A stretch of DNA of 64,000 nt from Opitutaceae bacterium EW11 (GTDB taxonomy: Bacteria > Verrucomicrobiota > Verrucomicrobiia > Opitutales > Opitutaceae), in assembly GCA_003054665.1 (NCBI GenBank), contig QAYY01000001.1:485501-549500 (forward strand), read 5' to 3'. Below the pieces are notes generated by a model. The model had not been told where the DNA came from. It searched no databases and saw only the letters and a program-made list of their open reading frames with translations. The number at the start of each line of letters is the position of its first letter. The stretch's first letter is position 1. Below, piece after piece: positions 1 to 64,000 of this stretch. The position numbers were made by a program, and so were the translations under genes.

Positions 1-1
1 C

Positions 2-766
2 GGAGGCATTTCGCCCGAATTGGAGGGCGAAGACATGCGGGTCGACTACGACGGTTTCTCCGGAGGCGATCGGACCCGGATAGAGCTGCCGGCGGTGCAG
101 CAGCGCCTGCTCAAGGCATTGGCCGCGCTGGGAAAACCGCTCATCTTCGTGAACCTCTCGGGAAGCGCGGTCGCGTTTCCCGAGATCGACGCCTGCGCGA
201 ACGCGATCGTCCAGGGCTGGTACCCGGGGCAGTCCGGCGGCATCGCCATCGCCGACGTGCTTTTCGGGAGAACGAATCCCGCGGGCAGGCTGCCCGTCAC
301 GTTCTACGCCTCCACCTCGGACCTGCCCGATTTCGCCGACTACCACATGGCGAACCGCACCTACCGCTATTTCACGGGCAAGCCCCTGTATCCATTTGGT
401 CATGGCCTCAGCTACACGACATTCGCCTATCGGAGCCTTCGCGTCGCCGAAACGCCTGACGGCTCGCGCACGGTGACAGTTGACGTGACGAATTCCGGAA
501 AACTCGCGGGCGACGAAGTCGTCCAACTTTACCTGCAGGAGCCGGCGTCGAGCCATCCGCGGGCATCGAAGACGCTCGCCGGTTTCCGACGCATCGCGCT
601 CCGCGCCGGCGAGACCCAGACGGTCGCGCTCCCGCTCACGCCGACGAGCTTCCGGCGCTGGAACGACGAGAAAGGCGCCTACGCCGCGCCCTCGGGCACC
701 TGGACGCTCCTTGTGGGCAGCTCCTCCGCCGACATCCGTATCCGCACAACCACGACTTTGCCTTGA
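2..766 (+). CDS. GH3 beta-glycosidase, C-terminal part (5' end outside window)
   Basis: The reading frame is open from base 2, so the gene is truncated by the window edge; an internal TTG at 20 is not a real start. Visible are the end of the GH3 C-terminal (alpha/beta)6 domain (GGISPELEGEDM, then GGDRTRIELP, QSGGIAIADVLFG) and the FnIII-like tail after the PFGHGLSYT motif. This arrangement is typical of GH3 beta-xylosidases and beta-glucosidases. The catalytic nucleophile lies upstream and cannot be checked, so the sugar specificity is open. The stop codon overlaps the region just before the next gene, so it is probably the first visible member of the plus-strand glycosidase array. Confidence 0.9.
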   Translation, partial: GGISPELEGEDMRVDYDGFSGGDRTRIELPAVQQRLLKALAALGKPLIFVNLSGSAVAFPEIDACANAIVQGWYPGQSGGIAIADVLFGRTNPAGRLPVTFYASTSDLPDFADYHMANRTYRYFTGKPLYPFGHGLSYTTFAYRSLRVAETPDGSRTVTVDVTNSGKLAGDEVVQLYLQEPASSHPRASKTLAGFRRIALRAGETQTVALPLTPTSFRRWNDEKGAYAAPSGTWTLLVGSSSADIRIRTTTTLP

Positions 767-768
767 GC

Positions 769-3240
769 ATGCAGCACCTTCCGCTCGCCTCGACCGACTG
801 GCGCTTCCGCGACAGTTCCGAAACAAAATGGCTTCCGGCGACCGTGCCCGGATGCGTCCACACGGACCTTCGCAGGGCCGCCCGAATCCCCGATCCATTC
901 TGGGGCACCAATGAACTCCAACTCCAATGGATCGAGGAGCGCGACTGGGTTTACTCCACGACCTTTGCGATCGGCGCCTCCCTCCCGGCCGAGGAGGTCG
1001 TCGAGTTGGTGGCCGACGGCCTCGATACCGTCGCCATCGTCACGCTCAACGGCACCGAAGTCGGCCGAACCGAAAACATGTTTGTCGCGCACCGCTGGGA
1101 CGTGAAGCCGCTCCTGCGCCGCGGCCGGAACACCCTGGAGATCCGTTTCGAAAGCGCGATGAGCTACCTCCGCGCGCACCGCACGGACCTCGATCCGGGC
1201 GAGATTAACGATCCCTTTGGACGCGCTCCCGCCATTCGCAAACAGCAATGCCAGTTCGGCTGGGATTGGGGTCCGCGGTTCGTGACCGCCGGCATCTGGC
1301 GCGACATTCGCCTGGAAGGCTGGTCGGGCAACCGGCTCGAGAGCGTGCACGTCCGACAAACTCACGCCCCGGACGGCCCGGTGGCTCTGGCGTTCTTGCC
1401 CGAACTCGCCCGCGCCGAGGCTGGCGCGGCGGTGCGCGGTCGCGTCCTGTTCGAAGGTGCGGTCGTCGCCACGATCGAAAACGGCGCCGCCACGATTGCG
1501 CAGCCGAAGCTCTGGTGGCCTTCCGGCCAGGGCGATCAGCCTCTGTACCGCATCGAAGCCGAGGTCGTCGGCCCCGACGGCCGGACGATCAGCACCTGGT
1601 CGAAGCGCATCGGTCTTCGAACGATCGCGCTCGACCGGCATCCCGATGCCGCCGGGGAAACGTTCCAGTTCGTCGTCAATGGCCGGCCCGTTTTCGCGAA
1701 AGGCGCCAACTGGGTGCCCGCGCACAGCTTTGTCGCAGGGCTGGGTCGCGCCGACTACGAGCGCGATCTTCGCAGCGCCGCGGCCGCCAACATGAACATG
1801 GTCCGCGTGTGGGGCGGCGGCATCTACGAGAGCGAGGATCTCTATGACCTCTGCGACGAGCTCGGCCTGATGGTCTGGCAGGACTTCATGTTCGCCTGCG
1901 CCATCTACCCAGGCGACGCGCCGTTCGTCGCCAGCGTGCGGACCGAGGCGGAACAGCAGGTGCGCCGGATTCGGCACCACGCCTGCCTGGCGCTCTGGTG
2001 CGGGAACAATGAAGTCGAACAGCTCAACGTGGCGCGTCTGAAGGCGGAGCCGCAGAAGGAGCACTACGACTCGATCTTCAATCGCGCGCTGCCGGAAATC
2101 GTCTCCGCACTCGACGGCGCGACGCCCTACTGGCCGTCGTCGCAGCACCGGCCCGACGGCGACAACACGCACGCTGCGGGCGAAAAACACGGCGACGCGC
2201 ATTATTGGGACGTCTGGCACGCCCGGCATCCGGTCAAAGACTACGAGAAGTGGCGGTTCCGCTTTTGCTCCGAGTTCGGCATGCAGAGTTACAGCTCGCC
2301 GGAAACCAACGCCACGTTCTGTCCGCCGGAGGATCCGAACGTTTTCAGCGCGGCGATGGAGAACCATCAGAAAAACCGCGGCGGCAACCAGGTCATCCTC
2401 GACTACGTTTCGCGGCGCTACCGCTTCCCCAAATCGCAGGACGACCTGATCTACCTCTCGCAGCTGAATCAGGCCTACTGCATGCAGACGGGCGTGGAGC
2501 ACTACCGCCGCCTCATGCCGCACTGCATGGGAGCGCTGTATTGGCAACTCAACGACTGCTGGCCCGTGGCTTCATGGAGTTCGCTTGAGCACACCGGACG
2601 GTGGCGCGCCCTGCACCACGTCGCCCGGCGTTTCTTCGCGCCCGCGATGGTCGCGGCCCACGTGCCCGGCGACGAGATCGCGACCATCGGCAACTACCGC
2701 AAATCGACCGTTCGCGAAGTCCATCTCTACACCGTGTACGACCGGCCTGCTCCGGCGAAAGGCCTGCTGAGTTGGGAGCTGTTTCACCTAGATGGACGCA
2801 CCGTGCTTCGCGGCAAAAAGAACGTGCCGCTCCGCTACGGCGAAAGCGTTTCGCAGCAAACCCTCGACCTGGAAACGCCGCTGGCGAAGTTCGGCCGCGA
2901 TTCGCTCTATCTGCGCATCGCGCTCGAAATCGATGGGACGGTGGTGAGCGAAGAGACGGTCTTTCTCGCGCCGCCCCGCTTCCTGTCGCTCCCGAAACCT
3001 CGCACGCGGGTCGCGATCAAGCTGCTGGCGGATAACCGCGCCGCGCTCACGTTCACCTCGCCGGTTTTCCAGCATCGATTCGCCTTCGACCTTCGCGAAC
3101 TCGCCCACCGGTGCAGCGACAACTACTTCGAACTCTATCCGGATCGGCCCAAGACGGTGATCGTCGAGTTGGCGAAGAAAGCCGGCCTGCCGCGGCTCAA
3201 AGGCGCCCTCTCGTTCCGCTCGCTCGCCGACACCTACTGA
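769..3240 (+). CDS. GH2 beta-mannosidase
   Basis: A protein of 823 residues from ATG 769; an in-frame TTG at 763 overlaps the GH3 stop and is the alternative start. It has the GH2 layout: sugar-binding beta-sandwich at the N-terminus (PATVPGCVHTDL, DWVYSTTF), immunoglobulin-like domain, then a TIM barrel (VRVWGGGIYE, DELGLMVWQDFMFACA). The acid/base is predicted to be E415 in the NNEVE motif and the nucleophile E502 in CSEFGMQS, which with WQDFMFAC is the beta-mannosidase signature rather than beta-galactosidase. It would remove the terminal beta-linked mannose, for example from Man-beta-1,4-GlcNAc of the N-glycan core. No obvious signal peptide, so probably cytoplasmic. It starts only a few bases after the GH3 gene. 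Confidence 0.9.
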   Translation: MQHLPLASTDWRFRDSSETKWLPATVPGCVHTDLRRAARIPDPFWGTNELQLQWIEERDWVYSTTFAIGASLPAEEVVELVADGLDTVAIVTLNGTEVGRTENMFVAHRWDVKPLLRRGRNTLEIRFESAMSYLRAHRTDLDPGEINDPFGRAPAIRKQQCQFGWDWGPRFVTAGIWRDIRLEGWSGNRLESVHVRQTHAPDGPVALAFLPELARAEAGAAVRGRVLFEGAVVATIENGAATIAQPKLWWPSGQGDQPLYRIEAEVVGPDGRTISTWSKRIGLRTIALDRHPDAAGETFQFVVNGRPVFAKGANWVPAHSFVAGLGRADYERDLRSAAAANMNMVRVWGGGIYESEDLYDLCDELGLMVWQDFMFACAIYPGDAPFVASVRTEAEQQVRRIRHHACLALWCGNNEVEQLNVARLKAEPQKEHYDSIFNRALPEIVSALDGATPYWPSSQHRPDGDNTHAAGEKHGDAHYWDVWHARHPVKDYEKWRFRFCSEFGMQSYSSPETNATFCPPEDPNVFSAAMENHQKNRGGNQVILDYVSRRYRFPKSQDDLIYLSQLNQAYCMQTGVEHYRRLMPHCMGALYWQLNDCWPVASWSSLEHTGRWRALHHVARRFFAPAMVAAHVPGDEIATIGNYRKSTVREVHLYTVYDRPAPAKGLLSWELFHLDGRTVLRGKKNVPLRYGESVSQQTLDLETPLAKFGRDSLYLRIALEIDGTVVSEETVFLAPPRFLSLPKPRTRVAIKLLADNRAALTFTSPVFQHRFAFDLRELAHRCSDNYFELYPDRPKTVIVELAKKAGLPRLKGALSFRSLADTY

Positions 3241-3242
3241 CG

Positions 3243-4736
3243 ATGACGCGCCATATCCTTCTTCCTGGCCGCACGCTGCGGCAGAAACTGCAGCCGCTGT
3301 GGTTCGTTCTTCTCTGCCTCTCCGCGCTCCCCCTTCCCGCAGCCACGCCGGCTCCGGCTCCGTTCGGCGCCGTGCCGAGCGCGCGACAACTCGCCTGGCA
3401 GCAGCTGCAGGCGTATGCGTTTGTCCACTTCACGATCAACACCTTCACCGACAAGGAATGGGGTTATGGCGACGAATCGCCGGAGCTGTTCAACCCTTCC
3501 GCCTTCGATGCGGACCAGATCGTGCGCACCGCCAAGGAAGCCGGCCTTCGCGGCATCGTGCTGACGGCGAAACACCACGACGGTTTCTGTCTCTGGCCGA
3601 GCAAGTACACGGAGCACTCCATCGCGCACAGCCCGTACAAGGGAGGAAAAGGCGACATCGTGCGCGAGATCTCGGACGCCTGCCGGCGCCACGGTCTGAA
3701 GTTCGGCGTGTACCTTTCCCCCTGGGATCGAAACCGTGCGGACTACGGTCAACCGAGCTACATCGCCTATTACCGGAATCAGCTGCGCGAGCTGCTAACG
3801 AACTACGGTCCGATCTTCGAGGTATGGTTCGACGGCGCCAACGGCGGCGACGGCTACTACGGAGGCGCGCGGGAGAAACGCACGATCGACAAAACGACCT
3901 ACTACGACTGGCAGAACACCTGGAGCATCGTCCGCGAACTGCAGCCGCAGGCGGTGATGTTCAGCGACGCCGGACCCGACGCTCGCTGGGTCGGAAACGA
4001 AAACGGAGTGGCCGGCGATCCGTGTTGGGCGACGATCAACGCCTCCGATTTTTTCCCCGGCCAAGCCGAACGTCTGGAGAATGGCGACCGCTTCGGGGCC
4101 CAGTGGCTGCCCGCGGAAGTGGATGTCTCGATCCGGCCGGGCTGGTTCTACCACGCGAGCGAAGACGCCAAGGTGAAGACGCCCGCCGAACTCTATTCCA
4201 TCTACCTCACGTCGGTGGGCCGGGGCGCCAATCTGATCCTCAACCTCGCGCCCGACCGCCGTGGCATCATTCCGGAAGGCGACGTCGCGTCGCTGCGCGC
4301 CTGGCGCCAGGCGCTCGACGCCACCTTCCGCGAGAACCTCGTCACCGGCGCAACCGTCGTGGCGAGCAACACGCGCCACCGCGATGCCACGTTCGCCCCG
4401 GAGCGGGCCCTTGACGGGGACAGCCAGACCTACTGGTCCGCCGACGACTCGGAAAAAACCGCCGAACTCGTCCTCGATCTCGGCCGGGACCGGACCTTCG
4501 ATCTCGTGCGGCTCACGGAATTCCTCCCGCTCGGACAACGCATTGATCGCGTGACCCTGGAGGCCTGGGATGCATCCACCGGCGCCTGGAGGGAGTTCGC
4601 CACGGCGACCAGCGTCGGCGCGCAACGGCTGTTGCCAACGGCCCCGACCACGACCAGAAAGGTCCGGCTTCGATTTGCCGGGGCGGCGTGCCCGGCGATC
4701 TCCGAAGTAGGCCTCTACCAGAGGCCCCGACTCTAA
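3243..4736 (+). CDS. GH29 alpha-L-fucosidase with C-terminal F5/8-type domain
   Basis: A 497-residue protein from ATG 3243, two bases after the beta-mannosidase stop; an upstream open frame exists but overlaps that gene. The N-terminus carries a signal peptide (hydrophobic stretch LWFVLLCLSALPLPAA). The GH29 catalytic domain shows AFVHFTINTFTDKEWG, TAKHHDGFCLWPS and the nucleophile D197 in EVWFDGANGG. After about residue 365 follows a discoidin-like (F5/8 C) carbohydrate-binding domain (ALDGDSQTYWSADD). The layout resembles the GH29-B group that cleaves alpha-1,3/4-linked fucose. Differs in sequence from the second GH29 at 14.4 kb. Exported; releases L-fucose, probably taken up by FucP encoded downstream. 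Confidence 0.93.
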   Translation: MTRHILLPGRTLRQKLQPLWFVLLCLSALPLPAATPAPAPFGAVPSARQLAWQQLQAYAFVHFTINTFTDKEWGYGDESPELFNPSAFDADQIVRTAKEAGLRGIVLTAKHHDGFCLWPSKYTEHSIAHSPYKGGKGDIVREISDACRRHGLKFGVYLSPWDRNRADYGQPSYIAYYRNQLRELLTNYGPIFEVWFDGANGGDGYYGGAREKRTIDKTTYYDWQNTWSIVRELQPQAVMFSDAGPDARWVGNENGVAGDPCWATINASDFFPGQAERLENGDRFGAQWLPAEVDVSIRPGWFYHASEDAKVKTPAELYSIYLTSVGRGANLILNLAPDRRGIIPEGDVASLRAWRQALDATFRENLVTGATVVASNTRHRDATFAPERALDGDSQTYWSADDSEKTAELVLDLGRDRTFDLVRLTEFLPLGQRIDRVTLEAWDASTGAWREFATATSVGAQRLLPTAPTTTRKVRLRFAGAACPAISEVGLYQRPRL

Positions 4737-4857
4737 AGAGAGAGTGGAACACTTGGCGGAAGAAAGAGCCGCCCTGCACATTCGCGTGGCGCGGGATCGT
4801 TCTTTCCGCTCATGTCATAGGCTCCTAGCTACCCACTGTTCAGCCCACCTACCCACC

Positions 4858-6288
4858 ATGACTCAGTACGAAAAGCTACCGCTTCGTGAGAAGCTGTCCT
4901 ATGGCTTCGGCGATCTCGCGTCCGTGCTCTACTGGCAGACCTTCATGGTCTACCTGACTTACTTCTACACGGACGTGTTCGGAATCGCCGCCGCAGCCGC
5001 CGGCACGATGCTCGGCCTGAGCCGAAGTGTGGATGCGTTTTTCGACCCCGTCATGGGCATGGTCGCGGATCGCACTCAGACCCGTTGGGGAAAATTCCGC
5101 CCGTACCTGCTGTGGCTCTGCGTTCCGTTCGCCGTCATGGGCGTGCTGACTTTCACCGTTCCGAGTTTCTCCGGCTCCGGCAAGCTGGTGTGGGCCTGGA
5201 TCACGTACAACGGCCTGATGATCCTCTACACGGCGATCAACATCCCGTACACCGCGATGCTCGGCGTGCTCACGCCGAACCCCGCAGACCGCACCCAGCT
5301 GTCGTCCATCAAGTTCGTCTTCGCCTTCGCCGCCGGCATGATCGTCTCGGCGATTCTCCTCCCCCTCTCCAAGGCCCTCGGCGGCGACAATCCCGCCCGC
5401 GGCTGGCAATACACCTTCATCGCCATCGGCATCGCGGCGATCTGCTTTTTCCTCATCACGTTCTTCAACACCCGTGAACGGGTGCAGCCGCCGAAGGAGC
5501 AGAAGACGTCCATCGGCCGCGATTTGCTCGACTTGGTCACCAACGCCCCGTGGCTGATCCTCCTCGCCACCACGATCACGTTCATCCTCTACGTCGCCCT
5601 GCGCAGCAGCGTGACGGTTCACTACTTCAAATACTTCGTCGGCACGCAGACGGTCACCCTTCCCTCCTGGTTGCCGAAGATCGGCGGCACGCAGGAATGG
5701 CACCTCGAGGGCCTGGTTTCTGTATTCAACACCACCGGACAGCTCTCGTCGCTCGCCGGCGTGATTCTGGTTCCGTTCGTGGCGAACATCACCGGCCGCA
5801 AGACGGCGTTCATCACGCTCTTTCTGATCGCGATCGCGGCCACCGCTTCGTTCTACGTCCTCAAGCCGGACCAGCTGCTCGCGATGATCCTCCTGAACAT
5901 GCTCGGCTCGATCACCGGCGGCCCGCTCAGCGCACTGCTCTGGGCCATGTACGCGGACACCGCCGACTACGCCGAATGGAAGAAAGGCCGCCGCGCCACC
6001 GCGCTGGTGTTCTCCGCGTCGATCTTCTCGCAGAAACAGGGCTGGGCCATCGGCGCCGCCATTGCGCTCTTCCTCATGCAGAGCGTTGGTTTCGTGGCAA
6101 ACACGACCCAGACGCCGGAATCGCTCCACGGCCTCGTGCTGCTGATGAGCGTTTTCCCCGCGGCGCTCGGAGTGCTCTCGATCATCATCCTGATCTTCTA
6201 CCCCCTGAACGAGGCGAAGGTCGCCGAAATCGGCACCGCCCTCCAGGCCCGTCGCGCGGCGAGCGGCGAAGCCAAGCCTGCCGCATAG
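4858..6288 (+). CDS. GPH-family (MelB-like) sugar:cation symporter
   Basis: A 476-residue integral membrane protein; ATG 4858 (MTQYEKLPLREKLSYGFGD) is chosen over an in-frame upstream start because it gives the usual GPH N-terminus. The motif YFYTDVFGI, the SRSVDAFFDPVMGMVADRTQTRWGKFRPY loop and the DTADYAEWKKGRR motif are hallmarks of the glycoside-pentoside-hexuronide family of MFS transporters. About 12 hydrophobic segments are visible. It lies between secreted glycosidases, so it probably imports mono- or disaccharides freed by them. The 121-base gap upstream has a short GGCGG/CCGCC inverted repeat at 4755-4773 but no convincing promoter. Confidence 0.92.
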   Translation: MTQYEKLPLREKLSYGFGDLASVLYWQTFMVYLTYFYTDVFGIAAAAAGTMLGLSRSVDAFFDPVMGMVADRTQTRWGKFRPYLLWLCVPFAVMGVLTFTVPSFSGSGKLVWAWITYNGLMILYTAINIPYTAMLGVLTPNPADRTQLSSIKFVFAFAAGMIVSAILLPLSKALGGDNPARGWQYTFIAIGIAAICFFLITFFNTRERVQPPKEQKTSIGRDLLDLVTNAPWLILLATTITFILYVALRSSVTVHYFKYFVGTQTVTLPSWLPKIGGTQEWHLEGLVSVFNTTGQLSSLAGVILVPFVANITGRKTAFITLFLIAIAATASFYVLKPDQLLAMILLNMLGSITGGPLSALLWAMYADTADYAEWKKGRRATALVFSASIFSQKQGWAIGAAIALFLMQSVGFVANTTQTPESLHGLVLLMSVFPAALGVLSIIILIFYPLNEAKVAEIGTALQARRAASGEAKPAA

Positions 6289-6301
6289 GCCCGGTTCTCG
6301 C

Positions 6302-7378
6302 GTGTTCCGCCGGCTCCAGTTCTGCTTCGCCGCTCTGCTGTCCGCAAGCGCGCTGACCGGTGCAGAACACCCCGCCATCGTCCGCTCCGAGTTCATCCAC
6401 GAACCCGGAGCGTATCCGGCCTGCCACGCCGCCACGCTCGTCGAGACGACCGAGGGCGATCTGCTGGCCGCGTGGTTCGGCGGCTCCGGCGAATCGAGGC
6501 CGGACGTCTGCATCTATCTTTCCCGCCTGGAAGCCGGGCGCTGGACGCCGGAAACGGCCGTGGCCGACGGAGTGCAGCCGGACGGCACGCGCCTCCCGAG
6601 TTGGAATCCCGTGCTTTTCCAGCCGCGGAACGGACCGCTCCTTCTGTTCTACAAGGTCGGTCCGTCGCCGGCGAAATGGTGGGGCGAAATGAAGACGTCG
6701 AGCGATGGCGGTCGGAGTTGGAGCGCGGCCCAGCGACTGCCCGAGGGCGTGCTCGGCCCGATCAAAAACAAACCCCTCGAGCTCGCGGACGGCACGCTCC
6801 TGTGCGGCTCGAGCACGGAAGATCCGGAGCCGGGCGGCAAAGGGTGGCAGGTGCAGATCGAGCGCACGCCCGACCTGGGCCGAACGTGGCAGGTGGTCGG
6901 CCCGCTGAACACCCGCGACGAATTCAACGCCATCCAGCCATCCTTCCTCACGCATTCCGACGGCCGAATCCAGATTCTCTGCCGCTCGATGGAGAAACGC
7001 GTGGTGGCGAGTTGGTCGTCGGATAGCGGCCGCAGCTGGACAAAACTTTCCGCCACGCCGCTTCGCTCGCCGAACTCCGGCCTCGATGCCGTGACGCTGC
7101 GAGACGGGCGCCAGCTCCTCGTCTACAACTGGCGGAGCAGCACGGGCGCCGCCCCCGCCGCGGTGGGAGAAGGCGATCGCTGCCCGCTCAACGTGTCCCT
7201 TTCGAACGACGGCGAAACGTGGCACATGGCGCTCACGCTGGAGGACAAGCCGCTGCCCGCTGGCTACGCCTACCCCGCGGTGATCCAGACCCGCGACGGT
7301 CTGGTGCACGTGGCGTACACGTGGAATCGCGAGAGGATAAAACACGTCGTGATCGACCCTGCGCAGCTGGCGCGCTGA
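6302..7378 (+). CDS. BNR/Asp-box sialidase-superfamily protein, exported
   Basis: A 358-residue protein with a GTG start at 6302, thirteen bases after the symporter stop, and a signal peptide (LQFCFAALLSASALTGA). It matches the six-bladed beta-propeller BNR_2 type: Asp-box S134-DGGRSW140, further boxes PDLGRTW, SDSGRSW and SNDGETW, and the region LAAWFGGSGE typical of proteins annotated as exo-alpha-sialidase in this phylum. The FRIP motif of classical GH33 sialidases is not visible, so sialidase activity is not proven; it may be another glycosidase or lyase on the same fold. Its place among N-glycan-type exo-enzymes makes a glycan-trimming role likely. Confidence 0.75.
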   Translation: MFRRLQFCFAALLSASALTGAEHPAIVRSEFIHEPGAYPACHAATLVETTEGDLLAAWFGGSGESRPDVCIYLSRLEAGRWTPETAVADGVQPDGTRLPSWNPVLFQPRNGPLLLFYKVGPSPAKWWGEMKTSSDGGRSWSAAQRLPEGVLGPIKNKPLELADGTLLCGSSTEDPEPGGKGWQVQIERTPDLGRTWQVVGPLNTRDEFNAIQPSFLTHSDGRIQILCRSMEKRVVASWSSDSGRSWTKLSATPLRSPNSGLDAVTLRDGRQLLVYNWRSSTGAAPAAVGEGDRCPLNVSLSNDGETWHMALTLEDKPLPAGYAYPAVIQTRDGLVHVAYTWNRERIKHVVIDPAQLAR

Positions 7379-7407
7379 CGCCGTCGCCGAGGCGCGCCGT
7401 CAGTTTT
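7375..7407 (+). terminator. possible rho-independent terminator
   Basis: CTGACG at 7375-7380 and CGTCAG at 7398-7403 can pair, with further G-C pairing inside the loop, and TTTT follows at 7404-7407. It overlaps the stop codon of the BNR protein, and the next 70 bases are the longest non-coding stretch between consecutive array genes after the one before the GPH symporter, so the array may be split into two transcription units here. Confidence 0.4.
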
Positions 7408-7479
7408 GGTAAGTATATCGTCGCTTTTGCCATTTCTCGTTTTGGTGGCGCTGCTACGATGGAGCCACACCCGCCGCTC

Positions 7480-9675
7480 ATGGTTGCCCTCCCCTGCCCG
7501 TCCACGCCGGCCGCCAAGAGGCCGGGGCCAAGCTTTTGCCGGATCGTCTTCGTCGGCCTCGCTTGTCTTCTCACCATGCCGAATCGCTCGCTCTCCGCCT
7601 CCGCACCGTCCGTCGCCGTCGTTCCGCTGCCGGCCGAGATCCAGTCCGCCGAGGGTCGGCTCGAAATCACGGGCAAGTTCGCGGTCGCGATTCTCGGCGC
7701 GCGGGATGCCCGGCTCGACGCCGCCGTCGCGCGCGCCCTGCGCCGCTGGGAAGAGCGCACCGGGCTCGTGTTCCCACGGCTCCCCTCCGGCCCGTATGCG
7801 ATTTCTGGCGACGCGAAAACCGCCGCGCTCACGATCGAGATCGGCGCCGCCAGCCCGCAGTGGCCGCGGCTGGGCGAGGACGAAAGCTACACGCTGGATA
7901 TCTCGGCCGGCCGGGCCGTGCTCAAAGCCGCGACGACCGTCGGAGCCCAGCGGGGGCTCGAGACGCTGCTCCAGCTCCTGCAGTCCGACGCCCAGGGCTG
8001 GTTCGTGCCGGCGCTGTCCGTCCGCGACCATCCCCGGTTTCCCTGGCGCGGCCTGATGATCGACGTGTGCCGCCGCTGGCAGCCGGTCGAGGTCATCAAG
8101 CGCAACCTCGACGGCATGGCGCTGGCCAAACTCAACGTTTTCCATTTCCACCTCTCGGAGGACCAGGGTTTCCGGATCGAGAGCAAAAAATACCCCCGCC
8201 TCCAGCAGTACGGCTCCGACGGGCTGTATTTCACCCAGGACCAGATCCGCGAGATTCTCGCCTACGCCGCCGACCGCGGCATCCGCGTCGTTCCCGAATT
8301 CGATATTCCCGGCCACGCCCAGAGCTGGGTCGTCGGTTATCCCGAACTGGCGAGCGCTCCCGGACCGTATGTGATCGAGCGCAACTGGGGCGTGTTCGAC
8401 CCGGTGCTCGATCCGACGAAGGAGGAAACGTATCAATTCCTCGAAGGGTTCCTCGGCGAGATGGCGGCGCTGTTTCCCGACGAGTATTTCCACATCGGCG
8501 GCGACGAGAACAACGGCGTGCAGTGGTCCGCCAACCCGCGGATCCAAGCCTTCATCAAGGAGCACAACCTCAAGGACAACGAGGGCCTCCACGCCTATTT
8601 CAACCGCCGCGTTCAGGCGATCCTCGCGGGCCACGGCAAGAAGCTCGTGGGCTGGGACGAGATCCTGCATCCGGAGCTGCCGAAGAGCGCGGCCATCCAG
8701 TCCTGGCGCGGGGCCGAGGGCCTCGCGGCCGCCGCTCGCGCGGGACATCCGGTGCTTCTCTCCAACGGCTACTACATCGACCAACTGGAGCCGGCCTCGG
8801 TCCACTACCTCAACGATCCTCTCCCCGCCGGCGCTCCGCTTTCCGCGGAGGAGCGGAAACTCGTCCTCGGCGGCGAGGCAACGATGTGGGCGGAGTGGGT
8901 CTCGCCCGAGACGATCGACTCCCGCATCTGGCCGCGCACCGCCGCCATCGCCGAGCGGCTTTGGTCCCCGAGCGAGGTCGCCGACGTCCCCGACCTGTAT
9001 CGGCGCCTCGATTACGTCAGCCGCCGTCTGAGCGAGGCGGGTCTCCGGCACATCGCCTACCGTGAGCCGATGCTGCTTCGTTACGCCGGCGACCGCGCCA
9101 CGCCCGAAACGCTGGCCGCGCTTCGCGAGCTGATCGCGCTCGGCAAACCGATTCTCTGCTACACGCGAACCCAGCTTTCGCCGCGTGACCCGCAGTATCT
9201 GGCTCTCACGACGCTCGCCGACTGCATGGCGCCGGATCCGCAGCCGGCCCGCGTATTCGTCCTCGCCGTCGAAGACGTGCTTCTCGGCCACGCCGCCCCC
9301 GCCACGCTCGAACCCAGCTTCGCCTCCTGGCGCTCCCTCGCGTCGCGCGTGAAGGCCGTGGCGCAAAACGCCGGTCCGCGCGCCGGTGAGCTCTCGGCCC
9401 TCGCCGACCAACTCGCGGAGGCCGCCGATTGCGGCGCCGAGATCGTGGCCCGCCTTGCGTCATCCAGCCAGGGCGACCAGGCCGCCTGGTACGACGCTCT
9501 CAAGCCAAGGCTCGCGAAGGCCGAGCAGCCGCAGGGCTATGCCGAAATCCCGATGATTGCCTCCTTGCGCCTTCTCGCCGCCGCCGCGCGCGAACAAGGC
9601 CAGCGCGGCGATCTCACGCCCGAAGCGTGGCGCGCCCATCTGCAGACTGTCGCTTTCCCCAAAAAGAACCCCTGA
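7480..9675 (+). CDS. GH20 beta-N-acetylhexosaminidase
   Basis: A 731-residue exported protein. ATG 7480 is preferred (short basic N-terminus, then hydrophobic FCRIVFVGLACLL and cleavage near SLSASA); ATG 7459 is possible. N-terminal GH20b domain, then the catalytic barrel with RGLMIDVCRRWQP, FHFHLSEDQGFRIESKKYP, VVPEFDIPGHAQSW and the catalytic pair D342-E343 in HIGGDENNG, followed by SWRGAEG and GGEATMWAEWV. The tail after about residue 520 is helical and lacks a known module. It would remove terminal beta-GlcNAc or GalNAc and fits the N-glycan array between the sialidase-like protein and the GH92 alpha-mannosidase. Confidence 0.94.
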   Translation: MVALPCPSTPAAKRPGPSFCRIVFVGLACLLTMPNRSLSASAPSVAVVPLPAEIQSAEGRLEITGKFAVAILGARDARLDAAVARALRRWEERTGLVFPRLPSGPYAISGDAKTAALTIEIGAASPQWPRLGEDESYTLDISAGRAVLKAATTVGAQRGLETLLQLLQSDAQGWFVPALSVRDHPRFPWRGLMIDVCRRWQPVEVIKRNLDGMALAKLNVFHFHLSEDQGFRIESKKYPRLQQYGSDGLYFTQDQIREILAYAADRGIRVVPEFDIPGHAQSWVVGYPELASAPGPYVIERNWGVFDPVLDPTKEETYQFLEGFLGEMAALFPDEYFHIGGDENNGVQWSANPRIQAFIKEHNLKDNEGLHAYFNRRVQAILAGHGKKLVGWDEILHPELPKSAAIQSWRGAEGLAAAARAGHPVLLSNGYYIDQLEPASVHYLNDPLPAGAPLSAEERKLVLGGEATMWAEWVSPETIDSRIWPRTAAIAERLWSPSEVADVPDLYRRLDYVSRRLSEAGLRHIAYREPMLLRYAGDRATPETLAALRELIALGKPILCYTRTQLSPRDPQYLALTTLADCMAPDPQPARVFVLAVEDVLLGHAAPATLEPSFASWRSLASRVKAVAQNAGPRAGELSALADQLAEAADCGAEIVARLASSSQGDQAAWYDALKPRLAKAEQPQGYAEIPMIASLRLLAAAAREQGQRGDLTPEAWRAHLQTVAFPKKNP

Positions 9676-9692
9676 CCACGACTGAGCCGGCC

Positions 9693-11465
9693 ATGAACTC
9701 CCTGCCTCCCGACAAGCTCCGCTACAACCGTTTCCTCCTCCTTGTCGCCGGCCTGGGTGGCCTGCTCTACGGCGTCGACGTCGGGATCATCGCCAGCGCG
9801 CTCCCGTACCTCGAAGCCACGTCGGGGCTGAACGCGCAGCAGCTGTCGTTCATCGTGGCGGCGGTGCTGCTCGGCAGCGTGATATCCACCCTCTTCGCGG
9901 GCGTATTGGCGGATTGGATGGGGCGGAAAAAGTTGATGGCGATCAGCGGCGTGCTTTTCGTCGCGAGCATTCCGATCATCGCGCTGGCCCACGGTTACGG
10001 CGCGCTCGTTTCGGGCCGCCTCCTGCAGGGCATCAGTGCCGGCTTCATCGGCGTGGTCGTGCCGCTGTACCTCGCCGAGTGCCTCTCGGCCAGTTCCCGC
10101 GGCAAGGGCACGGGCATTTTCCAATGGCTGCTCACGCTGGGCATCGTCGCCGCTGCGCTGATCGGCATCTATTTCAGCGTACGGGTGGAGGAAGTCGCGC
10201 GGCTGGGCGATACGACCCAGCTCCTCGCGTTCAAGGACGCCGCGTGGCGCCGCATCTTCTGGGTTTCGCTGCCGCCCGGCCTGCTCTTTGTCGTCGGCAG
10301 CGTGCTGGTTTCCGAATCGCCGCGCTGGCTCTATCGCCGCGGACGCCTGGACGACGCGAAAGTCGCGCTGCTCCGCTCGCGCAGCGAGGAGCAAGCCGAG
10401 GTGGAACTGAAGGAGATGGCGGCCAACGCCGCCGCCGAAAGCGAGCGCAAGAACACCGGCGCGGCCGGCCGCGAGTCGCTCTTCCACCGCAAGTACGTCA
10501 TCCCGTTCGTCCTCGCCTGCGTGATTCTCGCCTGCAACCAGGCGACCGGTGTGAATTCGATCATCGGATACAACACGACCATCCTGCTGCAGAGCGGATT
10601 GTCCGACGTCGCGGCGCACTGGGGCTATCTCATCCTCACGTCGGTAAACTTCCTCGTCACCATGGCCGGCGTCGCGCTCGTCGACCGGAAAGGCCGCAAG
10701 TTTCTCCTCTCCATCGGAAGCGCCGGCATTGTCGCATCGCTGCTCTGCGTCGGGGGCCTGTTTTATCAGACCGAAAAACAGCGGGTCGACGTGCGCGATG
10801 CGCTCCAGGCCGCGGTCGGCCAGGACCAGACGCTCACGCTGCGCTTCGACGAACCGACGCTCGCCCGTCTCCTGCCGGAAAAGCCGGCTCAGTCCGGTCC
10901 GAGCACACTGGTGGTCATCTATTCCTACGGCGATTTCCGTGCCGCGACGACGGTCGCGCGCTCCGACGACCGGACGGCGAAGCCGATTGAAATCACCCGC
11001 GGCAGCTGCGTGCCGGCCAACAAGGTCGTCGCGTTTTTCTCCAACCCGTTTGCCAACCTCGACGGAGCGCGGACGGCGCCGTTGAAGATCGAAAACGCGC
11101 TTGTCACGCCGGTGCCGACCGCGCGCCACGGCTGGCTGACCGCGGTCTGTGTTTTCGCCTTCATGGCGTTTTTCGCCATCGGCCCGGGCGTCTGCGTCTG
11201 GCTCGCCCTCTCCGAACTCATGCCGACGCGCATCCGTTCGAACGGCATGAGCATCGCGCTGCTGATCAACCAGGCGGTCTCCACCGGCATCGCCGCCGTG
11301 TTTCTGCCCACCGTCGGAAAGTACGGCTACGCGACCATGTTCTTCGTCTTCGCCGGCTGCACCGTCGTTTATTTCGTCACCGCGGCGTTTTTCCTCCCCG
11401 AGACCAAGGGGCGGACGCTCGAGGAAATTGAGGCCCACTTCAACCGCGCTCCCAAGCGCTCGTGA
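9693..11465 (+). CDS. MFS sugar porter with large insert
   Basis: A 590-residue membrane protein, ATG 9693, 17 bases after GH20. Sugar-porter signatures are present: GGLLYGVDVGIIASALPYL, ADWMGRKK, SESPRWLYRRGR, NQATGVNSIIGYN, VDRKGRK and the C-terminal PETKGRTLEEIE. It is about 120 residues longer than usual porters such as XylE because a non-hydrophobic stretch of roughly 115 residues (about 362-478, from KQRVDVRDA to TPVPTARHG) sits in the C-terminal half, before the last hydrophobic segments. It presumably imports a hexose by proton symport. A frame extending upstream overlaps GH20 and is not taken as the start. Confidence 0.92.
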   Translation: MNSLPPDKLRYNRFLLLVAGLGGLLYGVDVGIIASALPYLEATSGLNAQQLSFIVAAVLLGSVISTLFAGVLADWMGRKKLMAISGVLFVASIPIIALAHGYGALVSGRLLQGISAGFIGVVVPLYLAECLSASSRGKGTGIFQWLLTLGIVAAALIGIYFSVRVEEVARLGDTTQLLAFKDAAWRRIFWVSLPPGLLFVVGSVLVSESPRWLYRRGRLDDAKVALLRSRSEEQAEVELKEMAANAAAESERKNTGAAGRESLFHRKYVIPFVLACVILACNQATGVNSIIGYNTTILLQSGLSDVAAHWGYLILTSVNFLVTMAGVALVDRKGRKFLLSIGSAGIVASLLCVGGLFYQTEKQRVDVRDALQAAVGQDQTLTLRFDEPTLARLLPEKPAQSGPSTLVVIYSYGDFRAATTVARSDDRTAKPIEITRGSCVPANKVVAFFSNPFANLDGARTAPLKIENALVTPVPTARHGWLTAVCVFAFMAFFAIGPGVCVWLALSELMPTRIRSNGMSIALLINQAVSTGIAAVFLPTVGKYGYATMFFVFAGCTVVYFVTAAFFLPETKGRTLEEIEAHFNRAPKRS

Positions 11466-11473
11466 TTCCCGCC

Positions 11474-14434
11474 ATGTCATCCGTCCGCAGTCTTTTCGCC
11501 CTGCCTTTCGCCGCCGCTCTTGCGTTTGCGGCTCCCCAGGAACAACGCGCGGCCGACTTCACCCGTTTCGTCGATCCGTTCATCGGAACGGGTTTGCACG
11601 GCCACACCTATCCCGGAGCCACCCAGCCCTTCGGCCTGGTGCAGGCCAGCCCCGACACGCGGCTGCTCGGCTGGGAGGCGTGCGGCGGATATCACTACAC
11701 GGACAACTTCATCTACGGCTTTTCGCACACGCACCTGAGCGGAGTCGGCATCCCCGACTACGGCGACATCCTGGTCGCGCCGGAAAGCGGCACGCCGACG
11801 ATAGCGACGCCCCAGCCCACCAAGGGCGAGCGGGGCTACGGCTCGCATTTTTCGCACGCCGACGAACAGGCCGAGCCGGGCTACTACCGCGTGAAACTCA
11901 CGGACCAAAACGTGAACGCCGAGCTGACCACCACGACACGGGTCGCGCTGCATCGGTACACGTTTCCGGAGAAAGGCGAGCGCAGCCTCGTGCTCGATCT
12001 CGAGCACCACGATCTCGTGCTCGACTCGAGCATCCAGGTCGTCAGCCCGACGGAGATCGTCGGCTACCGCCGCTCCGCCGCCTGGGCGAAAGACCAGCTG
12101 ATCTATTTCCTTATCCGGTTCGAGCGGCCCGTCCGCTCGGTGCAGTTGTACCAGGACAGCCAGCCCGTCGAAGGCGCGTCCCGCACCGGGAAAAAACTCA
12201 AGGCTCTCATCTCGCTGGCCGGCGATCCCGGGCCGGTGCAGTTCAAGGTCGGGCTCTCGCCGGTGAACACCATCGGCGCGCGCCGCAACGTCGACATGGA
12301 ACAACCGGGCTGGGACTTCGACGCCACCCGCGCCGCCGCCAAAGCGCAGTGGAACCGGGTGTTGAGCAAGATCGCGGTGGACGGTCGCGACGAGGCGCAA
12401 CTGCGCACGTTCTACACCGCCCTGTACCACGCCTACGTTTGCCCGAATCGCTTTGACGATGTCGACGGCAGCTACCGGGGCCGCGACGGGGAAATCCACA
12501 ACTCCGAGGCCGCCTACTACACGGTGTTTTCGCTCTGGGACACCTACCGCGCCTGGCATCCGCTGATGACGATCCTCGAGCCGGAAGCCACCCAGAATTT
12601 CATTCGCACCTTCCTGCGCATGTACGAGCAGGGCGGACTGCTTCCGGTCTGGGATCTGGCGGGCAACGAGACCTTCTGCATGAACGGCTACCACTCGGTG
12701 TCCGTCATCGCCGACGCCTACGCGAAGGGGATCAACGGCTTCGACACCCGCATTGCCCTGGAAGCGATGGTGCACAGCGCCACTCGCGAACACTTCGGCC
12801 TCGGCGCCTACACCCGCGACGGCTTCATCGCCCGCGAAGAGGCGCGGGAGGGGGTGTCTCGAACCCTCGAATACGCCTACGACGACTGGTGCATCGCGCA
12901 GTTTGCCGGAGCAACCGGCCACCCGGAGGAGCGCCTGACCTTCCTGCGGCGCTCGCAGAACTACCGGAATCTCTTTTCGCCGAAGGACCGGTTCTTCGTC
13001 GGCCGTGAAAACGGCGGCTGGTACGCGCCGTTCAATCCGCGCGAGATCAACTTCAACTACACCGAGGGCAACGCCTGGCAGTACCGCTTCGCCGTTCTTC
13101 ACGATATACCCGGGCTGATTCAGCTCATGGGCGGCCGGGAGAAGTTCGGGCAGGCGCTCGACGCGCTTTTCGCCGACAAAGCGGAGACGGAGGGCCGCGC
13201 CCAGGCGGATGTCACCGGTTTGATCGGCCAATACGCCCAGGGCAACGAACCGAGCCATCACATGGCCTACCTCTACGACTACGTCGGGCGCCCGAGCGAA
13301 ACCCAGCGCCTGGTCCGCGAACTGCTGACCACGATGTATTCGGACAAACCCGAGGGCCTCAGCGGCAATGAGGACTGCGGCCAGATGTCCGCCTGGTACC
13401 TGCTGAGCGCGCTCGGTTTTTATCAGGTGACGCCGGGCCTGCCACGCTACGCGATCGGCAGTCCGCTCTTCGACCGCGCGTCGATCGAAGTCGACGGCAA
13501 CAAGCGTTTCGTCGTCACCGCGCTCAACCAGTCTCCGAAAAACGTCTATATCCAGTCGGCAACGCTCAACGGCGCACCGCTCGAGCGCTGCTACCTCACG
13601 CACTCCGAGATCGTGCACGGCGGCGAACTCGTCGTCACACTCGGCGAGAAACCCAACCTCGACTGGGGCGCCAAACCCGAGGCAAGCCCGGGCGTCGCCG
13701 TGCCGGACGTCGGCTTTGTCACCACGCCGGTCGTCACCGTCCCGATCTCCTTCCGCACCGAAGCCAAGGTCACCATCGAGCCGGGCGCCGAGAGCGACGA
13801 GATTTGGTACACGCTCGACGGCACCGTCCCCGTGCCCGGACGTTCCTCGCGCTACACGGCGCCTTTCGTGCTCACCAACTCCACGAACATCGCCTGCATC
13901 GGAGCGCGCGGCGGAAATCGCAGCACGGTGGTGCGCGCCGAGACGCATCAGGCCGACACGGGGCTGCGGGTGACGATCAACAACCCGATCAGCCCGCAGT
14001 ACCTCGCCGGCGGGACGGGAGCGCTCGTCGACGGGATTCTCGGCGGCTTCGATTTCACCAGTGGTCGCTGGCAAGGCTACGAGGGCTGCCCGCTCGACGC
14101 CGTCGTGGACATCGGCCACGCCGCGCACGTGAAGAGCGTGTGCGTCGGTTTCCTCCAGGATTCCAATTGCTACATTTTCTACCCGCCCAAGGTCACTTTC
14201 TCCGTCTCCACGGACGGCGTGAATTTCCGCGAGCTCGAGACCGTCGAACCCCCGGCGACTCCGCGCGACACGACCAAATCCTCCGTCGTGCGCGTGACAA
14301 CCCAGATCCCCGCCGAGGCACGTTATGTCCGCGTGTACGCTCCAAACCCAGGGCTCACCCTGGCCTGGGGCACGGCGGACGAGATGATCAAGAGCTTCCT
14401 CTTCTGTGATGAAATCCAAATCGACCACCGCTAA
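11474..14434 (+). CDS. GH92 alpha-mannosidase with C-terminal modules
   Basis: A 986-residue exported enzyme, ATG 11474 (GTG 11462 is also possible), with signal peptide LFALPFAAALAFAA. GH92 core: VDPFIGTGLHGHTYPGATQPFG, GYHYTDNFIYGFSHTHLSG, FSLWDTYRAWHPL, and GNEDCGQMSAWY, in which E633 is the expected general acid; the family is calcium-dependent and removes alpha-linked mannose with inversion. After the core come a CHB_HEX_C-like segment (EIWYTLDGTVPVPG) and an F5/8-type domain, together about 250 extra residues. Starts 8 bases after the sugar porter and overlaps the next gene by 26 bases, indicating cotranscription. Confidence 0.94.
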   Translation: MSSVRSLFALPFAAALAFAAPQEQRAADFTRFVDPFIGTGLHGHTYPGATQPFGLVQASPDTRLLGWEACGGYHYTDNFIYGFSHTHLSGVGIPDYGDILVAPESGTPTIATPQPTKGERGYGSHFSHADEQAEPGYYRVKLTDQNVNAELTTTTRVALHRYTFPEKGERSLVLDLEHHDLVLDSSIQVVSPTEIVGYRRSAAWAKDQLIYFLIRFERPVRSVQLYQDSQPVEGASRTGKKLKALISLAGDPGPVQFKVGLSPVNTIGARRNVDMEQPGWDFDATRAAAKAQWNRVLSKIAVDGRDEAQLRTFYTALYHAYVCPNRFDDVDGSYRGRDGEIHNSEAAYYTVFSLWDTYRAWHPLMTILEPEATQNFIRTFLRMYEQGGLLPVWDLAGNETFCMNGYHSVSVIADAYAKGINGFDTRIALEAMVHSATREHFGLGAYTRDGFIAREEAREGVSRTLEYAYDDWCIAQFAGATGHPEERLTFLRRSQNYRNLFSPKDRFFVGRENGGWYAPFNPREINFNYTEGNAWQYRFAVLHDIPGLIQLMGGREKFGQALDALFADKAETEGRAQADVTGLIGQYAQGNEPSHHMAYLYDYVGRPSETQRLVRELLTTMYSDKPEGLSGNEDCGQMSAWYLLSALGFYQVTPGLPRYAIGSPLFDRASIEVDGNKRFVVTALNQSPKNVYIQSATLNGAPLERCYLTHSEIVHGGELVVTLGEKPNLDWGAKPEASPGVAVPDVGFVTTPVVTVPISFRTEAKVTIEPGAESDEIWYTLDGTVPVPGRSSRYTAPFVLTNSTNIACIGARGGNRSTVVRAETHQADTGLRVTINNPISPQYLAGGTGALVDGILGGFDFTSGRWQGYEGCPLDAVVDIGHAAHVKSVCVGFLQDSNCYIFYPPKVTFSVSTDGVNFRELETVEPPATPRDTTKSSVVRVTTQIPAEARYVRVYAPNPGLTLAWGTADEMIKSFLFCDEIQIDHR

Positions 14435-15902
14435 GTCGCTGCTGAAACTCGCCCCATGCCTGTTCCTCTCGCTCATCGCTCCCCGAGCCCAAGCAGCGGA
14501 CGAACTGGCTGCAGCGCCCGCTCACGTCGATAATCTGGATCGCTACGTTCCCGACCCGGATCCGCGTATCCAAAGGCGGATATCGGAATGGCAGGACATC
14601 AAGTTCGGCCTGCTCATGCACTGGGGCACGTACAGCCAGCTCGGCATCGTCGAGTCCTGGTCGATCTGCCCCGAGGACGAGGGCTGGTGCATTCCGCCGA
14701 CCGTCAGCGACTACGCCGGGTACAAAAAGATGTACGAGACGCTGCCGACGACGTTCAACCCGGTCAGCTTCGATCCGACCAAATGGGCCAAGGCCGCAAA
14801 GGCGGCCGGCATGCGTTACGTGGTGTTCACCACCAAACACCACGACGGCTTCTGCATGTTCGATAGCCGGTACACCGACTACAAGATCACCGGTCCCGAC
14901 TGCGCCTTCGCGAAGAACCCGAAGGCCGACGTGACGAAGGAGATTTTCAACGCTTTCCGGGCCGAGGGCCTCTGGATCGGCGCGTATTTCAGCAAGCCCG
15001 ACTGGCACAACGAGAACTTCTGGTGGCCACACTTCCCGCCGAAGGACCGCAATCCCAACTACGACGTCGAGCGGTACCCGGAGCGCTGGTCGAAATTCGT
15101 CGAATTCACCCACAACCAGGTGATGGAACTCGCCTCGAACTACGGGAAGGTCGACCTGTTCTGGTTCGACGGCGGCTGGGTCAAAAAAGTCGAATACGCC
15201 AAAAACGCGCCGTCGGAAGTCGACGGATACCGCGTCACGAAGGTGCCAAATCTCGACATCCACATGGACGAACTCGTGACGAAGATCCGGCAGAAGCAGC
15301 CGGACGCCATCGTCGTCGACCGCGCCGTCCCCGGGAAGAACCAGAACTACCTCACGCCCGAAAACCAGGTGCCCTCCGAGATGCTGCCGTATCCGTGGGA
15401 GTCCTGTATCATCCTCGGCGGCGGCTGGTCGTACTCGCTCGCGCCGGAGTTCAAGAGCTCGCGCGAACTCGTTCACCTCCTCGCCGACATCGTCGCCAAG
15501 GGCGGAAACCTTCTGCTCAACATCGGCCCCGGTCCCGACGGCACGTGGTATCCGGCAGCGTACGAACGACTCGCCCAGGTCGGCGCCTGGATGAACATCC
15601 ACAGCGAGGCGATCTACAACACCCGGCCGCAGGCACCTTACGCGAAGGGCAATCTTCGCTACACCCGCGGTAAGGATGGCGCAGTGTATGTAATCGCACT
15701 TCTGCCCGAAGGGAGCACGGCGGTGCCCACGGACCTCGCGCTCGCCGGCTTCACGATGCCGGCCAAAGCGAAGGTTCGCCTTCTCGGCGCACCGCAGACG
15801 TCCGTTCGTATTGAAGGATCCGGTACATCCGCCCGCCTGGTCACGCCCGCCGGCACGAGTCTCCCCTCGCCCTGCGCCGTGGTGTTCAAGATCGAGTCCT
15901 GA
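14409..15902 (+). CDS. GH29 alpha-L-fucosidase (second copy)
   Basis: A 497-residue exported protein; ATG 14409 is preceded in frame by GTG 14406 and overlaps the GH92 end. Signal peptide KLAPCLFLSLIAPRAQAA. The catalytic domain shows IKFGLLMHWGTYSQLG, TTKHHDGFCMFDS, ASNYGKVDLFWFDGGW with nucleophile D254, and LLNIGPGPDGTW. A short beta-sandwich ends the protein. It has more classical GH29 features than the 3.2-kb fucosidase, so the two probably differ in linkage preference (broad alpha-1,2/1,6 versus alpha-1,3/1,4); this is inference. Confidence 0.94.
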   Translation: MKSKSTTAKSLLKLAPCLFLSLIAPRAQAADELAAAPAHVDNLDRYVPDPDPRIQRRISEWQDIKFGLLMHWGTYSQLGIVESWSICPEDEGWCIPPTVSDYAGYKKMYETLPTTFNPVSFDPTKWAKAAKAAGMRYVVFTTKHHDGFCMFDSRYTDYKITGPDCAFAKNPKADVTKEIFNAFRAEGLWIGAYFSKPDWHNENFWWPHFPPKDRNPNYDVERYPERWSKFVEFTHNQVMELASNYGKVDLFWFDGGWVKKVEYAKNAPSEVDGYRVTKVPNLDIHMDELVTKIRQKQPDAIVVDRAVPGKNQNYLTPENQVPSEMLPYPWESCIILGGGWSYSLAPEFKSSRELVHLLADIVAKGGNLLLNIGPGPDGTWYPAAYERLAQVGAWMNIHSEAIYNTRPQAPYAKGNLRYTRGKDGAVYVIALLPEGSTAVPTDLALAGFTMPAKAKVRLLGAPQTSVRIEGSGTSARLVTPAGTSLPSPCAVVFKIES

Positions 15903-15949
15903 ACCGGCCTTCGACCGCGCATCAGAGGTCGCCGCTCGCGGCTTTTCCC

Positions 15950-17122
15950 ATGGATCTCCCTTTCAGCTTCGAATCCGCTTCCCGCGCCGGGCAACTGTTC
16001 ACGGCTCTCGCGCTGGCTGCTGGCGCCGCGGGCACCGCGTCGGCTCAAAACCCCGACGGCGACATGTGGCGCAACGTCATGCGCCAGATCTCGCCGTCGA
16101 CCTATGTCGCCCGTCACGTCTCGAAGCCGCCAGCGATCGACGGCGACCTGAACGACGAGGCATGGAAGGACATTCCTTGGACGAGGGACTTCGGCGATAT
16201 CCTCCCCTGGGCTCCGAAACCTCTGTTCCGCACCCACGCGAAAATCGCCTGGGACGACGAGTGCCTCTACATCGCCGCTGAACTGGAGGAGCCGCATGTG
16301 TGGGCGAACCAAGTGGTTCACGACTCGGTGATCTACCGGGATCCGGACTTCGAAGTGTTTCTCGATCCCGACGGCGACACGCACAACTACTACGAGTTTG
16401 AGATGAACGCCCGGAACACCACCTGGGACCTTCTCCTCGAGAAAACTTACCAGGACGGCGGTCCCGCCCGGAACGAGTGGGAAATCGCGGGGGCTAAATC
16501 CGCCGTGAAAATCTCCGGCACGATCAACGATCCGTCGGACACCGACAAAGGCTGGACGCTCGAGATCGCCTTCCCCTGGGCATCGCTCGCCAAATACGCG
16601 CAGCACCCCGGCCTTCCGGTGGAAGGCGAACAGTGGCGGCTAAATTTCTCGCGGGTGGAATGGCGGGTCTTCCCGGAGCCTCCGCGTTACCGAAAAGCTC
16701 CGAATACGCCCGAGGACAATTGGCTGTGGAGCCCGCAAGGCGTAGTCGACGCGCATCGTCCCGAGATGTGGGGCATCGTGCAGTTCACGCGCCAGCCCGC
16801 AGACGTCGCCGTCTCCGTAAAATCGATACCAGGGAAGGTGGCCCGCGACATCGTCCTCGACGTCTACTACGCCCAGCGCGACTACGCTGCGGGCCACGAG
16901 GGCAGCCACGCCCGATCGCTCCAGGAACTTGGCTGGTTCTGCGACATCGCCCAGGCCGGACTCGAGTTGCCCACATTCGAGGCGACCAAGGACGGGTATC
17001 TCTGCCACGACTCCTTTGTTGAAAACGGCGAACGTATCACCTGGACGATTCGCCAGGACCGGTTGCTCACGATGAAACGCGAGCCGCTGCAGAAGGCTGC
17101 CAACCCCGCCGAAAAGAACTAG
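15950..17122 (+). CDS. CBM9-like carbohydrate-binding protein, exported
   Basis: A 390-residue protein from ATG 15950 with a signal peptide ending near GTASAQ. Residues about 45-290 match the family 9-like carbohydrate-binding fold: KPPAIDGDLNDEAWKDIPWTRDF, AKIAWDDECLYIAAELEEPHVWA, DPDFEVFLDPDGDTHNYYEFEMNA, and WTLEIAFPWASL. No catalytic domain is seen, and the C-terminal 100 residues are not recognised. It may bind the target glycan or act as a small accessory hydrolase, as similar stand-alone proteins in Bacteroidota and Verrucomicrobiota are uncharacterised. It is between GH29 and fucP in the same transcription direction. Confidence 0.8.
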   Translation: MDLPFSFESASRAGQLFTALALAAGAAGTASAQNPDGDMWRNVMRQISPSTYVARHVSKPPAIDGDLNDEAWKDIPWTRDFGDILPWAPKPLFRTHAKIAWDDECLYIAAELEEPHVWANQVVHDSVIYRDPDFEVFLDPDGDTHNYYEFEMNARNTTWDLLLEKTYQDGGPARNEWEIAGAKSAVKISGTINDPSDTDKGWTLEIAFPWASLAKYAQHPGLPVEGEQWRLNFSRVEWRVFPEPPRYRKAPNTPEDNWLWSPQGVVDAHRPEMWGIVQFTRQPADVAVSVKSIPGKVARDIVLDVYYAQRDYAAGHEGSHARSLQELGWFCDIAQAGLELPTFEATKDGYLCHDSFVENGERITWTIRQDRLLTMKREPLQKAANPAEKN

Positions 17123-17127
17123 TTCCC

Positions 17128-18531
17128 ATGGCTTCGATCCCCGCCCCTCGCCCCGCCTCATCCGAGGCATCCGCTTCCGGCTCCACCGCCAGTTATCGCG
17201 GCTCCTTCGCGATCATGACGGCCCTCTTTTTCCTCTGGGGCTTCATGACGGTGTTCAATGACATCCTGATCCCGCGTTTCAAGGCGGCGTTCACGCTCAG
17301 CTATTTCCAGGCGATGCTGGTGCAGTTCGCGTTTTTCGGCGCGTACTTCGTGGGCTCGGTCATCTACTTCCTCGTTTCGGTCGCCACCGGCGATCCGATC
17401 GCGCGCATCGGCTACAAAAACGGCATCGTCATCGGCCTGCTGATCTCCGCCACGGGCAGCGCGCTGTTCTGGCCGGCGGCCGGAGCGTCGTCGTATCCGC
17501 TGTTTCTCACCGCCTTGTTCGTCGTGGGCCTCGGCTTCGCGATGCTCCAGATTGCGGCCAACCCATACGTGACGGTGCTCGGTCCCGAGCGCACCGCGTC
17601 GAGCCGGCTCAACCTCGCCCAGGGTTTCAACTCCGTCGGCACGACCATCGGGCCCCTGATCGGCGGGTATCTGATTTTCCAGTACTTCGCCCGGACCGGC
17701 GCGCATGGCGCGGATTCGGTCAAGGTGCCGTACCTGGCGTTTTCGGCCATCTTCATCCTCCTGGCGTTCGTCTTCTTCTTCATCCACCTGCCTCACATCG
17801 GCGAGGGCAAGATCGACCGCGGGGCCGGCGCGCTGAAGTACCCGCACGTGGTCCTCGGGATCGTCGCCATCTTCATGTACGTCGGCGGCGAAGTCTCCGT
17901 CGGCAGCGCGATCATCAACTTTCTCGGCCAGAAAGACGTCGCCGGTCTGAGCGAATTGGATGCCAGCAAATACGTCTCGCTTTACTGGGGCGGGCTTTTG
18001 ATCGGCCGGTTCATGGGCGCGGTCGAACTGAGCGAAATGCGCAGGAGCAACAAGCAGATGTTCCTCGTGTTGATTCCGCTCGCGGCGGCCCTGACGGTCT
18101 GGGCGACGCTCGGCGGCTCCATCCTGAAGTCGTACCTTCCGGCGCTCGTCGGCTGCTGGTTGCTGTTCCAGTTCGGCAAGAGCCTCGCCGGGCGCACGCT
18201 GACGCTGTTCGGCCTCGCGGTCGTCGCCCTGCTCGCGACCGCGATGATCGCCGGGGGCAAGGTCGCGATGTGGTGCGTGATCAGCGTCGGTCTGTTCACC
18301 TCCATCGGTTGGTCGAACACGTTTTCCCTCGCGATCGAGGGTCTTGGGCCGCTCAAGAGCCAGGCGTCGTCGCTTCTCGTCATGGCGATCCTCGGCGGCG
18401 CCGTGCTGCCTCCGATCCAGGGTTTTGTCGCCGATCACGCGAAGCTGCAGTGGTCCTTCGTCGTCCCTCTCTGCGCCTACGCTTACGTGGCGTTTTACGG
18501 CGCCAAGGGCCACCGGATCGGCCGCGCCTAA
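17128..18531 (+). CDS. fucP: L-fucose:H+ symporter, FucP family
   Basis: A 467-residue membrane protein from ATG 17128, five bases after the CBM9-like gene. It shows the FucP/GGP features: FFLWGFMTVFNDILIPRFK, FQAMLVQFAFFGAYFVGS, MLQIAANPYVTVLGPERTASSRLNLAQGFNSVGTTIGPLIGG and the C-terminal GWSNTFSLAIEGLG. About 12 hydrophobic segments. Two GH29 fucosidases in the same array make L-fucose the most likely substrate, but relatives also carry galactose, glucose or mannose, so the symbol rests on family and context. Confidence 0.88.
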   Translation: MASIPAPRPASSEASASGSTASYRGSFAIMTALFFLWGFMTVFNDILIPRFKAAFTLSYFQAMLVQFAFFGAYFVGSVIYFLVSVATGDPIARIGYKNGIVIGLLISATGSALFWPAAGASSYPLFLTALFVVGLGFAMLQIAANPYVTVLGPERTASSRLNLAQGFNSVGTTIGPLIGGYLIFQYFARTGAHGADSVKVPYLAFSAIFILLAFVFFFIHLPHIGEGKIDRGAGALKYPHVVLGIVAIFMYVGGEVSVGSAIINFLGQKDVAGLSELDASKYVSLYWGGLLIGRFMGAVELSEMRRSNKQMFLVLIPLAAALTVWATLGGSILKSYLPALVGCWLLFQFGKSLAGRTLTLFGLAVVALLATAMIAGGKVAMWCVISVGLFTSIGWSNTFSLAIEGLGPLKSQASSLLVMAILGGAVLPPIQGFVADHAKLQWSFVVPLCAYAYVAFYGAKGHRIGRA

Positions 18532-18539
18532 GCCCTTTC

Positions 18540-21371
18540 ATGCGATTCCGCCACCGTGCCCTCGTCCTCCTCGCCGTTTTTCTCGCTTTCGTCCTCCGAC
18601 TGACCGCGTCGGAGGAGCCTGCTTCGGCGGGCCGTGAGCGCCTTTCGCTCGATCAAGGCTGGTGGTTCCACCTGGGCGACATCCCGTTCCCGGTGGTCAA
18701 GGGCCACGACCCCACGTACCAGAGCACGAAGGCGGGGCGCGCGCCGGGCGCCGCGTCCCCGGATTTTGACGACACGAGCTGGCGTCAGCTCGACCTGCCG
18801 CACGACTGGGTGAGCGAGGCGCCTTTCGATCCGGAGGCCAACGTTTCGCAGGGGTACCGTCCCCGCGGTTTCGCCTGGTACCGGCGTCATTTCTCCCTGC
18901 CTGAGTCGGATCGCGGACGCCACCTCGAGCTGCAGTTCGACGGAGTGGCGACGCACTGCACCGTCTGGGTCAACGGCATTCTCGCCGCCCGGAACTGGTG
19001 CGGCTACACGTCGTTCTCGATCGACATGACGGCGTTCGCCCGCTTCGGCGCCGAACAAAACACGATCGCGGTCCGGGTGGACGCCAACGCGATGGAAGGC
19101 TGGTGGTACGAAGGCGGCGGCATTTACCGCCACACGTGGCTGACGAAACGAGACGCCGTCCACATCGCGACAGACGGCGTTTTCGCCCAGCCGATCCGAC
19201 TGCCCGACGGCTCCTGGCAGATTCCTGTCGAGGCGACGCTCGGCAATTCCGGGCAAGACTCCGCCGAGGTCGCCGTCGAGGTCGCACTCCTCGATCCGGA
19301 GGGGAACACTGTCCAGCGCGGCACGGCCCAAGGGACCGTCGCGGCGCTTGAAGAACGCGTCCTGAAGCTCGCGCTGCCGGTTTCCTCTCCCCGGCTGTGG
19401 TCGACGGACGATCCCGTCCTGTATCAGGTCCGCACCACGATCTCTCGCGGCGGAGCAAAGGTCGACGAGACGACGACCCGCTGCGGTTTCCGCACGCTGC
19501 GCTTCGATCCGCAGCAGGGTTTCTTCCTGAACAACCGGCCTCTCAAGCTGAAGGGCGTCTGCAACCATCAGGACCATGCCGGCGTGGGCGTCGCGGTGCC
19601 GGATGCGCTCTGGGAGTTTCGTCTGCAGAAGCTGAAGGAGATGGGCGCCAATGCGTATCGCTGCGCGCATAATCCTCCGTCGGCCGAGTTTCTCGATGCC
19701 TGCGACCGGCTCGGGATGCTGGTCATGGACGAAAACCGGCTCTTCAACTCCTCGCCCGAATACCTGCGGCAGCTGGAGTGGCTGGTGCGCCGCGACCGAA
19801 ACCACCCGAGCGTGATCCTCTGGTCCGTCTTCAATGAAGAGCCGATGCAGGCCACCGAAACGGGGTACGAAATGGTCCGGCGGATGGCGGCGGCGGTGAA
19901 GCTGTTGGATACGACGCGCCCGGTTACGGCAGCGATGAGCTCCGGCTTCTTCACGCCCATCAACGTTTCCCAGGCCGTCGACGTCATGGGATTCAACTAC
20001 AACCAGGGCGACTACGACCGATTCCACGCCGAGCACCCCACGCTGCCGATGACGAGTTCGGAGGACACGTCGGCCTACATGACCCGCGGCGCGTACCGGA
20101 GCGATGCGAAGAGTCAGGTGATCGACTCGTACGACACTCAAGCGGCATCCTGGGGAGCCACGCACCGGGACGCATGGAAGGCCGTCGCGGAACGGCCGTT
20201 TGTCGCCGGCACCTTCATTTGGACAGGTTTCGACTACCACGGCGAACCGACTCCCTACACGTGGCCCTCCGTGAGTTCGTTCTTCGGCTGCCTCGACCTC
20301 TGCGGCTTTCCCAAGATGGCGTTCTACCTCCATCAAGCCCAGTGGACGGACGACCGGCCCATTCTTCATCTCGTGCCACACTGGAACTGGCCCGGGCGCG
20401 CGGGTGAGCCGATCAAAGTCATGGCACTGACCAACGCCGACGAGATCGCGCTCTTCCTGAACGGCCGCGCCATCGGCCGGAAGCGCGTGGACCGCTTCAC
20501 CATGCCATCCTGGGAGGTCCCCTACGCTCCCGGCCGACTTGAAGCGGTCGGCTTCAGCCACGGCAAGGAAGTCTCGCGCTTCTCCGTGGAGACGACCGGC
20601 GAGCCCGTCGCGCTGCGGCTCACACCGGACCGGCTCTCGATCTCAGGCGACGGCCAAGACGCTCTTCCGCTCACGGTGGAAGCGGTCGACGCCGAGGGGC
20701 GGTCCGTCCCGACGGCCAATCTTCCCGTCGAGTTCGAGCTGACAGGCCCGGGCACCATCATCGGCCTGGGGAACGGCGACCCCAATTCTCACGAGCCCGA
20801 GAAAGGAAACCGGCGGAGTCTCTTCAACGGACTCGCTCAAGTCATCGTTCGGAGTCAACGCGGCGGACACGGTCCACTCGTGCTTCGGGCGCGCGCCCCG
20901 GGCCTTCGCGATGCCGAATCCACAGTCGCCGTGAAACAAGTTTCGCTTCCTCCCGCGGTACCATCGGCTGCCCGGGTTTTCGCCCTGCGCCAATGGCAGA
21001 CCTCGCCAGCGATGAAGACCCGGCCCAGTCCGCTCCTCGCCCCCGCGGATAACGACATGAACAGCTGGGCCACCGGCGCCGCCCCTCGGCCGCAAGTTCT
21101 CGCGGGAGGACACTGGTTGCTCACGCGCGCTCGATTTCAATCGACGGCGGCCGTTCGTTCCTCCGGCGGAAAAGTCGTTTTCAAAAACATCGTCGGGCGC
21201 GCTGAAGTCTGGCTCGACGGAAAACTCGCCGGCGAGAAAGCCGGTTTCGACCCCGCTCCGCTGGAAATTCCCGTGCCCGCCGGCGATCTCGAGCACGTGC
21301 TCAGCGTTATCCTCGATAGCCAGCCCGGCGGCGCCGTCGGTATCGACGGAGTGGTGACAATCGAGCGGTAA
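18540..21371 (+). CDS. GH2 beta-galactosidase-like, exported
   Basis: A 943-residue protein from ATG 18540, eight bases after fucP; the frame stays open upstream but overlaps fucP. Signal peptide RALVLLAVFLAFVLRLTAS. N-terminal GH2 sandwich (QLDLPHDWVSEAPFD, GFAWYRRHFSLP, VWVNG), then the TIM barrel with KGVCNHQDHAGVGVAVPD, GANAYRCAHNPPSAEF, acid/base E433 in FNEEP and candidate nucleophile E508 in TSSEDTSAY. Two further beta domains follow the barrel, including an invasin/Big-like domain (LTVEAVDAEGRSVP), and a terminal sandwich. Most likely a beta-galactosidase; some relatives act on other beta-glycosides. Last gene of the plus-strand array. Confidence 0.9.
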   Translation: MRFRHRALVLLAVFLAFVLRLTASEEPASAGRERLSLDQGWWFHLGDIPFPVVKGHDPTYQSTKAGRAPGAASPDFDDTSWRQLDLPHDWVSEAPFDPEANVSQGYRPRGFAWYRRHFSLPESDRGRHLELQFDGVATHCTVWVNGILAARNWCGYTSFSIDMTAFARFGAEQNTIAVRVDANAMEGWWYEGGGIYRHTWLTKRDAVHIATDGVFAQPIRLPDGSWQIPVEATLGNSGQDSAEVAVEVALLDPEGNTVQRGTAQGTVAALEERVLKLALPVSSPRLWSTDDPVLYQVRTTISRGGAKVDETTTRCGFRTLRFDPQQGFFLNNRPLKLKGVCNHQDHAGVGVAVPDALWEFRLQKLKEMGANAYRCAHNPPSAEFLDACDRLGMLVMDENRLFNSSPEYLRQLEWLVRRDRNHPSVILWSVFNEEPMQATETGYEMVRRMAAAVKLLDTTRPVTAAMSSGFFTPINVSQAVDVMGFNYNQGDYDRFHAEHPTLPMTSSEDTSAYMTRGAYRSDAKSQVIDSYDTQAASWGATHRDAWKAVAERPFVAGTFIWTGFDYHGEPTPYTWPSVSSFFGCLDLCGFPKMAFYLHQAQWTDDRPILHLVPHWNWPGRAGEPIKVMALTNADEIALFLNGRAIGRKRVDRFTMPSWEVPYAPGRLEAVGFSHGKEVSRFSVETTGEPVALRLTPDRLSISGDGQDALPLTVEAVDAEGRSVPTANLPVEFELTGPGTIIGLGNGDPNSHEPEKGNRRSLFNGLAQVIVRSQRGGHGPLVLRARAPGLRDAESTVAVKQVSLPPAVPSAARVFALRQWQTSPAMKTRPSPLLAPADNDMNSWATGAAPRPQVLAGGHWLLTRARFQSTAAVRSSGGKVVFKNIVGRAEVWLDGKLAGEKAGFDPAPLEIPVPAGDLEHVLSVILDSQPGGAVGIDGVVTIER

Positions 21372-21406
21372 CGACAAGCCCTCCCACGAATCCGCGCCAC
21401 CCTGGA

Positions 21407-21418
21407 TTCTCGCGAGAA
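21407..21418. repeat. 12-bp perfect palindrome TTCTCGCGAGAA
   Basis: A perfect palindrome 36 bases after the GH2 stop, in the convergent gap before the esterase gene on the minus strand. It could be the tip of an RNA hairpin or a protein site; there is no T-run after it, so it is not called a terminator. Confidence 0.4.
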
Positions 21419-21444
21419 GCGCAGGCCCGCGGTCTTTTCGCGCC

Positions 21445-21545
21445 GCAGGGACGCGTCGCGCCACCCGCAAGCGTCGGACAGCGCGAACTATATCAGCCTC
21501 GGTCCCCCTAGAATCTCGCTTACGGGTGGGTCGGCGCGTCCCTGC
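21445..21545. repeat. 24-bp imperfect inverted repeat in convergent gap
   Basis: Arms 21445-21468 and 21522-21545 (starting GCAGGGACGCG and ending CGCGTCCCTGC) pair in about 20 of 24 positions with a 53-base spacer. The gap 21372-21657 otherwise contains no gene I can support. Roles to consider are a bidirectional terminator, a REP-like element, or the remnant of a small mobile element. Confidence 0.55.
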
Positions 21546-21657
21546 GACGACCCTTCACGATCGGCCCGCGTCAAACGCCCGCCCCCGCGCTTCGCGTCGC
21601 TAGCTATGTCTAGAAGTTCGCCAGCAACGCGCCTCGCCCCCTTCGCCAGATCCTGCC

Positions 21658-22815
21658 TCAGCTGCGCGGCGACTTCATCATGAAGATCTGCCCCCGCAGC
21701 CAGGCGACGAGTTCGTCCGCCATCGCATGATCGTCCGCGACGCGCGGATGAAGGGCCGACCAGTGTTTGAAAACGTAGTGGCTGATCGCGGGATCCCCCG
21801 CTTCCAGCTTCGTAACCGCCGCCTCCCATGCAGCGCGTAGATTCAGATCCTCGGCGCCGCCGCCCATGCCACCGCGCAGCAGCACGATCTTCGCCTGCGG
21901 ATAGGCGCGGCGGATTCCCTGGACCAGCGACACGTAGCCATCGGTGAACGATGGCGGAAACGGCATTCCATTTCGGTGGCTGAACGACGTGTCGTTTTCG
22001 CCGAAGTTCACGAAAACGACGTCCGGCTGCCAGGCGGTCAGATCGGCCTTTTCCGAGGTAGCCGAGGGATACATCCGATCCCACACCTCGCCCGCCAGAA
22101 CCGGGACGTAGCCCATCGTGATGCCCATTCCGCTCACGGCGATGTTGCGCCAATCGGCCTGAAAAGCCTGGGCGGTGAACGTGGCCCAGCTGTTCGCATT
22201 GTTGTGCGTGCGCCTCGTCTCCCATTGGTCCGCTTCGCCGTCTTCGTTGCACGCCCCCACCGTGATCGAGTCGCCGAAGAACTCGAATCTCCACGCATAG
22301 CTCGGCGCAGCAGAAGCCCAAACCTGCTTTCCTTTGCCGATCTCGATCCCGGCGAAGCGCGCCACGCCGGCATTCGCTTCGCTGCGCTTGAACAACTCCA
22401 GATGATGGCGCCCCGCGGACAGCGGCGAAGCATAGGCGATGGTCGCGTTTGCGCCTTCCTTCACCTCGATCACCTGCACGTCGTCGTCGACATGCAGATC
22501 GAAGAAGTTTTGCCCGGAAGCTTTCCCGAAGCTCACCGCCAGCTGCGTTCCTTCGAAATCGATGGAGACGCGGCTCGCCTGCCAAATCAGCGCCGGCGAG
22601 GCAGGCTCGGCGCGGTCGATCCGGCCTTCATAGCGGAAACGCGCGTCGGAGGCGGACACCGCCGCCGTGCCGGATGCATCGATCGTGCGCGATACGCGGG
22701 AGGTGCAAGCCGAGGCAACCAGGACGGCGCCACAGAGCAGCGCGGTCAAACTGCGCCGCGGCCAGCCCGCCCTCGTATTCGCGCTGGCAGCACGGTGCGC
22801 CACGGGACACAACAT
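21658..22815 (-). CDS. CE2-like SGNH carbohydrate esterase, lipoprotein
   Basis: A 385-residue protein. The start at 22815 (MLCPVAHR) gives a normal lipoprotein signal (RRSLTALLCGAVLVASAC, lipobox VASA-C); in-frame starts at 22848 and a GTG at 22887 would only lengthen it. After a linker come a CE2-type N-terminal jelly roll (RFRYEGRIDR to GIEIGKG) and the SGNH hydrolase domain: FFGDSITVG with nucleophile S183, FVNFGENDTS, and a C-terminal ALHPRVADDHAMADEL block with the catalytic His. CE2 enzymes remove acetyl groups from xylan or glucomannan. It stands alone on the minus strand, convergent with the glycosidase array and divergent from ggt. Confidence 0.82.
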   Translation of the reverse strand: MLCPVAHRAASANTRAGWPRRSLTALLCGAVLVASACTSRVSRTIDASGTAAVSASDARFRYEGRIDRAEPASPALIWQASRVSIDFEGTQLAVSFGKASGQNFFDLHVDDDVQVIEVKEGANATIAYASPLSAGRHHLELFKRSEANAGVARFAGIEIGKGKQVWASAAPSYAWRFEFFGDSITVGACNEDGEADQWETRRTHNNANSWATFTAQAFQADWRNIAVSGMGITMGYVPVLAGEVWDRMYPSATSEKADLTAWQPDVVFVNFGENDTSFSHRNGMPFPPSFTDGYVSLVQGIRRAYPQAKIVLLRGGMGGGAEDLNLRAAWEAAVTKLEAGDPAISHYVFKHWSALHPRVADDHAMADELVAWLRGQIFMMKSPRS

Positions 22816-23050
22816 CCGGGAGTTCGAATTCCTGTGAATCGAGATCATGCGGAAAAGGGCATGCTCCAGTCTCGGCCCGTTGACCACGCTTTTTCATTCC
22901 GCGGCCCGGAGCCTCACGAGCCGGAAGACGGCAAACGGTTGCGCTTTTTGAGGCGCCGGATCTTTTTTGCACGCCGTGGCGCGCGGCGTTCGGAGACAAA
23001 GCCCGCGCGAGAGCACGCCATCCTGAGACGCCTCATCCGCTTCCTTTCTC

Positions 23051-24832
23051 GTGATCCACCTCCATCGTCCCGTTCCTGCGTTCGATTCCTTGCGTTCACG
23101 TCTCTGCCGAACGCTCGCCGTCTCGCTGATCCTGCTCGTGCCGGTTTGCATGCCGCTGCAGGCGCAGCGCAGACCGGTCGAATCGCCGAACGGCATGGTG
23201 GCCTCGGCGCACGCGCTCGCGTCGCAGATCGGGGTCGACTGCCTGCGCCAGGGCGGAAACGCCGTCGACGCCGCGGTGGCGACCGGTCTGGCCTTGTCCG
23301 TCGTATATCCCCGCGCCGGCAATCTCGGAGGCGGCGGCTTCCTCCTGATTCGGCTCGCGGACGGTCGCACGACGCTGATCGATTTTCGCGAGACGGCGCC
23401 CGCAGCCGCGACCCGCACGATGTTTCAGGACGCGCAGGGCAATGTCGTCGCGGACCGGTCCACCGTCGGCTATCTCGCGAGCGGTGTGCCGGGAACCGTC
23501 GCGGGTTTCGCGCTGGCCTGGGAGAAATACGGCTCCGGAAAACTGAGCTGGTCGCAACTCGTCGAACCCGCGCGGCAGCTCGCCGAAAAGGGGTTCGTCG
23601 TCAGCCCCTACTTCGCTCAGGACCTCCGAGCCAGCCGGGATCTGCTGGGGAAAAACGCCGAATCCACGCGAGTCTATCTCAATGGCGGCAAGCTTTTCGC
23701 CGCCGGCGACCGATTCGTGCAACCGGACCTGGCGGCGACGCTGCGCCGGCTTCAGGAGCGCGGCTCCCGGGAGTTCTACGAAGGCGAAACCGCGCGCCTC
23801 ATCGCTGAGGACATGCAGGCCCACGGCGGACTCGTCCGTCGCGACGACCTGAAAAGCTACCGTGCGGTGGAGCGTGCACCGCTGCACGGCAGCTATCGCG
23901 GCTTCGAAGTCATCGCCCCTCCCCCGCCGAGTTCGGGCGGCGTCGCCCTTCTCCAGATCCTCGGCATGATCGAGCCGTACGACGTCGCGGCGATGGGAAC
24001 CAACTCCGCCGCCAAGATTCACCTCTTCACCGAGGCGATGCGGCGCGCTTTCCGCGACCGCGCAGAGTACCTCGGCGACCCCGACTTCGTGCGCGTGCCC
24101 GTCGCCGGTCTTCTCGAACCGAAGTACCTCAAAACGCGCATGGCCGACTTCGATCCGGAGAAGGCCACGCCGAGCGCGAGTCTCCCCGCAGGCAGCCCCC
24201 TCTCGGGCGAGAGTCATGAAACGACGCACTACTCCGTCGTGGATGCGGCGGGCAACGCCGCTTCCTGCACCTACACTCTCAACGGCCTGTACGGCAGCGG
24301 CGTCACCGCCGCGGGAACCGGTGTACTGTTGAACAACGAAATGGACGACTTCACGGCCAAGGTGGGCGTGAAGAACCTCTACGGCCTCATGCAGGGCGAA
24401 TCGAACGCCGTTGCTCCGGGGAAACGTCCGCTCTCGTCGATGACGCCGACGATCGTTCTCAAAAACCATGCGCCGTTCCTGGTGACGGGCAGCCCGGGAG
24501 GTCCGACGATCATCACCACGACGCTCTTCGTCGTCACGAACGTGATCGATCATTCGATGAGTGTCACCCAGGCGGTGGATGCTCCCCGCTTCCACCACCA
24601 GTGGCAGCCGGACGTCGTCAACTACGAGCCTTTCTTCACCTCGCAGGACACGATGGCCCTGCTTCGCGCCAAAGGCCACGTCCTTCAGCCGCGGAAGCTG
24701 TATCCGAACGATCCCGACGCTGCGGCGCGGTACTGGGGGGACGCCGAGTCGATCCTGATCGATCCGAAAACCCAGCTGCGCCAGGGCGCCAACGACCCGC
24801 GGAACCCGGAGTCGACCGTCGCGGGTTACTGA
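23051..24832 (+). CDS. ggt: gamma-glutamyltransferase
   Basis: A 593-residue precursor with GTG start at 23051 and a signal peptide (TLAVSLILLVPVCMPLQAQ). Features of the Ntn-hydrolase family: MVASAHALASQIGVDCLRQGGNAVDAAVATGLAL, NLGGGGFLLIR, PPPPSSGGVALLQIL, the autocleavage and catalytic threonine T391 in SHETTHYSVVD, the LLNNEMDDF loop, PLSSMTPTIVL and GSPGGPTIITT. The enzyme is processed into two subunits and cleaves gamma-glutamyl bonds such as that in glutathione, in the periplasm. No link with the neighbouring glycan genes is apparent. Divergent from the esterase with a 235-base gap in which I see no clear promoter. Confidence 0.93.
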   Translation: MIHLHRPVPAFDSLRSRLCRTLAVSLILLVPVCMPLQAQRRPVESPNGMVASAHALASQIGVDCLRQGGNAVDAAVATGLALSVVYPRAGNLGGGGFLLIRLADGRTTLIDFRETAPAAATRTMFQDAQGNVVADRSTVGYLASGVPGTVAGFALAWEKYGSGKLSWSQLVEPARQLAEKGFVVSPYFAQDLRASRDLLGKNAESTRVYLNGGKLFAAGDRFVQPDLAATLRRLQERGSREFYEGETARLIAEDMQAHGGLVRRDDLKSYRAVERAPLHGSYRGFEVIAPPPPSSGGVALLQILGMIEPYDVAAMGTNSAAKIHLFTEAMRRAFRDRAEYLGDPDFVRVPVAGLLEPKYLKTRMADFDPEKATPSASLPAGSPLSGESHETTHYSVVDAAGNAASCTYTLNGLYGSGVTAAGTGVLLNNEMDDFTAKVGVKNLYGLMQGESNAVAPGKRPLSSMTPTIVLKNHAPFLVTGSPGGPTIITTTLFVVTNVIDHSMSVTQAVDAPRFHHQWQPDVVNYEPFFTSQDTMALLRAKGHVLQPRKLYPNDPDAAARYWGDAESILIDPKTQLRQGANDPRNPESTVAGY

Positions 24833-24878
24833 GAGCCGCCGGATCGCGGCGCATCCGCGCTCCGCGTCCGGTTGCTCG

Positions 24879-24920
24879 AAAAGCGCGCCGGGAGGCGTAC
24901 TAACCACCTCGTCGGCGCGC
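24879..24920 (-). terminator. rho-independent terminator of the TonB receptor gene
   Basis: An 8-bp perfect stem (24883-24890 with 24913-24920, GCGCGCCG arms), extended by an inner GAGG/CCTC pairing, is followed on the minus strand by TTTT (24879-24882). It lies 26 bases after the stop of the minus-strand receptor and also faces ggt, for which the T-run is absent. Confidence 0.7.
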
Positions 24921-24945
24921 TGCGCTACCCTCCAAGACCGCGGAC

Positions 24946-27471
24946 CTAGAACTTGGCGTCGAAGCGCGCGTAATAGAATCCGCCGTTCGAGCCAAAGGGG
25001 GAGAAATTGCTGTAGCGATTCACGCCGCTGAGATTGTTCGGCGCGTTGTTCTCGTCCGGATACACGTCGAAGACGTTGTTCGCCCCGAGGGTGACGGACA
25101 GGTCCGCCGTCACGCGATACGACGCGCTCACGTCGGTGAGCCACTTCGAGCGAAGCCAATGATCCGAGGCGGCGGTCGAACCGGCGTTCAGCACCTGGCC
25201 GTAGCGGGTTTCGCGCACGACGAAGGAGAAGCGCCGGCCGAGGTCGTACGTGGCGCCGAGCGTCAACGTGTGGTGCGGAGAGCCTTCCTCGAAGCGGAGG
25301 ATCTGCTGGCGATCGAAAATCGGCACCCCGCCGGTCAGCGCCGCGACATTGGCCGGCGTGGCCTTCAGGCGCGTGATGCGGTTTTGGTTGTAATTGAAAC
25401 CGCCGGTCAGTGTGAGGCGGTCCCCCGCAGCGAACTTCTTTTCGTAGCGGAGGTTCGCATCGAGCCCCTTGGTCGAAGTGTCGGCGGCGTTGGTGAAATA
25501 CCGGCCGCCGCTGATGCCCGGGAAGCCCTGGGAGGCGAGGTACTGCTGCACGTTCGCTCCGGTGAAATTGCTCGAGAGGAGGATGCGATCGTCGACTTCG
25601 ATGCGGTAGAGATCCACCGACGCCGTCAGGCCGGGAAGCGGCGCCGACGTGAGCCCCACGCTGAAGTTGCGAGACTTCTCCGGCGATAGGTCGGTCGCGC
25701 CGAGCGTCCTAGCCGCCGGATCGGTGACCTGGAACGTGCGCACTTCGTACGGCACGCCGCTGATGAACACGGTGGAGGTCGTGGCGAAGAACGCCTGGCC
25801 GAGCGACGGCGCGCGGAAACCGGTGTTGTACGAGCCGCGCAGCGCGAAGCCGCGCGTGAGGTCGAAACGGGTCGCGAGTTTTCCCGTGAGAGTCGATCCG
25901 GAGTCTTCCACGCGCTCGGCGCGCACCGCCGCGCTGACCAGCCAGCGATCGGTAATCTGCAGTTCGACGTCGACGTACCCGGCGTAGTTGCCGCGGCTCT
26001 TGTCCGTGGCGTCGGTCGGACGGAATCCCGGGAAACCTTGCGCGCCGAGCGCGGGCTGGGCGCCGGTGTTCGGACCGTCCAGGACCTTCCGGCCGCCGTC
26101 GTTCCAGGAAGCCGGATCGCCGGCGGCGATCTGGTAGTTTTCCCAACGGTACTCGGCGCCGAGCGCGAGGTTCAGCGGTGCGTGGAGTCCGAAATCGAAC
26201 GAACGCGAAGCGTCGAAATTCGTCGTGGCCTGCGCGAACGCGAGTTTCCCGTCGTAGAATTCGGTCGGACTCGCCGCGCCGTAGGTGACGTTGAGGGAGT
26301 CGCGGGTCCAATACTTCAGGTCGTTCCTGCCATACGTCTCGCTGAGAGTCCATTTCCACTCGACCAGCCTCCCGTCCACGCCGGTGCTGAAGGACAGATC
26401 GCGAACCTTGGTCGCGATCTTCGGGAGGTAGCCGTCGGGGAAGATGCCCCGCACGGTCGCGTTGTCCCCGGAGCGGCGCCAGTTCGCGGCCGAAACGCCC
26501 TCGCGACTGTTGTACCCGCCAAATGCATACCAGCCGAGGTCGGCTCCGAGCGGATGCTCGGCGTTCAGGAAGAAGCCGTAGTCGTCGGTCTTCGGATCGC
26601 CCTGTTGCGAGTCATGGCGGTTGAAGCCCGCCTCGCGCGGGTCCGGCGTGCCGTTGACGTCCCCGGCCTTGCCGGAACTCGCGAGCGCGGTTTTCGCGCC
26701 GGTCGTCGGATTCGTGCCAAAGTACTGCTGGCGCAGGTCGTCGCCTGAGCGGTCCGTCGAACCGCGGTGACGGTATTCGACCGTCGTATTGATAAACCCA
26801 CTCCCTCCGAGGGAGGCGCCGGCATTCACCGCCGTCTCGAAAGCATCCCCGTCGCCCTTGTAGGTGGAGCCCACGGTCGAGGTGACGCTCACACCGGTGT
26901 CGCGGCGGAGGCGGAGGTTGATCACGCCGGCGATCGCGTCGGAACCATACTGCGCCGCGGCGCCGTCGCGCAGAATCTCGATCCCGCCGAGCGCGAAAGT
27001 CGGGATGGCGTTCAAGTCGACGGCCTGCGAGCCGCGACCGATGCTGCCGTTGAGGTTGACCAGCGCGCTTGTGTGGCGCCGCTTGCCGTTGATCAGAACC
27101 AGCGTCTGGTCCGGGCTGAGCCCGCGCAACGCGGCTGGGCGGACATGGTCCGTGCCGTCGGCGAGCGTCGGGCGGGGAAACGAAAACGACGGCACCTGTG
27201 CCTGCAGCACTTGGCCGAGCTCCGTGAATCCGCTCTGGCGGACTTCAGGCCCGGTGAGGACGTCAATCGGCACCGGGGAGTCGGTGACCGTGCGCTCGGA
27301 AAACCGAGAGCCAACGGCGACAACCGGTGCGAGCAGCAAGGGCGCTTCGTCTGCTGGCGCGGCCGCATCGGCGGACTCGGCCGATGCGACGGAGGCGAGC
27401 CGTGCGGCGATCAGGATTGCGAGGCCGGCGATTCGCCGTGCCCCGGGATGGAGGTGCTTGGTGGATTGCAT
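24946..27471 (-). CDS. TonB-dependent outer membrane receptor
   Basis: An 841-residue protein with signal peptide (RRIAGLAILIAARLASVASA). Plug domain about residues 60-175: VTDSPVPIDVLTGPEVRQSG, LRGLSPDQTLVLINGKRRH, IEILRDGAAAQYGSDAIAGVINLRLR. The rest is a beta barrel with dense aromatic/glycine strands, ending in F as outer-membrane proteins do (YYARFDAKF). It differs from the receptor at 62.7 kb: no LSPFEV box and no coiled coil, and the plug wording NGKRRHTSALVN is that of receptors annotated for siderophore, vitamin or unknown substrates. No SusD-like partner, TonB or ExbBD nearby, so the ligand is unknown. Confidence 0.92.
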   Translation of the reverse strand: MQSTKHLHPGARRIAGLAILIAARLASVASAESADAAAPADEAPLLLAPVVAVGSRFSERTVTDSPVPIDVLTGPEVRQSGFTELGQVLQAQVPSFSFPRPTLADGTDHVRPAALRGLSPDQTLVLINGKRRHTSALVNLNGSIGRGSQAVDLNAIPTFALGGIEILRDGAAAQYGSDAIAGVINLRLRRDTGVSVTSTVGSTYKGDGDAFETAVNAGASLGGSGFINTTVEYRHRGSTDRSGDDLRQQYFGTNPTTGAKTALASSGKAGDVNGTPDPREAGFNRHDSQQGDPKTDDYGFFLNAEHPLGADLGWYAFGGYNSREGVSAANWRRSGDNATVRGIFPDGYLPKIATKVRDLSFSTGVDGRLVEWKWTLSETYGRNDLKYWTRDSLNVTYGAASPTEFYDGKLAFAQATTNFDASRSFDFGLHAPLNLALGAEYRWENYQIAAGDPASWNDGGRKVLDGPNTGAQPALGAQGFPGFRPTDATDKSRGNYAGYVDVELQITDRWLVSAAVRAERVEDSGSTLTGKLATRFDLTRGFALRGSYNTGFRAPSLGQAFFATTSTVFISGVPYEVRTFQVTDPAARTLGATDLSPEKSRNFSVGLTSAPLPGLTASVDLYRIEVDDRILLSSNFTGANVQQYLASQGFPGISGGRYFTNAADTSTKGLDANLRYEKKFAAGDRLTLTGGFNYNQNRITRLKATPANVAALTGGVPIFDRQQILRFEEGSPHHTLTLGATYDLGRRFSFVVRETRYGQVLNAGSTAASDHWLRSKWLTDVSASYRVTADLSVTLGANNVFDVYPDENNAPNNLSGVNRYSNFSPFGSNGGFYYARFDAKF

Positions 27472-27556
27472 GTGATTCGATCGGACTGGGTCCCCGCCTC
27501 CGCCCTACCCGATCCGGGGGGCGCCAGGGCCGGGGCGGACCGCGAACGCACGAGGA

Positions 27557-27760
27557 TCAAGGGCGAGGAGAAGCCGGTAGGTTGTGGATGCCTTGAGGCG
27601 TGAACGTGAGAAAAGAACTAAAGCCTATTTGTCCTGTCGGCTTTAAATCACCACCAAGTACATCAACATACAAATTTTCAAGAGAATTCTTACCGCCCGC
27701 TTGCAGGACCTGCCAAACATTCTCCGTAATAACCTTATAATTAGGCGTTAACGTGGCCAA
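27557..27760 (-). CDS. doubtful small ORF in AT-rich island
   Basis: A 67-residue frame starting with TTG at 27760 and directly preceded by an in-frame stop. The translation (for example KVITENVWQVLQAGGKNSLE) has a protein-like composition and AT-rich codons, unlike all neighbours. The last 15 residues run into normal GC-rich DNA. I do not recognise it. It could be the tail of a gene brought in by transfer and then truncated, or chance. Confidence 0.25.
   Translation of the reverse strand: MATLTPNYKVITENVWQVLQAGGKNSLENLYVDVLGGDLKPTGQIGFSSFLTFTPQGIHNLPASPRP
27600..27760. other. AT-rich island within a 491-base gene gap
   Basis: Between the receptor start (27471) and the HTH-EIIA start (27963) there is no supported gene. 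Bases 27601-27750 are about 40 percent G+C by hand count, against about two-thirds elsewhere. The flanks 27472-27600 and 27760-27962 have normal composition. No transposase, inverted terminal repeat or tRNA was found at its edges. A degenerate relative of the GTAACY palindrome (ATAACC-TTAT-AATTAG, 27729-27744) lies inside. Confidence 0.6.
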
Positions 27761-27962
27761 CGATCAGCGAGGTCTACCGACATCGAGAGCTCAGGCGGAG
27801 CTCCGAAAGATCAACGATCCTCGAAGATCGCACTTGCCTTACCACACCGCATTACTTGGGTATAGCACGCCAGCCGGCCCAAGCTCCTTCTTCGACGGCA
27901 TCTCGTTCCATCCAACCCAACCCTCCCATCTGGCCGAGAGGCCGAAGCCAAACGTCCCAACC

Positions 27963-28706
27963 ATGAGCAACTCGGAATTCCTTACGCTGGGTGAAGTCGC
28001 GGCCCATTTCGGCTGGACCGCCCGATTCGTCGAACGCCTCGCCACGACGGACCAGATCCCTGGAGTCGAAGTCAACGGCCAGTGGCTGTTCCGGCGCGAC
28101 GACCTCGTGGAATGGCTCGACCGCAAGATCCAGACACTGGACCCAACGCAGGTCGCGAATCTCGAGCAGAAATTCGAAGACGACCTGCAGGCCGCCTCGA
28201 GAAACATCCACATCGCCGACCGGCTTCGGCCCGAGGCGATCAATCTGGAGGTCGCCACGACCGGGCGGGCCGACGTGATCAAGCAGCTCGTCACGCTGGC
28301 GGACAGAACGGGCCTCGTGGTGAACACGGCGCACCTGCACGCGTCGCTGCTCGAACGCGAACGTCTCTCCAGCACGGCACTGCCCGGCGGCGTCGCGCTG
28401 TGTCATCCCCGCCGGCCCTCGCCCCACTTCCTTCGCCGGACGCTGTTCTCGGTCGTGCGGACGGCGCAACCCGTCGCCTTTGGCGCGGAAGACGGCCAAC
28501 CGACCCGCCTCTTCTTCCTCATCGCCGCCATCGACGACCGCGCCCACCTCTACGCCCTGGCCCGTCTTTCTCGTATCCTGCGCGGCCCTACGCTCGGAAC
28601 GCTGTTCGCCGCGAAGACGAGCGGCGAACTGATTCAGGCGGTCCGCGCCCGCGAAACGGAGATCGACGCCGCCGCGCCGGCGTCGGTCGTCGGCGTCCAG
28701 CTCTGA
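27963..28706 (+). CDS. HTH-EIIA fusion: DNA-binding PTS-IIA regulator
   Basis: A 247-residue protein. ATG 27963 begins a clean excisionase/MerR-type helix-turn-helix (residues about 5-53: FLTLGEVAAHFGWTARFVERL, GQWLFRRDDLVEWLDRKI). After a linker, a fructose/PtsN-type EIIA domain follows (about 85-245) with RADVIKQLVTLA, LLERERLSSTALPGGVALCH; H148 is the expected phosphorylation site. An upstream extension of the frame to 27753 lacks domain support. No EI, HPr or PTS permease occurs in the window, so it is probably a phosphorylation-sensing regulator rather than a transport component. Confidence 0.8.
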   Translation: MSNSEFLTLGEVAAHFGWTARFVERLATTDQIPGVEVNGQWLFRRDDLVEWLDRKIQTLDPTQVANLEQKFEDDLQAASRNIHIADRLRPEAINLEVATTGRADVIKQLVTLADRTGLVVNTAHLHASLLERERLSSTALPGGVALCHPRRPSPHFLRRTLFSVVRTAQPVAFGAEDGQPTRLFFLIAAIDDRAHLYALARLSRILRGPTLGTLFAAKTSGELIQAVRARETEIDAAAPASVVGVQL

Positions 28707-28969
28707 GCGAGCCCCGTTGCGGGCGGATGGAGTCGCGCCCGGCAGCATTGTTCTCCGATGCCGCCGCCGAAGGGGCGAATCAGCTCTCCTGCACGGCGGC
28801 AAAGCGCGGCGTGCGGGAGCAGCCATGTACCGCGTGAGAATTCGTTTGTGCGCCCTGGCCGGAGCGGCCGTTTGCCGTTGCCAAGGCTTCGGGCGGAGCG
28901 GCATCTCCGCAGCCGTGAGCCGCGGCCTCCTCTGCGGCAAGGCCGGCAATCTCTCTTCGCGTCCAGCCC

Positions 28970-31225
28970 ATGAAGCCTTCCCTCCTCCTCTCGCTGATCT
29001 GCCTGAACGCGTGGGCTTTCACCTCCGGCTACGGCGCATCCCTGCGCATCTACGTGTCGCCGCAGGGAAACGATCTCTGGTCGGGTCTGCTCCCCGCGCC
29101 GAACGCCAGTCGCAGCGACGGTCCGTTGGCTACTCTGGAACAGGCGCGCGATACCGCCCAGGCCGCGGCAGGGGGCGACGACGTGACCATCGTCGTGCAG
29201 GAAGGCGTGTATCCACGAACTCAAGCGCTCCAGCTCGGCCCGAACGATTCGGGCAAACCCGGCCGCCCGATTGTCTGGCGCGCGCCTGAGACCGGAAAAG
29301 CCGTTTTCACCGGGGCCGTCGCGGTCGACCGGCTCGAGCGCCTGACCGATCCCCAGGTTCTGCGGAGGCTCTCGCCTTCGGTGCGGGGCAAGATCCTCGT
29401 GGCCGATCTTCGGGCCCAGCACCTCACCGACTTCACCGGGCCCGCACAGCGCGGCTCCCCCGGCCTCGAGCTTTTCTACCGCGGCCGGCGAATGCCCCTC
29501 GCCCGATACCCGAACGAGGGCTGGCTCCGCATCGCCGGCGTGCCCCAGACCGGCCCGCACCGGTTCAACGAGGGGCTCGAGCGCGAAAAACGCTTCGCCG
29601 GGATTCCAGCGGGCCGGCACTACGGCCGCATCGTGTGCGACGACGACCGGCCTTCGCACTGGGCGCCCGACGACTCGATTCTCGCGCATGGTTTCTGGAC
29701 GTGGGACTGGAGCGATTCCTTCCAGCCGGTGCAGTCGATCGACAAGGCGAGCCGCGAGATCACCTTCGCCGAGCCGCATCACGCATACGGATACACGCAG
29801 GGCCAGCGATTCTATTTTCTCAACGTGCTGGAGGAGCTCGACCGTCCCGGGGAATGGTACCTCGACCGGAAGCTCGGCCGGCTCTATTTCTATCCTCCGG
29901 GCCCGGTTGAGGCCGGCGATCTGACTGTCTCCGTGCTGAACGAGCCCTTCTTCCGCCTCGACGGCGCAAGCTACATCCACCTCGAGGGCTTCTCCTTCAC
30001 CGCCAGTCGCGCCGGCGGCGTTTCCATCGAGGGAGGCACGGAATGCTCCATTCGCGGCTGCACCTTCAGCCAGCTCGGAGGTCTGGCCGTGAAAATCGAC
30101 GGAGGTCTCCGGCACGAACTCCGCGGCTGCGACCTGGATAACCTCGCCACCGGAGCGGTGCTCGTCCGGGGCGGCGACCGCAAGACGCTCGCTCCGTCCA
30201 GCCACCGCGTGATCAACAATCACATCCATCATTTCGGGCAGTGGCTGCTGACGGGAGAATACGCGGTGCTGATCGACGGCGTCGGGCAATACGTCGCGCA
30301 AAACCTGATACACGACGCTCCGTTCGAGGCGATTTACCTGCGGGGCAACGACCACATGGTCGAGCTGAACGAAGTCTACCGCGTCGTCCAGGAGACGGGC
30401 GACGCAGGCGCGCTCCACACCGGGCGCGACTGGACCTGGCGCGGCAACATCATCCGCAACAATTACTGGCACCATCTCCAGGGGCCGGGCCTGCACGGCG
30501 CGACCGCGGTGTACCTCGACGATTTCTCCAGCGGCTTCGAGGTCACCGGCAACATCTTCTACCGGGCCGGGCGAGCGATCCAGATCGGCGGAGGCCGGGA
30601 CAACACCGTCGCCAACAACCTTCTGATCGAATGCGAGCCGGCGCTTCACATCGACGCCCGCGGTCTTGGGTGGGCCTCCAACTATTTCGACGGCAGCTAC
30701 CCCTGGCTTTTCGACCGATACCGGGAGATGGATGGCGGCGCCGCTCCGTACGCCGACCGATATCCGCCGCTGAAAATCCTCCTTCAGGACGAACCCGCCG
30801 TTCCGAAGGGAAATCGCGTGATCGAGAACATTTCCTGGGGAGGTCGCTGGCTCGACGTGTACGACTTCTTTGCCTTCGATTTTTCCCGCGCCGTCGCGAT
30901 GCGCGACAATCTCGTCGCCGATCGCGGTCTCCTCCGACGCCGTGCGAAGTCCGACGGGCAGAAGGATCCCTATTACCTCAATATCGACGCGAAGGAGGGC
31001 TACGTTCTCATCGCAAACGGGACCGCCGAGGCCGAACAGGCCCTTCCCGGAAACCGCCTCAGGACGGTCCCGCCCGCGACTTTCAATCCGTCCACCCTGG
31101 CGCTGACCTTCACCGACTCCGGCGCACTCGGGACGTTTCATTTCCGGCCGCTGCCCGTCTCCCGCATCGGACTCCAGGTCGACGACTGGCGGCCGGTAGT
31201 GCCGCCGCACTACACGGGAAAATGA
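28970..31225 (+). CDS. right-handed parallel beta-helix protein (GH141-like candidate)
   Basis: A 751-residue exported protein from ATG 28970 with signal peptide LLLSLICLNAWAFTSGYGA. The opening IYVSPQGNDLWSG, PLATLEQARDTAQ and YPRTQALQL is the usual entry to bacterial beta-helix carbohydrate enzymes, followed by a beta-sandwich-like insertion (about 130-320) and repeated helix coils (GFSFTASRAGGVSIEGG, RVINNHIHHFGQ, NLIHDAPFEAIYLRGNDHMVELNEVY, GALHTGRDWTWRGNIIRNNYWH). The layout recalls GH141 fucosidases/xylanases and related families, but I cannot fix a family from sequence alone. The 263 bases before it hold no gene I can support. Confidence 0.72.
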   Translation: MKPSLLLSLICLNAWAFTSGYGASLRIYVSPQGNDLWSGLLPAPNASRSDGPLATLEQARDTAQAAAGGDDVTIVVQEGVYPRTQALQLGPNDSGKPGRPIVWRAPETGKAVFTGAVAVDRLERLTDPQVLRRLSPSVRGKILVADLRAQHLTDFTGPAQRGSPGLELFYRGRRMPLARYPNEGWLRIAGVPQTGPHRFNEGLEREKRFAGIPAGRHYGRIVCDDDRPSHWAPDDSILAHGFWTWDWSDSFQPVQSIDKASREITFAEPHHAYGYTQGQRFYFLNVLEELDRPGEWYLDRKLGRLYFYPPGPVEAGDLTVSVLNEPFFRLDGASYIHLEGFSFTASRAGGVSIEGGTECSIRGCTFSQLGGLAVKIDGGLRHELRGCDLDNLATGAVLVRGGDRKTLAPSSHRVINNHIHHFGQWLLTGEYAVLIDGVGQYVAQNLIHDAPFEAIYLRGNDHMVELNEVYRVVQETGDAGALHTGRDWTWRGNIIRNNYWHHLQGPGLHGATAVYLDDFSSGFEVTGNIFYRAGRAIQIGGGRDNTVANNLLIECEPALHIDARGLGWASNYFDGSYPWLFDRYREMDGGAAPYADRYPPLKILLQDEPAVPKGNRVIENISWGGRWLDVYDFFAFDFSRAVAMRDNLVADRGLLRRRAKSDGQKDPYYLNIDAKEGYVLIANGTAEAEQALPGNRLRTVPPATFNPSTLALTFTDSGALGTFHFRPLPVSRIGLQVDDWRPVVPPHYTGK

Positions 31226-31294
31226 GCGGGCGAAGAAGTCCCCTGCTGGATATCCCGTTTTTCCCCAAGGCCGCGCCCCGCCGTCGGGTATCCG

Positions 31295-32179
31295 ATGCCG
31301 CCTGACGTTGTCTACCTCGTGCCCGCCGTGAGCAGCGTCGTCTACGTCGCGGCCGCGCTCTCGATGAAACGCTCCGCCTCGTTCGGCGTCGGCGTGTGGC
31401 GCTCCACCTTCGTCGCCAATCTCACGGTCGGCGCGGTGTTCGCGCCTCTCTGGGTTCTGGGCGGCCACGGCCGTGAATGGTTCTGGCTTTGGCAGCCGGC
31501 GCTCGGCGGGGCCCTGTTTCTTCTCGGACAGATCGCGACGTTCGTCGCGCTGGAACACGGCGACGTCTCGGTCACCACGCCGGTGCTGGGGCTCAAGATC
31601 ATGATGGTGGCATTCTTCACCGTGCTCCTCCTGTCCGTGCCCGTTCCGCTGCCGCTCTGGTTCGCCGCGGGGCTGAGCACCATCGGCATCCTCCTCCTCA
31701 ACCGGAAGGATCACGCGCGCCCCGCTTCGCGTCGTTTGTTGCCCCTCGCCGCAGCGGTCGCGGCCGCCGCCAGTTTCGCCTGTTGCGACGTGCTGATCCA
31801 AAAATGGGTCCCCGCGTGGGGAGTCGGCCGGTTCCTTCCGTTGATGTTCGGATCGGTCGCCGTGCTTTCCGTCGCCCTGATCCCGCGCTTCTCGGCGCCC
31901 CTGACCGCCGTGCCCAGAGGCGCGTGGCCCTGGCTTCTAGGAGGATCGACCGCATTTGCCGTCCAAGCCGCCGCGCTCGCCTACGCCATCGGCGCCTTCG
32001 GACAGGCCACGGGCGTGAATATCGTCTACAGCTCGCGCGGACTCTGGAGCGTGCTCGCGGTGTGGAAAATCGGCCACTGGTTCGGCAACGAGGAGCAGGC
32101 CATGTCGGCGCCGGTACTGCGGTCGCGCATTTCCGGCGCGGTGCTGATGCTGCTGGCGATCGCTCTCGTTCTCCTCTGA
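31295..32179 (+). CDS. EamA/DMT-family transporter
   Basis: A 294-residue protein with about ten hydrophobic helices arranged as two five-helix repeats, the DMT layout. It opens with PPDVVYLVPAVSSVVYVAAALSMKR and contains FLLGQIATFVALEHGDVSVTTPVLGLKIMMVAFF. Members export amino acids, sugars or other metabolites; some import. It is convergent with the threonine-aldolase-like gene with only 31 bases between stops. Substrate unknown. Confidence 0.82.
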   Translation: MPPDVVYLVPAVSSVVYVAAALSMKRSASFGVGVWRSTFVANLTVGAVFAPLWVLGGHGREWFWLWQPALGGALFLLGQIATFVALEHGDVSVTTPVLGLKIMMVAFFTVLLLSVPVPLPLWFAAGLSTIGILLLNRKDHARPASRRLLPLAAAVAAAASFACCDVLIQKWVPAWGVGRFLPLMFGSVAVLSVALIPRFSAPLTAVPRGAWPWLLGGSTAFAVQAAALAYAIGAFGQATGVNIVYSSRGLWSVLAVWKIGHWFGNEEQAMSAPVLRSRISGAVLMLLAIALVLL

Positions 32180-32210
32180 AAGCGACGAGGCCGGCGGACG
32201 AGCAAGGCGG

Positions 32211-33332
32211 TCAACGCTTCGTCGCCTCGGCAGCGTCGGCGGCGAAGGCTTCGACATCCTGCTCCGCCGTCGCCCAGGAGCACATCAAGCGGCAGCCGGT
32301 TCCTCCGATGAAGTTGTAGAAATGCCACCCGCGGCGCTTCAGCTCGGCAGAAAGCGCGGACGGCATCTGGACGAACACCGCATTGGCTTCCGGCTCACGG
32401 ACGATCGAGATGTCCGGGATTCTCCGCAGTTCGGAGGCGAGTCGCTTCGCCATCGCGTTGGCGTGCGCCGCACGTTTCAGCCAGGCGCCGTTTTCCAACA
32501 TTCCGACCCATTGCGCGCTCAGGAACCGCATTTTGGACGCGAGCTGTCCGGCCTGTTTGCAGCGATAGTCGAACTCTCGCGCCAGCGCCGGATTGAAGAA
32601 AACCACCGCTTCGGTGCCCACCATGCCGTTTTTCGTCCCGCCGAAACAGAGCACGTCGACTCCCGCGCGCCAGGTCAGGTCGGCGAGCGACGCGCCGCCG
32701 TTTGCCTGGAGAGACGCTGCCGCGTTCGAAAACCGCGAGCCGTCCATGTGAACGGCGAGTTGGTGTTTTCGCGCCACGGCGGAGAGCGCCCGAATCTCGT
32801 CGGTGCCGTAGATCGTCCCCCATTCCGTCGCCTGGGTGAGCGTGAGCACCCGCGGCTTCGGGTAGTGAATGTCCGTGCGCTTCAACACGAGGCGTTCGAC
32901 GGCGTCGGGCGACAGCTTTCCGTCGGGCCCGCCCGCCAGAAGCAGCTTCGTTCCATTGGAGAAGAACTCGGGAGCCCCGCATTCGTCGGTTTCGACGTGC
33001 GCGGCCTCGTGGCAGATCACGCTGTGGTAACTCTGGCACAGGGAGGCGAGCGCCAGGGAGTTCGCCGCGGTGCCGTTGAAGACGAAGAAGACCTCCGCGT
33101 CCGGTTTTTCGAATACACTTCGGATCAGGTCGCAGGCGCGGTTGGTCCAGACATCCGTTCCGTAGGACGAGTGAAAGCCTTGGTTCGCTTCGCCGAGCGC
33201 CGCCCAGGCTTCCGGGCAGATGCCGGCGACGTTGTCGCTGGCAAAATGGTCCTTCGCCGCGCTGACCCCGCGGGCGGCGGACGCCGCGGGAAACCGGCCG
33301 TTGTTGGATACGGAGGCAGACGCTTCGTGCAT
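32211..33332 (-). CDS. threonine-aldolase-like PLP enzyme
   Basis: A 373-residue fold-type I PLP protein; start at 33332 (MHEASASV) chosen since the upstream frame runs into the preceding gene. Family features: HFASDNVAGICPEAW, SYGTDVWTNRACDLIRSVF, FVFNGTAANSLALASL, ICHEAAHVETDECGAPE, AVHMDGSRFSNAAASL and the PLP lysine K234 in FGGTKNGMVG. Low-specificity L-threonine aldolases cleave beta-hydroxy amino acids to glycine plus aldehyde. It starts 48 bases after the stop of the cysteine-synthase-like gene on the same strand, so the two are likely an operon. Confidence 0.88.
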   Translation of the reverse strand: MHEASASVSNNGRFPAASAARGVSAAKDHFASDNVAGICPEAWAALGEANQGFHSSYGTDVWTNRACDLIRSVFEKPDAEVFFVFNGTAANSLALASLCQSYHSVICHEAAHVETDECGAPEFFSNGTKLLLAGGPDGKLSPDAVERLVLKRTDIHYPKPRVLTLTQATEWGTIYGTDEIRALSAVARKHQLAVHMDGSRFSNAAASLQANGGASLADLTWRAGVDVLCFGGTKNGMVGTEAVVFFNPALAREFDYRCKQAGQLASKMRFLSAQWVGMLENGAWLKRAAHANAMAKRLASELRRIPDISIVREPEANAVFVQMPSALSAELKRRGWHFYNFIGGTGCRLMCSWATAEQDVEAFAADAAEATKR

Positions 33333-33379
33333 GGGGAACGGAATCTCAATGCGGGCCGCGGGTCGAGTGCGGCGTGCAC

Positions 33380-34366
33380 TCAACCGGCGGCCTTCAGTTC
33401 GCAAACGCCGGATACAGGCGAGACCCGGGTGAACAGCGGCGTGCTGAAATACCGCTCCGCCCGGTCGCACAGCAACGTCACCACCGTGGCGTCCCGCCCG
33501 AGCTCTTTCGCCACGCGCAAGGCCGCGGCGACGTTCGCCCCGGAAGAAGTCCCGACCAGCAGGCCGAACTCGCGGGTCAACCGCTGCGTCATTTCCATTG
33601 CCGCCGCGCTCGGGATCTTGATCGCGCCGTCGATCGGCGCGCCATCGAGGAGCTTCGGGATGAAGCCGTCGGCGACTCCCTCGATGAAGTGAGAACAGGG
33701 CGCCTCGCCCAGGAGCAGCGCGGCCTCCGCGGGCTCCATGGCGTAGATTCTCGTCCGGGAATTCGCCCGCCGAAGCGCGCGGGACACACCGGAGAGCGTT
33801 CCGCCGGTGCCATAGCCGGTGACAAACGCGGCCACCGGCCCAGGCGCCTGCCGCAGGATCTCGGCGCCGGTGGACTCCTCGTGATCGCGGGAGTTGAGCG
33901 GATTCTCGAACTGCCGCGGAAGGAAATACCGCTGATCCTTCGCCGCCATCTCTCGCGTGAGATCAATGCCGGTCCGATAGCCGCCCGCCGGGAACAGGAT
34001 GACCTCGCCGCCGAGTTGCCGGATGAGGTGCCGCCGTTCGCAGCTGGCCTTCTCCGAAATCGCGATCTGGACCCGATAGCCGCGGGACGCGCCCATCATC
34101 GCCAGCGCGACGCCGGTATTGCCGCTCGAACACTCGAGGATGATCGAGCCCGGCCGGAGCAGCCCCCGGCTTTCCGCGTCCTCGACCACCGCGCGCGCAA
34201 AGCGGTCCTTGATCGAGCCGCTGGGGTTCAGGAACTCGCATTTGGCGTAGATCGTCACTTCCTCCGGCATGAACCGGAGGGCGATCATCGGCGTGTTCCC
34301 GATCAGGGGGGCGATGGAGGCGGAGACGCCGGAGACCCGCCGTTCCGGCCCAAGGGGAGAATTCAT
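33380..34366 (-). CDS. cysteine synthase/CBS-family PLP enzyme
   Basis: A 328-residue fold-type II PLP protein from ATG at 34366. Seen: PLIGNTPMIAL, NPSGSIKDRFA with the PLP lysine K53, SSGNTGVALAMMGASRGY (phosphate-side loop), GYGTGGTLSGVSRALR and GTSSGANVAAALRVAKEL. The family includes O-acetylserine sulfhydrylase but also enzymes making 2,3-diaminopropionate and other beta-substituted alanines, and this copy is in no cysteine-biosynthesis context. The 16-bp palindrome at 34367-34382 touches the start codon, so there is no room for a Shine-Dalgarno site outside it; repression at the initiation region is likely. Confidence 0.88.
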   Translation of the reverse strand: MNSPLGPERRVSGVSASIAPLIGNTPMIALRFMPEEVTIYAKCEFLNPSGSIKDRFARAVVEDAESRGLLRPGSIILECSSGNTGVALAMMGASRGYRVQIAISEKASCERRHLIRQLGGEVILFPAGGYRTGIDLTREMAAKDQRYFLPRQFENPLNSRDHEESTGAEILRQAPGPVAAFVTGYGTGGTLSGVSRALRRANSRTRIYAMEPAEAALLLGEAPCSHFIEGVADGFIPKLLDGAPIDGAIKIPSAAAMEMTQRLTREFGLLVGTSSGANVAAALRVAKELGRDATVVTLLCDRAERYFSTPLFTRVSPVSGVCELKAAG

Positions 34367-34382
34367 GTAACCATGTGGTTAC
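34367..34382. promoter_or_regulatory. palindromic operator GTAACC-ATGT-GGTTAC
   Basis: A perfect inverted repeat with 4-base spacer, directly upstream of and abutting the start codon of the minus-strand cysteine-synthase-like gene. The best copy of a motif (GTAACY-N4-RGTTAC) found at five further non-random positions in the window. Bound protein unknown. Confidence 0.75.
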
Positions 34383-34433
34383 CTTTCCGCCGCCGATGTC
34401 AAACGCCGATTGGCCGTGAAGCCCGGCCGTTAT

Positions 34434-34449
34434 GTAACCGATTAGTTAT
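34434..34449. promoter_or_regulatory. palindromic operator GTAACC-GATT-AGTTAT
   Basis: Matches the GTAACY-N4-RGTTAC motif at 11 of 12 positions. It is 67 bases from the first copy, in the divergent promoter region, and lies six bases before TTGACG (34456-34461), a candidate -35 element for the plus-strand Gfo/Idh gene; the -10 element is weak. Confidence 0.7.
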
Positions 34450-34551
34450 TTCCGGTTGACGCCCGCCCGTTCCGGTGCAGGATCCGGCGATCGAGGGCAC
34501 GCGCGCCGGCTCCGCCTGATCGCGAGACGCCGCGCCCGTGAAGAACAACGC

Positions 34552-35439
34552 ATGCAGATCGGTATCGTAGGCACAGATACGTCCCACGCCGTCGCTTTCG
34601 CCGAGCACTTCCACCAGATCGGCGGGAGATCCCGCCGGACCGCGTTTCGGATCTCGGTCGGCTACGCCGGAGGCTCCGCGGAGATCCCGATCAGCGCCAC
34701 GCGCGTGAACGGCTTCCGGAAAACGCTGGAAGAACGCTTCGGGGTCGCCTTCGTCGGAAGCCCGGAGGAGGTCGCGGCCCGGTGCGATGCTCTCCTGGTT
34801 CTTTCCGTCGACGGCAACACGCACCTGCCTCTCGTCCGGATGCTGGCGCCTTTCGGCCGGCCCCTCTTCGTCGACAAGCCGTTCGCGCTCTCCAGCGCGG
34901 ACGCGAGGGAGATTCTCGCCGTCGCCCGCCGCCACGGGGCGCCGATCATGTCCTGTTCCTCCCTGCGTTTCGCGCCGGCGTTGACCGCGTTGCTCGAGTC
35001 CGGCCGGCCCAACGGCGCCGACTTCTACGGCCCGCTTTCGGTCCAGCCGGGGATTCCGACGCTCTTCTGGTACGGCATCCACGCCTGCGAAATGCTGGTC
35101 ACCGCGCTGGGGCCCGATTTTTCCACGGTCTCTCACGTAGCGCAGGGAGAGGATGAGGTGTACGCCGCCGTCTGGGAGGGGGGCGCCGTGGGCACGCTCA
35201 GGCTCAACGTGCGCGGCAGAGCCGCGTTTGGCGGCACGCTCCACTATCCGAATCGCAGCGCGTTCTGCGATGCGGGCGCGGGTTATTTCGGAAGCATGGT
35301 CGAGGCGGTGATCCAGTTTTTCAGGACCGGTGTGCCCCCGGTGGCGTCCGCCGACACGGCCGCCGTCATCCGTTTTCTCGAGGAGGCCAGCGCGGCTCGA
35401 GAGGCGCATTTGAGTAACTCTTCAGTTACTTTATCTTGA
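34552..35439 (+). CDS. Gfo/Idh/MocA-type oxidoreductase
   Basis: A 295-residue protein from ATG 34552 (MQIGIVGTDTSHAVAF, a GxxGxxxxH variant of the NAD(P)-binding P-loop); the frame is open upstream but starts outside the fold. The EKP-type catalytic motif appears as FVDKPFALSS. GIHACEMLVTALG provides the His of the active-site helix. It is shorter than the usual 330-390 residues, with a reduced C-terminal sheet domain. Substrate unknown, probably a sugar, sugar acid or inositol. First plus-strand gene of region C, behind the 34434 operator; its last codons overlap the 35414 operator. Confidence 0.8.
   Translation: MQIGIVGTDTSHAVAFAEHFHQIGGRSRRTAFRISVGYAGGSAEIPISATRVNGFRKTLEERFGVAFVGSPEEVAARCDALLVLSVDGNTHLPLVRMLAPFGRPLFVDKPFALSSADAREILAVARRHGAPIMSCSSLRFAPALTALLESGRPNGADFYGPLSVQPGIPTLFWYGIHACEMLVTALGPDFSTVSHVAQGEDEVYAAVWEGGAVGTLRLNVRGRAAFGGTLHYPNRSAFCDAGAGYFGSMVEAVIQFFRTGVPPVASADTAAVIRFLEEASAAREAHLSNSSVTLS
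35414..35429. promoter_or_regulatory. palindromic operator GTAACT-CTTC-AGTTAC
   Basis: A perfect GTAACT/AGTTAC inverted repeat with 4-base spacer inside the last codons of the Gfo/Idh gene and 143 bases before the epimerase start. As with the 34434 copy, TTGACG follows exactly six bases later (35436-35441), so an internal promoter for the following three genes is likely. Confidence 0.75.
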
Positions 35440-35571
35440 CGCTCCCTGCGCGGGGCGTTCATTGTCCGCCAGTTGCGCCGGCAGGCGCGCGCCGTGAGCC
35501 CGTCCGACCGGGCGGGCCTTCAGCATTCGCCGGCGCCGCTCCTTTCCTCCGCCCGCCGTCCTCCCATCTCC

Positions 35572-36603
35572 ATGACCGCCGTTCCCCTGAGATCGAATGA
35601 TGTCGACGACTTCCTCTCCGCTCCGCCTCCGCTCGCGGTGGACGCCGTGCGGGCGCTGGACGGCGATTTCCTCGTCCTCGGCGTGGGGGGAAAAATGGGC
35701 GCCTCGATCGCGCTCATGCTGCGACGGGCCCTGGCGGCGGCAGGAAAGCCGGAGACGACCGTGACCGGCGTCTCGCGTTTCAGCCGCCCCGAGCTGCGCG
35801 ACCGTCTCGAGCGGCAGGGCGTGCGAACGATCGCCTGCGACCTGACGGAGCCGGAACAGGTCGGACACCTGCCGCGCGTCGCAAACGTGATCTACCTCGT
35901 AGGCCAGAAATTCGGCACGACCGAGTCGCCTGAAACGACCTGGGTTCAGAACACCATTCCGGCCGCCCTCGTCGCACGCCACTTCTCCACGAGCCGCATC
36001 GTGGCGTTCTCCACCGGTTGCGTGTATCCGTTCGCGCCCGTCGGCGGACCGGGCTGCACCGAGGCGTCCGGCCTCTCGTTCGCCGGCGACTACGCGAGCT
36101 CCTGCATCGGACGAGAGCGGATCTTTTCGCATTATTCGCGCGCTCAGGGCACCCGCGTCGTGCTCTTCCGGCTCAACTACGCCGTCGAATTCCGGTACGG
36201 CGTGCTCGTCGACATCGCCGTTCGGGTCCGGGCCGGCGAGCCCGTCGACGTCACGACGGGATGGTTCAACTGCATCTGGCAAGGCGACGCCTGTGCGTAC
36301 GCGATCGCCTGTATTGCGCACGCGGCTACACCGGCCTGGATCATCAACGTCACCGGACAGGCCGTCCTTTCTGTCCGCGCGGTCGCGGAAGCCTTCGGAC
36401 GCCGTTTCGGCAAAGCGCCCGTCTTTACGGGCACCGAGGCCGGCACGGCCTGGCTGGCCGACGCGTCACGAAGCGTCCGGCTGTTCGGCGCGCCCCGGCA
36501 CGATCCGGAGCGGATGATTCAGCTGGTGGCCGACTATCTTGTCGCCGGTGGCGAGGTCCTGGGGAGGCCGACGCATTTCGAAGCCCGCGACGGCCAGTTC
36601 TGA
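35572..36603 (+). CDS. atypical NAD-dependent epimerase/dehydratase (extended SDR)
   Basis: A 343-residue protein from ATG 35572. Rossmann signature VLGVGGKMGASIALML (residues 36-51), then ANVIYLVGQKFGTTESPETTW, AFSTGCVYPF, and FRLNYAVEFRYGVLVDIA. At the place of the YxxxK catalytic motif it has Y174-ASS-C178 (GDYASSCIGRERIF): the tyrosine is kept and the lysine is replaced by cysteine. I recall similar wording in uncharacterised Planctomycetota/Verrucomicrobiota proteins, so this is probably a subfamily feature rather than decay. It is followed after seven bases by the DHDPS-like gene. Confidence 0.8.
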   Translation: MTAVPLRSNDVDDFLSAPPPLAVDAVRALDGDFLVLGVGGKMGASIALMLRRALAAAGKPETTVTGVSRFSRPELRDRLERQGVRTIACDLTEPEQVGHLPRVANVIYLVGQKFGTTESPETTWVQNTIPAALVARHFSTSRIVAFSTGCVYPFAPVGGPGCTEASGLSFAGDYASSCIGRERIFSHYSRAQGTRVVLFRLNYAVEFRYGVLVDIAVRVRAGEPVDVTTGWFNCIWQGDACAYAIACIAHAATPAWIINVTGQAVLSVRAVAEAFGRRFGKAPVFTGTEAGTAWLADASRSVRLFGAPRHDPERMIQLVADYLVAGGEVLGRPTHFEARDGQF

Positions 36604-36610
36604 GCTTTCC

Positions 36611-37657
36611 ATGGATATCCGTTCCCACCTTCTTGCGGGCCAGGCGATACCCGCACATCCCCTCGCCCTGGATTCGCGCCGGCGTTTTTCCGAAAGGCAC
36701 CAACGCGCGCTCACCCGGTATTATCTCGAATCGGGCGTAGGCGGGCTGGCCGTGGCCGTCCACTCCACCCAATTCGAGATTCGCGAACCGAAACACGGCC
36801 TGCTCCGGCCCGTGCTCGAACTCGCCGCGGAGACAGCCCGTGAAACCGTCCCGCTCACGGGGCACGAGGTCGCGCTCATCGCCGGAGTTTGCGGCAGGAC
36901 GATCCAGGCGGTGTCCGAGGCGGCTCTGGCGCGCGACCTGGGCTATCACGCCGCTCTCGTCAGCATGGCCGCCCTCGCGAGCGAAAAAGAGTCGTTCATC
37001 CTGAACCATCTGAAAACCGTGGCCGAGACCATGCCGATCATCGGCTTTTATCTCCAGCCGACCGTCGGCGGACGTGTATTCACCGTGGCCTTCTGGCGGG
37101 CGGTGGCGGAAATCCCGAACCTCGTCGCAATCAAGATCGCTCCGTTCAACCGATATCAGACGGTCGATGTCGTCCGGGCGACCGTCGAGGTCGGCCGCGA
37201 GGATCTGGCGCTCTACACCGGAAACGACGACGCGCTGGTCACCGATCTTCTCACGCCGTTTCAGTTCGAGCGCGATCATGCGACTGTCACGCGGCGGATC
37301 GTCGGCGGACTTCTGGGCCACTGGGGCGTGTGGACCCGGGCGGCAGCCGCCCTCTTCGAACAAATCAAGGTGGTCCGAAACCAGCCCGTCCTCGACGCCG
37401 CGTGGCTGACGCGAGCGGCCGCCGTGACCGACATGAACGCTGCGGTGTTCGACCCCGCGCACCAATTCGCCGGATGCATTCCGGGCATCCTCGAAGTGCT
37501 GCGCCGCCAGGGGCTCGTGCACTCGCGCTGCTGTCTCGATCCGCGTGAGTCGCTTTCTCCTGGGCAAGCTCAGGAACTCACCCGGGTGTCCGCCGCCTAT
37601 CCCGAGTTGACCGACGACATTTTTGTCGCGCAGAACCTGGACCGCTGGCTTCGCTGA
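36611..37657 (+). CDS. DHDPS/NAL-family aldolase
   Basis: A 348-residue TIM-barrel protein from ATG 36611, overlapping no neighbour but only seven bases after the epimerase. Schiff-base lysine K175 in NLVAIKIAPFNRY and tyrosine Y147 in IIGFYLQPTVGG are at the family positions; the G-x-GG entry (SGVGGLAVAV) replaces the usual GTTGE. The family condenses or cleaves pyruvate with an aldehyde (dihydrodipicolinate, N-acetylneuraminate, 2-keto-3-deoxy sugar acids, hydroxyproline derivatives). It is about 50 residues longer than classical DapA, with an extended C-terminus. Together with the epimerase it suggests a sugar-acid or amino-acid catabolic route, not lysine synthesis. Confidence 0.85.
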   Translation: MDIRSHLLAGQAIPAHPLALDSRRRFSERHQRALTRYYLESGVGGLAVAVHSTQFEIREPKHGLLRPVLELAAETARETVPLTGHEVALIAGVCGRTIQAVSEAALARDLGYHAALVSMAALASEKESFILNHLKTVAETMPIIGFYLQPTVGGRVFTVAFWRAVAEIPNLVAIKIAPFNRYQTVDVVRATVEVGREDLALYTGNDDALVTDLLTPFQFERDHATVTRRIVGGLLGHWGVWTRAAAALFEQIKVVRNQPVLDAAWLTRAAAVTDMNAAVFDPAHQFAGCIPGILEVLRRQGLVHSRCCLDPRESLSPGQAQELTRVSAAYPELTDDIFVAQNLDRWLR

Positions 37658-37691
37658 AACGCGGGCCGCGCAGGCCTGCTCGCGAATCTCC

Positions 37692-38849
37692 ATGAACCTC
37701 CCGGAAACCTGCGAGGAACTGCTCGCTCAGATGGTCTCGTTCGACACGGTCAACGCCCGTTACGCCGGGCGGACGAGCGGCGAGGGCGCGCTCGCGAAAC
37801 ATCTGGAGGTCCTGGCGTCGGCTTGGGGGCTCTCGCACCGCCGTTACCCTGTGGCCGAGGGAGCGTTTAATCTTCTCGTGTTCCGCGAGACCGCGCCGGG
37901 ACGCGAGTGGCTCCTTTTCGAGAGCCACCTCGACACGGTCGGGGTGCAGGGCATGACCGTTCCGCCGTTTTCCCTGACCCGCTCGGGGTCGCGGCTCCAG
38001 GGCCGCGGTGCCTGCGACACGAAAGCCTCCGGCGCAGCCATGCTCTGGGCACTGCGGACGAGTCCGTCGTCGAAGCTCCGATGGCCCAATGTCGGCGTAC
38101 TCTTCACTGTCGACGAAGAGGCAGGCATGACGGGAGCCTCCGCCTTCGCACGAAACGATCTCCCGCACTGGCCCGGACAATTGGCCGGCATCGTCGTGGG
38201 AGAGCCCACGGAGCTGAAGCCCGTCGCGGCGCACAACGGCGTGGTCCGCTGGACCACCGTCACGCGCGGCCGGTCCGCGCACTCCTCGGATCCTTCCCGA
38301 GGCAGCTCCGCCATTCTCGCGATGCTCCGAGTGATTTCGAAAATGGAGGAGAGCTACATTCCGGCCGTATCCAGGCGCAGGCACCCGCTGACCGGAGCCG
38401 CAGCCTGCAGCATCAACGTCATCCGCGGAGGAACGCAGGTGAACGTCATCCCCGATCGCTGCGAGATCGAAGTCGACCGGCGGCTGATTCCGGGCGAAAC
38501 CGCCGCCGAGGCGCTTCAGGAGCGGGACCGGATCCTGGCGCCGCTGCAGGGAACTCCGGATACAGGACCGGTCGAGCATCTGCCTCCCTACGTCCTCCCT
38601 CCGCTCGCGCCGGAAGCGAACCTCGCGTTTCTCGAGCGGCTCGCGCCTGCGCTGACCGCCCAGGGGCTGTCTTCGGAGCCGACCGGCGCGCGTTATGTCA
38701 CGAACGCGAGCTGCTACGGCGCAGCAGGCGCGCCCGCCGTGGTCCTGGGCCCGGGCAGCATCGCTCAAGCCCACACCGCCGACGAGTGGCTGGAGAGCGA
38801 ACAGCTCCGGGCAGCGGTCGAACTTTACCGGGCGGTCGTTTTGGCATGA
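37692..38849 (+). CDS. M20-family amidohydrolase/deacylase (ArgE/DapE-like)
   Basis: A 385-residue protein from ATG 37692, 34 bases after the DHDPS-like gene. Metal and catalytic residues are intact: H79 and D81 in ESHLDTV, D109 in GRGACDTKASG, E142 in VDEEAGMTG, E in VVGEPTELKP, and a C-terminal His in SIAQAHTADEW. The dimerisation domain starts near HNGVVRWTTVTRGRSAHSS. The family hydrolyses N-acyl amino acids and related amides using two zinc ions. No signal peptide; cytoplasmic. Within this operon it would deacylate an N-acyl substrate or intermediate. Confidence 0.88.
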   Translation: MNLPETCEELLAQMVSFDTVNARYAGRTSGEGALAKHLEVLASAWGLSHRRYPVAEGAFNLLVFRETAPGREWLLFESHLDTVGVQGMTVPPFSLTRSGSRLQGRGACDTKASGAAMLWALRTSPSSKLRWPNVGVLFTVDEEAGMTGASAFARNDLPHWPGQLAGIVVGEPTELKPVAAHNGVVRWTTVTRGRSAHSSDPSRGSSAILAMLRVISKMEESYIPAVSRRRHPLTGAAACSINVIRGGTQVNVIPDRCEIEVDRRLIPGETAAEALQERDRILAPLQGTPDTGPVEHLPPYVLPPLAPEANLAFLERLAPALTAQGLSSEPTGARYVTNASCYGAAGAPAVVLGPGSIAQAHTADEWLESEQLRAAVELYRAVVLA

Positions 38850-38965
38850 GCGAGACTCCGCCCGCCCGCTCTCCGCGATCATCTCTGTCGTGGGCAACGT
38901 GCAGCGTTGATTGCGCGCGGAGTGCGCCGTAGGGATGTCGGCCACCCCACCCATCTGTCGCTTCC

Positions 38966-39610
38966 ATGCCTACTTCAACTCGCTCCCCAGCAAAACGTAA
39001 GCGCTCGCTCCCGGTGCGGGAGCGTCTGCTCCGCGCCGCCACCAAGCTCTTCGCCCGCTCCGGCTTCGACGGGACCACCGTCGACGAGGTGGTGGACACG
39101 GCCGGCGTCAACAAGCGCATGGTGTATCACTATTTTGGTAACAAGGAGCAGCTGTATCAGGAGGTGCTCGCGGAGGCCTACCGAAGCCTGGAGGTGCTGG
39201 AGACCGAGACGCTCGCGGACGGAAAGGACATCGACAGCATCACCGCCCACATCGTCCGCATGTACTTCGACTTTCTCGCCGGCCACCCTGAGTTCGTCCG
39301 ACTCCTCCTCTGGGAGAATCTCAACGACGGCCGCGGGCTCGACAACGCCGGCGACCGGTTGACGAAAGACCCGATGGTCAACGCCCTCGAAAAACTGCTG
39401 CAGAAGGGCATCGCCGAGGGCCGCATCCGCCCGGACATGGATGCCCGGCACCTTCTGATCAGTCTCATCGGGCTCTGCATGGTGTACCGCTCGAATCGCT
39501 ACACGCTTTCCCGCGCGCTTCACATGGACCTGGGTTCGCCCCGGGTGCTCGACGACGGCGTGCGCCACGTGACGCGTCTGCTTCTCGAGGGCATCAAGTC
39601 GCCGAAGTGA
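38966..39610 (+). CDS. TetR/AcrR-family transcriptional regulator
   Basis: A 214-residue protein from ATG 38966. The TetR HTH lies at about residues 18-65: RERLLRAATKLFARSGFDGTTVDEVVDTAGVNKRMVYHYFGNKEQLY. The C-terminal helical ligand domain (YFDFLAGHPEFVRLLLWENLNDGRG) resembles the TetR_C group of RutR-like or CerR-like proteins. It is 116 bases after the M20 gene, in the same direction, and is a candidate for the protein that binds the GTAACY palindromes, although none of them lies at its own promoter. Confidence 0.88.
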   Translation: MPTSTRSPAKRKRSLPVRERLLRAATKLFARSGFDGTTVDEVVDTAGVNKRMVYHYFGNKEQLYQEVLAEAYRSLEVLETETLADGKDIDSITAHIVRMYFDFLAGHPEFVRLLLWENLNDGRGLDNAGDRLTKDPMVNALEKLLQKGIAEGRIRPDMDARHLLISLIGLCMVYRSNRYTLSRALHMDLGSPRVLDDGVRHVTRLLLEGIKSPK

Positions 39611-39647
39611 CCCCTGGACGGCGCGCCGCCCGGGAACGCGGTCTCGC

Positions 39648-41042
39648 TTAAGGAGCCGGCACGGCCGAGCACGCGCACACCGGAACAGGCGTGGGCCCGA
39701 GCGGAAGCTGGGAGCCAACCTCGTTCTCGGATGTGCCCGTCAACCGGATACCGAGGAGCTCCGCACAGCAGGACAACTCGGGGCGGTAATCGCCGTAGGT
39801 CATCACCACGTGCGTTCCGTCCAGGCATTCGAGGAAGCGCCGAGAGGACGGGATGTGCACGCGAATCTGCGTGTGGCAGGTCGGCTGTTTGGCCACCGCA
39901 AGCGCCCGCCCCGGGTGCACGCACAGTTCGGACAAGCCCGCGCCGATGCGGGCGAGCGTCACCGCCCGGTTTCCCGGCAGGCGCACTTCCGGCGAGACGC
40001 CCCGGCCGCTTTCGTGGTGCCGGAGCAGCCGGTACGACAGGCGCTCTCCGCCGACGCACCGGGGCGCCGTGCAGTGCGCCAGATCGATGCAATCGGTGGA
40101 ATGAATGATCGGATTGGCGATCCAGACAAATCCCGCCGACAAGGCTTTCAGAAGGAACAGCGTCACGGCGGCATCGAGGTCGCCCTCGCACGCGCCGATC
40201 GCGTCCGCCGAGTCGTTCAGGGCCGACAGCGCCAGGCAGCTGGTCGTATTCAGTTCCCCGATCATGGCGAAGCACGCCATCGACAACGCGTCCGCGGAAT
40301 GCTCCTGGAGAAGCCGCCGCATCGCCACGATCACGCGGGCGGCCCGGATGACGTCGGTGTGATTCGCCCCCATGAACAGCGTCGTGCGCGCGGTCCAGTC
40401 GTCCGCCACCGGCGACGCCTCGCCGTCCGTCACGCGCCGAAACGCGGTGTAGAGCTCGGTCGCCTCGAGAGGCGTTACCTCGCATCCCAGCGCCTGGCGA
40501 AATCGCTCGGGGTCGCGGGTGCTGTTGATGACCCACGGCTCCGTTTCGCCGATTTTCAGAATCCTCGCGGAGCGCAAGCGCTGCACCGCCTGGTGAGCGT
40601 TCGCGTACCGATGCAGGTCCTCGCGCTGGCCGATCCAGCGGGCGGCGCGGCCTCGAAGCCGCCGGTGCGCGAAGAAGTCGGTGCACGCCGGATGCGCGTT
40701 GCGCTCCAGCAGCTGCGCTCCGAGCGCGGGGGTGAGGAACCCCGGCAGATACGCGTTCGCCAAGCCGGCGTGCGCCAGAGATTCCGCCAGCTCCACCAGC
40801 CATGGCTGGACCGCGCCGCTCAGCGGCAGCAGCACTGCGGTCTTGCTCTTCAGCTCGAGGGTAACCGCCGCGAGTTCCGTGGCGTTGTCCACCAGGCGAA
40901 AATCGAGGGGCGCCGGCGAGCCGGCGCGCAGTTCGGCGCAAAGTTCATCGAACACCCTGCGCAGTCTCGCCTGATCCGGCCAATAGACCGGACTGGCGAA
41001 GGCAATCACGGGAAGCGCGTAGTAGGTCTGCAGTGCATTCAT
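39648..41042 (-). CDS. L-fucose/L-arabinose isomerase-family protein
   Basis: A 464-residue protein from ATG at 41042; longer upstream frames overlap the next gene. C-terminal half shows the FucI-type metal site: MIGELNTTSCLALSALND, ACEGDLDAAVTLFLLKAL with E286, and DLAHCTAPR with H323. The N-terminal part is divergent from FucI (ASPVYWPDQARLRRVFDELCAEL). The family isomerises aldoses to ketoses using Mn2+. It is 44 bases downstream of the large glycosidase-like gene on the same strand. Fucose or another deoxy/pentose sugar fits, but relatives of this shape are uncharacterised. Confidence 0.72.
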   Translation of the reverse strand: MNALQTYYALPVIAFASPVYWPDQARLRRVFDELCAELRAGSPAPLDFRLVDNATELAAVTLELKSKTAVLLPLSGAVQPWLVELAESLAHAGLANAYLPGFLTPALGAQLLERNAHPACTDFFAHRRLRGRAARWIGQREDLHRYANAHQAVQRLRSARILKIGETEPWVINSTRDPERFRQALGCEVTPLEATELYTAFRRVTDGEASPVADDWTARTTLFMGANHTDVIRAARVIVAMRRLLQEHSADALSMACFAMIGELNTTSCLALSALNDSADAIGACEGDLDAAVTLFLLKALSAGFVWIANPIIHSTDCIDLAHCTAPRCVGGERLSYRLLRHHESGRGVSPEVRLPGNRAVTLARIGAGLSELCVHPGRALAVAKQPTCHTQIRVHIPSSRRFLECLDGTHVVMTYGDYRPELSCCAELLGIRLTGTSENEVGSQLPLGPTPVPVCACSAVPAP

Positions 41043-41086
41043 GGGAAAAAAGCCGCGACCGTCCGCTTTGGCCGGTCTGCCGGGCA

Positions 41087-43504
41087 TCACCGTTTCGCTC
41101 GGGCATGCCTCCTCCCCCACCGCCATAAGACCGGCTCGAGAACGCCGAACTGGTCGGTCAGCAGCCCCTCGTAACCGCAAGGCCGATCGTCCCAGTGGCG
41201 CCAATCCACGCCGCTTTTGTTGCCGCCAAACACCCGCGCGCCGGCCAGGCCGGCGCAGAGCCGCTCGAGGATCCTGTCCGCCTCGCGCGTCAGCCCGCAG
41301 TGGTAGAGCCCCATCACGAAGTGGCGGGCCTGGGCGTGGGTGCGTCCGCCGTTTTGGTAATAGCCAAACGGATACCCTTGGGCGATGTCGGCCAGATCGT
41401 CGTCGGGGATGGGCCGGAGATTCCCCGGCAATCCGAGGACGGGGTCCGGCATTCCCACCAGCTTCGCCTCCGCGAGAAGGCGGCTCATCACGCGTCGCGC
41501 CTCGGGAGTATCGAGCAAGCCTTCAGCCACCGCGGCCCCGTTCACCGGCAGAAAAGCGTAATCGTGCAGCCGTCCCTCCTTGCACCGCCACCCCGCGAGC
41601 CAGCCGGTAGCGTCGTTCCAAAAAGTCCGCCGGAAGTTCCTTCGGAGCGTCGTCGCCCAGAGCGAGAGCCCGGCCGCCTCGTCGCGTTCGCCAAAACGCC
41701 TCAGGCCTGCGGTCAGGGCGTTCAAGGCTCCGTAGAGAATGGCGTTCGCAAACGCGTCCTTCCATCCAAACGAAATCACGTCGAACCAGCACGTGCTCCA
41801 TTGCGCCGTCCCGCTGACACCCGTTCGGAAAGGACTTTCGATCAGTCCGTCCGCGTCGAGATCGCGCCCGCGCGCCGCATTCAGTTTCGACAAGATCCAC
41901 GGCCGGAATTCCCGGAACCAGGCCGGCGTGGCCTCGTTTCGCAGGTAGTCTCCGAGGCCGCGGAGAGCGGAGGCGCCGGTCATGAGGTACTCGTCGTCCG
42001 CGTCGTGCGAGGAGCCGCCCTCCACCAGCCGCCCGGCGGCGTACCCGGGGCCTCCGGTCAGCCAGCGCTCGAGCGAAAACCGCAAGAACTCGCCGGCGGG
42101 CAGCCCGGGAAGAACGGGGCCGAGGCGCAGCGACACCGCGGACCAGGTATCCATGCAGATCGGACAATGAATCGACGCGCCGTTGTTGCTCAGCGTGCCG
42201 GTGTCGGCTCGAAACGTCAGCGCGGTCCACTGCGTGCGGGCCAACGCGCGTTGCGCCGACCGGGGCGCACCCGGGCGCAGCGAGGGTTTCGGCATCGCCG
42301 GGCGGAGCGTCACCACCGCGCGGTGCCGGCCCGCCGCCAGAAAATACAGTCCTTCCGGAGTGGCCGTCTCTCCCACTTTCAACTCCAGGGTGTTCAGATC
42401 CTGCGATCTCCAGCAGTCGCTTCGCGCCCAGGCAGCCGAACGGGTCGAGGCGATCCTCCAGGTCCCGCAGCCGGGCAGATTCAGCAGCGCCGGAAGCTCG
42501 ATCCCTCCTGTCTCGCCCACCGTGCGGGGTCGGCCCAGGACGTGGGACGGCGTCGCGCTGTTGCGCAGTCCGATCACCCAGGCGGCGCTGTGCCAGGCGA
42601 GCGCCGCCTTCTTCGAAAACCGTTCGAGCTCCAGCCGAAGCCCCGACGGAGCGACGCGCCACACGATCCGGTACCGCTGACCTCCCGAGGAGAACAGGTA
42701 CCGCACGGTGGCTCCCAGCACCTGCACGGTTCCGTCCAGGTCGCACCGCGTCGTCGGCGCGATCGAGGGAGGCGTTCCCAGGAGGTGCAGCTGCGGTCCC
42801 TGAAAGAACTGCGGTGGACGGGTCGCCAACAGATTCGGCGACGCGACGCCAGGCGTCTCCACCGACAGACCTAGATGGGAGAAACCGGGGCGCCCGAGAA
42901 CAAACCCGACTTCGAAGTCCCGCGTGCCATACCGCACGGCGCCATCCTCCACGACCGCCGACACGCCGCGCGGCAGAGTCTTCACGTCGATGCCGGACAC
43001 CCGAAGCAGCCTTTCTTTTCGCGGGGCCAGCGGCTCGAGCAGTTCTCCTTCGAGGACGAAGGCGGACATCGCCAGGTTCCACGGAGTCCATCCGCCGTCG
43101 ATTCCGGATTGGCGGATTTCGAGGATCACGCCGCTGGTCTCGATCTGCGGGAGCGGTATCCACTCCACCGATCCGGGCACCGGCGGCCGCAAGCCGCGGC
43201 GGTGGCAGATTTCCCGCCAGCGTCCCGCCTGAAACGCCAGAACCCGCAGAGCGGCGACCCAGTCGTGGTCCTGGCGGCTGCCGCATTTGTGATACCCCGG
43301 ACCGCGTTGCAGTCCCAAGCGGTGCAGGCACGCCCGCCCGTGGAGGCGGACGATCCTCTGGTGAACGATGCGGTTCGACGGCAGATTGTCCTCCTCCGGC
43401 AGCGGCGTTGTCCAAATCGCGCGGCCTGCATCCAGACGACAACGGGTGCAAAGGTCGCCCATCGGGGGCTCGTGATCGGCGACGGCGAGAAGGTCCTGCA
43501 GCAT
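41087..43504 (-). CDS. large (alpha/alpha) six-hairpin glycosidase-like protein
   Basis: An 805-residue protein if it starts at 43504 (MLQDLLAVADHEPP); the frame continues to 43699, which would run into the divergent promoter. The N-terminal half is beta-rich (LRVSGIDVKTLPRGVSAVVEDG). The C-terminal third is an alpha/alpha toroid: DADGLIESPFRTGVSGTAQWSTCWFDVISFGWKDAFANAILYGAL, and QNGGRTHAQARHFVMGLYHCGLTREADRIL, as in GH15/63/94-like enzymes, with acidic residues at hairpin ends. I cannot assign a family. No signal peptide is evident, suggesting a cytoplasmic enzyme acting on imported oligosaccharides. Confidence 0.6.
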   Translation of the reverse strand: MLQDLLAVADHEPPMGDLCTRCRLDAGRAIWTTPLPEEDNLPSNRIVHQRIVRLHGRACLHRLGLQRGPGYHKCGSRQDHDWVAALRVLAFQAGRWREICHRRGLRPPVPGSVEWIPLPQIETSGVILEIRQSGIDGGWTPWNLAMSAFVLEGELLEPLAPRKERLLRVSGIDVKTLPRGVSAVVEDGAVRYGTRDFEVGFVLGRPGFSHLGLSVETPGVASPNLLATRPPQFFQGPQLHLLGTPPSIAPTTRCDLDGTVQVLGATVRYLFSSGGQRYRIVWRVAPSGLRLELERFSKKAALAWHSAAWVIGLRNSATPSHVLGRPRTVGETGGIELPALLNLPGCGTWRIASTRSAAWARSDCWRSQDLNTLELKVGETATPEGLYFLAAGRHRAVVTLRPAMPKPSLRPGAPRSAQRALARTQWTALTFRADTGTLSNNGASIHCPICMDTWSAVSLRLGPVLPGLPAGEFLRFSLERWLTGGPGYAAGRLVEGGSSHDADDEYLMTGASALRGLGDYLRNEATPAWFREFRPWILSKLNAARGRDLDADGLIESPFRTGVSGTAQWSTCWFDVISFGWKDAFANAILYGALNALTAGLRRFGERDEAAGLSLWATTLRRNFRRTFWNDATGWLAGWRCKEGRLHDYAFLPVNGAAVAEGLLDTPEARRVMSRLLAEAKLVGMPDPVLGLPGNLRPIPDDDLADIAQGYPFGYYQNGGRTHAQARHFVMGLYHCGLTREADRILERLCAGLAGARVFGGNKSGVDWRHWDDRPCGYEGLLTDQFGVLEPVLWRWGRRHARAKR

Positions 43505-43702
43505 GGCTTGCGTGATTGGGGGGAGCGGAGCGCGGCGGCTCTTTCGCGAGTGGGGAAGATCGGCCGCGGAAGCAGGAGAAGACGCTCCGAGGTCAAATGC
43601 GACCGGGCGGAAATGTATCCTTTGGGAATTGTTTGGTGCGCCGTGGAACGCCGGCGGCTTTGCGGTTGCAAGGGGTCCTCCGCCGCCCGCATCTGCCACG
43701 AC

Positions 43703-46036
43703 ATGCCCGTCTCCAACACTCTCCCCGTCACCCTGAAATCCGTCTTCGTCGCCCGGGATGCCGAACCCGCCGAGCTCACCGCGGCGAGCGAACTTTCCCG
43801 AGTCTCCGGAGGAAACGGCACCGTCGCCGTCGAGGGAGCCGCCGCCGGCGTGAAGGTGGCTCTCGCATCCCGCGGACTTCCCTCACGCCTGCCGGCGTCC
43901 GCCCGCGAAGCGAAAGCCTGGATCTGGATCCGTATCGACGATTCCGGTACAGGCGAAATCGCCGCGACCCACGGCTCCTTCCTCTACGCCGCGGCCCGCC
44001 TCCTGGCCTCTGGCGTCGGCGATTTCACCCGCGAGCGGCTCGCCGCGGGGCTGTTCCTCCCGGCGACGTTCGAATGGCACCGGCCGCATTTCGACGCCTG
44101 CTTCACCCAGTACTGGCGCTCGGCGCGCGGCTTCGATCCGGAGCGCTACGTCGCCGCCGTCGCCGAAGCCGGCCTCACGCACCTGGAGGTCAACGGCCTC
44201 CAGGCGCACATGCCGTACGAGGACCTGGTGGGTTCGGAGTATTATCCGCAGTTCTACACCTACGCTCCGGGTTTCAACCACTACGTGGATACGCCCCTGA
44301 CCCAGGGGATCTGGCCCGCGCACTACCTCGACGCCAACCTCAACCACATGAAGCGGCTCGCGGAACTGGGTCGCCGGTACGGTCTCAAGCCGGGGGTGTG
44401 CATGTTCGAGCCGCGCTCGATGCCGGAGCGGTTTTTCACCAAGTACCCGACGCTCCGCGGCGCCCGCGTCGATCATCCGTTCCGCTCCCGCCTGCCGCGC
44501 TACACCATGGCACAGGACCATCCCATCGTGATGCGCCACTATCGCGAGGCCCTGCAGAAGATCATGCGCAACGTCCCCGACCTGAGCTACCTTTCCGTGT
44601 GGACCAACGACAGCGGCGCCGGCTTCGAACACACCGCGTCGCTCTACGTCGGCCGCAACGGCGGACCATACATGATCCGGGAGTGGCGCAATCACGACAA
44701 GGTCGCCGAGGCCGCCGGCCAGAGCATCGTCCGCTATCTCACGAACCTCCAGACCGCCGCGGCGGCGATCAATCCCGAGTTCGACGTGCTGCTCCGAATC
44801 GAGCCGTTCAAGGTCGAGCACGAGCACGTGAAGGCGGGCATGAACGAGCACATCAGCTGGGAGGGCCCGTCCCTCCTCGTGCGCGGCTACTCGCTGCCGT
44901 ACCCGCATCCCAAATACCCGGAAAACATGGGCGTCGCGGGAAGCATCTTCCAGTCGTGGATGGATCGGTCCGAGATGGGCGTGCTCCAGCGGAGCCGCGA
45001 ACAGGGTGTCGAACCCGTCATCCACTACGCGGCGTCGGGCGTGAACAACCACGAGCCCCTCCTCGGGCTGCCGTTCCCGCGGCTGATCCACGCGCGACTG
45101 CTCGCCATGCGAGAGACGGGCCTGAAACGCGTCAGCTGTTTCGGCGGGCTGACGAATCCGGCCAAGGCTCCGTACTGGCCCAATCCCGTGGTCATTCGCG
45201 CCGCCCAATTCTTTCCCGAGAAGCCGGTTCACGACGTGCTTCGGGACTTCGCCACGAGCCTGGTCGGATCGGTGCACGCCAAAACCCTCACGACCGCCTG
45301 GACCGCATTCGAGGATGCGCTGAGCTGGCAGCCCCTCGTCGGACTGTATTGCGCCTTCGGATTCTGCTGGCAGCGCACCTGGGATCGACCGCTCGTCCCA
45401 TACCTCGAATACATACCGGCGGCGGAGCGCGAGTACTACGAGCGCCACGGCTGCTTCCAGCACAACAATCCAAGTCTCGGCGACCTCGGGAAAGACGTGT
45501 TGTTCGACCTGATCACCCGCGACTCCGGCGCGAAGATGGCCGCCGACATGGATCGCGAAGTGCTTCCCCGCCTCCGCTCCCTGATCGCGCGGCTGGATCA
45601 GGCGCTCGCGGCGATGGACGGCCAGGCCCGCGCCGTTTTCACGGACCTCCGAGACCGCGTGCGCGCCTACCTGCACTGGGTCACGACGCTGCGCAACGTC
45701 TGCTCCTGGTGCGAGTGCGTCTACAGCTATGAGGGTGCGGCAGACGCGGAGACAAAGTCCCGGTACGAGTCCAAGCTCCAGGACACGATCGATCTCGAAC
45801 TCGCCAATACGCGCGGCCTGATCGAGCTGCTGGAACACTCCTCCACCGAAGTGCTTGTCCTGTCAGGCGTCGGAGAAACGACGTTCCTCTACGGAGAGAA
45901 TCTCGTCGAACACCTGAAAAAGAAACTCCTGCTGACTGAGCAGTACCGGCACCACGAGCCGCGTCTTCCCAAGGGCGCCTACTGGCGTCCCGCCCCCGGC
46001 ACCCGCTGGCCGGAAGGCTGGCAGGACGGGGAATGA
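43703..46036 (+). CDS. large uncharacterised TIM-barrel glycosidase-like protein
   Basis: A 777-residue protein from ATG 43703; the frame stays open upstream in the divergent gene and is not used. The N-terminal 120 residues resemble the domain that precedes barrels in GH67/GH84/GH20 enzymes (LTAASELSRVSGG, IAATHGSFLYAAARLLA). A barrel follows: GFDPERYVAAVAEAGLTHLEVNGLQAHMPYEDL, YGLKPGVCMFEPRSMPERFF, LSYLSVWTNDSGAGFEHTASLY, DVLLRIEPFKVEHEH; the WTNDSGAGFE and IEPF acidic residues are candidates for catalysis. No signal peptide. Divergent from the toroid protein across 198 bases, so the two likely act together. Confidence 0.6.
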   Translation: MPVSNTLPVTLKSVFVARDAEPAELTAASELSRVSGGNGTVAVEGAAAGVKVALASRGLPSRLPASAREAKAWIWIRIDDSGTGEIAATHGSFLYAAARLLASGVGDFTRERLAAGLFLPATFEWHRPHFDACFTQYWRSARGFDPERYVAAVAEAGLTHLEVNGLQAHMPYEDLVGSEYYPQFYTYAPGFNHYVDTPLTQGIWPAHYLDANLNHMKRLAELGRRYGLKPGVCMFEPRSMPERFFTKYPTLRGARVDHPFRSRLPRYTMAQDHPIVMRHYREALQKIMRNVPDLSYLSVWTNDSGAGFEHTASLYVGRNGGPYMIREWRNHDKVAEAAGQSIVRYLTNLQTAAAAINPEFDVLLRIEPFKVEHEHVKAGMNEHISWEGPSLLVRGYSLPYPHPKYPENMGVAGSIFQSWMDRSEMGVLQRSREQGVEPVIHYAASGVNNHEPLLGLPFPRLIHARLLAMRETGLKRVSCFGGLTNPAKAPYWPNPVVIRAAQFFPEKPVHDVLRDFATSLVGSVHAKTLTTAWTAFEDALSWQPLVGLYCAFGFCWQRTWDRPLVPYLEYIPAAEREYYERHGCFQHNNPSLGDLGKDVLFDLITRDSGAKMAADMDREVLPRLRSLIARLDQALAAMDGQARAVFTDLRDRVRAYLHWVTTLRNVCSWCECVYSYEGAADAETKSRYESKLQDTIDLELANTRGLIELLEHSSTEVLVLSGVGETTFLYGENLVEHLKKKLLLTEQYRHHEPRLPKGAYWRPAPGTRWPEGWQDGE

Positions 46037-46070
46037 TTCCGCCGACGAAGGGCGTGCGAAAGCGCGCCCT

Positions 46071-46922
46071 TCATCGTCCACGGACCCGGCGCCGATACTC
46101 CGACGGGGCGAACGACGTGGCCTGCTTGAACGCCTTGGAAAAATGGAAGACGTCGCAGAAGCCCAGTTCGTCGGCGATCTGCTTCAGCGAAGCCTCCCCG
46201 TGGTAGATCGCCGCGCACGCCCAATCGATCCTGCGGCGTTTCTGGTAGCGCATGGGCGACTCGCCCGTCAGCTGGGTGAAACGCTTCCGGAAGTTGTCGT
46301 AGTTCAGACCGACGTGCTTCGAGACCTCGCGAGCCGAGAGCCAGCCCGAAGTGCCGCGGTCTCCGAGCAGCCGCACCGCGGTCTCCAGCCAGGGATCGCG
46401 ACCCGGATCGCGGTCGTTCTCCGCGTCGGTCGCCGCCATCTCCGACAGCACGTGCAAGAATCGCCCCATCGCCCGCAAGGGCATTCCGGACGGATGCCCG
46501 GGCTCGTCTTTCGCCACCTCAAACAGGCGTTGCCGCCAGTAGTCCGGCGAGCCGACCTTCCAGACGGGGCGCGCCGGCGTAATGATGCCGGTACTACGCC
46601 AGAGATCGAATTGCGGACCCGCGAACACGACGTACACCTGCGTCCACTCGCCGTTGTCGACCGGACCGTAGGCGTGGGCGACGCCCGGAAACACGAGGAT
46701 CACGTTCCCCGGAGCCAGATCGTGCTGGATCGAGTTCTGGTCGCGGTAGTAGCCGCGGCCGCTCACCATCAGCACGAGCGTGAAGCAGCTCAACGTCCGC
46801 AAACGAACGGGATCGATGCCCTGGACGTTGTGCAGCAGGCCCGCGAGCTGGATTTCCCCGAGCGGGGTGCGGAGCGGGCTCTTCAGCCAGGGCTGGGCGC
46901 GATACTCGGGCGAATGCGGCAC
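46071..46922 (-). CDS. AraC-family transcriptional regulator
   Basis: A 283-residue protein; the start at 46922 is GTG. N-terminal cupin-like sensor domain (LVLMVSGRGYYRDQNSIQHDLAPGNVILVFPGVAHAYGP), and a C-terminal double HTH (about 185-280): LSAREVSKHVGLNYDNFRKRFTQLTGESPMRYQKRRRIDWAC, SLKQIADELGFCDVFHFSKAFKQATSFAPSEYRRR. Such regulators sense sugars. It is convergent with the barrel protein and divergent from the SSS symporter gene; a GTAACY-type half-palindrome lies in the shared promoter region. Confidence 0.9.
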   Translation of the reverse strand: MPHSPEYRAQPWLKSPLRTPLGEIQLAGLLHNVQGIDPVRLRTLSCFTLVLMVSGRGYYRDQNSIQHDLAPGNVILVFPGVAHAYGPVDNGEWTQVYVVFAGPQFDLWRSTGIITPARPVWKVGSPDYWRQRLFEVAKDEPGHPSGMPLRAMGRFLHVLSEMAATDAENDRDPGRDPWLETAVRLLGDRGTSGWLSAREVSKHVGLNYDNFRKRFTQLTGESPMRYQKRRRIDWACAAIYHGEASLKQIADELGFCDVFHFSKAFKQATSFAPSEYRRRVRGR

Positions 46923-46952
46923 ACGCCCAGAATTTACATCACTTCTCTCACT

Positions 46953-46968
46953 TCAACCATTTAGTTAC
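46953..46968. promoter_or_regulatory. partial palindrome TCAACC-ATTT-AGTTAC
   Basis: One perfect half-site (AGTTAC) and a 4/6 half-site at the motif spacing, between the AraC gene (start 46922, minus) and the SSS symporter (start 47138, plus). On the minus strand it overlaps a TTGAAG that could be a -35 element of the AraC gene, so it may repress or be replaced by AraC binding. Confidence 0.5.
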
Positions 46969-47137
46969 CTGCGGCCCGGGTGTACTCTCTGGCCCATGAC
47001 CCCGTCCATTTCCGGCCCGCTCGCCAGGTTCGCCCAACGCCCCGCACGGCGCGCGCTCCTCTCCCGGGGAGCCTGATGTCGCCACCGTTCCACTACAGGG
47101 TCGCCTCGGCAAACGCCTAATCCTCTCCGCCTCCGCA

Positions 47138-49180
47138 ATGCTCCCGCGATTCGCGCGCTTCTTGGCGCTCCTCCTGGCCACGGTTCTGGCGGCCACCGCT
47201 TCGCCCCTCATTTCGCTCCAGCAGGAGCCCGCCAGCGCGCAGGAGTTCGCCTCCGCGGCCGGACCGGAGCCCGCGACGCTTCCGCCGCTCGACGGTCCGG
47301 CGGCCGCCCTGCAGGCGCTGGCCCACGTCGGCCAGGACGGAGCCGTGTGGCTGCTGGCCTCTTCCGCGGACGGACGGCTCCACTGGCTGCGGCACGCGCC
47401 GGACACCGGCTGGACCGTATGCGCGCCGCCTCCGCCCGCGATCGCGGCCGGACCGCTCAACACCAGCAGCCAGACCCACGTGCTCGCCTTCGGCCGGGAG
47501 AAAGACGGAGCGATCGCCGTCTTCGGCTATCACACCATCACCAACCGGTGGGCGCGCCTCGGCGGCATGAACCTGGCCGGCACGGTGACGAACGTCCGCC
47601 CCGGACCGGCGGGTTTTTATCTCGAGGTCCAGGACGAGGGCGGAGCCAAGACGCACCGGCTCCTTCGACTCGCGATGACGAAGCGCCCGCTCAGCGGGTT
47701 GGACTACGTGGTGGTCGGCACGTACCTCGCCTTCGTGATGGGCGTGGGGTTGTTCTTCGCCAAGGAGCGGAACCGCGACGAGTATTTCCTGGGCGGTCGC
47801 CGGGTGCCGTGGTGGGCCGCCGGCTTCAGCCTCTATGCCACGGGCACGAGCGCGATCAGCTTCATGGCGATCCCGGCGAAGTCGTTTGCGACAAACTGGC
47901 AATACCTCTGCCAGAACCTCATCGGGCTGATCGGGACCATTTATGTCGCGGTCGTCATCATCCCGCTGATCCGCCGCCTGAATCTCACCTCGGTCTACGG
48001 CTATCTGGAGATGAGATTCCACCCGGTCGTTCGCACGACGGGCAGTTTTCTCATCATCCTCTTCAAGCTGGTCGCCCGCATGGGCGTGGTCCTGTACCTG
48101 CCCGCGCTCGCGATCTCCGCGGTCACCGGACTGAACGAAATCACGAGCATTCTGCTCATGGGCGTAGTCACGACTCTCTACACGACCGCGGGCGGCATGA
48201 AGGCCGTCATCTGGACGGACATCGCCCAGGTGGTGGTGATGTTCGGCGGCGCGGCATTGTGCATCTATAATGTGGTCCGGGGCATCGACGGGGGCGTCGC
48301 CGGTCTTCTCCGCATCGCCGACGCGGACCACAAATTGAAGACGTTCGACTGGAGCTTCGACTTTACCACTCCCTCGGTCTGGCTGTTCGTCCTCCTGGTT
48401 TTGGCGGATTCGATCACCTGGCCGCGCGACCAAATCCAGGTGCAGCGTTGCCTCTGCACCCCCAACGCCCGCGACGCGGGTCGTTCGGTGTGGACGCTCG
48501 CGGTCATCATTCTCCCCGGCAGCTTCCTCTTCTTCTCCATCGGCACGGCGCTGTACGCCTTCTACCAGATGCACCCGGAGCGGCTGAACCCCCTGCTCAA
48601 GACCGACTCGATCGTCCCCCACTTCATCGCCTCCGAACTCCCGCCAGGCGTGACCGGTTTGGTCATCGCCGCCCTTTTCGCGGCCTCGATGTCGGCGCTG
48701 AACTCCTGTATGCACAGCATCGCTACGCTCGTCTCGGTCGATTTCTACGAGCGGTTCGCCAAGGATCCGCGGCCCGCCACGAGTTTGAAGGTCGCCAAGT
48801 GGTCCATCTGCTTCACCGGGCTGTTCGGGACGTTTTTCGCCCTCCTGCTGACGCGCTACAGCCTGCCGTCGATCTTCGATACGTTCATGGCGCTCGCCGG
48901 GCTGCTGGGCGGCGGTTTTGCCGGAACGTACGCGCTGGGTATCTTCACCCGCCGGACGAACTGGCAAGGCGCCATGATCGGCACCGTGTGCAGCATCTTC
49001 ATCACCCTCGCGGTCCAGCGGTGGACCACCATCCATTTCCTGCTCTACACCGGCGTGGCGGTCTTCAGCTGCATCGCGATCGGCTACGCGACGAGTTACC
49101 TCTTTCCTCAACAGGCCAAATCTCTCGAGGGGCTGACGATCTACGATCGCCCCAAGAACCCCGTTTCCAAGATCGCGTGA
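47138..49180 (+). CDS. sodium:solute symporter with N-terminal extracytoplasmic domain
   Basis: A 680-residue protein from ATG 47138. Residues 1-25 are a signal peptide and about 25-175 a soluble domain with beta-propeller/kelch-like wording (HVLAFGREKDGAIAVFGYHTITNRWARLGGMN). From about 190 the SSS transporter follows: LDYVVVGTYLAFVMGVGLFFAKERNRDEYFLGGRRVPWWAAGFSLYATGTSAISFMAIPAKSF, ADSITWPRDQIQVQRCL, ALFAASMSALNSCMHSIATL. Kelch-SSS fusions in related bacteria are associated with sialic acid; here the propeller is too short to be complete. The next gene overlaps by four bases (GTGA), so both are cotranslated. Confidence 0.88.
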   Translation: MLPRFARFLALLLATVLAATASPLISLQQEPASAQEFASAAGPEPATLPPLDGPAAALQALAHVGQDGAVWLLASSADGRLHWLRHAPDTGWTVCAPPPPAIAAGPLNTSSQTHVLAFGREKDGAIAVFGYHTITNRWARLGGMNLAGTVTNVRPGPAGFYLEVQDEGGAKTHRLLRLAMTKRPLSGLDYVVVGTYLAFVMGVGLFFAKERNRDEYFLGGRRVPWWAAGFSLYATGTSAISFMAIPAKSFATNWQYLCQNLIGLIGTIYVAVVIIPLIRRLNLTSVYGYLEMRFHPVVRTTGSFLIILFKLVARMGVVLYLPALAISAVTGLNEITSILLMGVVTTLYTTAGGMKAVIWTDIAQVVVMFGGAALCIYNVVRGIDGGVAGLLRIADADHKLKTFDWSFDFTTPSVWLFVLLVLADSITWPRDQIQVQRCLCTPNARDAGRSVWTLAVIILPGSFLFFSIGTALYAFYQMHPERLNPLLKTDSIVPHFIASELPPGVTGLVIAALFAASMSALNSCMHSIATLVSVDFYERFAKDPRPATSLKVAKWSICFTGLFGTFFALLLTRYSLPSIFDTFMALAGLLGGGFAGTYALGIFTRRTNWQGAMIGTVCSIFITLAVQRWTTIHFLLYTGVAVFSCIAIGYATSYLFPQQAKSLEGLTIYDRPKNPVSKIA

Positions 49181-50274
49181 AAACCACCTATCGCGCCGCC
49201 ATCGTCGGCACAGGATCCATCAGCGATGCCCATGTCCGGGCCATCGGCACGACCGGAGGCCGCGTCGTGCTGGAGGCCGCCATGGATATCGACGCCGCAC
49301 GCGTCGCCGCGTTTGCGCGGCAGTTCTCCGTTTCCCGGACGTACACCGACTACGCCAAAATGCTTCGGGAGGTGAAACCCGACCTGGTGTTCGTCGCGAC
49401 CCCTCCCGGGACGCACGCGGCGATCAGCATCCAGGCAATGGAAGCCGGCGCCTGGGCCTTCTGCGAAAAGCCGCTCTGCGGCTCCCTCGCGGAAATCGAT
49501 CTGATCGAAGCCGCGGAGCGGCGCACCGGTTGTTTCACCAGCTGCATTTTCCAGATGCGCTTTGCCTCCTCCACCGCGCACTTGCTCGAGCTGGCCGACG
49601 CGGGTCGGCTCGGGCGCCCGCTGGTCGGCGTCTGCAACACCCTCTGGTACCGCGACGAGGACTATTACGCCGTTCCCTGGCGCGGGAGCTGGGACACGGA
49701 ACTCGGCGGCCCGACGACGGGCTTGGGTATTCACGCCATGGATCACTTTCTCCAGCTGATGGGCGACTGGCGGGAGGTTCGCGCCGCCGCCGCGACGCTG
49801 GATCGCGACATCGAAGTGGAGGACATCTCGCTGGCGATCGTGACGTTCGCCAGCGGCGCCCTCGGCTCGATCGTCAACAGCGCGCTCAGTCCCCGACAGG
49901 AAACCTACGTCCGGATCGATTATCAGCGCGCCACGGTCGAACTCACCCATCTCTACGCCTACACGCGGGACAACTGGAGGTTCACTCCGGCGCCCGAATG
50001 GAAGGACGACTCGCTCGTCCAGGCCTGGAATCAGTTTCCCCCCGACGTCGGCTCCACCCACGGCGCGCAGCTCAACAAGCTGGTGCTCGACATGGACGCG
50101 GGGCGGCGGCCTCTCACGTCGGGCGACGAGGCCCGGAAAACGATCGAACTGCTGACGGCGATCTACAAATCCGCCTTCACCGGCGAGATCGTCGCGCGTG
50201 GATCGATCAAACCGGGAGATCCGTTCTACCGGACGTTGCACGGCGGCAAAGCGCCGAAACGCTTCAAGGGCTGA
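49177..50274 (+). CDS. Gfo/Idh/MocA-family oxidoreductase
   Basis: A 365-residue protein with GTG start at 49177, overlapping the symporter stop as GTGA. N-terminal NAD(P) fold AAIVGTGSISDAHVRAI, then FVATPPGTHAAISIQAMEAGAWAFCEKPLCGSLAE with the catalytic Lys in the EKP motif, and TGLGIHAMDHFLQLMGDWREV giving the C-terminal active-site His. Acts on a sugar or sugar derivative, most likely the one taken up by the coupled symporter. Not closely similar to the shorter copy at 34.6 kb. Confidence 0.9.
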   Translation: MKTTYRAAIVGTGSISDAHVRAIGTTGGRVVLEAAMDIDAARVAAFARQFSVSRTYTDYAKMLREVKPDLVFVATPPGTHAAISIQAMEAGAWAFCEKPLCGSLAEIDLIEAAERRTGCFTSCIFQMRFASSTAHLLELADAGRLGRPLVGVCNTLWYRDEDYYAVPWRGSWDTELGGPTTGLGIHAMDHFLQLMGDWREVRAAAATLDRDIEVEDISLAIVTFASGALGSIVNSALSPRQETYVRIDYQRATVELTHLYAYTRDNWRFTPAPEWKDDSLVQAWNQFPPDVGSTHGAQLNKLVLDMDAGRRPLTSGDEARKTIELLTAIYKSAFTGEIVARGSIKPGDPFYRTLHGGKAPKRFKG

Positions 50275-50316
50275 TCCTCAAGATCCAGGCCCGCTCAACC
50301 CGGACTCCCCGCTTTT

Positions 50317-50332
50317 TACACCGTTTGGTTAC
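50317..50332. promoter_or_regulatory. partial palindrome TACACC-GTTT-GGTTAC
   Basis: A perfect right half-site (GGTTAC) with a 3/6 left half at the same 4-base spacing, 54 bases before the small secreted protein gene. Weakest member of the GTAACY motif set, but its position in a 112-base gap upstream of a start is consistent with the others. Confidence 0.4.
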
Positions 50333-50386
50333 CTTCCGCACCAAAACGATTGGCCCGGGCAGGGGAACTGCTCCATCGTCGCCGGC

Positions 50387-50917
50387 ATGAGTTCACTCCG
50401 AATCGGCTTTTTGGCGTGCTCGTTTCTCCTTTCCGGAGTCGTACACGGCGGCGAGGCCTCCCTTCCCGAACTGAAGACACTCCTGACTTCCGAGGAGTGG
50501 AAACGGGCCGGACTCGATCGGCTCTCTCCGGACGAGATCGGCGTGATCGACGCCGCACTGATCCGCTACTCCGTCGCGCACCGCCTTCCCGCCCCCGCAC
50601 CCGCGGAGGCCCCTGCGGCTGTTCCGGCTGCGGCGGCGTTGCCCGCAGCCCAGCCCAAAACGAGCCTGCTCGACCGTTTCGGGCTCCCGAGTTTCGACAC
50701 CGACTGGCGTGCGCTTCCTCCTCTGGGCGCGAAGGTGGTCGGGTGGGACGGTCCGAACCACTTCGTTCTCGACAACGGCCAGGTCTGGCAGAGCGACGAG
50801 GTCATCCCGTACGACCTCGTCGGCAAAGCCGTCGAAATCCACGCCCGGCCCAATCATCGGTTTGTGCTCGTGCTCGATGGGCGCAGCACGGGACTCCGCG
50901 TCAGCCGGATACGCTGA
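50387..50917 (+). CDS. small exported protein of unknown function
   Basis: A 176-residue protein from ATG 50387 with signal peptide RIGFLACSFLLSGVVHG. A short helical segment (LPELKTLLTSEEWKRAGLDRLSPDEIGVIDAALIRY) is followed by an Ala/Pro-rich linker (about residues 66-92) and a small beta domain (LGAKVVGWDGPNHFVLDNGQVWQSD, HRFVLVLDGRSTGLRVSRIR). I do not recognise a named family. It looks like a periplasmic binding or regulatory protein. Nine bases separate it from the mutarotase-like gene. Confidence 0.7.
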   Translation: MSSLRIGFLACSFLLSGVVHGGEASLPELKTLLTSEEWKRAGLDRLSPDEIGVIDAALIRYSVAHRLPAPAPAEAPAAVPAAAALPAAQPKTSLLDRFGLPSFDTDWRALPPLGAKVVGWDGPNHFVLDNGQVWQSDEVIPYDLVGKAVEIHARPNHRFVLVLDGRSTGLRVSRIR

Positions 50918-50925
50918 CCCCGGGG

Positions 50926-51783
50926 ATGCCGACGCTGCAGAACGATCAACTGCGGGTCGACCTGCTCGACCCCCGGAGCGATCGGAGCCGCCTCGGCACA
51001 CGCTACGGCTGGGCAGGGTACATCTGGCAGGTCCATGATCGGGACACGGGGCCGCTCCTGGCCGGGCCGGAATGGCCGAATCCGAATCCGGACGTATTCA
51101 ACGGCCAAGGACTGCCGGAGTCGTTCCGCCACCGTTCGCGGGAGGGCAAGCCGTTCACCTGGCGCGACGATCGGGGGATAGCCGTCGGCGTTGGGGAACT
51201 TGCAGGCGGTCCGGACGGCCGCGTCGCGCTGCTCCAGCCCTGCGAATGGTCGGTCTCGCATCGCGACGAGCAGTACTCCGCCGAAACGCGTCAGGCGGCC
51301 GCCGGTTTCAGCTATGCCGTTTCGCGCACGGTCGAGCTCGCCGGCCGCACCCTGCTCTCCCGGTCCACGCTCACAAATCACGGCGAAAACGCCCTCCAGC
51401 TGGAATGGTTTGCCCACCCGTTTTTCGCCTTGCGACAGGACAAGGCCGAGATGCGGCTCCAGGAGGGATGCAGTCTGGCCGAGAACCCGGGCTTCGCGAT
51501 CGCCGAAGGGCGCCTCCTTCAAAAACGGATTTTCCGCGACGCTCGAGACGGGCACATGGATCGGCTGCTGCTTCCGGAGAACCATCCTCTCCAGGTGAGC
51601 CTTCGGCACCCGAAACTGGCTTGGATCCATTTCGAAACCAGCTTCGTCCCGAGCGAGTGCATCATCTGGGGCAACAGCAACACCTTCTCGGTCGAGCCGT
51701 ACCAGAGGATCGCACTCGCACCGGGCGAATCGCGAACCTGGAGCCTGCGCTACGAATTCGGTCCCGCCGACTTTGCCGGCTGA
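50926..51783 (+). CDS. aldose-1-epimerase-superfamily (mutarotase-like) protein
   Basis: A 285-residue protein from ATG 50926. The beta-sandwich pattern of galactose mutarotase-like proteins is seen (LRVDLLDPRSDRSRLGTRYGWAGYIWQV, FSYAVSRTVELAGRTLLSRSTLTNHGENALQLEWFAHPFFAL, CIIWGNSNTFSVEPYQRIALAPGESRTWSLRYEF). Candidate active-site His in WFAHPFF and a Glu in SVEPY. It may interconvert sugar anomers or be a non-catalytic relative. The last 34 bases overlap the 3' end of the convergent M28 peptidase gene. Confidence 0.7.
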   Translation: MPTLQNDQLRVDLLDPRSDRSRLGTRYGWAGYIWQVHDRDTGPLLAGPEWPNPNPDVFNGQGLPESFRHRSREGKPFTWRDDRGIAVGVGELAGGPDGRVALLQPCEWSVSHRDEQYSAETRQAAAGFSYAVSRTVELAGRTLLSRSTLTNHGENALQLEWFAHPFFALRQDKAEMRLQEGCSLAENPGFAIAEGRLLQKRIFRDARDGHMDRLLLPENHPLQVSLRHPKLAWIHFETSFVPSECIIWGNSNTFSVEPYQRIALAPGESRTWSLRYEFGPADFAG

Positions 51784-53261
51784 GCGCCCGACGGCGGCGT
51801 CGATTTCGACGTCTCCCTGGGCCCGTCGCCGAAGCTCCACCAGCCCACGGCCCTCAGTCGTTGCTCCAATCCGGCCTTGCGGAATAGCGCGGCCGTATCC
51901 GCCGGCGTACGACGGAGCGGCTTCAGCCCAGGGTCGTTCGCCAGCGCCAGCACCAGATCGGCAATGATCTCGGTCGAGTCGACGACCAGCGCCTCGGGCA
52001 CCTTGTCCGCCGTGTCTCCGAAATCGTGGTAGTACCGCACGAGCGACGGGTCGATCGGCCCGTGGAGTGTCAGGGCCCTCACCCCCGCGAGCTGGTACGG
52101 CATGTGGTCGCTCCCAAACCAACAGCGGTTCTGAACGCCGAGAGGAAGTTTCTTCGCCCCGCGCGCGGCGTTCCAACGCTCCAGGATGGGAACGAGCGAA
52201 TCGTCGCCGAGGGCGTTGACCGCCTGCGGCACGCCGACCATGTCGAGGTTCAGCATCGCGACGATCCGGGTGCCGCCGACGCGGCCGGCTTCGTAGCGCG
52301 AGCCCCACATGCCCTCCTCCTCCCCGTTGAACCAAACGAGTTCGATTGTCCGCAGCGGTTGGCTTCTCCGCAACCGGTGGGCCAGCGCGAAGACCTGGGC
52401 CGTGCCCAAACCGTTGTCGAGCGCACCCTGGCCGAGGTCCCAGCTGTCGAAATGCGCGCCGACGACGAGCAGGTCGTCGGTTTTTCCGGGTATCCGCACG
52501 ACAAGATTGGAGGTCTCCGCGGCGACGGAATGCGATCGGGTTTCCACCTGCACCGAGACCTTCTCTCCGCGCTCGAGAAGACGCCGAATCCAGCCGCCTT
52601 CCTCCTGGGTGACCGAATAAACCGGAATCGGCAGCGCCTCGCCCGAGAAACTCCCGGTGCGGGCCAACAACTGGCCGCCGTTCTCGCGGTTGATCGTCAG
52701 AAGGGCCGCCATGCCTCGCGCCTTAGCGACGGGCAGCACCTCGCCCAGCGGCACCGAGGCCGCATCCAGGAGCCCGGTACGTCCCTGCAGCTCGCTTCGG
52801 GGGAAATCGTCCGCGGCACCGCGGCCCAGGACCACCACGTCGGCGGCAAAAGGCGGGTGCGGTTCGGAGTAGCTCAACGCCGCAACCCGAAGCACGCGCC
52901 TGACCGGTGACAGCATCTCCACGCGGTCTTCCCCGCGCTCCCAGCCGCGAAACGGGAAGGTGTGTAATTCGGGCTGGTAGCCAAGCGCCACGAGTTCGGA
53001 CGAGAGTCGTTGCAACGCGCGCCGGTTGGCCTCGGATCCCGTCAGCCTCCCGCCGAAGTCGTCGCACAGTCGGGTGAGCATCGCATGCGCAGCCCGCGCT
53101 GAGTCCGCAGTCGAAGGTGCGGTCGGCTGCGCAGGGCCATCGGAGCGCGCCCATGCCATGCTAGCGAAAAGGACACAGGCAGACCAAAGCCACACCCGCC
53201 GCACGGCCGTCGGGCTGCAATCCAGCACACTGCGTGCTTTTGCGCGGAAACGGGGTGTCAC
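51750..53261 (-). CDS. M28-family zinc peptidase, exported
   Basis: A 503-residue protein with GTG start at 53261 that overlaps the stop of the upstream gene (GTGA, 53258-53261), so translation is coupled. Signal peptide LWSACVLFASMAWARS. The M28 zinc ligands are visible: H270 and D272 region in VGAHFDSWDLGQGALDNGLG, E-E in VWFNGEEEGMWGS, D in MLNLDMVG, and H in FGSDHMPYQ. An inserted PA-like domain precedes it (DFPRSELQGRTGLLDA). Resembles carboxypeptidase Q; cleaves dipeptides or C-terminal residues in the periplasm. Last gene of the minus operon 56096-51750. Confidence 0.9.
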   Translation of the reverse strand: MTPRFRAKARSVLDCSPTAVRRVWLWSACVLFASMAWARSDGPAQPTAPSTADSARAAHAMLTRLCDDFGGRLTGSEANRRALQRLSSELVALGYQPELHTFPFRGWERGEDRVEMLSPVRRVLRVAALSYSEPHPPFAADVVVLGRGAADDFPRSELQGRTGLLDAASVPLGEVLPVAKARGMAALLTINRENGGQLLARTGSFSGEALPIPVYSVTQEEGGWIRRLLERGEKVSVQVETRSHSVAAETSNLVVRIPGKTDDLLVVGAHFDSWDLGQGALDNGLGTAQVFALAHRLRRSQPLRTIELVWFNGEEEGMWGSRYEAGRVGGTRIVAMLNLDMVGVPQAVNALGDDSLVPILERWNAARGAKKLPLGVQNRCWFGSDHMPYQLAGVRALTLHGPIDPSLVRYYHDFGDTADKVPEALVVDSTEIIADLVLALANDPGLKPLRRTPADTAALFRKAGLEQRLRAVGWWSFGDGPRETSKSTPPSGAQPAKSAGPNS

Positions 53262-55081
53262 GGTTGACTCCCCCTCACTCGGTCTTCCGCGGTAACTGTG
53301 TTGAAATCCAGAATACGCTCCAACTGGCCGTGGGAAATCGTCAGCTTCCGTCCGCCGACCTCCGCCCGCAGAAAGGGGCTGTCGAAGAGTTTCCACCGCG
53401 AATAGTCGACGCGAGTGCCGTCGACGATCGGCACTTGCCCGTACGCACACACCACGCGCCGCCCGCGCAGCGTCGTCAGCTCCACCTTGGGTTGCGGTTC
53501 GAGCGACACCGCAATCGGCAACCGCCGGATTGCCTGCTTGAAGGCCTCCCAGTTCGGGAACTCCGCCGCCGAGGCGGCCTGCACGAGGGTGCCATTCTTC
53601 CGATGCGGACTGCGAAGGCGCTTCCCGCCGCCGGCAATCGGCACCCATTCGTAGGGAGCCAGCGGTCGGTACGCCAGGTAGGTGTTGCCCCCTTGGGCGA
53701 AAATCCAGCCCGAAGCGTCCTCCTCGAGACGCGAGAGATCTTTGGAGAAAAATCCGTTCACCTGCTCGTAGGTCGTGCCCGGGGGAATGTCATAGAGCGC
53801 GATCACGGTATCCAAATCCTGGAACACCTGTTCGTAGGCCGAACCGCCGAGGAACTTGTCCTCCTTGTCGTAGGACGGCTTGTTCTGGAGCGTGACCTTC
53901 TTCGCCATCCAGTCGGGAAACTCCGCGAAGTACATCTGCATCTCCACGGCGGAGTAGTTCGGGTGCATCGAGAACAACGTGTTCTGCACACCTTTCGGGT
54001 CCGGCACCGCCCAGGTCACGTCCCACGAATGCTGCTGGATCGGCTGGAGCAATCCGCCTTGGTCCGACCCGACCGCGTAGTCTTGGGTCATGTACGTGGT
54101 CTTGTACACCGGCGCGTTTCGCACGTCGCTCTCGCGCCAGCGGTTTCGCGTGCGTTTCCGCTCGTGGCTGAGATAGGGCCCCGTTCGGTCCGTCGCGATT
54201 CGGTAGACCGCCTCCGGCACAACGTAGTCGGAGGCGCTGGCGGCCGCGGCGAAATAGATCCCCCAGCCTCCGTAGCCGGCGGGGGGCGGACAGTTGCCGA
54301 AGTGGAGCCAGGAGAAAAACGAGGAGAGCCCGTTCCATTTTTCCAGGACCTGCCGATCGTCGGTCCTGGCGTGCGCTCCGACATAGGCGCCGTTGAGCGT
54401 GTCGATCGCGAAATCGGCGAGAATCCAGTCGAGCATCATCCGCCCGCGAAGTCGCATCGCCGGATCTTTCGCCCAGGTGGCGAGGTAGAGCATGGGTATG
54501 CAGTATTCGCCCAGGTAGTGCGTGCAGTCATACTCGCCTTGCCCGATTGTCGTCGTGAGGTCCATCCAGTGCAGGAGATACTCCCGCGCTTCCGCCAGAT
54601 TCTCGGCCGAGCTCTTTCCCGAATACCACTGGCTGGCGGGTTCGTCGGGCCACAGCTCGGCCATCAAATAGAGCGACGTGTAGTACATCGCCCAGTGGTT
54701 CTCCGTGTCTCCCCGCATCGGCATGTAATCCCGCCAGGCCGAGCGCATGGCCGCCTTGGCCTCGGCCGACAGCTGGTCGCGTCCGAGGTACGCAACCGAC
54801 ACGCAGGGAAACATCCAGAACATGTCCCCCGCGGGCTCCTTCATCAGTTCGATCACCCGACTCGAGCACCCAGCCGGGTCTTCGTGCCGCGCGAGCCTCA
54901 CCGCGACGTCGCCCAGACCGGACGCCTTCGGGTCGGATAGTTTTACCTGCGAAATGCGCCAGGTGAGCACTTCCTGGATGCGATTTCGATAGGCGGTAAG
55001 GCGCTGGTCGGCCGTCGTGTCGGCACAGAGCGGTGTCAGGAGGCCGGCAAGGACGAGTAGGAAAGAGAAGAGGTGTTTCAT
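53258..55081 (-). CDS. exported alpha/alpha-toroid protein, unclassified
   Basis: A 607-residue protein from ATG at 55081 with signal peptide HLFSFLLVLAGLLTPLCA. Mostly helical with many Tyr/Trp/Asp: ENHWAMYYTSLYLMAELWPDE, GEYDCTHYLGEYCIPMLYLATWAKDPAMRLRGRMMLDWILADFAIDTLNGAYVGAHARTDDR, and a C-terminal beta domain (GRRVVCAYGQVPIVDGTRVDYSRWKLFD). The pattern is like polysaccharide lyases and heparinase-II-like proteins (toroid plus beta-sandwich), with Tyr/His/Asn-rich motifs in the toroid, but I cannot name a family. It follows the propeller gene by 19 bases. Confidence 0.65.
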   Translation of the reverse strand: MKHLFSFLLVLAGLLTPLCADTTADQRLTAYRNRIQEVLTWRISQVKLSDPKASGLGDVAVRLARHEDPAGCSSRVIELMKEPAGDMFWMFPCVSVAYLGRDQLSAEAKAAMRSAWRDYMPMRGDTENHWAMYYTSLYLMAELWPDEPASQWYSGKSSAENLAEAREYLLHWMDLTTTIGQGEYDCTHYLGEYCIPMLYLATWAKDPAMRLRGRMMLDWILADFAIDTLNGAYVGAHARTDDRQVLEKWNGLSSFFSWLHFGNCPPPAGYGGWGIYFAAAASASDYVVPEAVYRIATDRTGPYLSHERKRTRNRWRESDVRNAPVYKTTYMTQDYAVGSDQGGLLQPIQQHSWDVTWAVPDPKGVQNTLFSMHPNYSAVEMQMYFAEFPDWMAKKVTLQNKPSYDKEDKFLGGSAYEQVFQDLDTVIALYDIPPGTTYEQVNGFFSKDLSRLEEDASGWIFAQGGNTYLAYRPLAPYEWVPIAGGGKRLRSPHRKNGTLVQAASAAEFPNWEAFKQAIRRLPIAVSLEPQPKVELTTLRGRRVVCAYGQVPIVDGTRVDYSRWKLFDSPFLRAEVGGRKLTISHGQLERILDFNTVTAEDRVRGSQP

Positions 55082-55100
55082 GGCGGGCGTGGGTTGAACG

Positions 55101-56096
55101 TCAGCTGCGCGGCACAAAAACAAAGTCCCAGACCGTGGCCGCCGTGAACCACCGGGCTTTCCAGGTACGACCGTAGTCGTCGGAAATGAAAATCGGCTCT
55201 CCGTGCGGCGACGCATAGAGGCGGCCCGGCAGGTCCGGATCGGCCGACATGCGCCAGATATCCGCGTTCGGAAGGGTCTCGCTCCGGCGAGACCACGTCC
55301 GGCCGCCGTCCTCCGACGCGAGAATGCCGCAGCCCCAGCCGGCGAGATAGAGACGCTGCGGATCGGCCGCGTCGAAGTCCACATTGTGCAGCGTCTGTCC
55401 GCGTTGGGTGCCGGGCAGCGTTTCCCAATGTTCGCCGCCGTCCCTCGACAAAACCGCGCCCTCGGCCTGCGTGGCGGCCAGAAACACCGCGGGATCATGG
55501 GGCGACTGCCGGAGATTGTTCACCGTCTTCGTGGTCGGAAACACGCGCCTCCAGGTCGCCGCGCCGTCGTCGCTGAGGTAGATCCCCAGCTCCGTGCCCG
55601 CCAGCACGCGCCCCGCCCGGGTGCGGTCGACGCAGATCGTCTGGGTGTAGGCCCGTCTGATTCCGGCGTTGGCGCGAACCCAGGTTTGTCCTCCGTCGCG
55701 CGAGACCGCGATCCCGTCGGGCAACCCGACGTACACGTTCTCCGGCTCATGCGGATCGACGGCGATATCCTTGCCCTCCGTCATGTCCCAACCGGTGACG
55801 ATTCGCCAGGTCCCTCCCCCGTCGAGCGAGCGCAGGACGCCGTTGAGTCCCGCGGCGTAGATGCGCTTCGGATCGCGCGGGTCCGCGGCCATCGCGTCGA
55901 TCCGGGGGTGATTGAAGCCCACATGAGTCGGCGTGATCCGCCCGTCCATCCGGTAGAGGCCGTTCAACTGCTGGACCTTCGTGCCGATGACAAACGGCTT
56001 GGATTGGCTGACGCAGACGTACAGATCGTGGCGGAGGTCGGCCGCCCGCGACTGCGCGGCAGCGAGGAACAGGAGGATCGCATACAGGCATTTCAT
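55101..56096 (-). CDS. exported beta-propeller protein (BNR/YCF48/VPS10-like)
   Basis: A 331-residue protein from ATG at 56096 with signal peptide LYAILLFLAAAQSRAA. At least five Asp-box-like repeats are visible: SLDGGGTW, SRDGGQTW, SDDGAATW, SRDGGEHW, SEDGGRTW, SDDYGRTW. This is a seven-bladed-type propeller as in sortilin, YCF48 or xyloglucanase-like GH74, without a recognisable catalytic pair. Probably binds or presents a substrate in the periplasm. First gene of the three-gene minus operon; 55 bases from the divergent RidA gene. Confidence 0.75.
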   Translation of the reverse strand: MKCLYAILLFLAAAQSRAADLRHDLYVCVSQSKPFVIGTKVQQLNGLYRMDGRITPTHVGFNHPRIDAMAADPRDPKRIYAAGLNGVLRSLDGGGTWRIVTGWDMTEGKDIAVDPHEPENVYVGLPDGIAVSRDGGQTWVRANAGIRRAYTQTICVDRTRAGRVLAGTELGIYLSDDGAATWRRVFPTTKTVNNLRQSPHDPAVFLAATQAEGAVLSRDGGEHWETLPGTQRGQTLHNVDFDAADPQRLYLAGWGCGILASEDGGRTWSRRSETLPNADIWRMSADPDLPGRLYASPHGEPIFISDDYGRTWKARWFTAATVWDFVFVPRS

Positions 56097-56151
56097 CGGT
56101 TTTCCGCTTTTCGCTTCAGGTTGACTTGGCTGGTGGTAAAGTAGTGGAACC

Positions 56152-56667
56152 ATGAATACTCCCGCGTTCCTCTCCTTGTTCGTCCTGGCGGTCGCCACCG
56201 CGTCCGCGTCTCCGGAAGACAAACTTGCCGCCGCCGGCCTGGCCCTTCCGAACGCCGCTGCGCCGGTGGCCAACTACGTGCCCGCGGTCCGCAGCGGAAA
56301 CCTTCTCTTTGTCTCGGGGCAGCTGCCCCGAGACGACTCGGGCAAGATCGTCACCGGTAAACTGGGGCGAGACCTCGACGAGGCGGCAGGGGTGCGCGCC
56401 GCCCGTCAGGCGACGCTCGCCGCGCTCGCCACGCTGAAGGCGGAGCTCGGCGACCTCCGTCGCGTGCGTCGCGTCGTGCGAGTGTCGGGCTACGTCAATT
56501 CGACGGGCGACTTCACCCGGCAGCCGGCGGTCGTCAACGGAGCGTCGGACCTGCTGGTCGCGGTATTCGGCGAGGCCGGCAAGCACGCCCGGGCGGCCAT
56601 CGGCGTCGCCTCCCTGCCGCTGGGAGCGGCGGTGGAAGTCGAGCTCGTGGTCGAAGTATCCGATTGA
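56152..56667 (+). CDS. RidA/YjgF-family protein with signal peptide
   Basis: A 171-residue protein from ATG 56152. The first 20 residues (FLSLFVLAVATASA) look like an export signal, then a RidA domain: DKLAAAGLALPNA, YVPAVRSGNLLFVSGQLPRD, VRAARQATLAALATLKAELGDL, and HARAAIGVASLPLGAAVEVELVVEV, keeping the Arg used by RidA for imine hydrolysis. Typical RidA is a cytoplasmic 130-residue protein; this is longer at the N-terminus because of the leader. Convergent with the aminotransferase gene by 16 bases. Confidence 0.8.
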   Translation: MNTPAFLSLFVLAVATASASPEDKLAAAGLALPNAAAPVANYVPAVRSGNLLFVSGQLPRDDSGKIVTGKLGRDLDEAAGVRAARQATLAALATLKAELGDLRRVRRVVRVSGYVNSTGDFTRQPAVVNGASDLLVAVFGEAGKHARAAIGVASLPLGAAVEVELVVEVSD

Positions 56668-56683
56668 CGACGGAGCCATGGCG

Positions 56684-57964
56684 TCAGGCACGGACGATCC
56701 CGGCGACCGCCTCGATGAGGCGGTCGCACTCGTCCTCGCCGTTGAACAGGTGCGTGGAGACACGGAGCGCGTCGAGATTCTCCTCCGTCACGACGCGGCA
56801 GCGCAGGCGGTGCCGGCCCATCAGTTCTCCGAACAGCTTTTCGGCGGACCAGTCCGCGACTTTGAACGTCGTGATCGAGCCCCGCAGCTCCGGCTTCGAG
56901 GGCGTGAGCACAGACACGCCTCTGAGCGCGCGCAAACCCCGATGCAACCGATCCGCCAACCCGGCGCCGTACGCGGCAACCCGGTCCCGACCGATTTCCT
57001 CCTGAAACCGCATGGCCTCGGCGAGGCCCGCGACAGCCGCGGCGTTTCTTGTGCCGTATTCGAACCTCCGTGCGCTCGGCACAAATTCCAGTCTCCCGGA
57101 AAAATCGAACTTCTCGCTCGAATACGCCCCCACCTCGACCGGCATGAGGTCTTCGAGCCGTGACCGTTTGACGTAGAGCGCTCCGGTTTCTCTCGGGCCG
57201 CCCAGCCATTTGTGGCCGCTGACCGCGTAGGAGTCGCAGCCGAGCGCCCGCAAATCGACCGGGATCATCCCGACCGCTTGTGCGCCGTCCACGTGAAACC
57301 AGATTCCGCGTTCCGCCGCGAACCTCGCAATCGCGCGGACGGGCAGGACAATGCCGGTCGGAGCGGTGACGTGGCTCACCTGGACGACGCGGGTTCGCGG
57401 CGTCACCAGCGCACCGATACGTTCGATGTTTCCCTCGGCGGACTCGGGGTCCGGGACAAACACCTTCACGACCACGTCCTTCGCCTTCGCCAGAGCCAGC
57501 CAGGGAAGACTTCCTCCCGGGTGGGCGTGTGATTCGAAAATCACCTCGTCGCCGGCGCTGAGCCGCAGCCCGGCCGCGACGATCGAATTCCCTTCGGTGG
57601 CGTTACGCGTGAAACACACCTCTTCGGGATCGGCGCCGAGGAATCCGGCGGCGGTCTTGCGCGCCGCGTCGAAGTGCCCGTGGCCGCTGTCGACCCGCGC
57701 TTCCAGCAATTGGGCGGTCCGCGCAAGGCAGTCGGTCACTCGACGGGGCGCCGGTCCCAGACCGCCGCAGTTGAGATAGCTCAAATCGGGGCTGACGGCG
57801 TACTGGGAGCGAACCGCGCGCCAGAAGTCCTGGGGACGCCGATCGTCATACCGCGGCAGCGACGGTGCCGGAGATGGACCGGCGGCCCGGACTGAACCGG
57901 CGGCGGCGAGTCCGACGACACCGAGGCCGACTTGGCGGAGAAAGTTCTTTCGGTTGAGGCTCAT
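56684..57964 (-). CDS. class-V aminotransferase-family PLP enzyme, exported
   Basis: A 426-residue protein from ATG at 57964, start overlapping the stop of the upstream gene as ATGA. The N-terminus (SLNRKNFLRQVGLGVVGLAAAGSVRAA) is a signal peptide with Tat-like character (only RK, not RR). The fold-type I core shows LNCGGLGPAPRRV, NATEGNSIVAAG, GIWFHVDGAQAVGM with D226 and the PLP lysine K252 in SGHKWLGGPRETG. Similar to cysteine desulfurase/isopenicillin-N epimerase-like proteins. A periplasmic PLP enzyme is uncommon; the substrate is unknown. Confidence 0.82.
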   Translation of the reverse strand: MSLNRKNFLRQVGLGVVGLAAAGSVRAAGPSPAPSLPRYDDRRPQDFWRAVRSQYAVSPDLSYLNCGGLGPAPRRVTDCLARTAQLLEARVDSGHGHFDAARKTAAGFLGADPEEVCFTRNATEGNSIVAAGLRLSAGDEVIFESHAHPGGSLPWLALAKAKDVVVKVFVPDPESAEGNIERIGALVTPRTRVVQVSHVTAPTGIVLPVRAIARFAAERGIWFHVDGAQAVGMIPVDLRALGCDSYAVSGHKWLGGPRETGALYVKRSRLEDLMPVEVGAYSSEKFDFSGRLEFVPSARRFEYGTRNAAAVAGLAEAMRFQEEIGRDRVAAYGAGLADRLHRGLRALRGVSVLTPSKPELRGSITTFKVADWSAEKLFGELMGRHRLRCRVVTEENLDALRVSTHLFNGEDECDRLIEAVAGIVRA

Positions 57965-58815
57965 GGCGTATCCGTGAAGGTCAGACGATGCTCGATCGGC
58001 AGCTCGGCGTCCGGCGCGAGGAGCAGGTCGCGCTCGTACTGGAAGGGAAAGGCGGCGAGAGGATTGTGACGGCGCACGAACCAGTGCACCGGATCGCGGC
58101 TGAGAAACCGGATGGCGACCCGCCGCAGCGAGGTGTCCTTCTGCGTGCGCCACTCCATCCAGTTCGAAGCGGCGCCGTGGACCTCCGCCTCTCCGCTGCC
58201 GCCGTCCTGGGAGAAGATGCCGATACGCGCGTCGCCGTGTTCGTCCAACAGCTCCCGCGTCCCGCGAAACTGCAGGCCCGTGTAGTGCGATCCTTTCAGC
58301 CCCTGGCTGGAAAAGTAGTTTCCCAGGACGAGAGGCCGGCCCGAGACGTTCTTCAAGAGTGTCCGCCACGTCATCTCCCAGGAGTTCGCGTCGATCAGCC
58401 GCATGCCGATTTCCCGTTTTTCGTCGAGCAGCACCTGGCCCTTCTCGCCGACCTCCCAGGCCACCGTGTGCTGAAGGCGCGAGGGGCTCATTTCCCCCCA
58501 GGAAACATGGCGTTGCCGTCCCTGGTCGTTCATCCACCGATAGCCGAGATCACGGTAGTAGGTCGGGCCGCCCCAGAAATTGTGGCCGGAAACCTGGTTG
58601 ACGGTGAAACTCAGCCCGTGGTGCCAGGGGTGATCGTTGGGACGGAAACAGGTGAGCACCTCGCCGGAGAGACTGCACACGGGGTGGGCATAGGGCCGAG
58701 GCGCTTCCGACCGCGGTGTGTCCGGTTGGAAAACGTACCGCAGAAGCAAGCCGCCGGCGCGCTGTCGGATCTCGACCGCACGGTCGCCGTCCTGGACGAG
58801 TATCAGCTCGTTCAT
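57961..58815 (-). CDS. PmoA-like DUF6807 protein
   Basis: A 284-residue protein from ATG at 58815, overlapping the GH78 stop as ATGA. Family features: DGDRAVEIRQRAGGLLLRYVFQ, YAHPVCSLSGEVLTCFRPNDHPWHHGLSFTVNQV, and ANSWEMTWRTLLKNVSGRPLVLGNYFSSQGL. The HPWHHG motif is diagnostic of the domain, which is named PmoA but is not methane monooxygenase; its biochemical role is undetermined. Located between rhamnosidase and aminotransferase, it probably acts on rhamnosides or their products. No signal peptide. Confidence 0.88.
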   Translation of the reverse strand: MNELILVQDGDRAVEIRQRAGGLLLRYVFQPDTPRSEAPRPYAHPVCSLSGEVLTCFRPNDHPWHHGLSFTVNQVSGHNFWGGPTYYRDLGYRWMNDQGRQRHVSWGEMSPSRLQHTVAWEVGEKGQVLLDEKREIGMRLIDANSWEMTWRTLLKNVSGRPLVLGNYFSSQGLKGSHYTGLQFRGTRELLDEHGDARIGIFSQDGGSGEAEVHGAASNWMEWRTQKDTSLRRVAIRFLSRDPVHWFVRRHNPLAAFPFQYERDLLLAPDAELPIEHRLTFTDTP

Positions 58816-61256
58816 GACAAAGCCACGTCCTCCCTGAACCGTCCGCCGGAGAATCCGGATTCGGCGCCGTTCGGCCACCGCACGCGGACCGGAGTGTCGG
58901 CTGGCGCCGCGACCTCGAGGTGAAACCGGCCCGCTTCGACCCGCCACGCCACATCGATCATGCCGCGCGGTGTGCAGACGCTTCCGCTCGCGTGATCAAG
59001 TCCGCAGAGCTTCGGCTGGATATCCACCACGGCGAAACCGGGACTGCGCGGAGTAACTCCCAGGATGCGGGTGAGAAAATCCAGCGCCGGATGCGCGCTC
59101 CACGCATGGCACAGGGAACGCCAGTAGCTGTTCTCCTCCGCGAACGTGCTCAGCCCGTCTGCCACCATTTCGTGCCACGGTCCGAGGAAACCCGGCATGC
59201 GTTCGTACGCCCCTGCGATCTCGAGGGCCCGGAAGACCGTGTGCCAGCAGAAGAACGAGCCGGGCGCGAGCGCGGCGTCGTGGGGAAAACGCTCCAGCAT
59301 CCGCGCCCGCTCCGCATCGCTCGCAGCCCCGCAGACGATGGCCCACGCATTGCCGTATTGGCTTATCTCCGGGCCGCCGGGCCGGTCGAAATAGAGCCCG
59401 TCCTTCTCCGACCAGAAACGCCGGTTGAACACCCGGCGCAGGATTGCCGCCTCGAGCGATAGCCAGCTGGAATCGCCCGCTCCTCCGACAAGCCGGAGCA
59501 GATCCGAGGCTTCCTCGAGGGCGTGAATGTACTGCGCGCTGATGATGCACGTCGGGCCCGAGTCCGCCCCCGGCACGACCCCGCGCTCCCACCAGGGGCA
59601 CCAGTCCGTGATGTTCCAGAAAGGGAGAGCCGACGGCAGACCGTCGCCACCCGCATGCCGTCGGAACCAATCCAATACGGCGAGAATTCCCGGCACGAGC
59701 TCCCGCACCGTCTGCAGGTCGCCTGAGCAGTACGCATAGTCCTTGGCGGTGCTGATCCAGTGGAGCGACCAGGACGGGATCACCTGGAGGAGGCGCGACG
59801 GATAGCGGCTTTGCGTGAGTCCTTCCGGAAGACGCGACCAGTCGAACTGCAGGAGCGACTGCCGGCTCAGCGCATAGTCGCCGCTGGTAAGCATCGCGAG
59901 TTTCGAGGTCACCATCGTGTCCCCCGCATATTGCATCTGCTCGTAGTGCGGACAGTCTTCGAACGTCTCGTGGGAACAAAGCCGCATGGTGCGCAGGCTC
60001 GTTTCCCAGATCCTGTTCAGCCGCGTGTCGGAGCAATGGAAGCTCGCCCGCACCTCGTAAGGGTAGGCGGTGAAGCGATGCCCAATCCCTCGAAGCGTGA
60101 AGCTCTCCGTCCCGGTCGCTATCTCGAGCCCGACATACCGGAAGGCGCGCCAGTGGAGGGGCTCGAACGTCTCAGGCTCAGGGCCCCCGTTCGGCTCCCA
60201 GATGTCCGACCAGCCTGTGACCTCGCCCCGCCGGTCAAATGTCCAGCCGCTGGCTTCGTCGGCAAAGTGCGACGCCAGGTTCACGAGCGGCTGCGGCCGG
60301 CCGAGCATCTTCGCGTCCGGCGTCGACCAGGGCAGCCGAAGTGCCTCCGCGTAGGTGAGGCGGACGCGCGATCCCCGTCCGCCGGCGACGTGGAGGACCG
60401 GAAACGCCGTGGTCATGACGCCGGCATCGAGAACGACGCGAACGGTCCGTCCGGGTGGGAGGGTCACGGCGCTCCCGCCTGCAATCAGGGCCCGCCACGA
60501 AGCGTTCAGCTCCCCTCCCCCCGGGGCGAAAGCGTCGGCAAAACGCGCCTCCGGACCCTCCTCGAGCGGCGGGATCAGTCGCGGCACGAGTCCATACGGG
60601 CTCGCCGGGTCGCGCCGATTTTCGATCCGCTCGGCGGAGTACAGCAGCGTCGCCGGCGCCCAGGCCGAGTCGTCGAACCCGGCGGAAAGCCAGCCGTCCG
60701 TCGCCGGTTGATGGATACGGTGCTCGAAATATCCCAGGTATCCCTCGAACCGCGTGCCCTCGTTCTGAAAGCGGTGGGAGGTGTCGACCGCCACACGCCA
60801 GCCCCTCAGCCCCGTGTCGAGGCGCTCGAGCGCGCCCCCGGCGAACACCACGTCGCCCTCGAGGAGAAAACCGCCGGCATAGGTCATGACCGAACACGGC
60901 GCCCCCAGCGACGCCGGACGATGGGCCACGCGCGACATGTCGAGGACCAGCGCCGCCAGGACGTTCTCGCCCAGGCGCAGGAAAGACGCCAGATCATGTG
61001 TATCGTAAACGTGGTGACGAATGTCGCCCTTGGCGGGCCCGCGCCCGACGACCGCGCCGTTGCAGTACAGGATGTACCGGCTGTCCGCGCTGACATGGAC
61101 CTGCGCCCGGCGGACTTCCTCGCCCAGCGCCAGCTTCCGCCGAAACAGTCGCACCTGGTAGTGCGAGGGAGAGGCCGCTTCCGGCGGCGGCGCCGAGTGA
61201 GACCCTTCGGCAGACCAGATCCACGAGGCGCGCTTCAAGAATGGGGGCGAGAACAT
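58812..61256 (-). CDS. GH78-like alpha-L-rhamnosidase
   Basis: An 814-residue protein from ATG at 61256. N-terminal carbohydrate-binding sandwiches (SWIWSAEGSHSAPPPEA, VHVSADSRYILYCNGAVVGRGPAKGDIRHHVYDTHDL) lead to the (alpha/alpha)6 barrel, with the motif D434-CPHYE439-QMQYAGD446 carrying the expected catalytic acids, and SWSLHWISTAKDYAYCSGD. Closely akin to GH78 enzymes that release alpha-L-rhamnose. No signal peptide seen, suggesting cytoplasmic action on imported oligosaccharides. First gene of a coupled operon (ATGA joint to the PmoA-like gene, then to the aminotransferase). Confidence 0.85.
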   Translation of the reverse strand: MFSPPFLKRASWIWSAEGSHSAPPPEAASPSHYQVRLFRRKLALGEEVRRAQVHVSADSRYILYCNGAVVGRGPAKGDIRHHVYDTHDLASFLRLGENVLAALVLDMSRVAHRPASLGAPCSVMTYAGGFLLEGDVVFAGGALERLDTGLRGWRVAVDTSHRFQNEGTRFEGYLGYFEHRIHQPATDGWLSAGFDDSAWAPATLLYSAERIENRRDPASPYGLVPRLIPPLEEGPEARFADAFAPGGGELNASWRALIAGGSAVTLPPGRTVRVVLDAGVMTTAFPVLHVAGGRGSRVRLTYAEALRLPWSTPDAKMLGRPQPLVNLASHFADEASGWTFDRRGEVTGWSDIWEPNGGPEPETFEPLHWRAFRYVGLEIATGTESFTLRGIGHRFTAYPYEVRASFHCSDTRLNRIWETSLRTMRLCSHETFEDCPHYEQMQYAGDTMVTSKLAMLTSGDYALSRQSLLQFDWSRLPEGLTQSRYPSRLLQVIPSWSLHWISTAKDYAYCSGDLQTVRELVPGILAVLDWFRRHAGGDGLPSALPFWNITDWCPWWERGVVPGADSGPTCIISAQYIHALEEASDLLRLVGGAGDSSWLSLEAAILRRVFNRRFWSEKDGLYFDRPGGPEISQYGNAWAIVCGAASDAERARMLERFPHDAALAPGSFFCWHTVFRALEIAGAYERMPGFLGPWHEMVADGLSTFAEENSYWRSLCHAWSAHPALDFLTRILGVTPRSPGFAVVDIQPKLCGLDHASGSVCTPRGMIDVAWRVEAGRFHLEVAAPADTPVRVRWPNGAESGFSGGRFREDVALS

Positions 61257-61309
61257 GGCGAACGGGGAGGGCGGCAGACAAAACGCCCCGCTGCCGCAAT
61301 ATTCAAGGC

Positions 61310-61351
61310 TGTTTCATTAATTTTCACTTTGACTTTGGAAATTCTCATGGC
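61310..61351. promoter_or_regulatory. upstream copy of the LacI-locus repeat, GH78 promoter side
   Basis: TGTTTCATT (61310-61318) and GAAATTCTCATGGC (61338-61351) are separated by 19 bases. The same two elements, 9 bases apart, are found at 61537-61568 before lacI. The second element holds a partial LacI-type half-site pair (GGAAA-T-TCTCA). Lies 54 bases before the GH78 start codon; the AT-rich segment 61298-61345 likely contains the GH78 promoter. Confidence 0.6.
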
Positions 61352-61369
61352 TCTTCATCGTGGCGTTAG

Positions 61370-61385
61370 ATAACCGAATAGTTAC
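61370..61385. promoter_or_regulatory. palindromic operator ATAACC-GAAT-AGTTAC
   Basis: Matches the GTAACY-N4-RGTTAC motif at 11 of 12 positions (only the first base differs). It is in the 326-base intergenic region between the GH78 operon (minus, start 61256) and lacI (plus, start 61583), which holds no further gene. This region also contains the two copies of the LacI-type repeat. Confidence 0.7.
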
Positions 61386-61536
61386 CTTATTCGCTCACCC
61401 CTTTCCTTCGGACACCGGCTTCCGTTCCCCTCTGAAGTTCTAGAAACCCACCCCTCCTTTTTGTCCGCCCAGCCCCACGCTTTCAGGCAAGAACGATGTG
61501 CACCGCGCTCCATCACGCACCCAGGTTTCCTGCACA

Positions 61537-61568
61537 TGTTTCATTCTTGCCACTGAAATTTTCATGGC
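61537..61568. promoter_or_regulatory. downstream copy of the repeat, likely lacI auto-operator
   Basis: TGTTTCATT (61537-61545) and GAAATTTTCATGGC (61555-61568). The central TGAAA-T-TTTCA (61554-61564) is a perfect inverted repeat with one central base, resembling LacI-family operator halves, and sits 18 bases before the lacI start codon. Confidence 0.65.
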
Positions 61569-61582
61569 CGTTGTTGTGCTCC

Positions 61583-62629
61583 ATGTTACTCACTGACATA
61601 GCCCGAAAAGCGCGCGTTTCGCCGGCCACGGTTTCACGCGCGATCAACCAGCCTCATCTCGTCGCGCCTGAGAGCCTGGCTCGCATTCGCGAGGTGATGC
61701 GGCAGCACAACTACGTCCCCGCGCCCCTGAATCGGCGGCGGGGTCCCAAGCCGCAGACAACGGACCGCCACCACATCGGAGTCTGGTTCGTGGGGGCGAA
61801 GGCCAGCGACTCCAGCCACAACTGGTTCCAGGATCACCTGCTGCAGCTGCAGTCCGGCGATACCCACAGTCGGGCGGAGGTGCGCGTTCTCTACAGCAAC
61901 TCGCCCAACGAGCTGCCCCGGAACCTCACCAGCGAGCGTCTGGACGGGCTCGTGATCCAGGGGATGGAGCCGTCGGCCGACTGCGTCGCCAAGCTGCGCG
62001 AGGTGCCGCACGTCTGGTTCATGACCCGGCGGTCCCTCGACTACCCGGGCGACTACGTCGAACCGAACAACGTGGAGAACGGACGGATGGCGGCGGACTA
62101 CCTCAAATCCCGCGGCCACAAGTCCGTCGCCGTCGTATCCACGGACCCCGGCTATAGCGCCGTCGTCAGCCGCACGGAGGCCTTCGTCGCGCGGGCCGCG
62201 GAGCTCGGGCTCAAGGTGAGCAACCTGGTGGGCCGGGCCAAGACGGCGGTGAGCTACCTGGAGATCGCGCCGATCATCCACGCGGAAAGCGGCGCCCTGG
62301 TGCGACGCCTCCTGGATACAGCCCCGCACGCGACCGGGCTGTACCTGCCGGTGGATCACTTCTGCGGTTCCTTCTTCCGCGCCCTGCGCGAGGCCGGCAA
62401 GTCCCCCGACGGAGACTTCGAGGCCATCCTCGGGAACTACAATCCCGTCATCTACCACAACCTCGACCACTCGCCTGCGGCGATCGACATCAACCTCCAG
62501 ACGCTGATTCGCAAGGTGCTCGATCACCTGATCTGGCGAATCGAGAACCCCGGGGTGATGGGCCGCATCGGCATCACGGTCTCCCCCCGGCTTCTGTCCC
62601 GGGGAGAAATGGCCCCCACGGGACCCTGA
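61583..62629 (+). CDS. LacI-family transcriptional regulator
   Basis: A 348-residue protein. ATG 61583 begins exactly at the HTH (MLLTDIARKARVSPATVSRAINQPHLVAPESLARIREVMRQHNYVPAP), so the frame open from 61496 is not used. The periplasmic-binding-protein-like domain is recognised by WFVGAKASDSSHNWFQDHLL, ERLDGLVIQGMEPSADCVAKL, and MAADYLKSRGHKSVAVVSTDPGYSAVVSRTEAF. The ligand is probably a sugar from GH78 or the neighbouring receptor locus. Followed by the TonB receptor after 76 bases, and likely to regulate itself, the receptor and the GH78 operon. Confidence 0.92.
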   Translation: MLLTDIARKARVSPATVSRAINQPHLVAPESLARIREVMRQHNYVPAPLNRRRGPKPQTTDRHHIGVWFVGAKASDSSHNWFQDHLLQLQSGDTHSRAEVRVLYSNSPNELPRNLTSERLDGLVIQGMEPSADCVAKLREVPHVWFMTRRSLDYPGDYVEPNNVENGRMAADYLKSRGHKSVAVVSTDPGYSAVVSRTEAFVARAAELGLKVSNLVGRAKTAVSYLEIAPIIHAESGALVRRLLDTAPHATGLYLPVDHFCGSFFRALREAGKSPDGDFEAILGNYNPVIYHNLDHSPAAIDINLQTLIRKVLDHLIWRIENPGVMGRIGITVSPRLLSRGEMAPTGP

Positions 62630-62705
62630 TCCGCCATCCCTTTCCTTGGAGCGGCGGGTTACCTCCAGCTCCGAGAGAAGCTCAGTCACACTACATCCTA
62701 ATCCC

Positions 62706-64000
62706 ATGAAAAGCTCACTGAAGGCTCCAGTCGGCCGGATCAGACTCCTACTGACCGCCGCGCTGGCAGCACCGCTGACGCTCTCCTCCGCCTTCGCAGA
62801 AACGACAGACGCTGACAACGTCCGCCGGCTTCAGGACGAGAACGCGACTCTCCGCAAAAAACTCGCCGAACTTGAGGGCAAGACGGCCGCCGCCGAAACC
62901 GCGGCAACGAACGACAAACCCGCCGCCAGCACGTCCGACTCCGCCCGTCCCTCTCAAGCCTTTACGGCCGCTTCGGGGCCGGCTTCCGAAAGCGACCAGG
63001 ACATGATCGTGCTCTCGCCCTTCGAGGTGAAAGGCGAGCGGGACTATGGATACCTGAAGACCAATGCCGCCACCGCGACGCGCATCGGCATGGAGATTCA
63101 ACGGGTGCCGATGAACATCTCCGTGATGAGCGAGGACTTCATCAAGGACACCGGCGTCAGCTCCATCACCGACGTCCTCCGCTATACCGCATCGGGATCG
63201 CCCGATTCACGGTTCGCGATGAGAGTCCCCGGCAACTCTTCCACGCCGCAGGGCAACTTCACCATGCGTGGCTTCACGGTGAACTCCCTCCTGCGCAACG
63301 GCATTTTCCGCTACACTTCGTACAACCTGGATAACGTCGACCGCGTCGAAATCGTGAAGGGTCCCGCGGCGGTCTTCTTCGGGCAGGGCTACCCAGGCGG
63401 CGTGATCAACTACATCACGAAGAAGCCGGTGTTCGAAAAGGAAAGCACGTCCATCAGCTACGCGATCGACGACAACGGAGGCGACAAGGTGGTCATGGAC
63501 CACAATGCCCCGCTTTCCTCCAAGGCAGCTTTCCGCGTCGTCGGGGCCTGGAGCGATCTCCGCGGAGACCGCAAGGGTGAGTTCAGGGACAACTTCAACC
63601 TGACGCCATCCCTCACGCTCGTGCCGCTCAAGTCCGGCAAGCTGAGGATCAACATGGAATTTGAGTATCTGAAGGAAACCTACAACCAAAACGACGGCGG
63701 CTGGATCTGGCCCCAGGGCTGGTTCGACGCCTACGCCAATCCTTCCGCCGAGCTGCTCGCCGCCTCGGGCGCCGCCAATGCCGCGGCCTACCGCACGCGC
63801 ATCTTCAACTCGCCGGCCAACTGGATCACCGACCTCCGCAAGGCGAGAAACGACCCGGCGCTCCCGATCTACACGAAGGACAGCGTCAAGGGGTCCGGCT
63901 ACTACACCGACGCCAACGGAAAGCGGGTCGAGGACAAGGGTTTCAACTTCACCAACAGCGGCTCCTACACCCGCGACGAAGTGAAGACGTTCCAGACGAC
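62706..64000 (+). CDS. TonB-dependent receptor, 5' part (continues beyond window)
   Basis: Open from ATG 62706 to the window edge (431 codons plus two bases), so the C-terminus is missing. Signal peptide IRLLLTAALAAPLTLSSAFA, then a coiled-coil heptad stretch (DNVRRLQDENATLRKKLAELEG), a low-complexity Ala/Ser/Thr linker, and the LSPFEVKGERDYGY box typical of Opitutaceae receptors. Plug domain: AATATRIGMEIQRVPMNISVMSEDFIKDTG, FTMRGFTVNSLLRNGIF, VDRVEIVKGPAAVFFGQGYPGGVINYITKKP. It is downstream of lacI, with a 76-base gap; it may import rhamno-oligosaccharides, as the neighbouring GH78 suggests (inference). Confidence 0.93.
   Translation, partial: MKSSLKAPVGRIRLLLTAALAAPLTLSSAFAETTDADNVRRLQDENATLRKKLAELEGKTAAAETAATNDKPAASTSDSARPSQAFTAASGPASESDQDMIVLSPFEVKGERDYGYLKTNAATATRIGMEIQRVPMNISVMSEDFIKDTGVSSITDVLRYTASGSPDSRFAMRVPGNSSTPQGNFTMRGFTVNSLLRNGIFRYTSYNLDNVDRVEIVKGPAAVFFGQGYPGGVINYITKKPVFEKESTSISYAIDDNGGDKVVMDHNAPLSSKAAFRVVGAWSDLRGDRKGEFRDNFNLTPSLTLVPLKSGKLRINMEFEYLKETYNQNDGGWIWPQGWFDAYANPSAELLAASGAANAAAYRTRIFNSPANWITDLRKARNDPALPIYTKDSVKGSGYYTDANGKRVEDKGFNFTNSGSYTRDEVKTFQT

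Follow-up and report, generated by a model that had tools for sequence, protein, structure and literature searches.

A predicted TetR regulon around a conserved EPI and DHDPS-like gene pair in Opitutaceae bacterium EW11

Genes, operators and proteins of the locus

The window analysed here is a stretch of 64,000 nucleotides from Opitutaceae bacterium EW11 (contig QAYY01000001.1, positions 485,501 to 549,500), and all positions given below are numbered within it. Its relevant features are listed in Table 1. The gene set that the initial annotation had assigned to 32211-39610 was recovered in full, with all eight proteins of 31295-39610 reaching Pfam cut-offs, and the shared operators that it had proposed are real: the pattern TAAC-N6-GTTA starts at 34368, 34435, 35415 and, farther along, 61371. 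The EamA gene is convergent with the aldolase gene, as had been reported, but lies just outside 32211-39610. The proteins of 805 aa and 777 aa have no match in Pfam, NCBIfam or PDB sequence searches.

Table 1. Features of the window. Start codons of the listed genes were chosen by the analyst.
Feature	Position	Strand	Evidence or context
EamA transporter	31295..32179	+	28.5 bits vs Pfam cut-off 28.2, barely passing
L-threonine aldolase (Beta_elim_lyase), gene 2 of divergent operon	32211..33332	-	PF01212 8e-62; PDB 5vye 469 bits (phmmer)
Cysteine-synthase-type PALP-fold PLP enzyme, gene 1 of divergent operon	33380..34366	-	PF00291 4e-68
Predicted TetR operator GTAACCATGTGGTTAC	34367..34382	.	Abuts start codon of cysteine-synthase-like gene
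Predicted TetR operator GTAACCGATTAGTTAT	34434..34449	.	Upstream of Gfo/Idh; TTGACG next
Gfo/Idh/MocA-type oxidoreductase, short, divergent	34552..35439	+	PF01408 3e-8
Predicted TetR operator GTAACTCTTCAGTTAC	35414..35429	.	Upstream of EPI; TTGACG next
EPI, core gene, extended-SDR/epimerase-like (atypical SDR)	35572..36603	+	PF01370 5e-7
DHDPS/NAL-fold predicted Schiff-base lyase, separate subfamily, core gene	36611..37657	+	PF00701 3e-9
M20 amidohydrolase (ArgE/DapE-like)	37692..38849	+	PF01546 9e-27
TetR-family regulator (TetR_C_29)	38966..39610	+	PF17938 1e-26, PF00440 3e-17
805-aa protein	41090..43504	-	Conserved beside block in three relatives
777-aa protein	43703..46033	+	Conserved beside block in three relatives
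GH78-type rhamnosidase gene	58812-61256	-	Flanks fourth operator
Fourth predicted TetR operator	61370..61385	.	Between GH78-type rhamnosidase gene and LacI gene
LacI gene	61496-62629	+	Flanks fourth operator; followed by TonB-receptor-like frame (recognised by eye)

The two PLP enzymes had been described as threonine-aldolase-like and CBS-family. The first assignment stands: the protein aligns over residues 28-367 of its 373 with the solved L-threonine aldolase 5vye. However, it scores 60 bits on the NCBIfam low-specificity TA model against a cut-off of 312, and it therefore belongs to another clade. It is the sole match at E<=1e-40 in the window's genome, and the gene is single-copy in 24 of 57 near genomes, this one included. 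The second assignment was revised, as cysteine synthase, and not cystathionine beta-synthase, is the closer relative of the PALP enzyme; the latter is one of three family members in the genome at E<=1e-40.

Housekeeping roles as DapA, ArgE and CysK were rejected on the curated NCBIfam cut-offs. The DHDPS-like protein scores 25.8 bits on TIGR00674 (cut-off 206.15), the M20 protein 207.8 bits on the acetylornithine deacetylase equivalog (cut-off 297.7) and the PALP enzyme 315.5 bits on the cysK model (cut-off 350.95). The M20 protein has both the catalytic domain (PF01546, 94.7 bits) and the dimerisation domain (PF07687, 63.6 bits), each above its cut-off, and is assigned to M20 on these grounds.

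The structure predicted for the DHDPS-like protein (model pLDDT 94.0) has the DHDPS fold (Z about 33), and in HMMER alignments K175, Y147 and a Ser/Thr-Thr pair align with DHDPS residues. Conservation is complete for K175, for S or T at position 52 and for T53 (56/56 sequences each), and Y147 is kept in 52/56. We take K175 to be the Schiff-base lysine, Y147 the catalytic tyrosine and S/T52-T53 the carboxylate-binding site. With a TIM-barrel, Schiff-base Lys, Tyr and Ser/Thr-Thr carboxylate site, the modelled protein falls within the DHDPS/N-acetylneuraminate lyase (NAL) superfamily. However, it is only 15-20 % identical to the solved DHDPS/NAL members among the structural matches listed, is about 40-60 residues longer, and has HSTQF aligned with the GGTTGE stretch of superfamily members.

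EPI is likewise predicted to have a known fold, that of the extended SDRs (model pLDDT 94.3), with TerB as the top structural match (Z 31.6, 2.4 Å, 291 residues), and it shares the active-site Ser and Tyr with TerB and the UDP-sugar epimerases. YxxxK is the catalytic motif of extended SDR oxidoreductases and epimerases. In EPI, Y174 is kept in 54/54 aligned sequences, but the lysine position (C178 in EPI) is Cys in 53 and Ala in one, so that the catalytic YxxxK is missing. A further difference from the extended SDRs is that K41 and K113 are invariant.

Neighbours of the core pair in other genomes

Relatives of the DHDPS-like protein were found in 543 stretches among the genomes of 84,980 species (tblastn E <= 1e-3). 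From 150 loci, including that of the window, 14 were removed as duplicates with near-identical DHDPS, and 135 other loci were compared; the 80 loci that carry names are the best 80 of the 543 and are biased to Opitutaceae. The script that chose the neighbouring ORFs weighted them by homology and made some errors, and neighbour counts from blast and from HMMs differ slightly. EPI and the DHDPS-like gene are adjacent on the same strand and no more than 400 bp apart in 118 of the 135 non-redundant loci, most of them in Verrucomicrobiota, with others in Bacillota, Actinomycetota and Pseudomonadota. Judged by this arrangement, the pair is a conserved, predicted operonic core. Among 288 genomes of the phylum, 63 have a DHDPS-like match at >=51 % identity (the window's own included, and one a contig-end fragment), six more have matches of only 27-33 % and 219 have none. 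By sequence comparison, these proteins are thus a sharply bounded subfamily. No characterised relative of the pair was found in PDB sequence searches, in NCBIfam, among the families listed by the structural comparisons or in the titles and abstract openings listed from the related-pathway literature, none of which describes such a cluster.

Within 8 kb of DHDPS, M20 is found in 49/135 loci (47 by blast), making it the most frequent enzyme besides EPI among the neighbour families scored, TetR in 44 (45 by blast) and Gfo/Idh relatives in 13. NagA and NagB are near the core in 10 and 6 loci, respectively, and some loci carry a mandelate-racemase-type enzyme (as in Nitratireductor), a CoA-transferase or sugar ABC transporters. 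In Gram-positives, EPI-DHDPS is found together with Gfo/Idh, sugar isomerases and ABC transporters for sugars. When the nearest 130 of 332 neighbouring ORFs (56 loci) were tallied blind by Pfam family, the list was headed by TetR (22), SDH alpha (10), SDH beta (8) and M20 (6).

In none of the 135 loci did tblastn (1e-8) place the aldolase, the cysteine-synthase-like gene or EamA within 8 kb of the core, and an aldolase HMM built from one sequence had no match near the core in these loci. A PALP HMM that included the window's protein found six PALP enzymes no more than 8 kb from DHDPS, of which three lie immediately downstream. In 4/7 fetched places, orthologues of the cysteine-synthase-like gene adjoin DsbD- or TlpA-like genes (by eye). 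A single ancestral system of seven genes was rejected on the 0/135 count. The initial annotation had taken all the genes for one system whose orthologues should be neighbours elsewhere; what survives is the EPI-DHDPS core with recurring M20, TetR and Gfo/Idh, while the two PLP enzymes and EamA drop out. The PLP enzymes appear to be tied to the core genes only in the window's genome, by the operator that abuts a start codon.

A different amino-acid enzyme recurs beside the core. L-serine or L-threonine ammonia-lyases, which come in two unrelated folds, are encoded within 2 kb of the core in 21/135 loci (counted per locus, irrespective of kinship). In 18 loci the alpha chain of the Fe-S L-serine dehydratase (SDH) is encoded no more than 2 kb from DHDPS, with none farther out in those loci, and in 10 of the 18 the SDH beta-chain gene starts no more than 50 bp from DHDPS. 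In three loci a non-homologous PALP threonine ammonia-lyase occupies the SDH slot. The ammonia-lyase gene directly follows DHDPS in at least 13 cases, is divergent in one and is separated by an intervening gene in some. All five SDH loci tested (L118, L111, L150, L177 and L160) pass the L-serine ammonia-lyase equivalog cut-off; of the two loci tested on the PALP threonine ammonia-lyase equivalog, L109 passes and L108, which ends at a contig edge, is just below (371.5 vs 378.75). These enzymes, of the SdaAA/SdaAB and IlvA types, are neighbours of DHDPS elsewhere but are absent from the window's locus, and Pfam SDH_alpha, matched in 4/57 near genomes, has no match in the window's genome. SDH alpha and the ArgE-like M20 occur together in 6/135 loci, against 6.5 by chance from 18 and 49, so the two are not associated; L150 has SDH alongside a different M20 type. 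Of the 25 loci whose TetR is close, eight have SDH/PALP and eight have NagA, with zero overlap.

The predicted TetR operator

The window contains four copies of the refined operator TAAC[CT]N4[AG]GTTA, where 0.017 would be expected (one in 60 Markov-1 simulations). The loose pattern occurs 11 times in the 6.4 Mb genome, five of these inside 46 kb at this locus, and its reversal occurs 27 times, so the evidence lies in the clustering and not in a global excess. A scan for GTAACN6GTTAC with two mismatches found 9 against 6.8 expected, not above chance. Among 13 whole genomes, the reversed GTAAC-N6-GTTA is at least as common on the forward strand in seven, and isolated sites far from these loci therefore have little meaning.

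Upstream of the core, TAAC-N6-GTTA was searched within 300 bp. It is present in 23/25 loci whose TetR is >=40 % identical, 0/20 loci with a more distant TetR, and 6/86 tested loci (of 90) without a TetR match; the background rate is 0.006 per 300 bp over all loci, upstream-of-core sites included. All 23 positives fit the refined TAAC-Y-N4-R-GTTA, and the form conserved upstream of the core is GTAAC-Y-N4-R-GTTAC. The operator also precedes an amidohydrolase/DegT block, which includes an SSS symporter, 30 kb away in the window's genome, and the same block, likewise split off, is preceded by it in two relatives. As a predicted TetR regulon, the system thus reaches beyond the genes first annotated.

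Candidate pathways and substrates

The initial annotation had suggested a catabolic route for a beta-hydroxy amino acid or an N-acyl amino sugar acid. This idea is supported in part: the Lys, Tyr and Ser/Thr of the DHDPS fold are kept, and independent support comes from the L-Ser/L-Thr ammonia-lyases near the core in 21/135 loci. We tentatively favour, at somewhat less than even confidence, a catabolic regulon under TetR control in a glycan degrader, acting on a sugar- or uronate-type conjugate of a beta-hydroxy-L-amino acid. The imported molecule would bear N-acyl or amide-linked Ser or Thr, which M20 would free by amide hydrolysis. In some relatives an L-Ser/L-Thr ammonia-lyase would break down the freed amino acid, a role that the L-threonine aldolase and the cysteine-synthase-type enzyme may take in the window's genome. 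Gfo/Idh and EPI would convert the carbon skeleton to a 2-oxo acid, to be cleaved or dehydrated by the DHDPS-like enzyme via a lysine Schiff base, probably yielding pyruvate, and TetR would sense a pathway intermediate.

Three other explanations were weighed. That ordinary biosynthesis genes for lysine (DapA), arginine (ArgE) or cysteine were brought together by chance is very improbable; it draws on family-level names only, and is opposed both by the missed cut-offs, by a wide margin for DapA, and by a core that is kept together with a TetR operator. A pure sugar-acid or uronate pathway, although somewhat unlikely, is a more serious contender. EPI would then be a dehydrogenase or epimerase and the DHDPS-like protein a 2-keto-3-deoxy-acid aldolase or dehydratase, M20 and the amino-acid genes would be accessory or unrelated, and the cysteine-synthase/aldolase operon would be housekeeping with a chance operator. 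The sugar-related neighbours in Gram-positive loci, the Nitratireductor enzyme, the unlinked aldolase and cysteine-synthase-like genes elsewhere and the lack of association between SDH and M20 are all consistent with it. However, wherever SDH alpha is present in the fetched loci it is no more than 2 kb from DHDPS, M20 is the commonest scored enzyme besides EPI, the operator abuts the start codon of the cysteine-synthase-like gene, and EPI lacks the SDR lysine.

The N-acyl amino sugar acid route first suggested resembles the ong pathway for oxidised chitin (GlcNAc1A) catabolism in Pseudoalteromonas (PMC9537276), and we consider it unlikely. M20 would deacylate, a beta-elimination deaminase would make a 2-keto-3-deoxy acid from a 2-amino-3-hydroxy sugar acid, and its cleavage by the DHDPS-like enzyme would give pyruvate and an aldehyde. 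One linear scheme would accommodate M20, a slot for a deaminase and a Schiff-base lyase, and the SSS symporter in the regulon block and NagA/NagB at some loci are in accord with it. As far as the pathway is described in the parts of PMC9537276 drawn on here, a deacetylase, PLP deaminase, KDG and SSS importer belong to it, and it would have in common with this locus a repressor-controlled catabolic cluster, an N-deacylase, a PLP deaminase, an SSS inner-membrane importer, TonB receptors and a 2-keto-3-deoxy acid end. However, in the same parts OngB is described as a putative D-aminoacylase, not an M20 enzyme, and the deaminase as a D-amino acid deaminase, a KDG kinase is used, and no DHDPS-like lyase or EPI is named. 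No OngB-type D-aminoacylase, OngC deaminase or KDG kinase is among the eight proteins of 31295-39610, which are therefore not of ong type. The five SDH that pass L-serine cut-offs suggest that the substrate is free L-serine and not a sugar acid. Moreover, the PLP enzyme of this locus resembles cysteine synthase, and EPI is left without a role.

The favoured Ser/Thr-conjugate reading also has observations against it, namely the absence of the aldolase and cysteine-synthase-like genes beside the core elsewhere, the chance-level co-occurrence of SDH and M20, and the other loci with NagA/NagB, a mandelate-racemase-type enzyme, a CoA-transferase or sugar ABC transporters. The single-copy aldolase of near genomes and the DsbD/TlpA-like neighbours of cysteine-synthase-like orthologues point the same way.

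A broader and quite improbable conjecture is that EPI forms with the HSTQF-type lyase a new two-enzyme funnel, spread from Verrucomicrobiota to Bacillota, Actinomycetota and Pseudomonadota, in which an SDR fold without the catalytic lysine would supply a Schiff-base lyase with an unusual 2-oxo acid. The funnel would degrade L-Ser/L-Thr-bearing glycan units, and its amino-acid lyases would be interchangeable: Fe-S SDH, PALP or, in the window's genome, L-threonine aldolase together with a cysteine-synthase paralogue. A single TetR would control it and, in the closest clade, would bind upstream of a TTGAC box at a constant spacing, activator-like.

The DHDPS-like protein is widespread and is paired with EPI in 118/135 loci, yet no assigned reaction was found for it. 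The conserved operator and the L-Ser/L-Thr lyases that recur beside the core lead to a testable claim on the class of substrate and on regulation. Should the food prove to be glycans that bear amino acids, Verrucomicrobiota would have a pathway that recycles the sugar and the amino acid alike.

The core pair and its partners

The initial annotation treated seven genes, two for PLP enzymes divergent from those for Gfo/Idh, an epimerase, a DHDPS-like protein, M20 and TetR, as one candidate new catabolic system. Their presence and directions, and those of EamA, were confirmed on the window sequence, and all reached the Pfam cut-off, EamA barely. In the minus-strand pair, the downstream gene encodes an L-threonine aldolase (near full-length similarity to solved L-threonine aldolases) and the upstream gene a cysteine-synthase-type PALP enzyme scoring under the CysK cut-off.

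Features of the window, with counterparts in compared loci
Feature	Position (strand)	Remark
Beta-helix protein	28970-31222	right-handed
EamA	31295-32179 (+)	
L-threonine aldolase	32211-33332 (-)	
Cysteine-synthase-like PALP	33380-34366 (-)	
Gfo/Idh	34552-35439 (+)	
EPI	35572-36603 (+)	atypical extended SDR
DHDPS-like	36611-37657 (+)	Schiff-base-lyase type
M20	37692-38849 (+)	
TetR	38966-39610 (+)	
Fucose-isomerase-like protein	39651-41042 (-)	by eye
805-aa protein	41090-43504 (-)	
777-aa protein	43703-46033 (+)	
Sodium:solute symporter	47138-49177 (+)	
TAAC-N6-GTTA	34368, 34435, 35415, 61371	window pattern search
TTGAC-type promoters	34415-35430	also in L079, L080, L082, L083, L086, L088, L090, L121, L122, L129

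DHDPS-like relatives were found in 20 of 57 near genomes, its own included, and EPI matches also in 20 of 57, one being weak and partial. The nearest named loci with DHDPS relatives were mostly from Opitutaceae and other Verrucomicrobiota. Judged by sequence, the DHDPS-like protein belongs to a bounded subfamily, because 63 of 288 genomes of the phylum (its own included, and one a contig-end fragment) hold a match of at least 51 % identity, and 6 further genomes have hits solely at 27-33 %. For comparison of neighbourhoods, the best 80 of 543 stretches encoding a relative in a scan of named genomes were used with 19 regions around relatives, 40 from across the phylum and 10 annotated plasmid regions (149 besides the window), and removal of near-identical copies left 135 loci. 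In 118 of these, EPI adjoins DHDPS in the same orientation at a distance of up to 400 bp. The remaining 17 comprise five loci with a same-strand EPI at 0.5-1 kb, one with EPI at 6.3 kb, one with EPI on the opposite strand at 2.2 kb and 10 at which EPI was not found, two of the 10 having DHDPS at a contig edge. No description of the pair was found in literature listings, judged by titles and abstract starts. In two plasmid loci, from Tistrella (L146) and Sulfitobacter (L147), the pair is embedded in an ABC-importer cluster that also includes a GNAT acetyltransferase and TetR, a setting very unlike the glycan one.

The predicted structure of the DHDPS-like protein (pLDDT 94) matches the DHDPS/NAL fold at Z about 33. 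Of 56 sequences, 56 retain the lysine, 52 the tyrosine and 56 the threonine at the positions that bind a 2-oxo acid in this superfamily. EPI is an extended SDR with TerB as nearest match, and the lysine of its YxxxK motif is replaced by Cys in 53 of 54 sequences.

HMM matches within 8 kb of DHDPS were recorded for M20 at 49 of the 135 loci, TetR at 44 and Gfo/Idh at 13; two M20 subfamilies, ArgE-like and TIGR01891 type, are represented among the loci. Elsewhere the core instead has neighbours such as NagA/NagB, sugar transporters or further enzymes. By tblastn, none of the 135 loci has the aldolase, the cysteine-synthase-like gene or EamA near the core. The claim of a single system is thus only partly right: M20, Gfo/Idh and TetR recur with EPI and DHDPS, but these three genes do not. 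In the redrawn picture, EPI and DHDPS form a conserved core that M20, Gfo/Idh and TetR often accompany, the putative TetR regulon extends beyond this cluster, and the PLP pair would be a local recruit.

The 805-aa and 777-aa proteins, without a Pfam, NCBIfam or PDB sequence match, possibly represent new glycosidase families; in their best segment they share 68-73 % identity with counterparts next to the same TetR block in L121, L122 and L129. The beta-helix protein gives a GH141 insertion-domain hit under threshold, and L122 and L129 encode related proteins close to the TetR block. The top NCBIfam model for the fucose-isomerase-like protein, sulfoquinovose isomerase, is far under cut-off, and no match was found in fetched loci. 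The symporter has a long N-terminal extension, kelch-like by eye, and no match at 1e-30 in fetched loci.

Operators and the putative TetR regulon

TAAC-N6-GTTA, the putative TetR site, occurs 11 times in the 6.4 Mb genome, five of them inside 46 kb here, the fifth being 16 kb past the window end. As the reversed pattern occurs 27 times genome-wide, the evidence lies in the clustering. The refined TAAC[CT]N4[AG]GTTA was observed 4 times in the window against 0.017 expected, and a scan allowing two mismatches gave no excess over chance there. Of 25 loci with a TetR sharing at least 40 % identity with that of the window, 23 carry an operator no more than 300 bp upstream of EPI, or of DHDPS if EPI is missing; L107 and L133 are the exceptions. 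At this place, none of the 20 loci in which TetR is more distant has an operator, and 6 of the 86 tested loci that lack a TetR hit have one. Counted over all loci with the upstream sites included, the rate is 0.006 per 300 bp; a control palindrome was absent upstream of the core in all 25 close-TetR loci.

TTGAC, likely a -35 box, follows the operator GTTA by 6-9 nt at 12 of 12 operators (ten closest-clade loci and the window EPI and Gfo/Idh promoters). A site upstream of the -35 is commoner for an activator. In many other loci about 25 nt at most separate the operator from the start codon of EPI; in the window one abuts that of the cysteine-synthase-like gene. One operator is seen in two promoter designs.

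The distant operator of this genome is directly upstream of a block of an amidohydrolase, a second protein and a DegT gene, near which are a second DegT, an SSS symporter and a heparinase-like protein. In two further genomes (G004 and G006) an operator likewise precedes the same amidohydrolase gene, and there too the block is 44-51 kb from EPI. In 37-39 of 136 loci, genes of the block are found no more than 6 kb from DHDPS and are almost always encoded on the other strand. Because the operator is common to both, we infer that the block and the window cluster would form one regulon. Genome G036 (contig C10; L133 and L193) has a second EPI-DHDPS copy with a TetR 42 % identical; no operator is upstream of this EPI, yet five operator-like sites nearby adjoin Gfo/Idh, DegT, AMP-ligase-like, lyase-like and ceramidase-like genes (families by eye). 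In L196 (G102), cas-like genes (by eye) at 9041-12973, a few kb from an operator-like site, are presumably unrelated.

Amino-acid lyases and the proposed function

The neighbourhood of DHDPS is the strongest functional clue. Of the 135 loci, 18 encode the alpha chain of Fe-S L-serine dehydratase (SDH) no more than 2 kb from DHDPS, 17 of them on the same strand, and no copy was found at greater distance in those loci; in 10 of the 18, at most 50 bp separate DHDPS from the start of the SDH beta-chain gene. Pfam SDH_alpha matched 4 of 57 near genomes, one of the four copies being that beside DHDPS, and had no match in the window's genome. All five SDH loci tested (L118, L111, L150, L177 and L160) passed the L-serine ammonia-lyase cut-off. 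A PALP threonine ammonia-lyase, of a fold unrelated to SDH, lies within 10 bp downstream in three loci; one of two tested passed its cut-off and the other, cut by a contig end, was just under. Pfam families were also tallied blind for 56 loci, over the 130 ORFs closest to the core out of 332 neighbours: TetR (22) was followed by SDH alpha (10), SDH beta (8), M20 (6) and Aminotran_3, AP_endonuc_2, Hepar_II_III_C and ACT (4 each).

Predicted deacylating enzymes and predicted L-serine/L-threonine-destroying enzymes thus recur at the same core, and their recurrence makes breakdown of a conjugate with a beta-hydroxy-L-amino acid the best explanation. Against it stand several points. SDH and ArgE-like M20 are no linked pair, since they occur together in 6 of 135 loci against 6.5 by chance; 24 of 57 near genomes carry the aldolase as a single-copy gene; cysteine-synthase-like orthologues have a DsbD- or TlpA-like gene nearby in 4 of 7 fetched places (by eye); and elsewhere NagA/NagB, sugar transporters or further enzymes take their place. 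A route for an N-acyl amino sugar acid, which we consider rather improbable, would work like the ong pathway for oxidised chitin, the nearest worked-out logic. The part of its description available gives a repressor, TonB receptors, an SSS importer, an N-deacetylase, a PLP deaminase and 2-keto-3-deoxygluconate (PMC9537276); as far as that part goes, the enzyme families differ, so the cluster is not ong.

The operator at 61370-61385 is flanked by a GH78-type rhamnosidase gene on one side and, on the other, by a LacI gene that precedes a TonB-receptor-like frame (receptor by eye); it may link the cluster to rhamnose-containing glycans. The catabolic interpretation is partly borne out with redrawn boundaries: L-Ser/L-Thr lyases and M20 occur at the core, but SDH and M20 are unlinked and the PLP pair is not core. 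If a beta-hydroxy-L-amino acid conjugate is the substrate, M20 would free the amino acid in the window's organism, and the L-threonine aldolase and the cysteine-synthase paralogue would destroy it.
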